Positions 1-64,000 of a stretch of DNA of 64,000 bases are shown piece after piece. Both the position numbers and the translations under genes were made by a program. This DNA comes from Euphorbia lathyris (lineage: Eukaryota; Streptophyta; Magnoliopsida; Malpighiales; Euphorbiaceae): NCBI RefSeq assembly GCF_963576675.1, contig NC_088919.1, forward strand, positions 43,484,501 to 43,548,500, given 5' to 3'. The notes under the pieces were generated by a model. The model had not been told where the DNA came from and ran no database searches. It saw nothing but the letters and a program-made list of their open reading frames with translations. Position 1 is the first letter of the stretch, and every line of letters starts with the position of its first letter.

Positions 1-1399
1 AACGTTGTTGTTATATAAACCTTACTAAACGTTACTTTTCATACGATTTGGAGTAAAACATTAAACGCTCGTCTGAAAAGTTAAAACAAACACCCTAAAT
101 TTGTCATGTATTTTATATTCCAAAAAATGTCCTCCAGAGTCCTGCTTAATTTTCTCAATCAAAGCAAAAATCACCCACATTGCAACAACCAATAAATAAA
201 TAAATACTAACTGGAAATTGGAAATTATCCAACTATTGCAACAAACAAGGAGAAAAACATCTAAAAGTTTAGGTATCAAATTCACTATTTATTATTATTT
301 ATATATACATGTCTTAAATTAAACATAATTAATTTCTAATTAATTTCTGTTGTCATTTAATATTATTTAATTAAACATAACCTATTTATCACGAGTGCGA
401 AATATTCCTTGTTTTTTTCTGAATGTAGACGCAAAACTTCATTGAAATGTTGTGTTTTCTGATTTTATACCCCTTCTACGAATATTTTTCAACCCAGAAA
501 AGTAAAAAATTTTAATTATATAAACAACAAAGTCAAAAAAAATAAAATAAAAAAAAAAGCTTGTTGTATAGCTTAGGCGTGGCCCATAGAATATGATAGA
601 GTCGTGATTATTATTATAATAAATCAAGGTTCACGTCAATAGTTTACAAAGTCAACTATTTTCTAGCTATTTAAAATCGGACCCACAATCACAGTTAGAA
701 AGCACCTATAATCAGATCGGGACCGTTAATTGAAAGTATCTCCTGAAAAACCAACGGTGAGATGGTGGGAAAGAAGATCACGTCATTGGAATTGAAAATA
801 CATACATACGGGAATTTAAATAAAAGAATTTGGAAATTTGTAATCTTTAGCATCAAATCAATCACGTGTTCATTTCTTCTTTTTCCCATATATATATATT
901 GAAAAATAAATAAATAAATAAATAAAAAGAGAAAGGTATAAATTGATTAAATTAAATATTGTAATAGGCTTAATAATTTGTTGTGGTACCTCTAAACTGA
1001 ATGTGGTCGCTATAACATTTGCGTATTTATAGACGGTGCCGACTATTGAAATATTCCTACCCTAAATTCACTATTTTTCTTTTTTTCTTTTCCTTATAAA
1101 TCAAATTTTCAATTTCACCAATTTAAATATCAAAGCCTTTTTCAAAACTTTCATTAAACTTTTTTGGGGTAATAACAAAATTTATCCTAAACAAAAGCAA
1201 TGAGTCATAAATTTGGTTTATGACCAAGCTTACATGTTATGTTGTGGATGTAGAAAATTTTGCCATAATGTCGGATGGATAGGTATAAGGAAACAGATTC
1301 TACCGTGAATCCTAAGGTGGAGATTCAAAGCATCGTGAGGTTTATATTTAATAAGCCTATATTTAACGGTGAATGACCAAATTCACTTGATCATTAAGG
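1..1399. other. AT-rich intergenic DNA, no gene seen
   Basis: Very AT-rich DNA with many homopolymer and TAAA runs. Short open frames exist on both strands but have low-complexity composition and no recognisable domain. Nothing further can be supported here. Confidence 0.6.
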
Positions 1400-1429
1400 T
1401 GCATGTGAAAGCTAAATCCTGGAAAATTA

Positions 1430-2972
1430 TAAAGATAAATGAGGTGTACTAGCGAGCTGTTAAAGCTTTATAGAGTTTCTAATTTTAATGAGACATTTTC
1501 TCGACTTCGGCAACTACATGGCACCACTAGGAAATTGTACAACCACATTTCCTACTTCCTTATAGTGAGTAAACAAAGAGATGTCATTAACAATGTGGTT
1601 TGTTGCACCACTATCAATGATCCAAGATTTCCCAAAGGAGCAGAAACTATTCTACCCCATATTTTGGTAAACAAACCTAGGAGTAGGATTAGAATACATA
1701 CCTGACACCATATTACAAACAATATGGCCAATATGATGTCCGGCACAATCTCAAGTGTCACCAACATCCAAAAAAAACCCATCAACTTTGAATAGTGCAC
1801 CTTGGAGAGAGTTATGCATATTCTTGCTTTTCTAGCTGTGGTGCTAAAACTGAAACAGATCGAACTTGACCTTTTTGATTCTCAGTGATTACATTTCATG
1901 TTACATTACTTCTCTTGTTCTTTGTGAACTTGGAATTTGGGGGAAAATTGTGTTTGTGGTAACACTAGTTTATGGCGTGGCCTGACTTGTCACAATGACC
2001 ACACGTAGGACTCTTATTGTTGCCATAAGCTTGGTATTGTCCTCTAACTAAGTTAACTGAAACTTTGCCATTTGATAAGAACTTACATTCTGCTTTTTTG
2101 ATGCAAAACCATGGATAAAGCAAATGCGATGTCTGAAAAAGGCTTCATCAAGAAGTTTCGAGACCTTGCATTTGCATATTCCATTCCTTTAAGAATCGAA
2201 TAGCGTAATATGTTTTCTGATATACTTTCGCCTTTGACAACAAAGAATCACACTTACAAGCAGCACTACATTTGAAAAGTGATAAAAGACGAAAATCACA
2301 AAACCCTTTCAAAAAATACATCTGTCTAGTATATTAATTAGTGACACTATAAGATCATTGAACAAAACTATATAACTATTCTTGAAGTTCTAAAATCTTA
2401 ATAGAATCACACCGGGCAAAACGCTTCTCCAGATTTCCCCATGCATCCACACAATTGTCAAACCACTGAATACTAAAAGCTATAAAAGGAACAACAGACC
2501 TAAAAACGAGGAGAAGACCATTGTGTTACATCGTTCCTAAACCGCTCGTGTCGAGTCATCTACAGATGGAATCTCCAAAGATCCGTTAATAAAACATAAC
2601 TTATTCTTGACTCGAAGACCTCGCTTGAACTCAGGACTCGAGGAATGAAAATTATCTCCTATCAACGGTTGCGCTACCAAGACTAAGCTTGTATTCTCTT
2701 AAGGATACAAATAAAAAAGGCTCAAATGAGTATGTGATGGATCAATAGTCACCGTATTCGTATTGGTAGTTGATTGAGTACCAATATATGCCATGGAAAC
2801 GATTAATCGAACAAAAAGAAGAGAAAAATGAGAAAACTAGAGAAGAAAGAGAAATCTCTACAGAGAAAGCAAAAAATGCTATAAAGAAAATCTCCTTCCA
2901 AAAGATGAAATGAAACCGAAAAGGTCACGAGATCTGAAAGAAATGATGTACGAAAATGCTCTGATACCATAT
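1430..2972 (-). pseudogene. Decayed Ty1/copia gag-protease relic
   Basis: Reading the minus strand gives the 5' part of a copia polyprotein in broken frames. A gag start ATG lies at 2794-2792, followed by a gag-like stretch with the pattern VKNKLCFINGS (about 2590-2640) and YAIRFLKEWN (about 2190-2230), typical of UBN2-type copia gag. A CX2CX4HX4C zinc knuckle beginning CGHCDKSGH lies near 1985-2020 and contains a stop. A protease core WIIDSGATNHIV lies near 1600-1650 with the active-site DSG kept. Integrase, reverse transcriptase and RNase H are not found to the left, so the element is truncated after protease. Many stops and frameshifts show that it is old. The primer site and LTR lie at higher coordinates, which fixes the orientation. 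Confidence 0.75.
2958..2969 (-). other. Primer binding site (initiator tRNA-Met) of the copia relic
   Basis: The minus strand reads TGGTATCAGAGC, the standard plant copia primer site complementary to the 3' end of initiator tRNA-Met. It sits about 165 bases upstream of the relic gag ATG and next to the LTR-like sequence on its right. Confidence 0.8.
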
Positions 2973-3384
2973 TAAGCTTGAAGAATGAACAAAGGTGAAG
3001 AAAAACTATTAGAGAGAATTTTGTATATTAATGAAAAAGATGAAGAACGATTCTCTTACCTTCTCCCATATTTATAGGGAGCAAAACCGCGTGGCGGATC
3101 GCTTGGCAGCTGCTGGGCATGGGGGGATGTTAGGTGTTTCTACCCTTTCCGTTCCTCCTTCTTTTCTGTTACCTTCTCTTCTTGAGGATAGGATTGGGGT
3201 CAGTCTTCCTAGACTGATCCCGGGTTAGGTTTTTGTTTGTTTGTTTTTTTTTCTTCCCTTCTTACCAAAAAAAAAATGAAAAAGATGAAGAATACATAAT
3301 ATGAAAAGTTAACCCTAAACCTATAAGCATCTTAACTATTTGTACAACAAATATAGAAAGTCTAAACTACCCTTCACGTAAAAC
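2973..3384 (-). repeat. Degraded 5' LTR of the copia relic, split by a LINE
   Basis: Sequence right of the primer site is the expected place of the 5' LTR of a minus-strand element. It is AT-rich and interrupted at 3048-3274 by a LINE tail. Exact LTR ends cannot be fixed because no second LTR copy is present in the window. Confidence 0.45.
3048..3274 (+). mobile_element. 5'-truncated LINE tail with 18-bp target site duplication
   Basis: The insert encodes the C-terminal end of a LINE RNase H domain (motif HIYREQNRVADRLA near 3070-3115), followed by a T-rich 3' UTR and a short poly(A) ending at 3274. It is flanked by identical 18-base copies of aatgaaaaagatgaagaa at 3030-3047 and 3275-3292, the signature of target-primed reverse transcription. 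Almost all of ORF2 is missing, so the copy was dead on arrival. It lies inside the LTR of the older copia relic. Confidence 0.85.
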
Positions 3385-3562
3385 TTTTTTTTTGGTAACA
3401 AAGGAGGGCCAAGCCCAGAGCAAACAGAAAGAAAACTAAAAGTTGATACTTCAACGTGTGGAACGTCCAAGCCGATCCGCACTTAGAATATCCTGGAGGC
3501 CTATAGGAGGCACATCACACTCGTGACGACTCAAAGAACAAGATCCTGCGAAGTTCGTCATC
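3385..3562 (-). mobile_element. 5'-truncated LINE tail, minus strand
   Basis: On the minus strand this reads the end of a LINE ORF2 (WMTNFAGSC, then VPPIGLQDIL) and runs into a poly(A) seen as Ts at 3385-3393. The peptide matches the last residues of the LINE at 8-13 kb (WLTNFAGSC), so the two belong to related subfamilies. The 5' junction is near 3562. I could not find a convincing target site duplication. Confidence 0.7.
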
Positions 3563-4476
3563 CAGTGATAGTTAAAAAAAATTAAAACTTAAATATATTT
3601 AATTATCTATTAAATTGAAACAAAACCTAAAGTGATAGTTAAAACTTAATAATTACTTTTATTGTAATATCTGACATATTGGTCATGAATTCCTTATGTT
3701 CTGTGTTCCTGTAAAATATCATTCCATGGATATATTTTCTGTGTTTTTTTTATAATTAGTTGTATTAAAAAAGATTGTAAAAAAGATATAACAATACATT
3801 TATTTATTTTTTTTGTTAAATTCACAAGTATTTTTATTGAGATAATTTTGATTGGAGCTTACTCACAATAAAAAAAAACTATTCATTCCTCATTGAGGAT
3901 ATATTTAGTGAGAATGGAACACGTAACCTCTTCCCACAAACTTATGGTATGTTTGGTTCAACTGTTAGCTGGTTGTTATTAATATTGCAGCTAGTTATTT
4001 ATTGTTGTAGTTAGTTGTTTGTTGATTAATTATAAGTGTTCATTAAAATTACGATGAACTATTGTTGTTAGTAGGTAAAATATCTAATATGAACATTTTT
4101 TACCTAATCAACAAATAAATTCTAAAAATAAAAAAATATATATAATATAAAAATGGTAAATTTACATATAAAATCAAAACTAAAAAAACTATCTAGAGAA
4201 AATGCCAAGTTCTAATTTTGAATTATATCAAACTAATAAAATTTATTAGTTTTAATCTATTTTAAGAATTGGAGTTTATAAATTATAGGCCTAGGATATG
4301 TTGTCTAGGGTTTGAAATTTATGAATTGAAGTTTAGAATTTTTAAACTAAGGTGTAAAAGCATTATTTATTTATTATATATGGAAAATAATGACATATTC
4401 AGAATTAAGTTTGATAATATGATTTAGTTTTAATTTTATATTTAATTAACTTAAATAATTAAATAAAAATTAAAAA
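3563..4476. other. AT-rich intergenic DNA
   Basis: No coding signal. A stretch at about 3945-4010 (atgtttggttcaactgttag) resembles one end of the Tourist-like MITE at 14.9 kb, but a matching second end is not visible. The last nine bases (4468-4476, aattaaaaa) are the left target duplication of the next element. Confidence 0.5.
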
Positions 4477-5990
4477 AGCTAAATTACAAAAATGGGTCAA
4501 ATTGGAGGTCCATTTACATATTTAACACATTTACTCAACCTACTACATATCTAGACTGAGTTTGTGTGACTTTTCCATAATATCCCTAACCTTCCCACTT
4601 CCCCCTTACGCGAATGTTCTCTCCCCTCTTCTCCTTAGGTGCGTGAAACGGCTGTTGACTCCTCCATTAATGATTCCAAGACCTTTGATCTTCCTATCTT
4701 CCTTTAAATTGCATGAAATCTGCACCATTTCTCCAAATCACAATTTATTTCCCTTTTTCCTCTCTTTATCTCTTGATTCTGCAACTTCCTAATCCTAGAA
4801 AACGAAGCCATGGTTCTTCATCTTTCTGTCCCTGCTCGTTACTTGGTTTCTTTCTTCTTGTTACCATCAAAGGAATGGTTATTCTACGTAATTTCCATTG
4901 TTTTTCCCAGTTTATCATATTGTTATTGTCGCTTTTAAGGGTGAAAGGTGCGAAAAATTTAAGTATCTGCTGTTTTTTTTTTTTGCGTTTTTTCATGAAT
5001 AAACTTCACGTAGTCGATGATTTCGTGAAGATCTGCGAAGAGAAAGAGCCTGAAACATGACGATCTACTTAACGAATCGATTATTTCTCGAAGTCTGCGA
5101 GTAGAAAAGTTCATGATTTCACTCGCAGACTTCGCGAAAGCATCGATATGCGATGTAGATCGTCACGTTTCAGACCTCGCAAACTTCGCAAAAACATCGA
5201 TTAGCGAACTAAAATCATCTCTTTCCCTGCACATTACATTCGCCTGCTTCGCTAATCCTCATTTCACGAAGCCAAAATCGTATGTTTCCCTGCTTAATAC
5301 AATTAATTTTATCTGAAGGTGGTTGATTACATAACATCCCTTTTTGGAAGGCGGCGTCCTCGGATGCAGGGGGAGATGACTTTCCTTCCTGTATAGGGAG
5401 AAATTTCCCTCAAGATTGGCACATTCACTTTGAAATGATTGGTTAGGAGAGATTGTGCCAATCTTGGTGTGCACCATGGGACACGTTCATCCCAAAAGGT
5501 GTGGACTTCCATTTCTCATCCCAAAAGGCATGGACTTCCTGTAGAGAGAGAAATTTTCGTCCAGATTAGTTAGATTCACTTTGAAGTGATTTGTTAGGTT
5601 GGCAACCTTGTTGTAAATTTTGATAATATTATGATTTTAATATTATTATTGTGGCAATCTTGTTGTAAATTTTGATAATGTTATAATTTTAATGTTAGAA
5701 TCCGTTGTTGTTTGGCATTTTTTGTTATATACCGATTCGCGAATTAGCTTCAAAACACATCCAGGCTTCGCATATGCTAATTAAATTCATCAAGTAAACC
5801 CATCGATTAGCTTCGCAGGCTTCACATATGATCGAATCTGCAAAGTCAGACGGGAGGGAGACAACCGCGCGTAAATATTGAGGGTATTATGGGAAAGTCA
5901 CACAAAAATAGTCTAGATATGTAGTAGGTTGAGTAAATAGGTTAAATATGTAAATGAGCCTCCCATTTGACCTAGTTTTGTAATTTACCC
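4477..5990. mobile_element. Non-autonomous MULE (Mutator-like) with ~105-bp inverted ends
   Basis: The left end (from 4477) and the inverted right end (to 5990) match over about 105 bases with few differences; both contain aaattacaaa about four bases in, and further inside tactcaacctactacatatc. Identical 9-bp flanks aattaaaaa lie at 4468-4476 and 5991-5999, the target duplication length typical of Mutator-like elements. The 1,514-bp element has no transposase reading frame. Its interior includes a CT-rich leader-like stretch with a small ORF (ATG at 4811, 43 codons) of unknown origin, which could be a captured host fragment, and a long imperfect hairpin. Confidence 0.85.
5026..5195. repeat. 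Long imperfect hairpin inside the MULE
   Basis: Two nested inverted arms are visible. Bases 5048-5068 pair with 5155-5175 with only a few mismatches, and 5088-5103 (ctcgaagtctgcgagt) pairs with 5121-5136. The loop is about 17 bases. Transcription through it would give a stem of roughly 70 base pairs. Confidence 0.75.
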
Positions 5991-6152
5991 AATTAAAAAT
6001 AATAATATATTTTAGGGAGAAAAATTGGCTAATTACTAATCTAGCCCATTTGCAGGGGTCCATTAACATATTTGACCCATTTTGCTTCCATCTCACTAAA
6101 TTAGACACTTTCATCCACTTTGAACAAGAATACCCTTATTTCAATTCACCAT

Positions 6153-6760
6153 TGATAACATCCGCCATAAAACATGGAGGACTAAACTGAAGATATTCCC
6201 TCACGGAAAGGGCTTGGAGGGAAAAAGACCCGCCTCCTTGGCATATATGGCGTACAGCTAGAAATACGGTGTCGTGCCATAAGTCCCTCTTATGATCCGC
6301 CAAGCAATACATAGTTGGAAATACGGTGCCGTATCATGGGTCCCTACAAGGATCCGCCCCTTTGAGAAGAATATGAGATCCGCCTCATATGGTGATCCGC
6401 CTTTATGGAGAAACGAGCAGCTATACGACGTAACTCACTAGCATTAAACCAGCATTGATGATATCATAAACCCTATAACAGATCGGAGGTTAGAGGCTAG
6501 AGTTAAGCTACATTAAAAGAGCATTACTCTTCATTAAAAAAGCATTAATAGAAAGTTATTACGGTTATCACTCAAACCTATATAAATATCCTTGTAACAT
6601 GACAACAAAGGTACACTTACACACTATTCTCAACTCTACTTTGTCATTACAGTTTATTCTCTTGAGAAGTTTACTGACTTAGGCATCGGAGTGTCCCCGC
6701 CCGATCCCAACGGCGCCTCACAAGGACGCTTTACGGTGTTGATAAATCTACGGAATATCA
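6153..6760 (+). repeat. Probable solo LTR (Gypsy-type) inside the MULE
   Basis: The block starts TGATA and ends TATCA, a perfect 5-base terminal inversion, and is flanked by accat (6148-6152) and acctt (6761-6765), one mismatch from a 5-bp target duplication. Inside are a TATA-like tatataaata (about 6580) and the motif gacttaggcatcggagtg (about 6671-6688), which I recall from plant Gypsy-type LTRs near the transcript start/leader. No internal region adjoins, consistent with LTR-LTR recombination. Confidence 0.6.
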
Positions 6761-6939
6761 ACCTTCTTCCTTAGACTTTCTACGTCTTCTTCGCCATCCC
6801 AAACCGATAAAAAGATGGTGGTTTATAGAGAGAAGAGATTATGTTTCGTTCAACCTTTGAAGATTAGTATCTGCGGAAGAGGATTAGGATGGAAAGCTCA
6901 AAAAATGAGAAAGAAAAAAATCTAACAATTGAACTACTG

Positions 6940-7090
6940 TGATGTCGCATTTGTGATGAATTCGTCACAAATGCAATAAGAGTTTTCTCCTTTGTGACGA
7001 AATGTGAAACATTTGTCGAAACAAATGCGACAACTGTTGTCGCATTTGTGACGAGATGCGACAACTGGTGTCACATTTGTGACAAAATAT
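6940..7090. repeat. Palindromic gtcgcatttgtgacga-type repeats
   Basis: A near-perfect 28-base palindrome lies at 6947-6974. Several further copies of gcatttgtgacga and its complement follow up to about 7085. They look like a small expanded inverted-repeat cluster inside the MULE. Confidence 0.65.
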
Positions 7091-7463
7091 GATAAATTTT
7101 GTGTGGAGGAAACTGGAGGAAAAATAGAGGAAATTGAATCTATGCCGTTATAGATGAAGAAATAGGTAAGACCAGCGAGAAAATCAGGCGCATAAGCTAA
7201 AAACATACCATTTCTACAGGAAATTGAACATAATACTTCAATAATCTCAAAAATCACCAACGATTGGTATAAGAAATTGAAGAAGATGATCCGAAGAAGA
7301 AGAAGTTGGAGTAGGAACAGATGGATCGATCGAATATAACTAAGGATAATTTGGTCCAAAATGGATAAAAGTATCTAAATTTGGTGAGATAAAAATAAAG
7401 TGGGCTAGATATGTAAATAGACCCCTTTAGTTGGCCTAAATTTGTAATTTGTCCGAGAAAAAT

Positions 7464-7955
7464 CTTGTTGTATCGACAATAATATTATTGATAGAAATGA
7501 CGTTAAAAAAATGTGTTTTGTCAAAATAAATTTTTTTATCAAAATTAAATAACTGCAAACAATTTTTGATGAAAAGCTAAAAAAAAAACTTTTCATGAAA
7601 AGCTTTAAAACGATGATGTTTAATTTTTTTTGGGTAGGAAAACGATGATGTTTAATAATAATAAAAAAAGTTAAAAATTGTTGTTCTAGAGTATATCTAA
7701 GAAACTCTTAGTTAACTCTTTAAAAATAATATAAACAATTAACTCTTCTTGATTTAAGTAGTGACTAAAACATATCATCTCCAATAATACTTGTCTCGTT
7801 ATTTATTATTTATCATTAAAATTAGTAAGTACCGTTATATTTACAAATAATGAGAAAAGATAAACTACTCAATAAAAAATTAAATAAGGAGACACTTAGA
7901 AGCTCCTCAATAATATAGAGAATGAAAATATTTTTAGTGATTTGAAGAGTAACTA
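7464..7955. other. AT-rich flank, possibly one half of a MITE split by the LINE
   Basis: No gene. The stretch around 7768 (atcatctccaataatac) and the inverse complement of 13320-13338 (gagcatctctaac) resemble the ends of common plant MITEs. The LINE at 7971-13252 may therefore have landed inside such a MITE. The match is short. Confidence 0.35.
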
Positions 7956-8094
7956 AGAGACTTTTATATTTTTTTTTTGGTTTACATGGAAGGCGCAAGG
8001 CCCGAGAAGGGGGGAAGAGAGAGAGAAAAAATAAAAACTAGACACGGATAGTTCTACTAATAGTCGAACCCTGACAGTCTTCACTGAGGATTCC

Positions 8095-11000
8095 CTAGAG
8101 GCCTGCAGGATGTATATCAAATTCATGAAAACCTAAGTGGCAAGAACCTGCGAAGTTCGTCAACCAGTCAGCGGCACGGTTGCCCTCACGATAAGTGTGT
8201 TTGAACATGATTACCCAGCTTCTCTCACGTAACTCTTTACACCGAGTTACAATCCACGCATAAGGGTGGGAGGTTCCCATCTCTTTCGTTAACAGGTTCA
8301 TAATAACACACGAATCAACTTCCACAATCACTTTCCGGAATCCCTTGTCCCACGTGTGATTCATTCCGTGGAACAGGCCCCAAAGTTCTGCTAGTGTCAC
8401 TGTGCACCAGCCAATATTAACTCCGAATCCCCCTAGCCATTCACAGGATCTTCCGCGAATCAAACCTCCAGCGGCGACGCTGCCCGGGTTCCCTTTACAG
8501 GAGCCGTTTGTATTCACTTTCACCCAATCCTCCTCGGGAGGCTCCCAACGAATCCGAACTGTTTGAAGGGTCGTCATTCCCGAATCCTTTAGCAGCGTCT
8601 GAGCTTGCTGAAATTCTGTGCACTGCTGCATAATGTGATCCGCTCCTCTGTACTGACTACTGCTGCCCCCAAAGATCAGTTTATTCCTGTCTTTATATAG
8701 TTCCCAAACCGTCTGCGCGAAGACACTCGGCCAAGGCACATTCTGGACTGAACGAGTGCAATAAATGTTCCGAGATATCCAATCCCTCACATTACCATAG
8801 AAAAAAGCCGTTCTCAGGTTCCAGGGAATAAGGCGGGCCCATACTCGGCGAGCAAGAAAACAATCCTGTAAAATGTGAAGTTCTGTTTCACGCTAGCTTT
8901 GGCAATCTTCAGAGCTAGCTATGCCTCTTCGAACTCTATTAGTATTACAGAGGATACTATTGTGCATAGCCGTCCATAAAAACATTTTGACCTTCTCTGG
9001 AACTGACAGTTTCCACATTTTGTCCTAAATCCGATCCCCGGTCTGCTGCATAGCATTTACTTGAATATCATACCCGGATCAGACTGAATAATTTCTGAAG
9101 GCACAGTGAGGCCAATACCAGACGTCCGGCTCGTGCCTATCCGGACTCAGCGCATACGCTGCGACTTTCAGCAGGTCCGTCGAAGATAACAACCTATCAA
9201 GTTGATCCCAATCCCAGCTGTTTCGCGAGGAGTCCCAGTAATCCCTCACTGTTTTATTTAACTCCTCCATCCCTATACCTGCTGTATTATGAGGCGTCAG
9301 TACCCCTAGTCCGCACCAAGCGTCTCTCCAAAACTTCGTTTCGCTTCCGCCATAGACTAGTTTAGCAGCTCCTTGCTTAATAATTGAACCTCCTGCAACG
9401 ACACTCTTCCATGTCGCTGAGCTTGAACTTTGGGCCTGTAGTAGATCATGACCGAGTCTGTTTCCACCATATTTAGCACGAATTACACGAACCCATAGTG
9501 GGTCAGTATCCGTGAGCGCAGTCCAGCTCAGTCTTGCAATCATTGCTAAATTGAATTCTCTCATTCTTGTAATCCCCAATCCACCTTCGCTTTTCTTCTT
9601 ACTAACCACATTCCAATTGATCAGATGCATCTTTCTCTCCTGCCCCACTGTACCCCAGATAAAGCCTCTATTAAACTTGTCAAGACGGTCACAAATGCTT
9701 TTAGGTAGGAGTGCAGTTTGCATTATGTAGCTCGGTACTGCTGTCATGACTGATTTGACAAGCGTCGATCGGCCAGCCAGGTTCAGAGCTTTTGATTTCC
9801 ATCCTGCCAACTTGGTTTGAACACGCTCTACCACTGAACCATATGTTCCCTTGCTTATTCGTTGGTGAATAATTGGCATTCCCAGGTACTTCCCCAAATT
9901 TGTAGTTTTTGCAATTCCCAACGCTCTCCCAATTTCTAGGCTAGTTGGATCTGAAACATTGCTTGAATAGAAGACTCGAGACTTTATAAGACTGACTTTC
10001 TGTCTGGAGCAGGCAGAGAACTTACTCAAGATATCCCGAATAACCATAGCTTGCTGTACTGACGCCTCCGCCATTAACACAATATCGTCTGTGAAGAAAA
10101 TATAAGACAAGACAGGTCCTCCCCTTGACAGCTTAACTGGCTTCTAAGCTCCCTCGCTGACTGCATCCGAGATCAAGTGATTAAGCCGTTCTAAACATAG
10201 CACAAAAAGATACGGCGACAGGGGATCTCCTTGTCTAAGACCTCTGGTTGGATGAAAAGCCGGTAGCGGTTCGCCATTCCATAAGACACTCATGCTGGGC
10301 CCTGACACACAGGCCATTATTAGATTAATTAGATTGATGTCCAAGCCAACCTCCATAAGAGTATGTCGCAAGAAATCCCAAGAAATTCTATCGTAGGCTT
10401 TCTCCAAGTCTAATTTCAGGACCATGAGCCCCTTGCGGCCCCTCTTCTTCTTGAGAGAGTGAATAGTTTCCTGCAGTAAGATAATATTATCAGATATTTG
10501 ACGTCTAGGAACAAAGCTACTTTGAGTGGGGCCAATAATAGTACGAAGCGAGGTCTTCAACCGATTAACGATACATTTCATCACAATTTTGTACAAAACT
10601 GAGCACAAACTGATAGGCCGGAACTGAGTGATCCTGTCCGGGTTTGCATTTTTAGGAATCACCGTAATATGAGTGTCGTTCCAGCTCGGGGGCAGCACAC
10701 CTGTGTTTAATACATCCAGGACCGCATTAGTAACTTGTGCACCGAGGATAGGCCAGAGTCGCTGATACACCCCAGCTTGAAACCCATCGGGACCAGGAGC
10801 TTTAAACGGACTCATAGCAAACAGAGCCGCACGAACTTCAGCAGCGTTGAACCTATCATGACTCTGAAGAGAGGCAGGTAGCGGTAGAAAAGTACAATTG
10901 GTAGTTAGAAGCGGCCGATCTCTCATTTCCTCAGTAAAGAGTGTAGTAAAATGAGTTGTGACATGCTCCTGAAGCATACCACTCTCCCATATCCATCTCC

Positions 11001-12147
11001 CCGCTTCATCCATGAGCCATTCGATCTTATTTCTCCGCCGTCTGATAATGGTTGATGTATGGAAGAACGTTGAATTTTTATCCCCAAACTGCAGCCATTT
11101 AATCCGCGATTTCTGATACCAAAGAGTTTCCTCCTGCAGAAGAGTCGAATTCAGTTCCGATAAAAGTTTACTTTCTAGCCTAGCAAGGCCCTGAGTGAAC
11201 CGATTGGCCATGAGCTTTTGAACTCCTGTGAGGCGGCGGTAAAGCCGCTGCTTTCTGTGGAAAATATTACCAAAAATATTGCGGTTCCAGTTTCTTAGCT
11301 CCGGAATAATAGCAGCCGTCCCTTCCGTGATCTGAACATTTCTCTGCCAAGTTTGTCGGAAGAAGTTCAAGAAATCAACATGCTGGAGCCATGCAGCTTC
11401 AAACCGGAATGGCTTATTAGCGGGAGTGGTGCTGTCGAGGTTCAGGCTCATCAGGATGGGGGCGTGATCAGATTTTGTGCGGGGCAGATGACGGAGACTA
11501 GCATCGGGGAACCAACTGCGGAAAGTGGTGTTGCACAGAGCCCTGTCTAACCGACATACCACTCTAGTTCGCACTGTTGAGCCTCTGTACCAAGTGAAGA
11601 TCGGGCCTTGGAACCCCATATCGATTAATTGCATATTATTAATCCATTGAATGAAGAAGGAGCATCGATCAAGGACCCCTGGGGCACCTCCTTGCTTCTC
11701 CTCTCTGCTCTTGATACAATTGAAATCACCTAACACGACCCAGGGACCCTGAACCTCACTGTAGATTGAAAGCATGTCTTCCATAAATTCCCCCTTGAAG
11801 CTCATTTGGGGTCGGACGTAAATAAAGGTAGCAAAAAAAGATCTATTCTGAAGAGCTCCTCCGGAAAAGGTAATCTCAGTGTGTAAGAACTGTCTGTTTC
11901 GGGCAACAATTTGGATGCTAAGTCTGTCATGATTCCAGAATAACCAAATACCTCCACTGAAACCTTCCGTGTCAACTGTAGTTACATCGGGGAAGTTTAG
12001 TTTGCGACGAAGGTCCTCAGCTCGAGTCGAAGGAAGCCTTGGTTCCAGCAAAACTAAAATCTCAGGCTTATGAATCGAAAGCATGTGACGGAGAGCCCGG
12101 TGTAGCTCATTACCACCGGCTCCAAAGCAATTCCATGACAAAATCAT
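8095..12147 (-). pseudogene. LINE ORF2: endonuclease / reverse transcriptase / RNase H, with stops
   Basis: The ATG at 12147-12145 opens an APE-type endonuclease with SWNCFGAG, LLEPR, GDFN and KSDH, the expected metal and catalytic motifs. Reverse transcriptase follows (FRPISLC, LDLEKAYDR, RQGDPLSPYLF). The YXDD-type box reads FTDD (10085-10096), with Thr where Ala is usual. One continuous reading frame is broken by stops at 10144, 9079 and two more around 9000-8890, in the zinc-binding part. The RNase H domain (about 8640-8100) reads NTNGS at 8506-8508 where the first catalytic Asp (NTDG) is expected, so RNase H is also damaged. In related copies the protein continues past the stop at 8095, so this C-terminus is also shortened. 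Function in life: nicks target DNA and copies its own RNA there. Clearly inactive now. Confidence 0.88.
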
Positions 12148-12182
12148 AACTAAAAGGAAAAGTAAAGCGAAGGAACCTCTAC

Positions 12183-13250
12183 TTACTGAGGCGGGATGAC
12201 AAAGCCAGAACCCTGGCCCATTTCTTCATTTATCACATAGCTGTCAATAGTGGATAGAGGAGACCGATTAGCTGAGCTTGGTCTGCTTCGCTTGTTCCTC
12301 CCCGGGGGCTCCGTAGCCCTTAAGCAATTCTCCTTTCCCAGTAGGGCTGTAGCTAGATCCATCGCACCATCACTGACATTATCCATTAGAGTCCCAAAGG
12401 CATTGGAATTTACATGTGTTTTTCCTCCATTCAGGCGTGCCTTAGGAGCCTTTCCCCGGGTGCCTGAAGAGTTGAACGCAAAGCTAGGTTCCATATTACT
12501 TCTGCTGGGTTCGGCTGCTGCTTCCTGCAACTTAGTAATCTTTTCTGGTTGTAGAGGTTGAGCATTTGTTGGGAATTTGGATTGAAGAGAGCTCGCAACT
12601 TGCTTCAGGCGAGGTGTGTACTTTCGTTTGGGAACACATAGCCACTCCCCATAGTTTGCTGGGCTGTCATCACTGTTTGTAGCTAGGCTCGAGTCATTCA
12701 CTGGTTCCGAGTTACCTCTACTTTGTTGCTGTTCCCCCTTATCTTGCATTACCTCATCTATCCCCTTATCAGTAGATTCCAGCTCATGCGTTTTCGACAC
12801 CACTGAGCGACCGATCCCTGGGTTCCTGCAGCCTTCTTTTTCATGCCCATACAATCCGCACTTGTGACACGCTGTGTATAACCCTTCATATTCAATATGA
12901 TAGGTATTTCCATTGAGGCGGAATTGTGCAATTAAAGGCTTGCTAAGGTCAATCTCAACACAGACACGTGCGAACTTTCCTCTTGCCTTTCCTGTGGTGT
13001 TCTTATCAGCCCGAATGGCCTTACCAAAAGAATTTCCGATTAATAGTAGAGCATCCTCTTGATAAAACTGAATTGGTAGTTCAGGGAAACGAGCTCATAC
13101 CAGCGTTTTGTCAACCGAAGCCGCTGAAGGCACAAACGTAGGTGACCACTCCCTAACTGTCAGATAGTGTCCTTGCACCAGCCAAGGTCCATCTTGAATA
13201 ACACGATCCCTGTCAGTGCTCTTATCAAAATTTACTAGGTGAAATCCGTG
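12183..13250 (-). pseudogene. LINE ORF1 fragment: DUF4283 and CCHC zinc knuckle
   Basis: The minus strand reads a DUF4283-type region (GFHLVNF, DRVIQDGPW, then IQFYQEDALL) followed by ARVCVEIDLSKPL and a CX2CX4HX4C knuckle, CHKCGLYGHEKEGC (about 12820-12865). A long Ser/Pro/Gln-rich tail follows to the stop at 12183. One stop interrupts the DUF4283 part near 13096. The N-terminus is absent because the whole LINE is 5'-truncated at 13252. ORF1 proteins of plant LINEs bind the element RNA to form the retrotransposition particle. ORF2 begins 36 bases downstream. Confidence 0.82.
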
Positions 13251-13267
13251 TCAGAGACTTTTATATT

Positions 13268-14546
13268 AACTTATAACTATCTATCCTCAAATTTTAAATT
13301 AAAAGTTCAACTAAGAAACAGTTAGAGATGCTCTTATAAATCTAATCAAATTTTATATTTCTTACTTATTGAAATGAAATGCTAAAAGCTGATCCGAAAA
13401 CTCAAACGAACTTTTCTATTAATCTACGCATGTTAGGTGGCAACAATTGGTAGTATTTAACTGTTTTATATTTTTCGTTTCAAAAAAGAACTGTTTTATA
13501 TTTTTTTGAAAGGCTAAAATTGAAATTATAAATAAATATATCAAGTTTTTTTATTTATTTATTTTTTTGCAAAAACTTAGATTTGTCTTAGTTGTGAATA
13601 GTATTTGTCCCGTACGGAGGTCAATAATTTAAATCTTACAAAGATAAAAGATACTCTACCTTTGTATAGAATAGAATGAGAATAGTTTAAAAAAGAAAAA
13701 AGAGAATAGTCTAAGGTTTTCTACCTCCTATATTTTTGTTTTTTATTTAAGAATATATATATATATATTTATTTTTATTTTTCCATGTAACTACAAAACT
13801 ACTAATTTGGAGTTTGTAAATAAATAAATTGGGTGACGTGACTACTCCAAGACTCATAAGGGCTTTCAAGCCGTAAAATTATTATTATTTGAAAATACTA
13901 TTGTTATTTTTAGGAATGAAAATACTATTATTAGTTTATAAAAAACATATAGTATTTCATTTGAAAAAACCTAATAAATGTACAATTAGAGACCGTTCAA
14001 CATCTTCTCCAAAGAAAATAAAAATACCAAAAGAGCATAAAAAAATTATAAGAGAACCACCAAAACAAATAAAAAAAACTATAAATCATCCAAAGAAAAA
14101 TAGCTCTAATTGAGTGATTATCATTTAGGACCTTTTGAATATTGAGACCTGAGCTATTTTTATTACGAGTGATCTACGGATAAAATATTAATTGAATACT
14201 AAATTTATATTTAGCTAAAATAAATTAATTGATCGCTAACTTATAAAGTGTCACATTAATCAATTGACCTTGTTTTAAATAATTTATTAACTACTTAAAT
14301 TCGTTTGAAATGATCTATTGTCCTTCGAGTTTGTTTGAAATAAGTTGTTGGCGTGCTAAACTTACTACTTGTTATAAGTAATATACATATAATTCTCCAT
14401 TACTCTACCATGTGAATTTAAAGTGTTAATTATGTCATTTTAAGCAAGTTCACGAAAACACCTTAAATCAAGGACCAGTTTGTTTTTTTTTTTAAATAAA
14501 TTTAAGCGACTATTGATATACTAATTCTTTTATAAAGATTGATATT
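13268..14546. other. AT-rich intergenic DNA
   Basis: No coding signal is seen. It contains simple AT and TA runs (for example 13750-13775). An AAA-rich open frame at 13889-14113 is Lys/Ile/Pro-biased and looks like chance. Confidence 0.55.
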
Positions 14547-14789
14547 GTAACACTCTGGTCCAATACCATATAGATGTTGTCCGCTTTGACTCAAATCCAA
14601 CATATTGGGCCTCACGGATTTAAAACGTGTCTGCATATTCATACCTTACTAATAAGCCTGAATTATTTTCTCTCAATTTCTGATATGTGATTCAGTTCAT
14701 TATTGTCTTGTTCCTATTGTTATCCCTTAAGGTCGCTTCTTGGTAAGACCTTCTATTCCGGCGCCATCCAGTCCGGACCGAGGCGTTAC
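14547..14789. mobile_element. Small inverted-repeat element (MITE), class unclear
   Basis: The left end gtaacactctggtcc and the inverted right end gtaacgcctcggtcc match at 12 of 15 bases. The interior carries phrases such as ggcctcacggatttaaaacg. The target duplication is not clear (possibly tat on both sides). About 243 bp, non-coding. Confidence 0.5.
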
Positions 14790-14918
14790 CTATATAGTAT
14801 ATATAAATTTTATACTTCCACACATGAGATTATGTAATTAAAAGTTGAGAATTCTTACTTGAAGGATTTTATAGTGATGGAAAAGAGCATGTACACAACA
14901 CAAAGGAGAACTGTTTTA

Positions 14919-15251
14919 GGCCATGTTTGGTAAAGAGCGTTTTGGGATAAAAAGAGCGGTTTTGACCAACTTTAGAGATTTGACCACTGAAACCGCTGAT
15001 TGAAGTGTTTGGTGGATAGAGGTTTGGGAGAGAGTTTTGGGAAGAAAACGCTAATTTAGAAAAAGCTCTTAAAATGAGCTTTTTCAATTAGCGTTTTGCA
15101 ATATTAAAATTAATGGACCGCTATTATCAATCAGCTAATTTTTACCAAACAGTTCTATACAAACAGCTAGTCAAATCAGCTAATGTAATCAGCTATCAGC
15201 TAACAGCTAATGTAATCAGCTAACAGTTAACAGCTAATTCCCAAACAGGCC
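14919..15251. mobile_element. Tourist-like MITE (PIF/Harbinger type)
   Basis: The left end ggccatgtttgg and right end ccaaacaggcc are inverted copies with one difference. TTA flanks both sides (14916-14918 and 15252-15254), the target duplication typical of Tourist elements. The 333-bp interior has repeated cagctaa motifs near the right end. No coding capacity. Confidence 0.75.
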
Positions 15252-15254
15252 TTA

Positions 15255-16132
15255 GATTGAGAATACAAAAGGGGTATAGACTGAGGAAGTTTGACTCTGG
15301 AATATAAATATATATTGTATGGTGGAAAGAAAAAGAATTAAAATATAATATAAAATATTATTCTAATAAGACAAAAAGGGGAAGAAAGGAATAGAATCAT
15401 GATTGCATTGCAATAGGTAAAAAGAAATAAATAAAAGCCTCTCCACAGTTTCAGAATTTTGTATAGAAAATAAATAAATAAAAAAAAATGGACCCAATAT
15501 CTATGAATGAGACAGAGTAGCTATGGGTATGGCAAAGACAAACAGCATTTACTAAAGTGACAGGGATTGTACACTACAATCTCTATGAATATCCTTTCTT
15601 TTTCTGCCACCTAAAGGAATTATCATTACTCTCTCTTCCCCACGCGCTTCTTTTTCTTTTATAAAAATTAAAATACACCCCTATTTTTATTTTATTTTTT
15701 CATTTTTTATTCTTCCATGAGAATTAAGGTCAAATTTATCTCTTAAATTATTATAAAATGTCTATTTTACCCTTGTTATTCAATTTTAGTTTTGTAAGTA
15801 AATTACCAAAAATATAAGGATCCGATAAAAATAGAAGTCATGCGTAGAAAACTTATTGAGTATAAAATGCTTGGTCTTAGCTTCCATAATTATGTACAAA
15901 GTAGGTGATATTGGTGGCATGAATCCATTCATTTAAAAACAAGACCACATCATCATCAATGCTTAATGCTGGAGTTAACTACATTCATACTTCTCCGACT
16001 ATAAGAAAAGAAACGGAGAAGATGACTTATTTAAACCACGTAGTCTATGTTTGATAATGATACAAATCACAAGATTTATTTTTATAATTTTCTGTATCTT
16101 CTAAGCACTAAAACTAAAAAAACCTTAACATC
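15255..16132. other. AT-rich intergenic DNA
   Basis: No coding region recognised. It is AT-rich, with a CT-rich patch at 15620-15665 that could be a leader or simple sequence. It may be non-coding sequence next to the exon-like segment at 16133-16330. Confidence 0.4.
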
Positions 16133-16330
16133 CGCGATTTCTCCAAACCATTCTCCATCTCCACATTGAACCATAACCTTACAATTCAAAGCTTGTTTGT
16201 CGTTCATGGTGTTGTTCTTTGCTCTGTATTCTCTCTTCAACTCCGCTTCTAAGCTCGTTATTTTCTCTCTGTGTTCCTTTGAGTCCTCTTCAATTCCATT
16301 TCTCCCTCTTACGGTTTTTGTTTCATGATG
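16133..16330 (-). pseudogene. Possible host exon fragment with coiled-coil composition
   Basis: The minus strand is open for more than 60 codons and has protein-like composition. It is rich in Glu, Lys and Arg with a heptad-like stretch (EHREKITSLEAELKREY) and ends CGDGEWFGEIADVK, just before AAG/GTTTTT, which could be a splice donor near 16135. It does not belong to the copia element immediately upstream. I do not recognise the family. It could be an exon of a host gene interrupted by the copia insertion at its 5' side, or a chance open frame. Confidence 0.3.
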
Positions 16331-16575
16331 GTGACGAACTACAAAACTAGTATGTATAGGAGCAAAAATGCTGGAAGAAAATTCTCTTGGTTTACTACTT
16401 GTAGTGATAGGTATTTATAAATTACAAACATGATTATTGGTAACAAACATAACTCTTAGTAAATATAGACAACCTTTTGAGAAACAATACAACTTTTAAT
16501 AAATACATGCATTACTCTTGGACAATACAATGAACCAAATTAAAGACTATTAATTATAAGTTTATTATTTCAACA
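16331..16575 (-). repeat. 3' LTR of the copia fragment
   Basis: On the minus strand the LTR begins TGTTGAAATAATAAACTTAT at 16575, directly after a polypurine stretch (aaggaggtg). It contains a TATA-like tttataaatacc near 16412. Its first ~45 bases closely match the start of the LTRs of the array at 19.6-26.3 kb (TGTTAGAAATAATAAATTTA). The other edge is near 16325 but cannot be fixed without a second LTR. Confidence 0.55.
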
Positions 16576-17930
16576 CACCTCCTTAAAAATATAATTTTTT
16601 TTATCCCCTAGTAATACCAAGAACAGTCCTTAATCTACTAAATCTTCAAACTTCAAAGTGTTAGTTAATATATCAGTAACTTGATCTTTGGATGGTACAT
16701 GCTTGAGTTGAATTTTTTTCATTCCAATCCATTCTCTAATAAGTGATACTTGGTGTCAATGTGTTTGCTTCTATCATGAAATATGAGATTTTTAGCCAAC
16801 GCAATGGCTGACTTATTATTAATAAAAATATCACTTACTCCATCTAGAACAATTTTCAAACTTTTTAACATCTTTCTCAACCATATTGCATGACAAACAC
16901 AAGAAGTTGCTGCAACATACTCTGCTTCACAAGTTGAAAATGTAACAATTGCTTGTTTCTTAGAACTCCAAGCAAAAACAGCAGTTTCCATAAAAAAAAA
17001 CAAAACCAGTTGTGTTATTTCTATCATCAACATCTCCTCCCCAATCACTTAAACCATAAAATTTGAAATTGTTTTGGGAAGAATAAAATAAACCATGATA
17101 CAATGTATCTTTAATGTATCGAAGTATTTGTTTTGCTGCCTCCATGTGAGTTAAAGTTGGAACCTCCATGTAACGACTAATTAGTCCAACTCCACATAAG
17201 ATATCTGGTCTTGTACATGTCAAAAATCTCAGCCTTCCAACCAACCTTCTAAACAAAGTTGGATTCACTTTTTCTTCAACATCATGCTTTGACAACTTAT
17301 TTCGACAATCCACTACATAAAAGTTGAATTGCATTATCCATCTTGAATTCTTATAAAATAGCTTTTGCATAAGACTTTTAAGTAAAAAAGAATCACTTTT
17401 CTTAACTCCAACGCCCACACAATGTGACATCAGTCCCAAATGAGTAATCTCAAAATTGTTTATCATCAAATGCTTAAATTCTTCAATCATCTTTTTATCA
17501 CATCCTATGAAAATTAAATCATCAATATACAAGCAGACATACATTATTTTTCCATCCTCATTCTCCTTAATATACAAAGCATGCTCATATGGATATCTTG
17601 TGAAGCCATTATTCTAGAAAGAGTCATCGATGCAAGAATACCACCAAGGCCTTGGAGCTTGCTTAAGGCCGTATAAAGCCCTTTTTAATTTCAACATCTT
17701 TTTTTCTTGACCTTTGATAGCGTAACCCAATGTTGGATTCACATAAACTGCTTCTTCAAGATTTCCATTTAAGAACGCTGATTTGATATCCATTTGGTTA
17801 ATTTTCCATCCTTATTGAGCTGCCAAGGAAATAACTAATCGAATTGTCTCAATTCAAGCCACCAGAACAAAAAGGTTTTCATAATTAATTCTGACCTTTT
17901 GAGAAAAAACTTTTACAACAAGACGGACTT
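16576..17930 (-). pseudogene. Ty1/copia pol 3' part (reverse transcriptase end, RNase H)
   Basis: The minus strand gives copia reverse transcriptase (KRALYGLKQAPR near 17680, then the YIDD catalytic box near 17510), the linker with RYIKDTLYHGL, and RNase H (SSKKQAIVTFSTCEAEYVAA near 16910-16960). The C-terminal ILTNTLKFEDL precedes the polypurine tract. Stops and at least one frameshift, at an A-run near 16990, break the frame. Gag, protease, integrase and the first half of reverse transcriptase are missing. The last ~90 bases before the LTR match the same stretch in each array unit at 19.9-26 kb, so this is a relative of the family that mobilised them. Confidence 0.8.
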
Positions 17931-18859
17931 TATACTTTTTTACTTTTCTTTTCTTTTCTTCGGTTTTTAGCATATTGTTTAATGAGTTAAACAAGAAAAT
18001 TTAATTAACCAACTATCCAACCTTTTTATTATACCGTTAAATTGGATTAGGAAAAGAGTATGAAGATTGAAAAATGTTAAAAAAATTGTCTTATCTCTTT
18101 GAACACGTTTTCCTTTTTCTTTTCTCTTGTTGATAGACATAAATATATTCATTTAACAAAATTTTCTTACCAAACAAATATTTGCAACATGTATTTAGAA
18201 AAAAGAAATGAAATGGGGAATGTATGTATGGTTGGGTTGGAAGGTTGCAAAGGCAGTTTTTGTCTACAAAATGGATTTTGTTGAGAATATCAAAAATTGA
18301 ATGCTATGTTATAGCTGTCTTGTGCTGTCTTTTCCCTTTCTTTGACTTGCCTAACCTTCCCTTTTTTTAATTTATATAAAAATTAAAATTAATGTATCAG
18401 TTTATTTCAGATTCTGTGTTACGTGTCAAGCAACTGGGGGGTAACCAGATCTTACATCTTCTAATTCTTAATCTTACCCTTTTGCGTCTGATTCCCTCTT
18501 TCCATTCTGCACCCTTCTTTCGGTTTTCCTGTTAACTACTACCATAATCATAAAAACATTTTCAAACATTTTATCAGGATAGTTATAAAAAATAGGATAT
18601 AATTTAGGTGGTTTAAAAGTTTCTGGGGTAATTATACTTTCATAAATTGTGAAGATTTTGCTCTTTTAAGTTTCTATTAAATATTAGAGGTTTGATAAAC
18701 ATTAATCACAAGACCTCCAAATGTTTAAAACGGGTCTAGGTGTATGAACACGATATTTGATAAAAAAAATATATATATTTTAGAGGATTTAATTCATAAA
18801 CCATTTTAGATCAATTGACTTCAATAGTTTTGTTGAATTATGTATGATATGAATGTATA
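17931..18859. other. AT-rich intergenic DNA
   Basis: No recognisable gene. A 61-codon open frame at 18099-18284 has no visible domain and ordinary AT-rich composition. Confidence 0.5.
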
Positions 18860-19635
18860 CTGGTCATTATTAAAAAACGAGTAAGGACGTGTGGAGTAAG
18901 GTGAATCACGTTAAATGAGTAACCACCAAAATACTTGGGCCAATGAAAGACATTCTAAACCCACTCAAGAAAAGAACCTCCAATTCACGCCAGAAATCCA
19001 GGAAATACAAGGTAGACACATTACAAACTATGTAAATTACAACAGACGTTCGCCATTGGGGACTTGACATTTGTCCTCAAGAGAAGCTAGGACGTGACAT
19101 CACGCAATCAAGGTACATACACAAACTCATTGCAATCCTTACTTGATTGCTTGTTGCTTACATTCCTAAACTCTGCTAACTTAAGCATTAGAGTGGGTTA
19201 CCGGTCATCAGTCTTTCCTTGATCATTTTTCTGTCTTACCTCATGCATAAAAGGAAACTAAGTTGTCATCAGAGCATTGCCTATAGGTTCACCATATCAA
19301 ATTGGCTCTACGAGCGTGGACCGAACAACATGCATCTATGGCACATCTTGAAAACTCAATGGATCCATCGTTCTTACGGCAAATCCAGGAGCCCAAAACC
19401 CCCACAGATGCTAGTGGAAATCCGTTAGGGCTCTTTCAAATCACCACTAATCTCAACATCTTATCGAGGAATGTTTAAGGTCATTAGATTTTGCAAATAG
19501 AGAGTTTATGGATATAATAATCAATTTCAACGTCAGAACTGTCCATATAGCTACAAACATGAACAAAATTACAATGGCTCACTTGTAGGAAACTCTAGAC
19601 ATTGTGGAACATGCCATCAAGCTTTGGGGTAGGAA
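18860..19635 (+). pseudogene. LTR-retroelement 5' relic (LTR end, primer-like site)
   Basis: The stretch acttaagcattagagtggg (about 19180) resembles the conserved leader motif of plant Gypsy-type LTRs, also seen in the solo LTR at 6.7 kb. At about 19261-19279 ttgtcatcagagcattgcc resembles a degraded tRNA-Met primer site. The following sequence would be a leader or gag, but no gag fold is recognisable. The captured-gene array is inserted immediately downstream. Confidence 0.35.
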
Positions 19636-19923
19636 TGTTGGAGAGAAAAGAAGAATATAAGAAGTGAAAGAAATATAGGAGGAAACTTTTCTTAAATTTT
19701 ATTTCTCTTTAACTTGTGCTTCTTCACTTTTAACCTATACAAGATAACTATTTATAGTACATGAAAATGTAACTATTACAAACCTAATAAATAACATTTA
19801 ATAACTCTTCATGATTAATTAAGATTCTAACTTAACATCACATAACTTCTTATAAGTTATTCTAAAGTAACTTAATAACAATCGACTTAAAGACTATTAA
19901 TTATAAATTTATTATTTCTAACA
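19636..19923 (-). repeat. Array LTR 1 (outermost 3' LTR)
   Basis: 288 bp; on the minus strand TGTTAGAAAT to CTCTCCAACA. It has at least four private differences from the other four LTRs, making it the most diverged. A TATA-like box lies at 19748-19757, and an AATAAA-type signal lies further along in the minus direction. Confidence 0.9.
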
Positions 19924-19937
19924 CACCCCTTAAATTT
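19924..19937 (-). other. Polypurine tract of array unit 1
   Basis: The minus strand reads aaatttaaggggtg directly against the LTR start. Equivalent tracts lie next to LTRs 2-4 at about 21527, 23131 and 24735; units 3 and 4 have one more G. It would prime plus-strand DNA synthesis. Confidence 0.75.
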
Positions 19938-20040
19938 ATAATTTTTTTTTATCTTTTACCAACAACATCTCTTAATCTGCTGAAATCTTCTAACTTCAAC
20001 GTTGTTGACCTCTTCACTCTAGCCGCAATCATCCTCATTA

Positions 20041-21192
20041 TTATCTCCATCTTTTTCTTCGAACTTCATTGTAATTGACGTTTTCACTCTGGCTTCTATC
20101 ATCTCCCTTATTATTTCCATCGTTTTCTTCTTCATTGTCTTCATCGTCATTTTCCTCATCATCATCGTCGTCTTCCTCATTATCATCATTGTCATATTCC
20201 TCAACATCTTGGTCAGTACCATCAGCATCACTATTATCAATGTCAACTGGTATTTTGGGTTTTGTCGCAGTGCACCTTCTACGTGAAGTTGACACAATAT
20301 TACTCATGTTAATGCCATCTGCTTCTTTCACTCTTTCCTTTATCTCTTTAACTTCCATAGTCATCCCACGTGATTTGATTACCGTTTTTAGATGCTCAAT
20401 GCCTTTACTATATGGTGGTGTTGAAATTTCCTTTTCCTTGTCATGTTGTTCAACCGATGATTGAGACTGACTATCATCAAAGGCATTCTCGGTGCCTTCT
20501 GCAATGATGTTCTCCTTGGCTTCTTCTTCCATAAGCTTGCTTTGCTTCTTGCCTGATGCTTTGCTTTCTTTTTCAAGCCTCGGTTTTACTTCACCATCTT
20601 CATCTTGGTCGTCCTCATCAATCTCTCTTTCTAAAGACTCCGAATTCTCATCAGCACATAGATATACCTCAATTAACAGATTGCCTATATATTTCTTATA
20701 TGGATCAAGTGCAAATTTATCAAGTCCAAAATCTTCGTCTAAAATTCGACAAAGACTGTTCGTCGTAACTTCCTCATAATTGGCTTTAATATAAGAATCT
20801 TTCTTCAATGTGGCTGTGGTAATGCTGCTCTTACTTGGAACTTCTTTCTTCTTACTGATTGGATCAGTTTCTGGCAAAAGACCCATCACAGGAGAATCTT
20901 CAATTTTCTCCTTATCATCAGATACATGTCCTTGTACCTTAATTTCTCCTAAATCCTCAGAATTCTCATCATCATCATTTTCTAAGGATTCCACCAGACA
21001 TTGCATGAAAAATTTCTTTTGTCCATCCAAAGCATATTTCTCCAATCCCAAATCATTTTCCAACACCCTCCTGATCTCCTCGAAGGTCAAAGAATCAACT
21101 TGTTCTTTGATGTCATCTATGCATAAGCGCATAGCTTTCCAAATCTGGGACTTGGTCTCCCATGAATCAATGACGATTTCTCTTTTCACCAT
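20041..21192 (-). CDS. Captured DEK_C/CHZ-type chromatin protein, array unit 1 (open)
   Basis: The ATG at 21192 (MVKREIVID) opens 383 codons without an intron. Residues ~15-70 (IWKAMRLCIDDIKEQ, RRVLENDLGLEKY, KKFFMQCLVESL) and ~130-185 (CRILDEDFGLDKFALD, KKYIGNLLIEVYL) resemble two DEK_C-type helical domains. Near residue 295, DGINMSNIVSTSRRR followed by KPKIPVDIDNSD resembles the CHZ motif of H2A.Z histone chaperones. The tail is almost all Asp/Glu/Asn. This domain order recalls, from memory, a plant nuclear acidic protein family with CHZ domains. The start lies 46 bases inside the 5' LTR edge, so the LTR promoter would drive it. Inferred: a transduced, spliced cDNA with part of the parental middle lost. 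Open, but expression is unknown. Confidence 0.78.
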   Translation of the reverse strand: MVKREIVIDSWETKSQIWKAMRLCIDDIKEQVDSLTFEEIRRVLENDLGLEKYALDGQKKFFMQCLVESLENDDDENSEDLGEIKVQGHVSDDKEKIEDSPVMGLLPETDPISKKKEVPSKSSITTATLKKDSYIKANYEEVTTNSLCRILDEDFGLDKFALDPYKKYIGNLLIEVYLCADENSESLEREIDEDDQDEDGEVKPRLEKESKASGKKQSKLMEEEAKENIIAEGTENAFDDSQSQSSVEQHDKEKEISTPPYSKGIEHLKTVIKSRGMTMEVKEIKERVKEADGINMSNIVSTSRRRCTATKPKIPVDIDNSDADGTDQDVEEYDNDDNEEDDDDDEENDDEDNEEENDGNNKGDDRSQSENVNYNEVRRKRWR

Positions 21193-21222
21193 TATTCTCA
21201 ATTTTCAGGAGAATTTTTGTCT

Positions 21223-21235
21223 GGCTCTGATACCA
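21223..21235 (-). other. Primer binding site (initiator tRNA-Met), array unit 1
   Basis: The minus strand reads TGGTATCAGAGCC, three bases inside LTR 2. The same site is present in the other units at 22827-22839, 24431-24443 and 26035-26047, so every unit keeps the start signal for minus-strand DNA synthesis. Confidence 0.88.
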
Positions 21236-21238
21236 CTT

Positions 21239-21526
21239 TGTTGGAGAGAAAAGAAGAATATAAGAAGTGAAAGAAATATAGGAGGAAGCTTTTCTTAAAT
21301 TTTATTTCTCTTTAACTTGTGCTTCTTCACTTTTAGCCTATACAAGATAACTATTTATAGTACATGAAAATGTAACTATTACAAACCTAATAAATAACAT
21401 TTAATAACTCTTCATGACTAATTAAGATTCTAACTTAACATCACATAACTTCTTATAAGTTATTCTAAAGTAACTTAATAACAATCAACTTAAAGACTAT
21501 TAATTATAAATTTATTATTTCTAACA
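21239..21526 (-). repeat. Array LTR 2
   Basis: 288 bp, same ends as LTR 1, TATA-like box at 21351-21360. It acts as the 3' LTR of unit 2 and the 5' LTR of unit 1. Confidence 0.9.
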
Positions 21527-21644
21527 CAACCCCTTAAATTTATAATTTTTTTTTATCCTTTACCAACAACATCTCTTAATCTGCTGAAATCTTCTAACTT
21601 CAACGTTGTTGACCTCTTCACTCTAGCCGCAATCATCCTCATTA

Positions 21645-22796
21645 TTATCTCCATCTTTTTCTTCGAACTTCATTGTAATTGACGTCTTCACTCTGGCTTC
21701 TATCATCTCCGTTATTATTTCCATCGTTTTCTTCTTCATTGTCTTCATCGTCATTTTTCTCATCATCATCGTCGTCTTCCTCATTATCATCATTGTCATA
21801 TTCCTCAGCATCTTGGTCAGTACCATCAGCATCACTATTATCAATGTCAACTGGTATTTTGGGTTTTGTCGCAGTGCACCTTCTACGTGAAGTTGACACA
21901 ATATTACTCATGTTAATGCCCTCTGCTTATTTCACTCTTTCCTTTCTCTCTTTAACTTCCATAGTCATCCCACGTGATTTGATTACCGTTTTTAGATGCT
22001 CAATGCCTTTACTATATGGTGGTGTTGAAATTTCCTTTTCCTTGTCATGTTGTTCAACCGATGATTTAGACTGACTATCATCAAAGGCATTCTCGGTGCC
22101 TTCTGCAATGATGTTCTCCTTGGCTTCTTCTTCCATAAGCTTGCTTTGCTTCTTGCCTGATGCTTTGCTTTCTTTTTCAAGCCTCAGTTTTACTTCACCA
22201 TCTTCATCTTGGTCGTCCTCATCAATCTCTCTTTCTAAAGACTCCGAATTCTCATCAGCACATAGATATACCTCAATTAACAGATTGCCTATATATTTCT
22301 TATATGGATCAAGTGCAAATTTATCAAGTCCAAAATCTTCGTCTAAAATTCGACAAAGACTGTTCGTCGTAACTTCCTCACAATTGGCTTTAATATAAGA
22401 ATCTTTCTTCAATGTGGCTGTGGTAATGCTGCTCTTAGTTGGAACTTCTTTCTTCTTACTGATTGGATCAATTTCTGGCAAAAGACCCATCACAGGAGAA
22501 TCTTCAATTTTCTCCTTATCATCAGATACATGTCCTTGTACCTTAATTTCTCCTAAATCCTCAGAATTCTCATCATCATCATTTTCTAAGGATTCCACCA
22601 GACATTGCATGAAAAATTTCTTTTGTCCATCCAAAGCATATTTCTCCAATCCCAAATCATTTTCCAACACCCTCCTGATCTCTTCGAAGGTCAAAGAATC
22701 AACTTGTTCTTTGATGTCATCTATGCATAAGCGCATAGCTTTCCAAATCTGGGACTTGGTCTCCCATGAATCAATGACGATTTCTCTTTTCACCAT
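21645..22796 (-). pseudogene. Captured DEK_C/CHZ-type protein, array unit 2 (one stop)
   Basis: Same length and domain order as unit 1. An in-frame TAA at 21927-21929 falls just before the CHZ-like motif, after KERKERVK. A truncated product would keep both DEK_C-like domains but lose the CHZ-like motif and the acidic tail. It shares the stop, the Lys in QSKSS and the Lys in DDEKNDDE with unit 4, but shares FFMQCLVES with unit 1. Confidence 0.8.
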
Positions 22797-22842
22797 TATT
22801 CTCAATTTTCAGGAGAATTTTTGTCTGGCTCTGATACCACTT

Positions 22843-23130
22843 TGTTGGAGAGAAAAGAAGAATATAAGAAGTGAAAGAAATATAGGAGGAAGCTTTTCTT
22901 AAATTTTATTTCTCTTTAACTTGTGCTTCTTCACTTTTAGCCTATACAAGATAACTATTTATAGTACATGAAAATGTAACTATTACAAACCTAATAAATA
23001 ACATTTAATAACTCTTCATGACTAATTAAGATTCTAACTTAACATCACATAACTTCTTATAAGTTATTCTAAAGTAACTTAATAACAATCAACTTAAAGA
23101 CTATTAATTATAAATTTATTATTTCTAACA
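22843..23130 (-). repeat. Array LTR 3
   Basis: 288 bp, almost identical to LTR 2. TATA-like box at 22955-22964. Confidence 0.9.
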
Positions 23131-23248
23131 CACCCCCTTAAATTTATAATTTTTTTTTATCCTTTACCAACAACATCTCTTAATCTGCTGAAATCTTCTA
23201 ACTTCAACGTTGTTGACCTCTTCACTCTAGCCGCAATCATCCTCATTA

Positions 23249-24400
23249 TTATCTCCATCTTTTTCTTCGAACTTCATTGTAATTGACGTCTTCACTCTGG
23301 CTTCTATCATCTCCGTTATTATTTCCATCGTTTTCTTCTTCATTGTCTTCATCGTCATTTTCCTCATCATCATCGTCGTCTTCCTCATTATCATCATTGT
23401 CATATTCCTCAGCATCTTGGTCAGTACCATCAGCATCACTATTATCAATGTCAACTGGTATTTTGGGTTTTGTCGCAGTGCACCTTCTACGTGAAGTTGA
23501 CACAATATTACTCATGTTAATGCCCTCTGCTTCTTTCACTCTTTCCTTTATCTCTTTAACTTCCATAGTCATCCCACGTGATTTGATTACCGTTTTTAGA
23601 TGCTCAATGCCTTTACTATATGGTGGTGTTGAAATTTCCTTTTCCTTGTCATGTTGTTCAACCGATGATTGAGACTGACTATCATCAAAGGCATTCTCGG
23701 TGCCTTCTGCAATGATGTTCTCCTTGGCTTCTTCTTCCATAAGCTTGCTTTGCTTCTTGCCTGATGCTTTGCTTTCTTTTTCAAGCCTCAGTTTTACTTC
23801 ACCATCTTCATCTTGGTCGTCCTCATCAATCTCTCTTTCTAAAGACTCCGAATTCTCATCAGCACATAGATATACCTCAATTAACAGATTGCCTATATAT
23901 TTCTTATATGGATCAAGTGCAAATTTATCAAGTCCAAAATCTTCGTCTAAAATTCGACAAAGACTGTTCGTCGTAACTTCCTCACAATTGGCTTTAATAT
24001 AAGAATCTTTCTTCAATGTGGCTGTGGTAATGCTGCTCTTAGTTGGAACTTCTTTCTTCTTACTGATTGGATCAGTTTCTGGCAAAAGACCCATCACAGG
24101 AGAATCTTCAATTTTCTCCTTATCATCAGATACATGTCCTTGTACCTTAATTTCTCCTAAATCCTCAGAATTCTCATCATCATCATTTTCTAAGGATTCC
24201 AGCAGACATTGCATGACAAATTTCTTTTGTCCATCCAAAGCATATTTCTCCAATCCCAAATCATTTTTCAACACCCTCCTGATCTCCTCGAAGGTCAAAG
24301 AATCAACTTGTTCTTTGATGTCATCTATGCATAAGCGCATAGCTTTCCAAATCTGGGACTTGGTCTCCCATGAATCAATGACGATTTCTCTTTTCACCAT
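23249..24400 (-). CDS. Captured DEK_C/CHZ-type chromatin protein, array unit 3 (open)
   Basis: 383 codons, fully open. It differs from unit 1 by a handful of residues (KNDLG, FVMQCLLES, ANCEE, KLRLEKE, EAEGINMSN). Its 3' half agrees with unit 1 (QSQSS, KEIKERVK, DDEENDDE), while FVMQ is shared with unit 4. Promoter: LTR 4; polyadenylation: LTR 3. Two open copies of equal length could reflect recent origin or selection; sequence alone does not decide. Confidence 0.78.
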   Translation of the reverse strand: MVKREIVIDSWETKSQIWKAMRLCIDDIKEQVDSLTFEEIRRVLKNDLGLEKYALDGQKKFVMQCLLESLENDDDENSEDLGEIKVQGHVSDDKEKIEDSPVMGLLPETDPISKKKEVPTKSSITTATLKKDSYIKANCEEVTTNSLCRILDEDFGLDKFALDPYKKYIGNLLIEVYLCADENSESLEREIDEDDQDEDGEVKLRLEKESKASGKKQSKLMEEEAKENIIAEGTENAFDDSQSQSSVEQHDKEKEISTPPYSKGIEHLKTVIKSRGMTMEVKEIKERVKEAEGINMSNIVSTSRRRCTATKPKIPVDIDNSDADGTDQDAEEYDNDDNEEDDDDDEENDDEDNEEENDGNNNGDDRSQSEDVNYNEVRRKRWR

Positions 24401-24446
24401 TATTCTCAATTTTCAGGAGAATTTTTGTCTGGCTCTGATACCACTT

Positions 24447-24734
24447 TGTTGGAGAGAAAAGAAGAATATAAGAAGTGAAAGAAATATAGGAGGAAGCTTT
24501 TCTTAAATTTTATTTCTCTTTAGCTTGTGCTTCTTCACTTTTAGCCTATACAAGATAACTATTTATAGTACATGAAAATGTAACTATTACAAACCTAATA
24601 AATAACATTTAATAACTCTTCATGACTAATTAAGATTCTAACTTAACATCACATAACTTCTTATAAGTTATTCTAAAGTAACTTAATAACAATCAACTTA
24701 AAGACTATTAATTATAAATTTATTATTTCTAACA
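24447..24734 (-). repeat. Array LTR 4
   Basis: 288 bp, with a private change (tttagcttg where the others have tttaacttg). TATA-like box at 24559-24568. Confidence 0.9.
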
Positions 24735-24852
24735 CACCCCCTTAAATTTATAATTTTTTTTTATCCTTTACCAACAACATCTCTTAATCTGCTGAAATCT
24801 TCTAACTTCAACGTTGTTGACCTCTTCACTCTAGCCGCAATCATCCTCATTA

Positions 24853-26004
24853 TTATCTCCATCTTTTTCTTCGAACTTCATTGTAATTGACGTCTTCACT
24901 CTGGCTTCTATCATCTCCGTTATTATTTCCATCGTTTTCTTCTTCATTGTCTTCATCGTCATTTTTCTCATCATCATCGTCGTCTTCCTCATTATCATCA
25001 TTGTCATATTCCTCAGCATCTTGGTCAGTACCATCAGCATCACTATTATCAATGTCAACTGGTATTTTGGGTTTTGTCGCAGTGCACCTTCTACGTGAAG
25101 TTGACACAATATTACTCATGTTAATGCCCTCTGCTTATTTCACTCTTTCCTTTCTCTCTTTAACTTCCATAGTCATCCCACGTGATTTGATTACCGTTTT
25201 TAGATGCTCAATGCCTTTACTATATGGTGGTGTTGAAATTTCCTTTTCCTTGTCATGTTGTTCAACCGATGATTTAGACTGACTATCATCAAAGGCATTC
25301 TCGGTGCCTTCTGCAATGATGTTCTCCTTGGCTTCTTCTTCCATAAGCTTGCTTTGCTTCTTGCCTGATGCTTTGCTTTCTTTTTCAAGCCTCAGTTTTA
25401 CTTCACCATCTTCATCTTGGTCGTCCTCATCAATCTCTCTTTCTAAAGACTCCGAATTCTCATCAGCACATAGATATACCTCAATTAACAGATTGCCTAT
25501 ATATTTCTTATATGGATCAAGTGCAAATTTATCAAGTCCAAAATCTTCCTCTAAAATTCGACAAAGACGGTTCGTCGTAACTTCCTCACAATTGGCTTTA
25601 ATATAAGAATCTTTCTTCAATATGGCTGTGGTAATGCTGCTCTTACTTGGAACTTCTTTCTTCTTACTGATTGGATCAGTTTCTGGCAAAAGACTCATCA
25701 CAGGAGAATCTTCAATTTTCTCCTTATCATCAGATACATGTCCTTGTACCTTAATTTCTCCTAAATCCTCAGAATTCTCATCATCATCATTTTCTAAGGA
25801 TTCCACCAGACATTGCATGACAAATTTCTTTTGTCCATCCAAAACATATTTCTCCAATCCCAAATCATTTTCCAACACCCTCCTGATCTCCTCGAAGGTC
25901 AAAGAATCAACTTGTTCTTTGATGTCATCTATGCATAAGCGCATAGCTTTCCAAATCTGGGACTTGGTCTCCCATGAATCAATGACGATTTCTCTTTTCA
26001 CCAT
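24853..26004 (-). pseudogene. Captured DEK_C/CHZ-type protein, array unit 4 (same stop as unit 2)
   Basis: Same layout as unit 2, with the identical in-frame TAA at 25135-25137. Private changes include KYVLDGQKKF, TTAILKK, NRLCRILEEDF and VMSLLPE. It is next to the outermost 5' LTR (LTR 5). Confidence 0.8.
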
Positions 26005-26050
26005 TATTTTCAATTTTCAGGAGAATTTTTGTCTGGCTCTGATACCACTT

Positions 26051-26338
26051 TGTTGGAGAGAAAAAAAGAATATAAGAAGTGAAAGAAATATAGGAGGAAG
26101 CTTTTCTTAAATTTTATTTCTCTTTAACTTGTGCTTCTTCACTTTTAGCCTATACAAGATAACTATTTATAGTACATGAAAATGTAACTATTACAAACCT
26201 AATAAATAACATTTAATAACTCTTCATGACTAATTAAGATTCTAACTTAACATCACATAACTTCTTATAAGTTATTCTAAAGTAACTTAATAACAATCAA
26301 CTTAAAGACTATTAATTATAAATTTATTATTTCTAACA
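26051..26338 (-). repeat. Array LTR 5 (outermost 5' LTR)
   Basis: 288 bp, with a private change (gagaaaaaaagaat where the others have gagaaaagaagaat). It is the outermost promoter for minus-strand transcription of the whole array. Confidence 0.9.
26163..26172 (-). promoter_or_regulatory. TATA box in array LTR 5
   Basis: The minus strand reads CTATAAATAG, about 175 bases upstream (in transcript sense) of the captured reading frame of unit 4. The same box occurs in all five LTRs at the same offset. Confidence 0.65.
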
Positions 26339-26679
26339 AGAAATAGGGAGAAATTAGGGTTTCATTAAAAAACAGTGAAAAAGGGGATGTTGGGGCGTAG
26401 GGCCGCGCACAAGGGCTCAGTAGTAAACTAACCAGGGACGATATTATCTTTAAATTTCTATCAGTAATTCCAGCAACGTTGTTTTTCTTTTGAAGAGGCC
26501 CTTCCAAACCTCTGATTTTGATGTGATCAGCCTTGTTGGTCTCACTTCGACAAACCCAATAATTTTTTTCACAAATATTTTGCTAAAAAATCAGTATATC
26601 TAATGTGTTAAGTGCCTTTTGAGTTATCTTTAGCAAACACGAGAATATGTTATTTTCTTTCATTATGACCCCTCCTTAT
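26339..26679. other. Flank of the array, no gene seen
   Basis: Begins with agaaa, the right copy of the array target duplication. The rest has no recognisable coding or repeat content. Confidence 0.45.
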
Positions 26680-27075
26680 ACTTACATGGCTACATGGATG
26701 CTGAATGAGGTGGTAATCTTGATGAAAAAAGTCCCACCACTAGATATTCCATCTATCTCGGGTGGAATTTGATTTCTTGTAATTCCAGGAAACAACGATA
26801 TGTTGCTTGGTCATCCATAGAGGCAAAGTACAACGTCCTTGCAAATGGAGCATCTGAAATTGATTGGTTGTAAATCATTTTTTTTTCTGTATCTCATGTC
26901 TTAAGCTACCACGACTATATTTTGTGATAATTTATCTACTACCAATGTCTCAAAGCGTCCCTTACATGTTCACCATATACCAACTATTGATAAAGTTGCG
27001 AATGTTCTCAAATAATCTCCATCAAAGGATCAATTTCAAACTCTACCTGGCAAGTTGAGTATTTGTGTCAAACCG
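26680..27075 (+). pseudogene. Ty1/copia RNase H and pol-end relic
   Basis: The plus strand gives degraded copia RNase H in shifting frames: SIYLGWNLIS, SRKQRYVAWSSIEAKYNVLANGASEIDWL (about 26745-26870), then a pol-end pattern VANVL...FQTLPGKLSICVKP (about 26995-27075). Frameshifts and stops are present. No LTR could be delimited. Confidence 0.65.
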
Positions 27076-28468
27076 GTGAGCGATGATGATTTTCGTATTA
27101 ACCCTAACATGTTGTATATGTATTTATATGTTTATGAATAGGTTTATCACATTATTTACATCCCACTCCAAATTCCATATTTACAATGATATAAGAGAGT
27201 CCAAATTCCAGAAAGGCAATTCCAAGGTTATTAAAGTATATGCAGTTGATATTTAATAGTCTTTGGCACAATCATTCTATCAATGTGGATTTTAAATTGC
27301 TTAGATGTCATAGAGTTGGGCTAATGCATTTAAAGAAGTAGAGGTTATTAAAAATTGGCCTAATTGAATTGTAAGAGAGAGAGAGAGTAGTCCCTCCTCC
27401 ATCCTCCCTGATGCATGGTTCTGACAATAAAAGAGTAGTTTGGTGGTCTAGACTAGAGGAAGGAAGTAAAGAAAAGACAAGAAAGCAAAGCAAAGCAGCA
27501 TAATGCATAATGTAGAGTAGAGACAGAAGAGAAATAAATAAAAAGAAAGAAAGAAAGACAGATAGCTAGGGTGTGGGAGTGGGGGAATTATGACTATGAT
27601 AGGAATTTGCAGGATGGAATGATGGAAATTCCTGCACTGCACAAAGAAGAGAATAGAATAGAATGATTCAATGGATAAAAGTCCAACGCAAAAGGTTTCC
27701 CTTATTTATTACTCATTTTCAATTTGGCAGCTGAAATATCGTTTCACCTTTTGTTCTTTTCTTATTCTTTCAATATATGGATGGATGCCTTCGAGGACGC
27801 CGCCTGCCCCTGCCTACATTTTTAACTTACTGTTTGCCTGGATATTTGTGATATTTGGATTTTGCAATATCTGCTTTGATCCCAATGCATCCCCCCCATT
27901 TTTATTTTCTTTTTTTTTTTTTAATTCAAAAAACTATAATTAAACCCTCCACCTTTTACGGTTTTACAAAATAAGTCTCTAACACTTTATTTTGCTATAT
28001 TAAACTTTTAAACTTGAATTTTCATCACAATTGGGAGAAATTCTATTATGTTACTTGGATATTGCTAATAATTATGCACTTTTTTTTACACCAATCATTT
28101 TCTAATAAAGTAGTATATTTCTTTTTTTTCATTAGGTGGGTATATTACTTCCGATCCATTGTAGAAGTTCTCTATATTTAGAGTGTTTTTGTTTCATATT
28201 TTCAAAATAACTTTTAGCGTTTCAGTTCAAACCTCAAGAAATATAATAGTATTTGGTTAAATTCATAAAACAACATCTTTTAGTTATGAAAAATTGGTTG
28301 TAATTATATAGATAAAATTATCATTCTTATTTCTTTAAACATATTTCATTTTTCACGTCATTCCTATTAATATAATATTATTTTCGAAATAACAAAATTT
28401 TACTTTGTTTAGTAAATTATTATTTAGTTGTTCAAGTTATTTTTATTAATTTGTGTATTATATTTTAG
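27076..28468. other. AT-rich intergenic DNA
   Basis: A short GA run (about 27371-27388), GA-rich sequence to 27670, and otherwise AT-rich DNA. Open frames here are low-complexity. No gene supported. Confidence 0.5.
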
Positions 28469-28846
28469 AAAAAGTACAAAAATAAATATTATGATTTGAC
28501 AAATTTGAAAAGACAGTCTCATGGTTTAAAAGTTTACAAACAAGAGTTTCGTGATTTGTGCAATTTACAAACTAAATCATTCTGTCAAATCATTGTCAGG
28601 ACAATTTATCCCAAATGGGGCGATTTGTAACAATTAAAAAGACTGACTTTATAAATTACTCAAAATACAAGGTTTGACTTTGGAAATTAACTAAATTAAA
28701 AATATTGTTTAATTGAAAAATTGATTCATATATCATTTACCTGCAAATTTCAAAAAACAAATAACCCATATTTGTAAACTTTTAAACTACGAGAACTATT
28801 TTTGCAAATCAGTCAAACTACAATGTTTATTTTTTGTGTACTTTTC
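28469..28846. mobile_element. MITE with ~75-bp inverted ends (MULE-like)
   Basis: The left end from aaaaagtacaaaaataaat and the inverted right end aaaagtacacaaaaaataaa align over about 75 bases, including a shared tttaaaagtttacaaa. The interior is non-coding. A clear target duplication was not found, so the class is tentative. Confidence 0.6.
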
Positions 28847-29074
28847 TCTTTTTTTTATACTTGATTCGTTGATTACTTTAAAATATGTCTATATTAGAAA
28901 TTTTACATACTAACAACAATAATTAATCATAATTTTACAAACACTAATATTTTATCAATTAATAACAAACAATTAACTGTAACAGTAAATAACTAACCGT
29001 TAACATAAAAAAAAAATGGAAACAAACCCTTAATGATTCTGTTAGCTTACAACTATTTCTAAAAGACTTTTAGT

Positions 29075-29631
29075 TGAATACGGACGGTGCGTGTAAGGAC
29101 AAAACGGAACCGACTTTAGCAGGAGGAGTCCTAAGAGATTGGGAAGAGTATTTTGGCTTGGGCTTTGCAGCCAATGTTAGTATTTGCTCAATCACCTTGG
29201 CTAAACGTTCGAGGTGACCTATGGCCTAAATTTAGTTTGGAAAAAGTGTATTTGGAAATTGATTGTGGAACTTGATTCCCGTGCGATTGTGAGCTATATG
29301 AACACATTGATGGAAGCACACCACCCTTACTCTTGGCTAATTCGGTGATGTAAATCTCTAAAGGGCAAAAATTGGGATATTTGCATTCTCCACACATATT
29401 GGGAGGATAATAAGACAATGGACTAGATAGCGAGCTATGCGAGAAGGCTTTATTTGAGTCATCACGATGATGTGCCTCCTGCAGACATTCAGGATATTTT
29501 ATTCGCTGATTTGAGTGGAGCTATAACGAATAGAATGGTGTGTGAGTAACATATTTCATTCTCATGTTTTATTTTTTTTCTTTCTTTTCTGCTTTTGTTT
29601 GGACGTTTAGTCTTTTCTATGTAACAAAAAA
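29075..29631 (+). mobile_element. 5'-truncated LINE tail with 14-bp target duplication
   Basis: The insert starts inside the RNase H domain (NTDGACKDK, AGGVLRDWEEYFGLGFAANV, CSITLA), then frameshifts. Its end reads HHDDVPPADIQDILFADL and is followed by a 3' UTR and poly(A). Identical aaaagacttttagt copies flank it at 29061-29074 and 29632-29645. The C-terminal peptide resembles those of the LINE tails at 3.4 kb and 8.1 kb. Confidence 0.82.
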
Positions 29632-29645
29632 AAAAGACTTTTAGT

Positions 29646-31174
29646 CTCATCTCTCAATTTGCTTTTATCTACCGAAAAACATTAAAATACATATAATGTC
29701 TAATAATACTATTCATATTCGTTCCTTATTTATTTTTTTATTACTAAAATTATTGTCCATCGTTATGTTTGCCAATATGGAGAAGAGAGATACATAACAC
29801 TCATTTAATCCCTAAACTAAAACTTTAAAGTCAATTAGGACCTTAAATAATAAAAATCAACAATTAGGTCACTAAGCTAAGCAAAAATCATCAATTAAGT
29901 TCGTATTCTATGCTAAAATCAGAAACTACGACTAAATGACATGGACTTTAATGATCTCTATGTTGGCTCAAAATGAGTTTAGAAAAGAGAGTCTCTAGAT
30001 ACAATAGGCCTTTCGTTCGCTATTCGAATGCCTTTTTCTCTTAGAAAAGGGACCAAAAAGCGCCGGAAAGAGCTAAGACTGGAGACGGGAGCAGCGGTAA
30101 GAGAAAGAGCAGCAACTGCAACTCTTGGCAAACTCTGATCAATCAGCGCCTTGTTAAAAGACTAGCAGCGGAAAAGATCACATCGCTTACTCTTGTTGCA
30201 ACGACTATGCCATTAAGAGCTTCTACGGGACTAGCATTGCTTTCTAAATGAAATACAAACCAATATAACTAAATTAATAAACTAAAATAAATCATAATTC
30301 AAGTAAATAAATAAATAAACGAAATTAAAATAAATTAGAAATCCTCAACATAGTAAATAAATCATAATTTAAATTAAAGTAAACTAGAAATAACTAAATT
30401 AGAAATTCTAAGTTAAACCTTAAATTAGAAATCCAAAAATTTATTAAGATTACTAAAGAATCTCCCAGCAAATAACATATTCAAAATCTCCAAATAAAAC
30501 TGTAAATTAGAAATCCCACAAAAAAAAACTCCTATTTAGAAATCACAAAATAAAACCTAAAAAAAATAATGAAAAATAAAAAATTTACTTAAAAATTCGA
30601 AATTGAGTAAGTAAATTTTAAGGAAAACTCTTGAGAAATTTAGAAAAATTTCCCTAAATTTTTACTTGAAGCTTTTCCCTTCTCTCTCTGTCTTTCTCTT
30701 AGAAAAAAGAAAAAAGAGAGAATGGTGTATTAAAGTAGTTGTTGGATTAAAAGGGTAATTCAGCAATTTATATCCTTTTTTAAACAGCAACAATATAAAA
30801 CAACGTTATTTTATCCAGTTATTGTTTTAAAAAAAACAACAAATGCAAAAAAATAGAACCTTACCTTCCGTGTGTTCTCCTTCGGCCGCTATGGTTAAAG
30901 GGGTTCCAACCATAAGCGAGCCCTGATGGAAACAGAGAGGAAAATCTCCTCATTGTGAGGCCGGAAGATCGGCCAATCCTCCCCGATTCTTGTTAATCTC
31001 CATGGCTTGTTACATTCAAAATAAATTTTAAATAGTATCATTAATTAAATAAAAATACGTATATAATAATTATTACTTTTGTATGCATATAATTATTAAT
31101 TTTTATGCATTTTTAGATTTTGATGTTAACATAGATTTTTTGAAGAATTAAAAGTATTAAGTTAAAATGCTAAA
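29646..31174. other. Intergenic DNA, no gene recognised
   Basis: A stretch at 29800-29960 looks like one end of a MULE-type MITE (aattaggaccttaaat-like phrases) without a visible partner. A more GC-rich segment at 30000-30240 and another at 30870-31010 are not recognised. The remainder is AT-rich. Bases 31159-31174 are the left target duplication of the next LINE. Confidence 0.45.
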
Positions 31175-31230
31175 ATCCTAGCCGCTGGAGAAGAATGAAG
31201 TTTAGACTATCTCGCTGTTGACGAGCCGCA

Positions 31231-31303
31231 AATCCTCCGCCCTCACCGTCCGCAGATCCGCCACCCTCACCGTTTGCAGATCCGCCGCTCTCACCGTCCG
31301 CCT
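31231..31303 (+). repeat. Three ~24-bp tandem repeats in the LINE 5' UTR
   Basis: Three adjacent copies of a GC-rich unit of the form atccgcc-nnn-tcaccgtccgcag lie at 31231-31255, 31256-31279 and 31280-31303. A second tandem duplication, AT-rich with period about 34, precedes ORF1 at about 31660-31728. Such 5' UTR monomers could be internal promoter elements; that is inference. Confidence 0.65.
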
Positions 31304-31733
31304 GTCCTGTTTCGCCGGTCTCTCCCCGTTCTTGCTCTGTTTTTTGTTGTTCGACACCCTTACCAGTTGCTGCTCGCGTTTCCGTCTCTGTTTTTATTTT
31401 TCCGGTTTGGATCCGCCGTCGCGGACTTGCTCTGGTCGTCGGCCTTTGTTCCCTTCATTGCTGTGGTTGTTCGCCGCCATTTTTGTCCGATTGCTTGGCC
31501 TTGTTTCATTCATTGTTGCGATTCCACCATCGGCGGCTGGGTTGTGATCTAAAAAAGTATTGATTGTCTTTCACGGTGGTTGTCCTTCCCTGCCTTATTC
31601 CACTTCCGTCTCCGGCTGCCCTATAACGTTACACCTATTTGTGACCTAATTTTTTTTAATAAAAGTTAATTAAATTTAATAATTAATTTTAGTAAAAGTT
31701 AATTAAATTTAATAATTAACTTAATTGTTGTTG

Positions 31734-32870
31734 ATGGAAGAAATCATTGATAGGAGTGCTCTAATCACCCTAGAGGAGGAAGTTCAGTCGGGATTAGTGA
31801 TTCAACTGGATGCCACTGAAGTTCAATCCCGCCCTCAAACTTGGTGTTTGATAGGGTCGTTTCTAACAAACAGGCCAATCAAAACATCTTTTATGAAATC
31901 CACATTAGCTGATGTTTGGAGTCCCTCAAAAGAGATTTTCATTGAAGATATAGGCCCTAATTTATTCCGTTTTGAATTCTACCATCCATGGGAGCGGGAT
32001 AGGGTAATTCAGGGTGGGCCATGGGCTTTTGAACAACAATTACTGATGCTAAAGAAGCTTGAGGATGATCAAAATCCTATGGATATTCACTTGTCTCACA
32101 TTGATTTTTGGCTGCAGGTTTATGATCTTCCAGTTGGGTTTATGTCTGAAAAGGTTGCTGTCAGTATAGGTAACTTTGTGGGTACTTTTGTGGAAGCTGA
32201 CCCGAATAACTTCACAGGGGTCTCTCGTACCTATCTACGAATTCGTGTTTCGATTAATGTCCTCGCTCCGCTTAAGAGGAAAATGCAGATAAGTGTTCAG
32301 GGAGGTACTGTTTTTTGGGTAAACTTTAAATATGAACGGCTCCCAACCTTTTGCTTTGTATGTGGACATATAGGGCACGCAGATAAATTCTGTCACGCTC
32401 TATTACAAGTAGCTGATCCAATGAAAGTAGAGAGAGCATATGGGGCCTGGCTTAGAGCCCCTACTTGCCGTTCCCAAGTTCCTAAGCAATCAAGATTTTT
32501 GTTTAGCCGACCTCCTCAGAACCTTACTCAGACAAACAACGTAGTCATTTCAGGTTTTGTCTCAGGGGCTGGTTCAGGGGAAAGGGAGGTTATTATTCCG
32601 AAAATTGCTACAGTTGTTCCCCCGGGTTTTAAGGCACTACAGAGTAAGACAACTTTTCAACACAAGGAGTATACCCATCAGACTCCAGAAGATATTGGTG
32701 TTGTAATTTCTGACCCGAAACGCAAGCGCTCAGGATCATTGGTCGAAGATACACAGGGAAGTTCAGAAAATCTTATGGATTGTGAGGAAAACAATACAGT
32801 GAGGTTGGGGGCAGTTATTGAAAATATCCAAGAAGCGAGTCGTGGTAGCCCGACTCGCAAGATATCATGA
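31734..32870 (+). CDS. LINE ORF1: DUF4283 and CCHC zinc-knuckle RNA-binding protein
   Basis: 378 codons from the first ATG (MEEIIDRSAL). Residues ~35-190 have the DUF4283 pattern (IGSFLTNRPI, DRVIQGGPWAFEQQLLMLKK, FWLQVYDLPVGF, RTYLRIRVSINV). A CX2CX4HX4C knuckle (CFVCGHIGHADKFC) lies near residue 205. The C-terminal third is Ser/Pro/Thr-rich with a basic patch, PKRKRS. It probably binds element RNA for retrotransposition. It is intact. The stop TGA (32868-32870) overlaps the ORF2 ATG in ATGA, suggesting that ORF2 is translated by termination and reinitiation. Confidence 0.88.
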   Translation: MEEIIDRSALITLEEEVQSGLVIQLDATEVQSRPQTWCLIGSFLTNRPIKTSFMKSTLADVWSPSKEIFIEDIGPNLFRFEFYHPWERDRVIQGGPWAFEQQLLMLKKLEDDQNPMDIHLSHIDFWLQVYDLPVGFMSEKVAVSIGNFVGTFVEADPNNFTGVSRTYLRIRVSINVLAPLKRKMQISVQGGTVFWVNFKYERLPTFCFVCGHIGHADKFCHALLQVADPMKVERAYGAWLRAPTCRSQVPKQSRFLFSRPPQNLTQTNNVVISGFVSGAGSGEREVIIPKIATVVPPGFKALQSKTTFQHKEYTHQTPEDIGVVISDPKRKRSGSLVEDTQGSSENLMDCEENNTVRLGAVIENIQEASRGSPTRKIS

Positions 32871-35800
32871 GTATACTGTCCTGGAACTGCCGGGGGATAG
32901 GGAACGCCCGAACAGTTCGTCAGCTAGTGGATTTCTCTACCAATTTACATCCCGAGTTCATCTTTCTAATGGAGGTTAAATGCAGTCGACTCAAGGTGGA
33001 AGCATTGAAACGAAAGCTTTCCTTTGAGGGCCTGTTTTTTGTTGATCCAATAAACAATGGAGGGGGCTTAGCGCTCTTATGGAGAACTGTTAATTCAGTT
33101 CAGTTGCTTGGTTATTCTTCTAATTTCATTGACTTCAGGGTCACTTTGTTAGGTTTGTCGGAGTATCGATTAACCGGTTTTTATGGCTTTCCCGAGAGAT
33201 CGCGTCGGGTAGATTCTTGGCAGTTACTAAGGAGTCTTAGCTTGATTAATTCTGATCCCTGGGTTATCATTGGGGATTTTAATGACATGCTCTCTCATTC
33301 TGAGAAGAGAGGGGGTAACAGACACCCACCTACCTTGATAAGGGGTTTCAGTGATGCTATTATAGATTGTGGGTTGTCAGAAGTCAGTATGAAGGGTTAT
33401 CCGTTCACGTGGGAAAGAGGTCGTGGTTCAAAAAATGCTATAGAAGAGAAACTCGATCGGGCCCTTGCTAATAACAGTTGGTTTATGCAGTTCAGTTTGG
33501 CTTCTGTCTTGAATGAGGATGCTCAATGTAGTGATCATACGATACTCTTCTTGTCTCTAATTAACACTATGGGTTCTATGTCTCGCCGTTTTCGGTTTGA
33601 AAATGCTTGGATCAAAGAAGCTGATTGCAGAGATCAGATAATTTTGGCCTGGCAACATTCAAATGCCAGAGGAATTTTGGTTAAACAGGAAAAATGTGGC
33701 GAAATGCTTGTAGCTTGGGGAAACAACATTCGTAACCGATTTAAGAAAGAAATTCATTGCTGCAGATCAGAAGTTAGAAGACTAAAATCTTGTACTGATA
33801 GGCTGGCAATCGAAGCAATATTGGCTGCTAGGAATCGCTTTGATGAGCTTCTCCTCCAACAAGAAGCCTATTGGAAGCAGAGAAGCAAGACACTTTGGCT
33901 CAAAGCTGGGGACCAGAACTCAAAATTTTTTCACTCGGCTGCTAACAGTAGACGCAAAAGGAATGAAATTCGACGACTGAAAGATGAGGAAGGAAACTGG
34001 ATCGATTGGGAGACAGGGTTACCTTCTCTAATTTCAGACTATTTTATAGAAATCTTCACATCTTCAGGGAGTCACTCTGAACCTATTTTGAATAATATTC
34101 AGCCAAAAATCTCGACGGAACTAAATGCTGATCTTCTTCAACCATATACTGCAGACGAGATAAAGAGGGCGGTTTTCTCAATGCATCCTGATAAAAGTCC
34201 CGGTCCTGATGGTTTTAATCCATGTTTCTACCAACAATATTGGGACTTGGTAGGCCCTGATGTGATTCAATCATGCATTCAATGGCTGAATGAAGGACTG
34301 TTTTTGGAGAGCATCCATGACACAAATATTGTTCTAATCCCTAAGAAATCTTCTCTAGAAAAAGTTTCAGATCTCAGGCCCATAGCATTATGCAATGTTA
34401 TTTACAAGATTCTGGTGAAAACAGTTGCTAACAGGCTAAAAAAGGTTCTAGATATTATTATCTCGCCCACACAGAGCGCTTTCATCTCGGGACGACTGAT
34501 CACGGACAATATTATGCTTGCGTTTGAAGTAAACCATTTCCTGGAACATAGAACTCGAGGTAAACAAGGATATGTTTCTCTTAAGCTTGATATGGCCAAG
34601 GCTTATGATCGGGTTGAGTGGGCGTTTTTGGAACAAATGATGCAGACGTTAGGCTTTGATGACCGGTGGATATCTCTGGTTATGCAGTGTGTTACAAAGG
34701 TCAGATATAATATTACCCATAATAATCATGTGATTGGGCCAATTCTGCCACAGCGTGGCCTGCGTCAAGGTGACCCTATCTCTCCCTACCTTTTTTTGAT
34801 TTGTGCAGAAGGTTTATCAGCATCGTTGCAAAGTTTAAAAGCTCAGGGTCAGATCCATGGCTGTCGGATAGTTCAATCAGCCCCGTCAATCTCTCATCTC
34901 TTCTTTGCAGATAACAGCTACTTGTTCTTCAAAGCGTCAAAGGAAGAGTGCTTAGTGGTTCAACAGTGTTTGCAAGAATATGAAGCAGCTTCTGGACAGA
35001 AGGTAAACTTCTCCAAATCCTCAATCTCATTCAGCAAAAATTGTAGTGCGGGTCTTCGATCGATCTTAAGTTCAATTTTTAGAGTACCATTGGGGTTGGG
35101 CACTGCAACATACCTTGGTCTCCCGGCTTTAGTTGGGAGAAGTAAAACACAAGTGTTCCAATACATTGCTGACAGAGTCAGATCTAGGGTCACAGCATGG
35201 AAGGCAAAAATGTTATCTCAAGCTGGTAAGGAGATTCTGTTGAAATCTATTATACAAGCCCTCCCCTCCTATGCTATGAGTCTATTCCTCTTACCTCAAC
35301 TTCTGTGTGATGATCTGGAAAGAATGATGAATTCTTTTTGGTGGGGATCTGGGTTTGAGGAGAGAGGCATGCGTTGGAAGTCATGGGGGAAACTATGTGT
35401 CCCGAAGAGCTTAAGTGGATTGGGTTTTCGAAAGTTACATTTATTTAAACTTGCTCTTCTGGCTAAACAAGGGTGGAGGCTACTAACCAATCCAGATTCA
35501 TTACTTGCACGGGTATATAAGGCTAAGTATTTTCCCTCTTCTTCCTTTCTAGAGGCGGATCTTGGTAATCAGCCCAGCTTTATATGGAGAAGCATAGATG
35601 CTGCACAGTCACTTGTTATTTCTGGAGCTAGATGCATTGTTGGGATAGGGGAGTCTATTAACATCTGGGAAGACCCTTGGCTGCCTGACCCTGACCACCC
35701 TTTTGTAGAAAGTGCGCGACTCCTGGGCTTTGAGGTGGATACTGTGAATAACATCCAACAGCCTTCAGGGGAGTGGAACTTGGAATTAATTAATGGGATC

Positions 35801-36130
35801 TTTGTAGATCGGGATACAGAACTTATTCGGAGGATTCCTCTAAGTCACCGTTTGGTGTCTGATGCGTGGGGATGGTACTGGAGAAAGAGAGGCAAGTTTT
35901 GTGTGAAAAGTGCATATAAACACTTGTGGTCTGAAAAATATGGCAATAATCCATCATTGACAGTTGATGGAGTTAATTGGGGTTCAGTATGGGCACTTCA
36001 GGTTCCGCCCAAGGTAAAAAATCTAATTTGGAGAACCTTGGCTGGTTGTTTACCGTCGCTGAGCGCTTTATCTGCTAGAAGGGTTCCGATCAATAACTTG
36101 TGTCCTTCATGCCTACAATCTGAGGAGGAT
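32867..36130 (+). pseudogene. LINE ORF2, first 1,088 codons: endonuclease and reverse transcriptase
   Basis: The open frame runs without stops to the copia insertion at 36131, which adds a few LTR-encoded residues before a stop. The endonuclease keeps SWNCRG, FLMEVK, GDFND and SDH. Reverse transcriptase keeps LRPIALCNVIYKI, LDMAKAYDRVEW and RQGDPISPYLF. The catalytic box, normally FADD, reads FADN at residues 680-683 (34904-34915): the second Asp is Asn, a change expected to abolish polymerase activity. The zinc-binding region starts CPSC just before the break. The frame continues at 47657. Total original length is about 1,352 residues, normal for plant L1-type ORF2. Confidence 0.9.
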
Positions 36131-37471
36131 TGTTGGTCCCTTATAACGTTACAAGTATAGTTCCAAGGGGGGGGGTTAGGAACTATTTAAAAATTTTTAA
36201 GTTAGGGCAGACTTCTTTTTCGTGAGAAAAAGGTTTTAACAACGGCGCTGAGTGAATAGCAAGATACTGGCTTAGTCAACTAGTGACTAGGTTAGTTTCT
36301 TTACTTGAGTCAGGAGATAGCACTTAGAGCCTATTCTTGAGCTCAGATATTCAATGCGCACAACTCAGCTTGACCTCTTTACTTGGTCAGTTTTTGTTTA
36401 AGCAAGCAATAACTATATAAAGGAGTTTAAGGTTAGAAATATGTTACTCAACAGATTTATCCAGGTTCGTCCTCCAAGCCTACGTCCTGTCCCTGGAACA
36501 CGTTCCGAGATTTCGAATTCTCTACTGAGCTCTTTAACGGTAGAGCATCAAACCTTTTACAATCTTAGCAACTGAGTATAACAAGAGTACCTTCCTCTAT
36601 ACCTCTACTCAATCCTAATCTCTCGCTGAGTACTATAACCGAGTACTCAGCTTCTCCTTTCTAATTCTAGAAATGATAAGTGTTTGTCCTAAACAACGAT
36701 TGCTAAGACACCTTAGATGATTGAATAATCACTCTAGACTTTTACACAAAAAGATATGAAATTTAGTGTAAGATTGCTTTGCTTTTTCTTGCAGAACTTT
36801 GCGTAGAAATTTGGTCAGCGTAATGGCTTGATCAAGTTCTATGTTTTATGAAGCAACATAAGGGCTCTATTTATAGAGATGTCTGAGGTGTCGATCATTT
36901 CGAATTTCGAAATAACCGTTGGAGGGAAACGGCTTCCTGTCATTGTCATCCTGTCTTGCACAGAGCTCTCGGCCAATCAGATTTGAGTATCTTCTGTCCT
37001 CGGTCAGCTTTTGGTCAGCTCGGCAGAATGTCTCTCCATTTATGGTAAGGTCAACTGGACAGCATTCTGTGTCTTCTGAACTTTACCTAAAGTGGAAACA
37101 CTTTGTCTGAAAGTTGTTCTTAGCCAGCTGCTGTCTTGTACTCTTTGTCGAATCAACTCAGCAGCTTCCTCCCGAAGTTGTTCCACGAAGGTCTTTTAGA
37201 TCCTTCTTCCGCTGAGTTGCATTTTGTACATAACGATAGCGTTTTGACATACGCGGGCCGAGTTGCCTTCAACTGTTTGACTTGGGCTTTGACTTCCGTA
37301 TTGGGCTTTGGGCCTTTTAAACTTTGTGTCTTATAAACAATTTAGCTCAACATTGAACAAACACATTAGTAGAATAAATCAAAGCATTTAAACTTAGTGT
37401 GTTTAGAATATATTTTAATTAAACTTAAACAATTTTGTCAAATCAAAATTATGTGGAAAGGTGTTTCAACA
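36131..37471 (-). repeat. 3' LTR of the sirevirus-like element
   Basis: Plus-strand ends TGTTGGTCCC to TTTCAACA. A TATA-like ctatttatag at about 36867-36876 corresponds to the promoter of the other LTR. It is three bases longer because of a G-run near 36166-36175. Confidence 0.92.
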
Positions 37472-37569
37472 AACTCCCCCATTTTGATGTTGGCAAAACT
37501 ATTCAGCGAAGAACTCAGTATTGAGCTCCCCCATGATAGTTGACCTATTATAGCTTAGCAAACTCCCCC
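37472..37569 (-). other. Multiple polypurine tracts next to the 3' LTR
   Basis: On the minus strand ggggga-type tracts occur at 37472-37480 (touching the LTR), 37523-37532 and 37560-37569. Repetition of the polypurine tract is a trait reported for sireviruses, as I recall. Confidence 0.7.
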
Positions 37570-38017
37570 GTCAGGGTTGAGCTACTGACTTAGTTTTACT
37601 CTAAACATTTGAAGGTTTAATCGAGTAAGTCTAAGGTCAGTTTTCAGATATAGGTCAGCTCATGAAGAATATTCTATTTTACTCAGTGTTTAAGCGGAAG
37701 TTTTAACATTCAGAGGGCGCTGAGTAATTTGTTGTTCAATGAGTTTTATAAGACAATGTTTTATAAACATACAAGTCAATGTCAAACATGTTATCAACAT
37801 TGGGTACAATCAATAAGTTTTATAAGAATTAAACATAGTTGATGTAATTGAAGATACATAATAACTTAATACTCAGCATCGTATATAATAAATCATAACT
37901 CAGGTTTGGAGAAAAAGATGCAAGTATTGATATTGATAGAAGTAGTCAGCGTATACAACAAAAGATAAACATAAACATAGAGACTCCAAACTTAGCATAA
38001 CTGAGCTAGCCTAATTT

Positions 38018-40891
38018 CTATTTCTTTTTCTTTTGTTTGGACTGACTATGCTTATGCTGTGTTCTAGCTTGTTCTTTCTCCCCCGTTTTGTCAGCATCGG
38101 GAGGAGGAATCCTAAAGGCGTCGGTTAGGATGGCTCTGGTCAGTTCTGTGGACAGCTCCTTAAGTCTATCGGCGCTTTCATTTATGCCGTCAAAGATAGC
38201 AACTCCATCATCTGAGACCTCGGCAGGTATATTGAGTTCAGCAGCGCTGATCATGCTTACTATGAATGCTTGAGATTTACCTATCCAGGTAAGTGCATCG
38301 GACAGACCAGCAACGACTTGATGAAAAGTCTTCAGTAAGGATGTGTCGTAGTATTGACACTGAATGTTGCTGTGACGTACATGGTTGAAGGTTTGTCTGG
38401 TGACAGACAATATCTCATTTTGCTTCATGGCGTCAGTATCCATCTCTTGTTTGTTCAAGTTCAACAATCGAACAGCCTCTCTAATTTGCTCCACTGAGCC
38501 TTGAGAATAGGAGACCATTTGCTCGTTGGTCTTGATTTGCTCGGTGTGAAGCTGAGCAAAGAGTATTTTGACTTCATCAGAAGTGGCATATCGTGTGTTC
38601 GCAGCTGACAAGGTCTGAACTTGACCTTGAAGAGTGTTGAGGTGTTGAACAATTGTCAGCTGGAGCTCAGCCAGCTTTGTGATGGAATCCTGCTTAGGTT
38701 GCTGTGCTTGAATGGAGACTATGACACTCAGCAAATCCTTGAATCCCTTAACTTCATTGAGAAGCTGAGTTACGTGGGAGAGCTGAGTTGTCTCAACAGT
38801 AGAAGACCCAGCAGCAGGTGGAGTGGTTTGATGAAGGTCTTTGATTAAAGTTTGCACCGAGTCGACGATTCTTTTACCAGACTCGGTGGCATGAAAGTAG
38901 CTGAGAGAGCCTTCATGAACTTGCCTGGTTTCCTCAGTTTGACCGGTTGGAAGAGGAGTCAGTGGAATAACATGGTTAGTGACTGGAAGTGTGTTTTCAA
39001 TCTGCACTTGAGTCTCGGGTAGAGCTGATTGATCGGCAGAAGTGTTGATTAGAGAAGAAGTAATCCGAATGCTGTCTGTGCTGACTGGAGCAGGAATGTC
39101 CTGAGTCAGCACAATGCTTGTAGTAACAGCATTGACGGAAATTGGCTCCAATTGGCTTGTAGAGTTGGCAGAAGCATTCAAGTCGGCGTGTTCCTTTGGT
39201 GAGGAAACAGAGGCTTGCTTTTTAAGAGAAGCCGATGGAGTAGATGATGGTTGTTTTCTGAAACATTTCAGCTTGAGTGTAGAAGGATCCTTGGTCGGCT
39301 TCTGGATAGCAAAGTCAGGGACAGTTGGTTTTTGAACAGGAGGGTCAATGACAGACTTCTGACTTGCCTTAACTAATCTCCTTCTGGGAGGAGGAGTGTC
39401 AGCTTAGATAGACTCTCCTGAGTGAGAAGGAGAAGTTTCTTCTTGATCAGCATTAAGCTGGTCAGCTTGTTCTTGTTCTTGATCAACATTGGGTTGGTCA
39501 GGTTCTTGTTCATCTCCAGCAGCCAACTCAGTGTTGGTTTGCTCAGCATCAACCTCGCTAGCTGTCTCCTCGGAGTCAGTATCATCCTGACCACTTGCTT
39601 CTTCTTGTTCATCATCTTCTTCACTATCGCCATCTAACTCTTCCTCAACTTGTGCAATGAACTGATCTTCCATATGTACATCATCTTCTTGATGCACAGC
39701 TTCGGTTCCTAGACACTGTGTGTAGTGAGAATCACCAGGAACAACGACGTCAGTAGGGATAGCATCAATGAGGGTCAGCTCTAAAGACTTATTCTTCTTC
39801 AGGGGATCCTCTTCTGTTGCAGGCTCATCTTGCCAGCTCCTCTTTTCAGCTGATTTAGGTCTTTCCTGACCTTGATGAGTAGCTGACTTCTGCTTCTTAG
39901 TCATAGGCTCAGCTTTCTTCGAAGGTGTCCCGACAACTTTCCTCTTTCGGGCAGCTGGAGCCTTTGTCCTTTTGCTTTGCTTTGGAGCTGTTTCCTCAGC
40001 TTGTTGTTCAGCAGCAGCTTTTCCTTTCTTTACTGGCTGATTGAACTTCAAAGCCCTCAGCGAAGCAGCGGTTATCTCAGATCCTCTAGCCTTAGTTTCC
40101 TCAGATAGATCAATTTGATGATCTAAGAGGATTCTGGTGATGAGCGAGCCCAGCCTGAGAGTTCCAGTGCTCCTTTGGAAGCCAACAATCAAGAATACTG
40201 ACATGTTGATCGGCTTGTATGTCAGCATATGCCATATGAAGCATTGCTCAAAATTCGTTGCTGAGGTAGTGCAGTTTATCTTAGGATAAATGAAGAAGGT
40301 CAGTAGATAGTGAGCCGTCTTTTGATGCTGACCCATTGAGGTGCTTGAGACTTCTCTAGAGTGGCCAGCGGGCTTACAGAAGGTGGTATCGTACCCAGTT
40401 CCTTCGTGATCCCCAGATCTCCTCAGTTTTGTTCCCTCATTCTTTAACTTCAGCAAGTTAGCAAGATAGGTAGGGTTTATGAAAATGGTCTTTTCCTTTA
40501 CCACAGTTACCAAATAGTCCTGGTTATCGTCAGCAACTCGGAGATTGTGGTAGAACTCCCTTACTAGGTCAGGATAGGTGTGATCCTTAATGGAGAACAG
40601 CTCGGTCCAGCCATTTTTCGATATCCATTCGCAGAAAGGTTGCTCGGATGTCACGAAGGCCTCAGAAACCCATCGTGAGAAGTCTATTTTCCATTCCCTC
40701 ACGTCTTTGAATACCTTGGTATAGGTTCTGGCCTTGGTCGGCTTACCCTTAGAGGAGGTAGCTTGGCCATCTTTGCCTTTGCTCGGCGTAGTGACCTTGG
40801 TGGTTTCAGGCAAAGTAGTTTGCCTGGAGGGTTCATCGGAACTGATCTTAGGGTGACCGACACTGGAGATGTTGACGGAAACTCTAGTCAT
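38018..40891 (-). pseudogene. Extra ORF downstream of pol (plant transposon protein domain), one stop
   Basis: The ATG at 40891-40889 begins about 958 codons in one frame, broken by a single TAA at 39404-39406 (after ...SGESI). N-terminal residues 1-60 are Ser/Thr/Lys-rich. Residues ~75-290 (VREWKIDFSRWVSEAF, YPDLVREFYHNLRV, FINPTYLANLLKL, FIWHMLTYKPINMS, GSLITRILLDHQIDL) resemble the putative plant transposon protein domain found in extra ORFs of retroelements. Next come a Lys/Arg-rich nuclear-localisation-like segment (ARKRKVVGTPSKK), an acidic region, a Pro-rich linker, a predicted coiled coil (about 38350-38700) and a Lys-rich C-terminus. I see no signal peptide or membrane span, so an envelope role is not supported. 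Its function is unknown. A TATA-like box lies just upstream. Confidence 0.75.
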
Positions 40892-40997
40892 TGTTTCCGA
40901 AAAAGGTTGGGAAGCTTTTAGAGTCTTAGAGAGAGAGAGAATGCTTTGCCAGAGATTTCGTTAAGTGTAAAGAAAATAAAAATGGGGATTTACCCAT

Positions 40998-41006
40998 TAT
41001 TTATAG
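40998..41006 (-). promoter_or_regulatory. TATA-like box upstream of the extra ORF
   Basis: The minus strand reads CTATAAATA, 107 bases before the extra ORF's ATG, with a CT-rich leader between (ctctctctctaag near 40930). This could be an internal promoter separate from the LTR. Confidence 0.45.
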
Positions 41007-41373
41007 CGGTGAGGAGTGGATCTTATCGAATCCATGTGTCTGTTTTGCCTTGGGATTGTCAACCGATAAAGATCCTGGCTTTTATAACACATTCGGTGCA
41101 TACATCATCCTAGGTGGCTATTCGCTTGCTTTTGCATTAATTACAACGGATCTTATACTCAGCGTTTAGAATACTAAGCGTTTTAAATTCTGAGTGGTCA
41201 GTTTATACATACGGATGATTTCTCAGTTTGAGATTACTACTCGGTGTGCACATTTACTCAGTATTGATATATATTGCGTTAAGTACTCAGCATAACAATC
41301 ACTCAGCATGCATTTGCATAAATCATTCAGCGTAGTAATTCACTCAGCATAAGTTTAGATTTAGAATAGGAAT

Positions 41374-44300
41374 TTACTGAAGAGGATTAAACATACCAAT
41401 GGCTTCTCTCAGTATGCTGAACTGTTCACGAGCCAGTGGCTTTGTGAAGATATCCGCAAGCTGCTCATCCGTTAGGACGTAGGTCAGCTTTATCTCACCA
41501 TTGAGTACATGGTCTCTAATGAAGTGATGCCTTATGCTGACATGCTTCATTCTGTTGTGTTGAATTGGGTTCTTTGATAGATCAATTGCACTTTTGTTGT
41601 TGCATTTGACCTCAATTGTCTTTGTTTGAACACCATAGTCTTCAAGCTGTTGCTTAATCCATAGGACTTGAGCAACACAGTGACCAGCAGCAATGTACTC
41701 AGCTTCAGTGGTAGACAAAGCTACTGACGCCTGCTTCTTGCTGAACCAGGATACAAGACAGCTTCCTAAGAAGTGACATCCTCCAGAGGTGCTTTTTCGT
41801 TCTAGCTTGTCTCGACCATAGTCAGCGTCAGTGTATCCAACGAGTGTAAAGCCATGAGTGTTGGGATACCATAAACCTGCGTTCACTGAGCTTTGCAAAT
41901 ATCTAAGGATTCTTTTTACAGCTATGTAATGAGATTCCTTAGGGTTAGATTGATATCTAGCACAGTAGCATACTGAGAACTGAATGTCCGGTCTACTTGC
42001 TGTTAAATAAAGTAGAGAGCCTATCATACCTCGATACAATTTGCTGTCTACCGACTTACCATTCTCGTCAGTGCAGAGGACAGTGTCAGTGCCCATAGGA
42101 GCGGATATTGGCTTGCAATTTTCAAGATCATATTTCTTCAATATCTCCTTGGCATATTTAGCTTGACTGATGAAGATGCCATTTTTCCCTTGTTTGATTT
42201 GAAGTCCAAGGAAGAAGTTGAGTTCTCCCATCATCGACATTTCAAACTCAGTCTGCATTTGCTTGCTAAATTCCTTGCACATTGACTCATTAGTAGCACC
42301 GAAAATAATATCATCAACATATATTTGAGCCAGCAGGGTATCTTTACCCTTTCTCTTAATGAATAAGGTTGTATCAGCTTTGCCCCTGACATAGTTTCTA
42401 GTCAGCAGGAAACTGGTCAGCCTCTCATACCAAGCACGTGGTGCTTATTTGAGGCCGTACAGAGCCTTTTTGAGTTTATAAACGTGGTTTGGGAATTTAG
42501 GATCCTCAAACCCTGGAGGTTGATTAACATAAACTTCCTCGTTTATAACTCCATTAAGGAATGCACTCTTAACATCCATTTGAAACAGTTTAAAGTTCAT
42601 GTAAGATGCATATGCACATAAAATTCTAATTGCCTCTAGCCTTGCCACTGGGGCAAAGGTCTCACCGTAGTTAATACCTTCTTGCTGACTGTAGCCCTGA
42701 GCTACAAGTCTTGCTTTGTTTCTGACCACGTTCCCTTGTTCATCCAGCTTGTTTCGGAAGACCCATCTTGTTCCAATAGTCTTCTGACTCTTGGGATGAG
42801 GCACCAACTCCCATACATCATTCCTTCTGAATTCATCAAGCTCCTCTTGCATTGCGATCATCTAGAACTCGTCGTACTCAGCTTCAGCGAAATTCTTTGG
42901 TTCCTGAACTGAGACGAAGGCCACGTTGCTGAGGTATCTGCTGAGTTGATTTCTTGTCATCAGGGTATTCTCAGCGGCATCAAGGATTGCACTCTCTGAG
43001 TGCCCTCTTGGAATTCTTATCTCCTTTGGTAGATTTATGTCTTGTGCTGTCTGTGTTTCAACAATCTCTGCAAGTGAAGACTGGTCAGTGAAAACTATAT
43101 TTGGTTCACTTTTACCTTTGGTCAGCCCTTGAGGGAATGATTCAGCGGATGTATCTTGATCAGCGGGTGCTGAGTGTGGATCATCCTCGGTCAGCGGCAG
43201 ATATCTTCCTGCAGGGTTAGTTTCGTCGAACTCAACATGTACCGACTCTTCTAAAACTTGAGTTCGTTTATTAAAAACTCTGTATGCTTTGCTGTTTGTT
43301 GAGTAGCCTAAAAAGATAGCTTCATCAGCTTTTGAGTCAAACTTAGCTAGGCTATCCTTAGTGTTTAAAATAAAACATTTACAGCCAAAGGCACGAAAGT
43401 ATCCAATGTTGGGCTTTCGTCCTTTCCAAAGCTCATAGGGGGTTTTCTTTAGTATAGGTCTAACAAGAGCCCTATTAAGAATGTAGCACGCTGTGTTAAC
43501 AACTTCTCCCCAAAAGTACTTTGGAAGCCTATGCTCACTCAGCATTGTCCTGGCTATTTCAACCAAGGTTCTGTTCTTCCTTTCAACAACCCTATTTTGT
43601 TGAGGCGTTCTAGGAGCAGAAAAGTTATGGTCAATGCCGCTGGCTTCACAGAATTCAACAAACTGTTGGTTTTTGAATTCTCCACCATTATCACTTCCGA
43701 TGTGAGCCAGTTTTAGGTCTTTATCATTTTCAAGTTTTCTAACCAAATTTGAAAATGTCTCAAAGGTCTCATCCTTGCTACTCAGCAAGATGACCCAAGT
43801 GTACCGAGAGAAGTCATCTACAATGAACAAAGAAAATCTTCTTCCACCCAGACTCAGCGGCTGGACTGGACCGAAGAGATCCAAGTGTAGTAATTCTAAC
43901 GCACGCTTAGTTGAGACAATGTTTTTGCTATGAAAAGATTGTTTGGTTTGTTTTCCAGCTTGGTAAGCGTGGCATAATTGATCTTTTTCAAATCTAAGTT
44001 CAGGCAGTCCCTCAACCAATTGCTTTCTTGCTAATTTGGCCAGGAGGTCCATGCTTACATGACCAAGTCTTCTGTGCCATAGCTAGGAATTTTCTTCCTT
44101 TGAAACTAAGCATACAGTTTTTGAAAACTTTTTCTCTAAGTCTAGAATAAAGACATTATCAATCCGAGGGGCAGTTAAAATTAACTTATTTGTTTTTCCC
44201 TCGTATATTTTACATCCAGTAGCATCAAATATAACTTTTCTCCCATTGTCACATAGCTGAGCTACGCTGAGTAAGTTATATTTTAGTCCACTGACTAGGG

Positions 44301-44502
44301 AGACTGACTCAATAGTAGGATTACCTCCGATGGTTCCTGACCCTACTATCTTACCCTTTTTGTTGTCTCCAAAACTTACGCTTCCTCCTCGTTTACGCTC
44401 AAACGTGATGAACTGAGTTTCATCACCAGTCATGTGCCTCGAGCATGCGCTGTCAATATACCACATCTTTGACTTCTCAGCACACCTCAGGCTTACCTGC
44501 AT
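41374..44502 (-). pseudogene. Copia pol: protease, integrase, reverse transcriptase, RNase H (three stops)
   Basis: One reading frame from the ATG at 44502. Protease: WYIDSACSRHMTGD, with Ala at the position usually Gly in the DSG triad. A pre-integrase motif, LWHRRLGHVS, follows the first stop. Integrase: HLDLFGPV, SDNGGEF and VVERKNRTL supply the D, D and E. Reverse transcriptase: [30 protein letters not shown] and YVDD (about 42315). RNase H: SKKQASVALSTTEAEY. The protein ends LADIFTKPLAREQF...NPLQ. In-frame stops at 44083-44085, 42862-42864 and 42445-42447 separate the segments. Pol begins six bases after the gag stop, in another frame, so a restart or frameshift was needed even in the intact element. 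Confidence 0.9.
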
Positions 44503-44507
44503 TGTAG

Positions 44508-46127
44508 CTAGTTACTTTTAGGTACCCAATTCTTTTTGGGTCCTTGCTTGTTAGGTTCAACAGGTAAAGCATCATGTTTTATTTTATGGCGACATACTTG
44601 AACAGTATGGCCATTCTTTCCACAGAAGTCACAACTGACTTTCCGTTTAGGATTTCTTACTGACTGGTCAGCACCCCAGTGCTGAGCGTGCCAACACACC
44701 TTTATGGTGTGTCCTTTCTTCCCACAGAAGTCACACTGGACATTCCGATGGGGATTCCATCTCTGTTGACCAGTACTTCGGTACTGAGCGTTCAGAGGAA
44801 TATTTCTTTTGTTTTGAACCTTTAGTTGGTTCTGGATATTTGTGACGTCCTTTCTCAGTTTCTTTGAATCTGATTGGACTTCAGAGACAGACTTATGTAT
44901 GATCTCCATGTTATCATGCAAAGTTGAGTTGTCCTGAAGAAGGAATCTGAGGTCACTTAGCTTGACCTCTTCAACCTCGTCACAGCGCCTGCTGAGTGCT
45001 CTAATTTTCTTATTACACTTTTTGACAAGTGTATAGAAGTCACTCAGGGCATTACCCATTTCGTTTCTGAGCTGGGAAAGTGATATTACCTCATTTGATT
45101 GCTCCTCATCATCAGATGCAATGGAGGGGTCAGCATGCTCAGAGACGCACGACTCAGCAAGTTCGTCAGCCATGAAGCATATCTTCGCTGACTCGGTGGC
45201 CTCAGCTTCTGTTGATGAAGACTCATCACTGTCGCTCCATATTGCCACCATTGCCTTTTTGCCGTTCTTCTTTTCTTTCCTCAGCGTGGGGCAGCTTGAC
45301 TTGATATGGCCAGTTTGATGACATTCAAAGCATGTGATGGGCTTTGAGTTGTCCTTCTTGTATTTGCTGTCGCTGGACTCAGCTTTATACTTATCAAACT
45401 TTCTGTAAGGCTTCTTAAAATATTTGTCATTCTTTCTGAACATCCTTTTCATCTTCCTTGTGAACATAGCCATCTCTTTATCATCTGTTGAGCTCCCATC
45501 AGTGGAGTCAGCTTTCATGACAAGAGACTTCTGCTTCTTGTCTTCAGACTTTTCCTTCACCTCGGAGTTTTTCATTGATATCTTATGGGTCAGCAGCGAG
45601 CCGATGAGTTCGTCATATTTGTAGGTGGTTAAGTCCTGAGCTTCCTCAACAGCGGTCTTCTTTGCTTGCCAGTCTTTAGGAAGACTCCTGAGTATCTTTT
45701 TGACTTGTTCTTCCTCAGTGAAGATCTTCCCAAGTCTCTTGAGCTCATTGATGATGTTTGTAAACCTTGCATTCATGTCAGATATTCCCTCATCATTGTT
45801 CATTTCGAACAGCTCGTACAGTCTCATCTGCTGGTTCACCTTGGACTCCTTTACTTTATTGGTTCCTTCGTAGGTGACCTCCAGCTTCTTCCAGATCTCT
45901 TGCGCCGACTCACAACCGGAGATTTTATTACATTCTGCAGCATCGAGCGCACAGTGAAGCATGTTTATAGCCGAAGCATGATTTTGTAGCTTCTTGAGAT
46001 CATCCTCTGTCCATTTGGCCTCAGCTTTAACAACTGTTTGGCCAGCCACAACTTCGACAGGTACAAATGGGCCTTGGACTATGGATAGCCATGCACTCAT
46101 ATTTGTAGCCTGAATGAAATTTTTCAT
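44508..46127 (-). CDS. Copia gag polyprotein with three zinc knuckles
   Basis: 539 codons, open. An in-frame TAG four codons upstream fixes the ATG at 46127. Residues ~1-190 are a UBN2-type gag domain (WKKLEVTYEGTNKVKESKVNQQ, FTNIINELKRLGK, ILRSLPKDWQAK). Three CX2CX4HX4C knuckles are present: CFECHQTGHIKSSC near residue 268, and CDFCGKKGHTIKVC and CDFCGKNGHTVQVC near 463 and 500. A coiled-coil-like region lies between them. Gag builds the particle and packages RNA. Three knuckles are more than the usual one for copia gag. The protein is Lys-rich around the first knuckle. Confidence 0.88.
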   Translation of the reverse strand: MKNFIQATNMSAWLSIVQGPFVPVEVVAGQTVVKAEAKWTEDDLKKLQNHASAINMLHCALDAAECNKISGCESAQEIWKKLEVTYEGTNKVKESKVNQQMRLYELFEMNNDEGISDMNARFTNIINELKRLGKIFTEEEQVKKILRSLPKDWQAKKTAVEEAQDLTTYKYDELIGSLLTHKISMKNSEVKEKSEDKKQKSLVMKADSTDGSSTDDKEMAMFTRKMKRMFRKNDKYFKKPYRKFDKYKAESSDSKYKKDNSKPITCFECHQTGHIKSSCPTLRKEKKNGKKAMVAIWSDSDESSSTEAEATESAKICFMADELAESCVSEHADPSIASDDEEQSNEVISLSQLRNEMGNALSDFYTLVKKCNKKIRALSRRCDEVEEVKLSDLRFLLQDNSTLHDNMEIIHKSVSEVQSDSKKLRKDVTNIQNQLKVQNKRNIPLNAQYRSTGQQRWNPHRNVQCDFCGKKGHTIKVCWHAQHWGADQSVRNPKRKVSCDFCGKNGHTVQVCRHKIKHDALPVEPNKQGPKKNWVPKSN

Positions 46128-46297
46128 CCTATTCTTCTAGAAGGTGTAGTTAGACCCGAAGAATAGGGGAGGCCGAGTAATGGACAGCCCCTCAGGTAAG
46201 ATATGAGTTGTTTGGTTTCCTGGGAGAAACCGAGTGCTGTTTTCGCCCATAGTGGGGATCAGCTCAAGGTGGTTAAACCTTTTACAGTGAGCTTTTA

Positions 46298-46311
46298 GAG
46301 CTCTGATACCA
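46298..46311 (-). other. Primer binding site (initiator tRNA-Met) of the sirevirus-like element
   Basis: The minus strand reads TGGTATCAGAGCTC, two bases inside the 5' LTR. Confidence 0.88.
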
Positions 46312-46313
46312 CT

Positions 46314-47651
46314 TGTTGGTCCCTTATAACGTTACAAGTATAGTTCCAAGGGGGGTTAGGAACTATTTAAAAAATTTTAAGTTAGGGCAGACTTCTTTTT
46401 CGTGAGAAAAAGGTTTTAACAGCGGCGCTGAGTGAATAGCAAGATACTGGCTTAGTCAACTGGTGACTAGGTCAGTTTCTTTACTTGAGTCAGGAGATAT
46501 CACTTAGAGTCTATTCCTGAGCTCAGATATTCAATGCGCACAACTCAGCTTGACCTCTTTACTTGGTCAGTTTTTATTTAAGCAAGCAATAAGTATATAA
46601 AGGAGTTTAAGGTTAGAAATATGTTACTCAGCAGATTTATCCAGGTTCGGCCTCCAAGCCTACGTCTTGTCCCTGGAACACGTTCCGAGATTTCGAATTC
46701 TCTGCTGAGCTCTTTAACGGTAGAGCATCAAACCTTTTACAATCTTAGCAACTGAGTATAACAAGAGTACCTTCCTCTATACCTCTACTCAATCCTAATC
46801 TCTCGCTGAGTACTATAACCGAGTACTCAGCTTCTCCTTTCTAATTCTAGAAATGATAAGTGTTTGTCCTAAACAACGATTGCTAAGACACCTTAGATGA
46901 TTGAATAATCACTCTAGACTTTTACACAAAAAGATATGAAATTTAGTGTAAGATTGCTTTGCTTTTTCTTGCAGAACTTTGCGTAGAAATTTGGTCAGTG
47001 TAATGGCTTGATCAAGTTCTATGTTTTATGAAGCAACAGAAGGGCTCTATTTATAGAGATGTCTGAGGTGTCGGTCATTTTGAATTTCGAAATAACTGTT
47101 GGAGGGAAACAGCTTCCTGTCGTTGTCATCCTGTCTTGCTCAGAGCTCTCGGCCAATCAGATTTGAGTATCTTCTGTCCTCGGTCAGCTTTTGGTCAGCT
47201 CGACAGAATGTCTCTCCATTTATGGTAAGGTCAACTGGACAGCATTCTGTGTCTTCTGAACTTTACCCAAAGTGGAAACACTTTGTCTGGAAGTTGTTCT
47301 TAGCCAGCTACTGTCTTGTACTCTTTGTCGAATCAACTCAGCAGCTTCCTCCCGAAGTTGTTCCATGAAGGTCTTCTAGATCCTTCTTCCGATGAGTTGC
47401 GTTTTGTACATAACGATAGCGTTTTGACATACGCGGGCAGAGTTGCCTTCAACTGTTTGACTTGGGCTTTGACTTCCGTATTGGGCTTTGGGCCTTTTAA
47501 ACTTTGTGTCTTATAAACAATTTAGCACAACATTGAACAAACACATTAGTAGAATAAATCAAAGCATTTAAACTTAGTGTGTTTAGAATATATTTTAATT
47601 ACACTTAAACAATTTTGTCAAATCAAAATTATGTGGAAAGGTGTTTCAACA
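46314..47651 (-). repeat. 5' LTR of the sirevirus-like element
   Basis: Same ends as the 3' LTR. For transcription on the minus strand this copy is the promoter. The TATA-like CTATAAATAG lies at 47047-47056 (read on the minus strand). Confidence 0.92.
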
Positions 47652-47656
47652 AGGAT

Positions 47657-48451
47657 GACTTCCATGCCTTAGTTGGCTGCAGTCAGGCTCGACGTTTCTG
47701 GGGTCTGACTAGTGTTGCAGGTTTGGGAGATTCTTGCTCTTCGTTTAGAGAGTTCTGGGAGAAGTTGGGGTTGTTGTTCCCCTCGAAAACTGGTACGGTG
47801 GCAGTCTGCTGCTGGTTCTTATGGCTTAACCGGAATAATAGAGTATGGTCAAAACAAGTCATGACACCTACCATACTCTTCTCCACTGCCATGCAATTTA
47901 TCTCAAGTTGGAAAGCTGCCCAGAGCCAGGGAAGTGGTGCAGTGGTGACGACTGCTGAAGTAACTCAGAAATGGTGCAAACCCCCACCAGGTATGTTAAA
48001 ACTTAATATTGACGGGGCCATATTTTCTGCCTCGGGTACTGCTGGTTATGGATTCATCCTGCGGGATAGCGATGGCGGGTTCCAAGCTGCAGGTAACGGT
48101 ACTATTTACTGTTGTCTTGACCCTTTTCTAGTTGAGGCGATCTCGTGTTGCGAGGCGTTGAGCTGGCTGAAGGATTCTGGTAGACAAAATGTGTTGGTAG
48201 AATCGGATTCACAATTGCTAGTGTATGCTATTCAGCGAGAAGCTAGTGGCAATTCGACTCTAGATCTAGTTATTGAAGACTGCAAAATCCTTATTAAGGA
48301 TATAGGTAATGTGTCAATCTCATTTATTCGTAGGTCAGCGAATTCCGCTGCTCACTTTTTAGCCCGTGCAGCTACACCTGCTTTTGAGAGGAAGGTCTGG
48401 ATTTCAGTACCTTCTTCTTGTGTCTGTACTGCTCTTGCTGCTGATATTTAA
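47657..48451 (+). pseudogene. LINE ORF2, last 264 residues: zinc-binding end and RNase H
   Basis: This continues the LINE ORF2 frame after the copia element and its duplicated AGGAT. It completes the zinc-binding region (DFHALVGCSQARRFW pairs with CPSC before the insertion) and the RNase H domain: LNIDGAIFS, LVEAISCCEAL, VLVESDSQLL and RRSANSAAHFLAR, so the acidic catalytic residues appear kept. The stop TAA at 48449-48451 overlaps AATAAA. There is no start codon of its own, so it is not expected to be translated as the LINE protein. Confidence 0.88.
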
Positions 48452-48494
48452 TAAAACTACCTTTGTTGTAAAAAAAAAAAGTTAAAATGCTAAA

Positions 48495-49377
48495 TTAATA
48501 GTAAAAATGAATTTGAAGATACAAACAAAAGACTTTGAGTTTAATAAAATCAATTGGAAATATTAAACTAAATTACAAACTAATTGAAAATGTTTATAGG
48601 TGACATAAATAATACTATTATTTGTGAAGTAATTGGAGAAGGTGTGAAGAGTGTAGTCAAATCGCGGAGCAAAGTGACGTTGCACTAGATAGATAGATTC
48701 TGTTCAGCTGTGGACTCGCCATTCCCTCTTCTAAAACTACCAATCTACCAAATTAATTCTACCCAAAAACCATCTTCACCCCTCTCACTTTTTTATTTAG
48801 ACATATTCAGCTACTGTTTTATTATTTTCTATCACATTGAGTCCCTAATAATTTAAAAAGTTAGCTATGAGTATAAAACTTGTTAGTAGAAAGTTAATCA
48901 TTTCACACACATTCAAAAATTTTATTTTTTAGTAGTTTGAAACAATTTTTATTATGTCTAATATAATTATAGAAAAACTGTACAAACTTTGTTTCGAACT
49001 GTAAAAAATATAATTTCAAACAGCTAAAGTGAATAATGTTTTTTTAACTGAATTAAGTATTCACAATTAACTAAGTTGATAAGAAAGTGCTTAATATTTT
49101 TTTTAAAAAAATTATAGACTTAATATATCCAAATAAAAAATCAATGTATTAATGCACCAAATAATGAAAGACCAACTGTCTTTTGCCTTAATAATTTTGA
49201 TGTTCTTTCAATTTTAAATTTTGCAAAAGATCTCTCCCCGTGATACTACTGCTCGACAAATCTCCAACATTCACGAAAAGGATAGATTTGATTACTATAC
49301 TAAGGGTATTTCCAACATTAACTAGCTTTTGACTTTCTAAAATAATATAACATATTAGTTAACCAAAATTTAACTAT
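48495..49377. other. AT-rich intergenic DNA
   Basis: No coding or repeat structure recognised. Confidence 0.5.
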
Positions 49378-52096
49378 CTAAGGCCGATTGTTATGAGCAA
49401 TTTCACATTTAAAATCATCTCAAAGATCTTAGCTGATAGGCTCGCCATTATTGCTAGCCGAATTGTTACAGAGAATCAATTTGGATTCATAAAAGGGCGC
49501 CAAATCCATTAGTGCGTTGTAATCGCTTCTGAAGGTGTCAATCTCTTGAATAAAAAATGTTTTGGTGGTAACATGTGCTTGAAGGCGGAAATTAGGAAAG
49601 CCTTTGATACGTTAAACTGGCAATTTCTGCTTGAAGTTCTTAAGTCGTTTGGTTTTTCCTCTCAATTCATTGATTGGATTCATGCGATACTCTCTTCGGC
49701 TCATATCTCAATTCTCACCGCTAATGGATCTGCTGGGTATTTCTCTTGTTCTCGAGGAGTAAGATAGGGAGATCCACTTTCTCCTCTTCTATTTGGTTTA
49801 GCAGAGGATTTCCTTAGCCGTTTTATCAATGCTCATGCCTTGCGTGGGTCGCTGTCTCCGATGGGTTATTCTACTTCTTCTGCAATGCCTTCGCACTTGT
49901 TTTATGCAGATGATATTTTAGTTTTCTGCAGGGCAAGCATCTCGAACATACATGCTCTCATGGATATTTTTGATTTATATGGCTCTCTATCTGGACAATT
50001 ACTGAATTGGCAAAAGTTTAAGATTTTCTTCGGGGATTCGATCTTACTCAGACGTCGGAACAGATTGGCGGGCCTAATTGGAATCAAAATTGGATCTCTC
50101 CCGTTTAATTACTTGGGCGTTCCTCTTTTTCAAGGGATCCCAAGAGCTAAATACCTTGCGGCGACTACGGATAGAATCATTCTCTCTTTCTCGCGCTGGG
50201 CGGGGACGTCTCTCTCTATGGCTGGTAGGCTGACACTTGTTAATTAAGTTATCACTAGCTCTCTGATCCACACCTTTATGATTTACAAATGGCCTGTAAG
50301 TCTGCTAAATAGACTCAATAGACACATGAGGAGTTTCATTTGGACGGGTTCAGTTTTGTCCAAAAAGCTTATTACTGTTCCCTGGAAGGTTTGCTTAAAG
50401 TCCTTAAAGGAAGGAGGGTTGGGTATTAAATACCTCTCGATCCTTAACTTGGCTATGAGTGGTAAATTGGCGTGGGGCTTTCTTTCCTCTAATTATTTAT
50501 GCTTTAATTTGTTGAGGACGCGCTTTCTAAACAGGGCTGGTTTGCTAAAGTTTCGGTTGCAGCGATCATCTGTTTGGTGGTCTGTCAAGGCCGCCTATCT
50601 CAAGTTACGGGAGAATTGTTTTTGGTCATTTGGATCATCTTCTGAGTTGTCATTCTGGAATTCGGTATGGATTTTTCCGCCCCTAGCTGAACAACTTGGG
50701 ATTCCTATGTCAGACCGTTTGAAGCTCACTGATAGAATCTCAGATTTTTATGAAAATGGCAACTGGCGGGATCTTCCGATGCTGGCTAGTCCGTTGCACC
50801 AATGCATCCGGAATATGCATGGAAATGGCTCTGAACATGATTTATGGTTTTGGAGACCTGCGAGCAATGACCTCTTCATGATAAAGTTATTCTATCACTA
50901 GCTACGTGCCCCTCCGACTTTGCCTTTAGTTTTTCAGTCAATTTGGAAACCTTTTATTCAGCCGTCACACTCCATGGTTTGTTGGCATGCATACTGAGGC
51001 TCTTTACTAACTCATGATGCGCTCGTGCTAGAGGTCTGCCTCTAATATCTCGTTGTCCGGTATGTTTAATGGCTTATGAGACGAGTGACCATTTGCTTAT
51101 TCATTGGCCCTTTGCTTCCCAAATCTGGTTCATCATATCAGCTTTATTTGGTAGAAGACTTGTACTTGATTCTTCTCTACAGACCCTCTTGCAACATGCC
51201 TTCTCACACACGTTCAGTTCGCAAGTCGTTTCCCTCTGGGAGGTTGCGCTTGTCAGCGCTGTTTGGTTGATTTGGTCTGTAAGAAATGCTGCTATTTTTG
51301 AGAGCAAGCCACCAAACATTCATGAGGCATTACGCTATCTTTGGTCTGCAATTCGTAGCTCTGATAGAATCAGCAATAGATCGGTATGTAATTCTGTTGT
51401 GGAGTTATCAATTCTCCATAATCTTGGGTTAAACGCTCATCGTCATAGGTCCCCTCAAATCATTGAAGTTAGATGGCAGCCCCCTCCATCTGATTGGATT
51501 AAAGCTAACACTGATGCATCCGTGATCTCGGGTAGAGCTGGTTGCGGTGTGGTTTTTCAAAATAGTCAGGGGCGTCCTCTTGGGTCATTTGCCTTCCCCC
51601 TTGATTGTGCTTTGGTACACATGGCGGAATTGCAAGCTGCTAGTTTTGCAGTTTCGATTGCGAGGTCACGTGGATGGACTCGTCTCTGGATTGAAAGTGA
51701 CTCGACTTACGTTATTCAAATTTTCCATGCCCGTGCGCAGATCATTCCCTGGACAATGCGTGTGGATTGGTTAAATTGTTTAGATTCAATGACACATATA
51801 CAGGTGGTTGTCTCCCATGTGTTCCGTGAGGGAAATCAAGTGCCGAACGCACTTGCTAATTACGGACGTCTGGCCTCAGATTTACAAATGTGGAATACTC
51901 CTCCAGACTTCTGCTCCCTTCTTGCTAGAGATAATGCCATTGGTAGGGATATGTTTAGATTTTCTTAAAACATTCTTTGTACTGGTTTCATACTTTTTTC
52001 ATCTCTTCTTTTATATATTTGGTTCTTTGTCTTTTCGGGGGTGCCAACCTGGTTGGGACTCCCGTTGGGCTACGTCCGTATTTCAATAAAAAAAAA
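49378..52096 (+). pseudogene. 5'-truncated LINE of a second lineage (RT to RNase H)
   Basis: It starts inside reverse transcriptase at RPIVMSNFTFKIISKILADRLA (split wording: RPIVMSNF, then KIISKILADRL), a signature differing from the other LINEs here (RPISLC / RPIALC). It keeps the YADD box (about 49903-49914), but the first catalytic motif reads LKAEIRKAFDTLNW, with Glu where Asp is usual. In-frame stops interrupt at about 49510, 49765, 50245 and 50899, with a frame change near 50990-51060. RNase H (51480-51890) keeps NTDASV, AELQAA and ESDSTYV. It ends near 52084 in a short poly(A). A shared aaaattta on both sides may be a short target duplication. Confidence 0.82.
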
Positions 52097-52147
52097 TTTA
52101 TGTTTTACTCCAACCATGCTAGCTATTTGACTTTTTATTTGATTATT

Positions 52148-52676
52148 GGGTTAATTACAAGTAGATTTCCTGTGATATTTTTATTTACAAACACAACCAT
52201 TTGGTTTGTAAAATTTCCAGATGAGTATCTGCGGTATTTTAATTTACAAACGCAACCATACGTTTTGAAATTTTTTGCATTTGTTTTACTCTACCAAATA
52301 TGCCCGATAACGACTTCAATATGAATTTTTTTAAGAATCAAAGTTGTTTAGTATCATATTTACTATGGAACCATATTTTTAATTTTTCAAAATCATCATT
52401 TTTGGAGTTTTCTCTCTCTAAATATTAACTTTCTCTCTCATAAAAAACAACACCCAAATGATCTCACATCTAAAAAGTTGAAGAATTAAAGTTACTTAAA
52501 ATATAATTTAACTCTTAAAAATTTTCATTTCGAGATCGTTATCGGTTAAATTCTGACAAAGTGAATCCAAATACAAAATTTTGCAAACCACAAGATTGCG
52601 TTTGCGAAAAAAAAAAAACCATAGGTAGCTTTCTAGAAATCGGTGAAACCACAAGACATCTATATATAATTAATCA
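52148..52676. mobile_element. MULE-type MITE, 529 bp
   Basis: The left end gggttaattacaagtagatt and the inverted right end tgattaattatatatagat align over ~30 bases, followed by degenerate similarity. Flanks ttgattatt (52139-52147) and ttgattata (52677-52685) agree at 8 of 9 bases, consistent with a 9-bp target duplication. Non-coding. Confidence 0.6.
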
Positions 52677-52775
52677 TTGATTATATTATTATCGAAAGTG
52701 AATAGAATTAAAGAAAAAAAAGTAGAAAATAAGAAAGGAAAAAAATTAATAAAAAATATAAATAACTAAAGGTAC

Positions 52776-54632
52776 TGTTAGCGATATTTTGCGAATATGC
52801 TAATTTCAACCTTGTCACGTGTGGTTAGGGTGCGGGCGTGCCAGAGGAATTATTCCTCAACTATTAAAGTTGGTTAAGTTTATGGATTTGCGCGCCAAAA
52901 CTTGAATTCTAAACGAAACGATTGGCGAGTGACGCAAGGATTGAAAAAGTCCATCTTGGGTCTCTAGCGCCGTTATAGAAACTTTGCTAGATAAATTGTT
53001 TTATTTAAGCTAATGTGAATAAATTGAAGACGTGAAAAATAAAGAAATTGAAAGATGCGAAATTGACACAAGATTTGGTGAAAATTGGTATTTTATTGAT
53101 TGAATAAGTGTTTGAAACATGAAACTGGAAATGAATTACAATTGAAGAACTTCTATACTAAACATATAGCTAATTCAATTGAATTGGAAGGACAAATCAA
53201 ATACAAGGAATTGAAGTGCAATTAAATTAAATTGGAATTCAACAACAAACTCGGAGCCACAATAGCTATCTCGGATTGATGTTGAATTTTGGTGTTGGTG
53301 CGAGGTCCTCGGAGAGCTGCAGCCGGTCGGGCCCGTACGGTATATGATCTTGGCAATGGCAAAACGTTGGTAGGCAAATGGGGCAGATTTAACCCTCAAC
53401 TTCGGGAGGCTCGTTTGGATGCTTAAGAATACGGAATTGGACGAGTAAATAGGCTAAATTTAACTTCAGGAGGTCAGGAACAAACTTCTATAAGGGATCG
53501 AAAGCTAAAACGGATGTTAAGTAGACGAAATTGGGAGTTGAAAATAACTGGACGAATCTGGAAAATTCTGGAAACAGAATGTCTAAAAGAATTTGGGCTG
53601 GAAAGATCGGCTTGTAACTAGAGTTTCTGGGCACGGAATTGGGCAAATAAATACACTAGATCAAACTTCAGGACGTTAGGAACAACTTTGTCGAAGGGAT
53701 TGAAAGCAAAAAATGACTTTAAACAGACGGAATCGGGCTTTGAAAGTAGTTGGACGAATCTGAAAAATTGATTTGAAAACAGAATTATAACTAGGAATTG
53801 AGCAAATTGAAGGCTTGGAATGCTAAATTGAATTGGAAAACTCGAAAAGAGGCTTGAATTAAGGCTAAAGCACACTAAAAGAGCTAGAAAGAGAGCTAAA
53901 AAATGGAAAGAGGAACTAAGAACTTGAAGAACTAAGAACTTGAAACTAAGAACTAGAGAGCATTGAAAGGGACCTTTAGAGAGGGGTTTTGTGTTGTGAT
54001 TGAGTGTTTTTTTATGAAGGGGAGGGGGTCTATTCATAGTATTTTGGAGTGGCATTTTGGTAATTATTCAGTGGTATTTTGGTAATTATTCACCAACTAA
54101 CTCAACTACCTCCATGCCACATCACCCCACTACCTCAACTTCCTCCAACTACCACTAACTTCCATTGACTGCTTCCAACTGCTGCCGGAAGAGAGGTTAC
54201 GCCCCACGTATGTCCGGCTACGCCCTGCGTGGTGTCGCTTCTGAACCTGTGCGTTTTGTTGATGATATTTATGCGTGACGTTCCTGATGTTAAGTCCCGC
54301 ACAGAGAAGGACGCCGTGCGTATGAGAATGGACGCCCCGCGTGTTGGAGCTTCTGATCTCGAAATGCATTGTTGCCAAGTTTTACGCGTGGCGTCCCTGA
54401 GGTTACGTCCCGCGTATTGGAGCTTCTGAAGCAGACCTTCTCTGGTTGCTTGATCTACGCCCCGCGTATTGGAAGACACGCCCTGCGTAGTGCCGGACTT
54501 TCTCATCGGTTGGCGGTTAGTTTACAAGTGTATTTTTCATTATTTTCTAGACAAAAATAGAAACTATACCCTAAATTAAACATAAGCTTTCTATATACAT
54601 AAAAATAAAATTTATTTTATTTTGGGCCAACA
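52776..54632 (-). repeat. 3' LTR of the LARD-like element
   Basis: Plus-strand ends TGTTAGCGAT to GGGCCAACA. It is nearly identical to the other LTR. Open frames in it are shadows and not conserved proteins. Confidence 0.92.
54190..54500. repeat. Cluster of acgcccYgcgt motifs in the LARD LTR
   Basis: About eight degenerate copies of tacgccccgcgt, several followed by attggagcttctg, occur within 300 bases. The same cluster is in the other LTR at about 59589-59899. It stands out as CpG-rich in AT-rich surroundings. Confidence 0.7.
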
Positions 54633-55703
54633 AATGCCCCCCTCTTTTGTGTATAAATTGACTAGAATTGAAAATTTGTACACAAAAGAATGTATTTAGG
54701 ATTTTTTTTTTCTTTTTTTTTTGTGAAAATTTGAGAAATAAAGCAGAAAAATTACAAAGCAATATGTACGCCGAAATTATTGGAGATAAGTGTACAAAAA
54801 TAAATAAATAATAACAAACTTGACCTCGTGACCGATGAATGGTTTGAGATCAAAACAGTTGTTCAGAATAGTTGTTTGATGGGATTAAATTTGATTCAGA
54901 TCAAATAAATACCAAAAGCTTGGTTCTGAGATAATTGGTACTTCAGAATCACGGATTGCTTTTGAAAAAGGTATGGAAATGGTTTGCAACAAGAGAATGG
55001 CTCGTAATAATGAAAAATAACTTAAAGCTATAATAATGATAAATTTGGACACAACTGGCTCGAATTGAGGAGTGGATAATGTTTATCTAAGCTAAATGGA
55101 CTTCTAGAATAATCAAATTGGAATTTGTCGAATTGGAGAAATTGGACGTGTCGGAATCATTTTAAAATTTGAATACACGAGTTATCTGATGTAAGAAAAA
55201 TCAAATGGCAATGGGGTGATTTCGAGTGAGAAAATTGAGGTTATAGGAAATCGTTTTGAACAAAACGAAAGTTTGGAGTTATGATTTGGATATCAACGAA
55301 GAAATTGAGATTGGTTTTGAAGGAAAATGTGGTTTATGACGGATGAAATCAATTTTGGGAAAAAAGCTAACCCGAACAGTTGTTTGATGGAAATTATGAT
55401 TTTGAGATCAATAATTACCAAAAGCTTGGTTCTGGGTATTTTAATTAACCGGAATCAACTAATAGATAACAAGTATGATTTAGAAATGGTAATGATTGAG
55501 TGTTCTGGTTTGTGAGTTAGAGTTTGAAACAAATGAAGAAGAAGATGCGATAACAAAAGTAGAAAATATGAACCAAATGGAAGCATGAACATAAATAATT
55601 TATTTTGAAAACTGAAATATTTTTTCATTTTTTTTTGTGCTGGCAAAAACGCCAACTTATTTTGACCATAAATGGTCTTATGGGCTATGTTGTAAGTACA
55701 ACA
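54633..55703 (-). other. LARD interior, non-coding, with polypurine tract
   Basis: A polypurine tract (minus strand aaaagaggggggca, 54635-54648) touches the 3' LTR. Further on, two diverged copies of a segment containing ccaaaagcttggttctg lie about 510 bases apart (near 54913 and 55420). No protein domain is seen. Confidence 0.65.
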
Positions 55704-57788
55704 TTATGTTATCGCCTCATACAACAAAATGCTCAGTAACATCTCTACAAGAGGGATATGAGTTTCCATGTCTAGATTCTTATTTTCATGACTCTCTTTC
55801 CGCATAATAAAAAGTATTGGTAAACTAGAGTCTACATAAATAAACAAGGTTAAGAAGTAGAAACCTCGTGACTTGTTCGGATGGTAGGAAAGCTGAAGTA
55901 GACTGGCGAAAAGAAGAATCATGGTCTGCAAACTTGGTCCCCAATTTGAGTTAACAAACTTCATGGTGATCATAGGCTCTGGAAAAACATGAGTTGTTGG
56001 AAGAATCATTAGAGGTATTTCTGGTGTGGATTCTCGATTAATCCCTTGATCTTGACTGCCCCCCAAATCACGATCATAGAAGTTTTCTTTATCATGACTG
56101 AGTTGCGAATTACAATCATAGAAAACTTCTTCATGTGTTTCTGAAGCCACTTCTTCTTCGATATTACAACTTTTCATAAAGTCTTCTGATTTTAAAGACT
56201 TCACAAGAATGAGAGATTCTTTCAGAATAAATTCTTGTTGAACCTCTTCCAGTTGGATGTCCCTCGGGTTGGATACCTCATCGTCTTGACTGGATTCTGA
56301 ATCATAGCTCCAATAAACATCTTCCTCATCTTCTTGAATTTCTACAGGTTCTTCATGGATGCCCCCCGAGTTAGAAGTGCTTGACGGGTCGTCACCCTCC
56401 CGACTGAAATCCGAATTGAGGTTATGAGATATATTTTCCTCTTCTTCCTGGGCTTGTACAACTATTTCTTTGTTCATGTCAGGACTCCATGGAAATTCTA
56501 TTGACTTTGGTGGATCTGCATCTATGGGCAATACTTCTAGAGTGGGTTCTTGTTGAATTGCTTCCTCTTTACTGCCCCCCGAATCAAGATCATTGGAAGT
56601 GGCGTCATCCTCTTCGCTGGATTCTGAAATGTAGCTCCAAGAAACATCTTCCTCATCTTCTTGAATTTCTATAGGAGTTTCGTGGATGCCCTCCGACTTC
56701 GGAGTATCTGATAGGTCATCATCCTCCTGGTTGAAACCTAAATTGAGTTCATGAGATACATCTTCATCCTCGTCTTGGGTTTGCACCACTTCCTTCTCGT
56801 TCATGTCGAGGCTCCATAAAAATCCCATTGACCTTTGGGGATTTGCATATATGGGCAGCACTTCTAGAGTGGGTTCTTGTTGAGTTGCTTCCTCTATGCT
56901 GCCCCCCGCATCAAGATCACTAGACGCTACATCATCCACTTCGTTGGATTCTGAGTCATAGTCATAGGGATCATCTCCATGCTCTTGACTTTCCATTATC
57001 GTTTCATCATTAGGCATCTTTGTTTTTGGAGGAGTTGGGAGTGTGGGAGATGCTTCTAACTTCGTATTGTGATAAAATTCTTCCTTTTGGATTGCCCCCC
57101 AATAGCTTTCAATGCAGGCTCTTAAAGAAGCCACTATGTTAGCCGCTGTAATGTCCGCCTGTTTCTCGAGTTGGTCCATTCTTTGTTGAAATTCATCGTC
57201 CTTTGGTTGGTTCTCCTCCATAAGTAATGATTCGATTTCTCCATCATCCTCAACCACTTGGACTGCTTCCATCTCTGCCACACGACTAGAATGCTTGAAA
57301 GAATTTTGGTCGTAGCTCATATCGGAGCACTCAAACTTTTCATAGGTCTTATGCTCGACTGGTGCTATGGTCGTACTTCTTTCGAAGCAAGATTGCCGAC
57401 AAGGACGATGGAAATGGAGGTTTTCATCCCTATAATTGCAAATATAACTACCTCGGCAATGAGGATTACTCATTCGAAGGTGCTCCCATACCTCAATATA
57501 ATCAGGACCATGTGGATTTTTATGGGATTCCTGGACTTGCTCCACGTAGCAACCATATTGATCATCATAGAATGACGCGGTTTGAACGTAAGCACAACAT
57601 TTGCAGTCGATATTATGTTCGTCGCTATGAATAAACTGAACATAGCCATCGTCGTAGCATCTAAAGACGGTGTACCAATGGACCCACAATCCGGTTGTAC
57701 TTATTGTAAAATGTCGATCTCGATTGAAACCACCAAAATACACCGGTATTGTAGCATCCCTTGCATCTTCGTATGTTGTCCTCGTCAT
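55704..57788 (-). CDS. LARD long acidic ORF with internal ~115-residue repeats
   Basis: The ATG at 57788 (MTRTTYEDARD) gives 694 codons without a stop. The N-terminal ~130 residues are Cys/His/Tyr-rich (for example CKCCAYVQ, HCRGSYICNY, RPCRQSCF) and could bind metal. A coiled-coil-like stretch follows (QQRMDQLEKQADITAANIV). The middle is strongly acidic and built of two and a part copies of a ~115-residue unit, anchored by QEPTLEVLPI (near 56880 and 56535) and EIQEDEEDVSWSY/VYWSY. The C-terminal ~90 residues are hydrophobic in patches (LQTMILLFASLLQL, FYFLTLFIYV, LPILFIM). I do not recognise a standard gag domain. The intact frame in a young element suggests it was recently functional, perhaps as a particle or accessory protein; that is inference. 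Confidence 0.65.
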   Translation of the reverse strand: MTRTTYEDARDATIPVYFGGFNRDRHFTISTTGLWVHWYTVFRCYDDGYVQFIHSDEHNIDCKCCAYVQTASFYDDQYGCYVEQVQESHKNPHGPDYIEVWEHLRMSNPHCRGSYICNYRDENLHFHRPCRQSCFERSTTIAPVEHKTYEKFECSDMSYDQNSFKHSSRVAEMEAVQVVEDDGEIESLLMEENQPKDDEFQQRMDQLEKQADITAANIVASLRACIESYWGAIQKEEFYHNTKLEASPTLPTPPKTKMPNDETIMESQEHGDDPYDYDSESNEVDDVASSDLDAGGSIEEATQQEPTLEVLPIYANPQRSMGFLWSLDMNEKEVVQTQDEDEDVSHELNLGFNQEDDDLSDTPKSEGIHETPIEIQEDEEDVSWSYISESSEEDDATSNDLDSGGSKEEAIQQEPTLEVLPIDADPPKSIEFPWSPDMNKEIVVQAQEEEENISHNLNSDFSREGDDPSSTSNSGGIHEEPVEIQEDEEDVYWSYDSESSQDDEVSNPRDIQLEEVQQEFILKESLILVKSLKSEDFMKSCNIEEEVASETHEEVFYDCNSQLSHDKENFYDRDLGGSQDQGINRESTPEIPLMILPTTHVFPEPMITMKFVNSNWGPSLQTMILLFASLLQLSYHPNKSRGFYFLTLFIYVDSSLPILFIMRKESHENKNLDMETHIPLVEMLLSILLYEAIT

Positions 57789-58018
57789 GGTTTGATTGCT
57801 TTGCACCTATTGATATTCAGAGGCATTCTCCGTGAATAAATAGAAAAAATGATTAAACAAAATTTATTATGAAAATCAAGTAAATGAAGCGAATAAGTAA
57901 AATTGTATAAAGTAAGAGCATGGAATAATAAGCTAAATTGAAAAGTTGAGTGTAAAAAAAAATGTACGTGGTGTAAAAAAGGTTTTAAATTTTTTGGCTA
58001 AGCCTAAATAAAAATATA

Positions 58019-58182
58019 GGTCCCACTGGGCGTGCCAAAAATTGTTAGCGTTAGCTAATAAATTTTGGTAAAGTGGAAGTGGGATAACGAGTGTGAAGAG
58101 AAAAAATGTGTGCGATGGGTATTAAATTTTTGGCAAAAGCCTAAAACAAAGGTCCCACTGGGCGTGCCAAAAATTGTTAGCG
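58019..58182 (-). repeat. Duplicated primer-site/LTR-edge segment of the LARD
   Basis: The minus strand reads TGGCACGCCCAGTGGGACC (58151-58169), six bases from the 5' LTR, in the position of a primer binding site; its tRNA is not identified. A 32-base identical copy, which also includes the last eight bases of the LTR, lies at 58019-58050, 132 bases away. Confidence 0.7.
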
Positions 58183-60031
58183 ATATTTTGCGAATATGCT
58201 AATTTCAACCTTGTCACGTGTGGTTAGGGTGCGGGCGTGCCAGAGGAATTATTCCTCAACTATTAAAGTTGGTTAAGTTTATAGATTTGCGCGCTAAAAC
58301 TTGAGTTCTAAACGAAACGATTGGCGAGGGACGCAAGGATTGAAAAAGTCCCTCTTGGGTCTCTAGCGCCGTTATAGAAACTTTGCTAGATAAATTGTTT
58401 TATTTAAGCTAATGTGAATAAATTGAAGACGTGAAAATAAAGAAATTGAAAGATGCGAAATTGACACAAGATTTGGTGAAAATTGGTATTTTATTGATTG
58501 AATAAGTGTTTGAAACATGAAACTGGAAATGAATTACAATTGAAGAACTTCTATACTAAACATATAGTTAATTCAATTGAATTGGAAGGACAAATCAAAT
58601 ACAAGGAATTGAAGTGCAATTAAATTAAATTGGAATTCAACAACAAACTCGGAGCCACAATAGCTATCTCGGATTGATGTTGAATTTTGGTGTTGGTGCG
58701 AGGTCCTCGGAGAGCTGCAGCCGGTCGGGCCCGTACGGTATATGATCTTGGCAATGGCAAAACGTTGGTAGGCAAATGGGGCAGATTTAACCCTCAACTT
58801 CGGGAGGCTCGTTTGGATGCTTAAGAACACGGAATTGGACGAGTAAATAGGCTAAATTTAACTTCAGGAGGTCAGGAACAAACTTCTATAAGGGATCGAA
58901 AGCTAAAACGGATGTTAAGTAGACGAAATTGGGAGTTGAAAATAACTGGACGAATCTGGAAAATTCTGGAAACAGAATGTCTAAAAGAATTTGGGCTGGA
59001 AAGATCGGCTTGTAACTAGAGTTTCTGGGCACGGAATTGGGCAAATAAATACACTAGATCGAACTTCAGGACGTTAGGAACAACTTTGTCGAAGGGATTG
59101 AAAGCAAAAAATGACTTTAAACAGACGGAATCGGGCTTTGAAAGTAGTTGGACGAATCTGAAAAATTGATTTGAAAACAGAATTATAACTAGGAATTGAG
59201 CAAATTGAAGGCTTGGAATGCTAAATTGAATTGGAAAACTCGAAAAGAGGCTTGAATTAAGGCTAAAGCACACTAAAAGAGCTAGAAAGAGAGCTAAAAA
59301 ATGGAAAGAGGAACTAAGAACTTGAAGAACTAAGAACTTGAAACTAAGAACTAGAGAGCATTGAAAGGGACCTTTAGAGAGGGGTTTTGTATTGTGATTG
59401 AGTGTTTTTTTTATGAAGGGGAGGGGGTCTATTCATAGTATTTTGGAGTGGAATTTTGATAATTATTCAGTGGCATTTTGGTAATTATTCACCAATTAAC
59501 TCAACTACCTCCATGCCACATCACCCCACTACCTCAACTTCCTCCAACTACCACTAACTTCCATTGACTGCTTCCAACTGCTGCCGGAAGAGAGGTTACG
59601 CCCCGCGTATGTCCGGCTACGCCCTGCGTGGTGTCGCTTCTGAACCTGTGCGTTTTGTTGATGATATTTACGCGTGACGTTCCTGATGTTAAGTCCCGCG
59701 CAGAGAAGGACGCCGTGCGTATGAGAATGGACGCCCCGCGTGTTGGAGCTTCTGATCTCGAAATGCCTTGTTGCCAAGTTTTACGCGTGGCGTCCCTGAG
59801 GTTACGTCCCGTGTATTGGAGCTTCTGAAGCAGACCTTCTCTGGTTGCTTGATCTACGCCCCGCGTATTGGAAGACACGCCCTGCGTAGTGCCGGACTTT
59901 CTCATCGGTTGGCGGTTAGTTTGCAAGTGTATTTTTCATTATTTTCTAGACAAAAATAGAAACTATACCCTAAATTAAACATAAGCTTTCTATATACATA
60001 AAAATAAAATTTATTTTATTTTGGGCCAACA
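58175..60031 (-). repeat. 5' LTR of the LARD-like element
   Basis: Same length and ends. It provides the minus-strand promoter; a TATA-like stretch (tactatgaataga on the minus strand) lies near 59430-59445. Confidence 0.92.
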
Positions 60032-60036
60032 GGTAC

Positions 60037-61240
60037 GATCAAATTTAGCTAGTGAAAATGACTAATTATATATTTTAGAGAGCCATGAATTCTTATTAGA
60101 ATATTTTACACTCTAAAAAACTAGCTAAATTTGACAATAATAGAGCAAATTTAGTGTTTTCAAGGATATAAGAAGCAACCGCATCTCTAGCTAGATATTT
60201 CAGAATTCCGGAAGGTTGTAAATATTTAAAAATGGAGAGGAGAAAATAATTACTCCAAAACTTTCATCATGATGCGAGTTTTTAATCTTTCGACTTTAGT
60301 ATCTCCGCTCTATCATTAATCACCTCCACCTTATCTTTAGCTGAAATGTAATTTTGATGTTGCATGTTTTATTAATCATTTGTGCATCTCTTGAAATGAA
60401 TATGATTGGTTCGAGCGTGCACTTTGGGTTAGTTTTCTAAAACTTCTCAATAGGTTTACTATCAAAGTTCAGGATCGAAATACTCTTTATCGGATCAAAG
60501 ACCTAGTTTGTAGATCATTGTTAATTTCTTTTTGATACTATCAAATATCTTTTTTTTAAGACGGTCAACTATCCCGGTAATCATTTCAATTGTCATCGGG
60601 TGTCTAAATCTCATTCTAAATGTCATATGTGGATGGCTACTGTGCTTTTACTTGATTATTATTGAATCCATTTTATTTAAAAAATCATATAAATTTATTT
60701 AAATTTGTGGTATTAATTACATAGATTTTACATTCATAATTTTGTTAATAATAAATTAAATTGCATTCAAAATGATAAATTTAGCATTTCATTATTAATA
60801 AATTTTATATAATAATTATATATGTACATTTATTAAAAATTTTATATTTTTTATACGAGTATGAAAAGTAATATTAATAATTAATATTCATTGTATTTTT
60901 TTTATTAAACATAACTAATCAAATTTATAATAGTATTATCCATTAGAGAGTCTGATACTCTACTAACATTAAAAACGTTTTATACTTGGTTTAACAAACG
61001 TTTTATATCTAATTATTGAATCAATTGAAACCTATATTAATTCTTAGAAGAAAAAAAGGAAATATTTCTTAAAACATTATTTCGTCGTAATTTTGAAAAT
61101 TAGATGAATTAAATGAAAGTAAAAAGAAAAGAAAAGAAAAAGATTCAATAATTAATAAAAATAATCAGACCGTTTCTAAATTGGCCACCATAATTCAACA
61201 TATGCCCTAGAATAAGCATCCGCCTCCTTCATGCATGCTC
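60037..61240. other. AT-rich intergenic DNA
   Basis: No gene recognised; strongly AT-rich from about 60650 to 61150. Confidence 0.5.
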
Positions 61241-61252
61241 CACTTGGCTCGG

Positions 61253-61320
61253 AGCGATATAACTTAGTTGGTAGAGCTTCGCTCTTGCAATGGATCGCTT
61301 AGCCTCGTTCATCTCCGGTG
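61253..61320 (+). other. tRNA-Ala-like stretch (SINE head or plastid trnA relic)
   Basis: The stretch gatataacttagttggtaga and the following gcttcgctcttgcaat resemble, from memory, the 5' exon of plastid trnA-UGC with a few changes. They also contain an A-box-like sequence. A B-box-like cgttcatctcc lies at 61306-61316. No 3' half and no acceptor stem closure, so it is not a functional tRNA. Confidence 0.35.
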
Positions 61321-61777
61321 CAATATCGCAACACGTTTTGAGATTTTGAGAAGAGTTGCTTGTTGAATCAGTGTTGTCAAAAGATTTCATGTGATTAGTT
61401 CTTGTATGGAATGAATAGTGGTTCTTATATATTGTATTAACAATCGAAAAATGCTCAGAAGAAAAAATATTTATTTGATATGGCTTCTTCCTAATCCCAA
61501 TGAATTCCATTGGATTTATCATTTCAAGTATTGCTCCCATTAGATTTCTTATGTCTGGCCGCCAAAATCTCTTTGTTAGTTATGGGAAAAATCCTAACGA
61601 ATTAGATTTTTTTAGGATGGGGACGATATTTTTTTCTTTGATCCCCCCAACAGTTTCTTCCATTTTGCGCAAGTTCAGGAGTCCAACAGTTTCATAAACG
61701 TTCTTGATGGAAAAAATGTGAATGAAAGATTCCACTAACTTGAATTGAGTCCATGAATCGAAGAAATAACAAACCTA
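61321..61777. other. Unassigned DNA between two tRNA-like stretches
   Basis: A minus-strand open frame (61229-61540) has no recognisable domain and runs through the tRNA-like stretch. Nothing else supported. Confidence 0.4.
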
Positions 61778-61817
61778 ATGGCTATAGCTCAATTAGGTAT
61801 AGCACTTCCTTTACACG
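61778..61817 (+). other. tRNA-Val-like stretch (SINE head or plastid trnV relic)
   Basis: The stretch ggctatagctcaattaggta and the following tagcacttcctttacac match, as recalled, about 34 of 39 bases of the 5' exon of plastid trnV-UAC. The 3' half is not visible. Either an organelle-derived fragment or the head of a SINE. Confidence 0.35.
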
Positions 61818-63422
61818 TGTGGTAATGCTCTCCAACCCTTACTGTCCAACCTGAGAGTGAAAGCTCTCAAGAAATGGGAGGAGCCTAGGGCTTTGACCGT
61901 GTTCCCGTTGAAGAATGAGTCGCCGACTCATAAACATATAATATTTATTTTGTAGATTGTTTGTAATTTTTATTAATATCAAAATATTAATTTATTAAAA
62001 CGATGGATTGAATAAAATATAAATCAACTAATGATAATATTTTTTATAATGTAATCATTAAAATTAAAGTTGATAAAAAATTAATAATTGTTGGGTCCGA
62101 TCTAACTCCTCGATATTTGACCTTTTTTTAGAAAAATTGACTTGTGATTAGGTAGGCTTCCAGTGTAAAATTTGATGCCAAAGTTAGTCTTTTGAGGATA
62201 TGAAAGGAAAGTTTATGATAAGCTCATAATGACAAGAGAGAAAGAGATACCTCTTTCTATAGGCGTAAGTGACTATGGAAGTATCGTTCTGCCATTGGGT
62301 TTGGTGATGAAGTGGCCTTAGCAATTAAGGTTTTGAGCCTACTTTCCGTGATAGTCATGAACTAGCTACACCCACCTCTAATTTGCATGCTTAATGGTCC
62401 AATACATCCGAATATTTTAGGGCCAATAAGTTTGTTGTCCTTTCAGCTCGTTTGTTGCAAGGACCTATAATCATCTCACCCCATAAGTGAGGCGTGTATG
62501 ATTCATTTGATTCTAAATAAGTAAGCCAAGCACTTTACTTGTATGAATTCTCAATATACGCTTCTCATTTATGTGTTCATGTCTTCCTTATTGAAATCCG
62601 TTCTTTAACCGTCTCCGATGACCTAAAATGATAGCAACAATCAGAAAAGGGGACCGAAGTTTCGGCAAACCCTCTCTGATGCCTAGGTTAGATAAGTACT
62701 TGAAGAAGTACAAAGTTAACTTAAAAGCAGTTGAGTAAGAAAGAGAATATTAAGAATCACGTACATGTAGCTCTGATTCTCAAACTATTTATGGGCAATC
62801 TACTTACACAAAGTTTGTGACTTTGATATGTGGCAACTTATGATTGGGTTTCAGACCCTATCTTTCCGTTCCATGTTAAATGAGAGTTGGGAAGCATGAT
62901 TTTGGGATCCAGGACGGCTATTGGTCCACTTGTCCATTTAGGCAGCTCTCGAAGAAGCTTTCTTCATCATTAAGTATCCGACTAAGCAAAAATTTATAGG
63001 ATTGATAAGCTTAGGCCCAAATTTTGAATTCGGGCTTAAAATGGTGCTTGAGTATTCAGGCCCAGTTATTTGTCACTATATCAGATGTCCCCCCTCCTAA
63101 TTCGCAATGAAGTCCTTTAGGGTTTCTTCACTTCGATCGAAATGTTATGATTAGGCATGTCTAACGTTGTTGATGTCATCCTAATGCCATATGCCAACCG
63201 TTTTCCCCAAATATCATTATTATAAAGCGCTTTGATTGCCTCAAGAATAAAAAGGGTTTTCCATTTTCCAGAAGTTTCAATATCTCTGGCCTGCTATAAA
63301 TTCGAGAAAGAGCTTTCCTCTCCATTTCTTTTGCTTCATAGTTTTGCGAATCTGCCATTCTCAAATTTGTAAGTTCTTGTGCTTTTCTTCTTTTTTGTAA
63401 TTCCTCTGATTTCTTCGTTTAA
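61818..63422 (+). repeat. Intergenic DNA with LTR-like sequence
   Basis: A TG start at 62089 (tgttgggtccgatc), a leader-like motif ccctctctgatgcctaggtt (about 62670) and a CT-rich stretch cccccctcc (63089-63097) suggest an LTR and leader of the retroelement whose ORF begins at 63423. The LTR end is not identified and no second LTR is in the window. Confidence 0.35.
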
Positions 63423-63962
63423 ATGGCTCCCAAATCCTCGAAAAAATTCTCTAAGAAAGCTCATGCCAAATAACCTATTGATACTGAGAAAGTTGCGAAA
63501 CCTTATAAAGTAAATCCTAGAGTTCCTGAGCAACCCTCAACTTTGAGTGCTTTCCATCTTAGAGCAATTGAGGAACAATATATTTGGCTTCGAAGAATGA
63601 TCATTTCCCTTCCTAAGAGCAATGAGAGGGCTCATCTTCCCCCATCCTCAATAAAATTAGGATTTTTTACCCAATATTTAGATTGGGAGATGGGATTTCA
63701 ACTGCCCGTAGGCGTTGTGGCTGTTGTAAATGAGTTCGGATTGTGCCATTGCGAACTTACTCCAAATGCATGGCTAGAACTTCTTAGCTTCTCCAAAGTT
63801 TGTGATAATCTCAACGTCGAATTGACTGGGCCATTATTTCGAAGCTTCTGGCATCCCACAAAGAAGCTAGATGAGGATGTGATTTATTGGACAATTTCCT
63901 CCTCAAGATGGCCATTCTTGAAGGAGAAAGTTCAAAGTGTTAAGGATTTCAAACCAAAGTAG
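63423..63962 (+). pseudogene. Gypsy-type transposon protein N-terminus (Transposase_28-like), one stop
   Basis: An ATG at 63423 (MAPKSSKKFSKK) leads into a frame with a stop at 63471-63473, then continues open to 63962. The motif FQLPVGVVAVVNEFGLCHCELTPNAWLELLSF, given here in parts (LPVGVVAVVNEF, LTPNAWLELLSF, NVELTGPLFRSFW), resembles the putative gypsy-type transposon domain common in plant LARD-like elements. The basic N-terminus is typical of such ORFs. The element continues beyond the window end, so it cannot be completed. Confidence 0.6.
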
Positions 63963-64000
63963 TTTTGGGTAGAACCGAATGAGGTTGATTCGATCAATAC

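Follow-up and report, generated by a model that had tools for sequence, protein, structure and literature searches.

A tandem array of copia-derived LTR elements in Euphorbia lathyris that very probably carries a captured histone chaperone-type gene

How does a histone chaperone-like gene come to stand without introns between the long terminal repeats (LTRs) of a plant retroelement, what preserves the reading frame of such cargo when the element should be able to do without it in reverse transcription, and does a mobile copy of this kind affect chromatin? These questions are raised by a 64,000-nucleotide stretch of the 1.02-Gb Euphorbia lathyris genome (C10:43484501-43548500), referred to below as the window, within which positions are counted. 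Its minus strand carries, from 26338 to 19636, five LTRs of 288 bp alternating with four internal regions of 1315-1316 bp (about 1.3 kb), at a period of 1603-1604 bp. LTR 1, at the 5' end of the array (26051-26338), has TG...CA ends; LTR 2 (24447-24734), LTR 3 (22843-23130) and LTR 4 (21239-21526) are common to units 1 and 2, 2 and 3, and 3 and 4, respectively, LTRs 3 and 4 being identical, and LTR 5 at the 3' end (19636-19923), which includes TATAAATA, shows 4-5 differences from the others. The LTR of every unit is followed by a primer binding site, TGGTATCAGAGCC, which we take to be of the iMet-type tRNA (26035-26047 in unit 1, repeated at 24431-24443, 22827-22839 and 21223-21235), then by a single intronless ORF whose ATG lies 46 bases into the internal region, and then by a polypurine tract (PPT) ahead of the next LTR (19924-19948 for LTR 5, with equivalents preceding LTRs 2-4), all on the minus strand. 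An earlier note on this DNA had described four such units, each with a 383-codon ORF and devoid of gag and pol. The LTRs, primer sites and PPT agree with that description, and gag and pol are absent from the array internals beyond about 17 terminal codons of copia pol, but the ORF is open for 383 codons plus stop in units 2 (23249-24400) and 4 (20041-21192; Chz1/HIRIP3-like) only, whereas in units 1 (25135-26004) and 3 (21927-22796) it meets a stop at codon 290.

The array is bordered by TTTCT on its 5' side (minus strand, 26339-26343) and by TTCCT on its 3' side (19631-19635), a target site duplication (TSD) with one mismatch, and because this pair encloses the entire array, the array behaves as one insertion. 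Its units differ from each other at 10-18 internal positions, in distinct patterns. Four sites, at internal positions 776-1085, group units 1 and 3 against units 2 and 4 and other sites group them differently, a mosaic of the kind that would be expected from unequal recombination or conversion. Protein sequence is altered by 20 of the 21 differences that fall inside the ORF, which varies about as much as the LTRs, and the array units thus show no constraint since insertion.

The only copia sequence left in the array internals consists of those last pol codons and the PPT region. The donor sequence at the 3' side of unit 4 (19949-20002, minus strand) reads TLKLEDFSRLRDVVGKR-stop, presumably the end of copia pol, an assumption that is also supported by a similar stretch in a degenerate copia element nearby. 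This remnant (17811-16533, minus strand) lies outside the array, represents a relative of the donor and retains RT, with an RVT_2 match, RNaseH, PPT and a 3' LTR of the type designated class B below. It shares the pol-end/PPT stretch and the LTR start with the array (82% over 123 columns). The earlier assignment to a copia-type element is borne out by this shared region, and the array appears to be a non-autonomous LTR retrotransposon of the Ty1/copia lineage.

Sequence comparison reveals homology of the array ORF, over most of its length, to the plant Chz1/HIRIP3 gene, and judged by this homology the ORF is a shortened and diverged copy of that gene. The order of parts, as given by homology, is two helical DEK_C-like parts, a linker, a CHZ region and an acidic tail, and a DEK-like fold is predicted for the captured ORF. 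Some stretches of the parent, for example of about 24 and about 43 residues, are missing from the window ORFs, and the C-terminus is new. When the window ORFs were searched with Pfam profiles, both CHZ and DEK_C scored below threshold, CHZ (PF09649) not being listed at E<=1 and not reaching its gathering score. The CHZ threshold was passed by one (L017, 26.9 bits) and the DEK_C threshold by none of the ten ORFs scanned, which were those of nine of the 17 full-length loci described below and of window unit 2. The gene had first been described as CHZ- and DEK_C-like, which holds at the level of homology to Chz1/HIRIP3 but not at the level of the profile scores, and its product would be better described as a derivative of Chz1/HIRIP3 than as a CHZ protein. 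Three annotated, uncharacterized proteins of E. lathyris share the tail of the captured ORF. At loci L039 and L040 the ORF encodes exactly the annotated protein P0001, which means that the genome annotation counts element-borne copies as host proteins.

That the source was a spliced host mRNA, as the earlier note had proposed, is supported by an intron-bearing, parent-like gene on C7 near 76.469 Mb, whose exons match P0002 at 96 and 98% identity. Of this gene 1021 bp were read; they include two whole introns with GT..AG borders and the 3' end of one more. All three exon junctions are joined exactly and without scars in the element, and the introns are absent from its ORF. A parent gene devoid of introns, one of the findings by which the earlier note's proposal would have fallen, is thus not what the genome shows. 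The captured tail leads into a tandem duplication of 70 bp (two copies, 51/70 alike, minus strand, 19982-20121) that covers both the tail of the captured gene and copia sequence, and is followed by TLKLEDFSRLRDVVGKR-stop and the PPT. Frame and duplication together yield a derived ending, RRKRWR, which was found in 20 of the longest frames of the 41 loci for which one was listed, and with one change in two more, a count that is partly circular because "full-length" is used here for frames reaching the common tail. Among 174 proteins from similarity searches the ending occurs in three, all from E. lathyris. The common junction tail argues for one capture. Pairwise dN/dS between the parent fragment and the elements is 0.75-1.05 over 120-126 codons.

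A search of the whole genome with a 35-mer from near the ORF start (up to three mismatches) gave 114 sites matching the 5' end of the ORF, 52 forward and 62 reverse, present on all ten large contigs C1-C10; the reversed 35-mer, used as a control, gave 0 sites genome-wide. Besides the window, 42 loci were read, as against at least 114 sites (L009, L010, L013-L032 and L033-L052), twenty of them (L013-L032) chosen by DNA similarity and twenty (L033-L052) in order of their match to P0002, so that intact copies are over-represented. The ORF lies between paired LTRs of at least 200 bp at 33 of the 42 loci; the other nine lack such a pair, and some of them have partial LTRs. At least 98% identity is seen in 18 of the 33 pairs, and with pair identity reaching 100% (L020) the family has been recently active. 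TSDs could be checked for 32 of the 35 LTR pairs of any length, 17 being exact, seven having one mismatch and eight being worse. Two of the 33 pairs, those of L013 and L018, both among the eight with poor TSDs, have a 3' LTR with a second primer site, and hence a further unit, immediately behind it. Spread by transposition, another part of the original proposal, is supported by the number of sites and the exact TSDs. Two classes of LTR can be distinguished, A (13 loci and the window) and B (20 loci and the copia remnant), with which the ORF segments do not always agree: the class-B locus L010 is closest to class A in five of six ORF segments and the class-B locus L048 in one, and the end of the ORF of the class-A locus L052 is closest to class B. 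The classes have therefore recombined.

The ORF spans the usual start to the tail at 17 of the 42 loci (seven of the first twenty, ten of the second twenty), a fraction that is probably lower in the family as a whole because both lists favour long, similar copies; three of the 17, L039-L041, are nearly identical to each other. At L010 the frame is open as well, although the usual start is missing. A set of 19 open copies, comprising the 17 full-length loci minus L040 (identical to L039), L010, and window units 2 and 4, shows 0.086-0.165 substitutions per site from the common ancestor. In simulations that started from the existing ORFs and scored stops without frameshifts, neutrality would give an average of 5.8 stops per copy (4.6-8.0 each) and leave a mean of 0.046 of the 19 copies intact, with a maximum of three in 500 runs. 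Codon models, fitted on one tree without recombination, an assumption that the exchange between copies violates, gave a whole-ORF omega of 0.724 (kappa 2.0; lnL -6722.3 vs. -6730.5 for omega 1 at the best kappa of the grid, a cost of 8.2 log units). By region, omega was 0.578 over the first 80 codons of the alignment (lnL -836.0 vs. -838.6 at omega 1, a cost of about 2.7 log units, the best kappa tried for omega 1 lying at the grid edge), for the middle region 0.823, not different from 1 (a cost of 0.4 log units at kappa 2), and for the C-terminal part 0.665 (7.5 log units at kappa 2). Synonymous divergence is also low in the first 80 codons, and RNA-level constraint or homogenisation is therefore possible there. 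Between parent and elements, replacements are rarer in columns conserved among host proteins (40/149) than in variable ones (50/113; p=0.004), whereas among the copies the host-conserved columns vary about as often as the others (82/149 vs. 71/113; p=0.21). As far as these comparisons of copies can tell, the family evidently spread with its captured ORF maintained as an open frame, under a weak to moderate protein-level constraint that does not simply continue the one acting on the parent.

Long ORFs, together with annotated proteins that share the tail, one of them encoded without change at two loci, are what an amplified host gene family merely located among LTRs would offer, but the LTR pairs around the ORF at 33 of 42 loci, the exact TSDs at 17 of 32, the lack of introns and the scatter of sites over all of C1-C10 make this explanation highly improbable. 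That the array arose in assembly, where near-identical repeats tend to collapse or expand, is hardly credible in view of the distinct patterns of difference between its units and of the single near-perfect TSD pair around it; L013 and L018, moreover, show the same succession of 3' LTR and second primer site.

A more substantial alternative is that the captured sequence is passive cargo that fills the element RNA, the open copies reflecting very recent bursts from a few sources. The high proportion of LTR pairs at least 98% identical (18/33) testifies to recent activity, the differences between the window units look neutral, and omega in the middle region, at 0.82, is indistinguishable from 1. 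Near-identical groups (L024, L027, L028 and L030; L039-L041) would fit such bursts, yet the set of open copies spans deep branches, the divergence accumulated since the ancestor is sufficient for 4.6-8.0 neutral stops in each copy, and omega is below 1 overall, so that we regard passive carriage as unlikely. Selection might instead act on an uninterrupted frame and not on its amino acids, through escape from nonsense-mediated decay or translation-coupled packaging, which would account for the high omega, for the free variation of host-conserved columns among copies and for the scarcity of profile matches in the ten scanned ORFs (CHZ in one, DEK_C in none). This possibility deserves more weight than passive carriage, but it remains doubtful in the face of an omega below 1 that is lowest in the first 80 codons, and of the predicted DEK-like fold.

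Our preferred reading is that non-autonomous elements derived from Ty1/copia form, with high probability, the tandem array at this locus, their gag-pol having been replaced by a spliced host Chz1/HIRIP3-type cDNA. The two LTR classes, the primer site, the copia pol end with its PPT, the exact exon joins, the TSDs, the more than 100 sites and the exchange of ORF segments are all read from the sequence itself. Capture, we infer, would have occurred during reverse transcription, when synthesis switched templates between the chaperone mRNA and a copia RNA that had been packaged. The element would then be transcribed from its LTR, of which TATAAATA is only suggestive, and could be packaged and reverse transcribed by a copia partner, with gag-pol supplied in trans, and so spread. 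An LTR-driven product, as the earlier note supposed, might conceivably compete with the parent protein. The four-unit array may have grown around one insertion by recombination through common LTRs, or by concatenation before integration. Since many ORFs are intact and omega is below 1, the frame was presumably selected to remain open in the spreading lineages, single copies drifting after insertion. That translation benefits the element in one way or another seems to us somewhat favoured by the evidence, and the benefit would most likely come from the translated product, above all its first 80 or so residues, or from the act of translation.

A bolder version, that the element uses the chaperone as a gene of its own, so that an LTR-driven protein alters the handling of H2A/H2A.Z near the element's own chromatin and eases expression or integration, is in our opinion quite unlikely. 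The parts that would then be responsible, an equally unlikely attribution, are the conserved N-terminal DEK-like part and the CHZ-like and acidic tail. An anti-silencing role would fit a remark in the OsChz1 paper (PMC7658359) that H2A.Z and DNA methylation are anticorrelated. If true, this would be a host-derived counter-silencing factor on a non-autonomous retrotransposon, selected across two LTR classes.

By the size limit that applies to TRIMs, the present unit, with an LTR of 288 bp and a length of about 1.9 kb, seems too large to be one. Retrozymes are LTR elements with a hammerhead ribozyme; an Rfam scan of 18000-28000 gave no match up to E=1, hammerheads included, and a retrozyme identity was rejected.

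There are precedents both for non-autonomous LTR elements that capture genes and for LTRs in tandem arrays, and the earlier note's suggestion of an undescribed system went too far, given the gene-carrying elements of PMC5664825 and PMC3726574 and the five-LTR arrays of PMC4717578, as far as the available text of these papers goes. A literature search found no description of so large a family in which a single chaperone gene, nearly complete, is kept open as the only ORF. OsChz1 is a plant Chz1/HIRIP3 histone chaperone (PMC7658359), which the present ORF resembles in the order of its parts and from which it differs in its missing stretches, its new C-terminus and its sub-threshold Pfam scores. 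Tandem arrays termed TA-TRIMs, with several LTRs and internal regions within one TSD, are described in PMC4717578, including a maize case of five LTRs and four internal regions; the window array has the same five LTRs and four internals inside its TTTCT/TTCCT pair (one mismatch). TRIMs with exon-only host fragments are reported there as well, but in the accessible part of that source the captured sequences are fragments of genes, and the elements holding them measure 1,172-1,449 bp, whereas the present unit with its two LTRs measures about 1.9 kb and has a long ORF. In Bs1 of maize, an LTR element, pieces of host genes form an ORF (review PMC13317346); as portrayed there, it joins segments of three genes, none with a full-length ORF, in contrast to the single gene, taken nearly from start to end and present in high copy number, of the present family.

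Genes captured by LTR elements are also documented in rice and sorghum (PMC3726574). The pepper NLR genes found inside non-autonomous LTR elements, and attributed to LTR-retrotransposon-mediated retroduplication (PMC5664825), share with the present family many copies of a spliced host gene enclosed by LTRs, with gag/pol missing from most; functions supplied in trans were inferred there too, and purifying selection was reported. The available text of that paper describes many NLR genes in several subgroups, whereas here there is one chaperone gene with one junction tail, and by the same text the chaperone as the only ORF, the more than 100 sites, the two LTR classes and the tandem arrays set the E. 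lathyris family apart. Within the accessible portions of these sources, the plant LTR captures described previously are fragments or many separate captures, whereas the recently active E. lathyris family, with its more than 100 sites, has no ORF other than a single captured gene that is nearly complete and has in many copies stayed readable for longer than drift allows.

The junction tail of the element, the derived C-terminal ending RRKRWR where the captured Chz1/HIRIP3-type gene meets copia sequence, is present in three annotated Euphorbia lathyris proteins (P0001, P0003 and P0038), and host-gene counts therefore include transposon copies. The ORF is identical to P0001 in two of three nearly identical copies on contig C3 (L039-L041, at 14151992, 14187172 and 14237890). 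These lie 35-51 kb apart and share the same flanking 5-mers, which marks them as an inserted element that was segmentally triplicated. A second, irregular cluster of this element, recognized by its ORF 5' ends, is located on contig C1 (14444266-14455115), with six such ends on a single strand within 11 kb. Another genomic copy, L029, has an open frame of 507 aa (2538-4061) terminating LRNVFGKG, in which the captured ORF seems to continue in the same frame into the end of the copia pol.

Three LINE-like elements were recognized by eye in the window, at 8095-13094 (-), 31725-36160 (+) and 47609-51968 (+), with putative endonuclease/RT, RNase H-like and zinc-knuckle ORFs, likewise assigned by eye; one contains a 1103-aa open frame. 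Also by eye, the minus strand carries a gag-like ORF with a zinc knuckle (44508-46136), copia-type pol frames (42862-44082 and 41374-42444), additional long ORFs downstream of these (38018-40960) and a primer-site-like TGGTATCAGAG (46301-46311). On this inspection, 38018-46136 (-) is putatively a large SIRE-type element.
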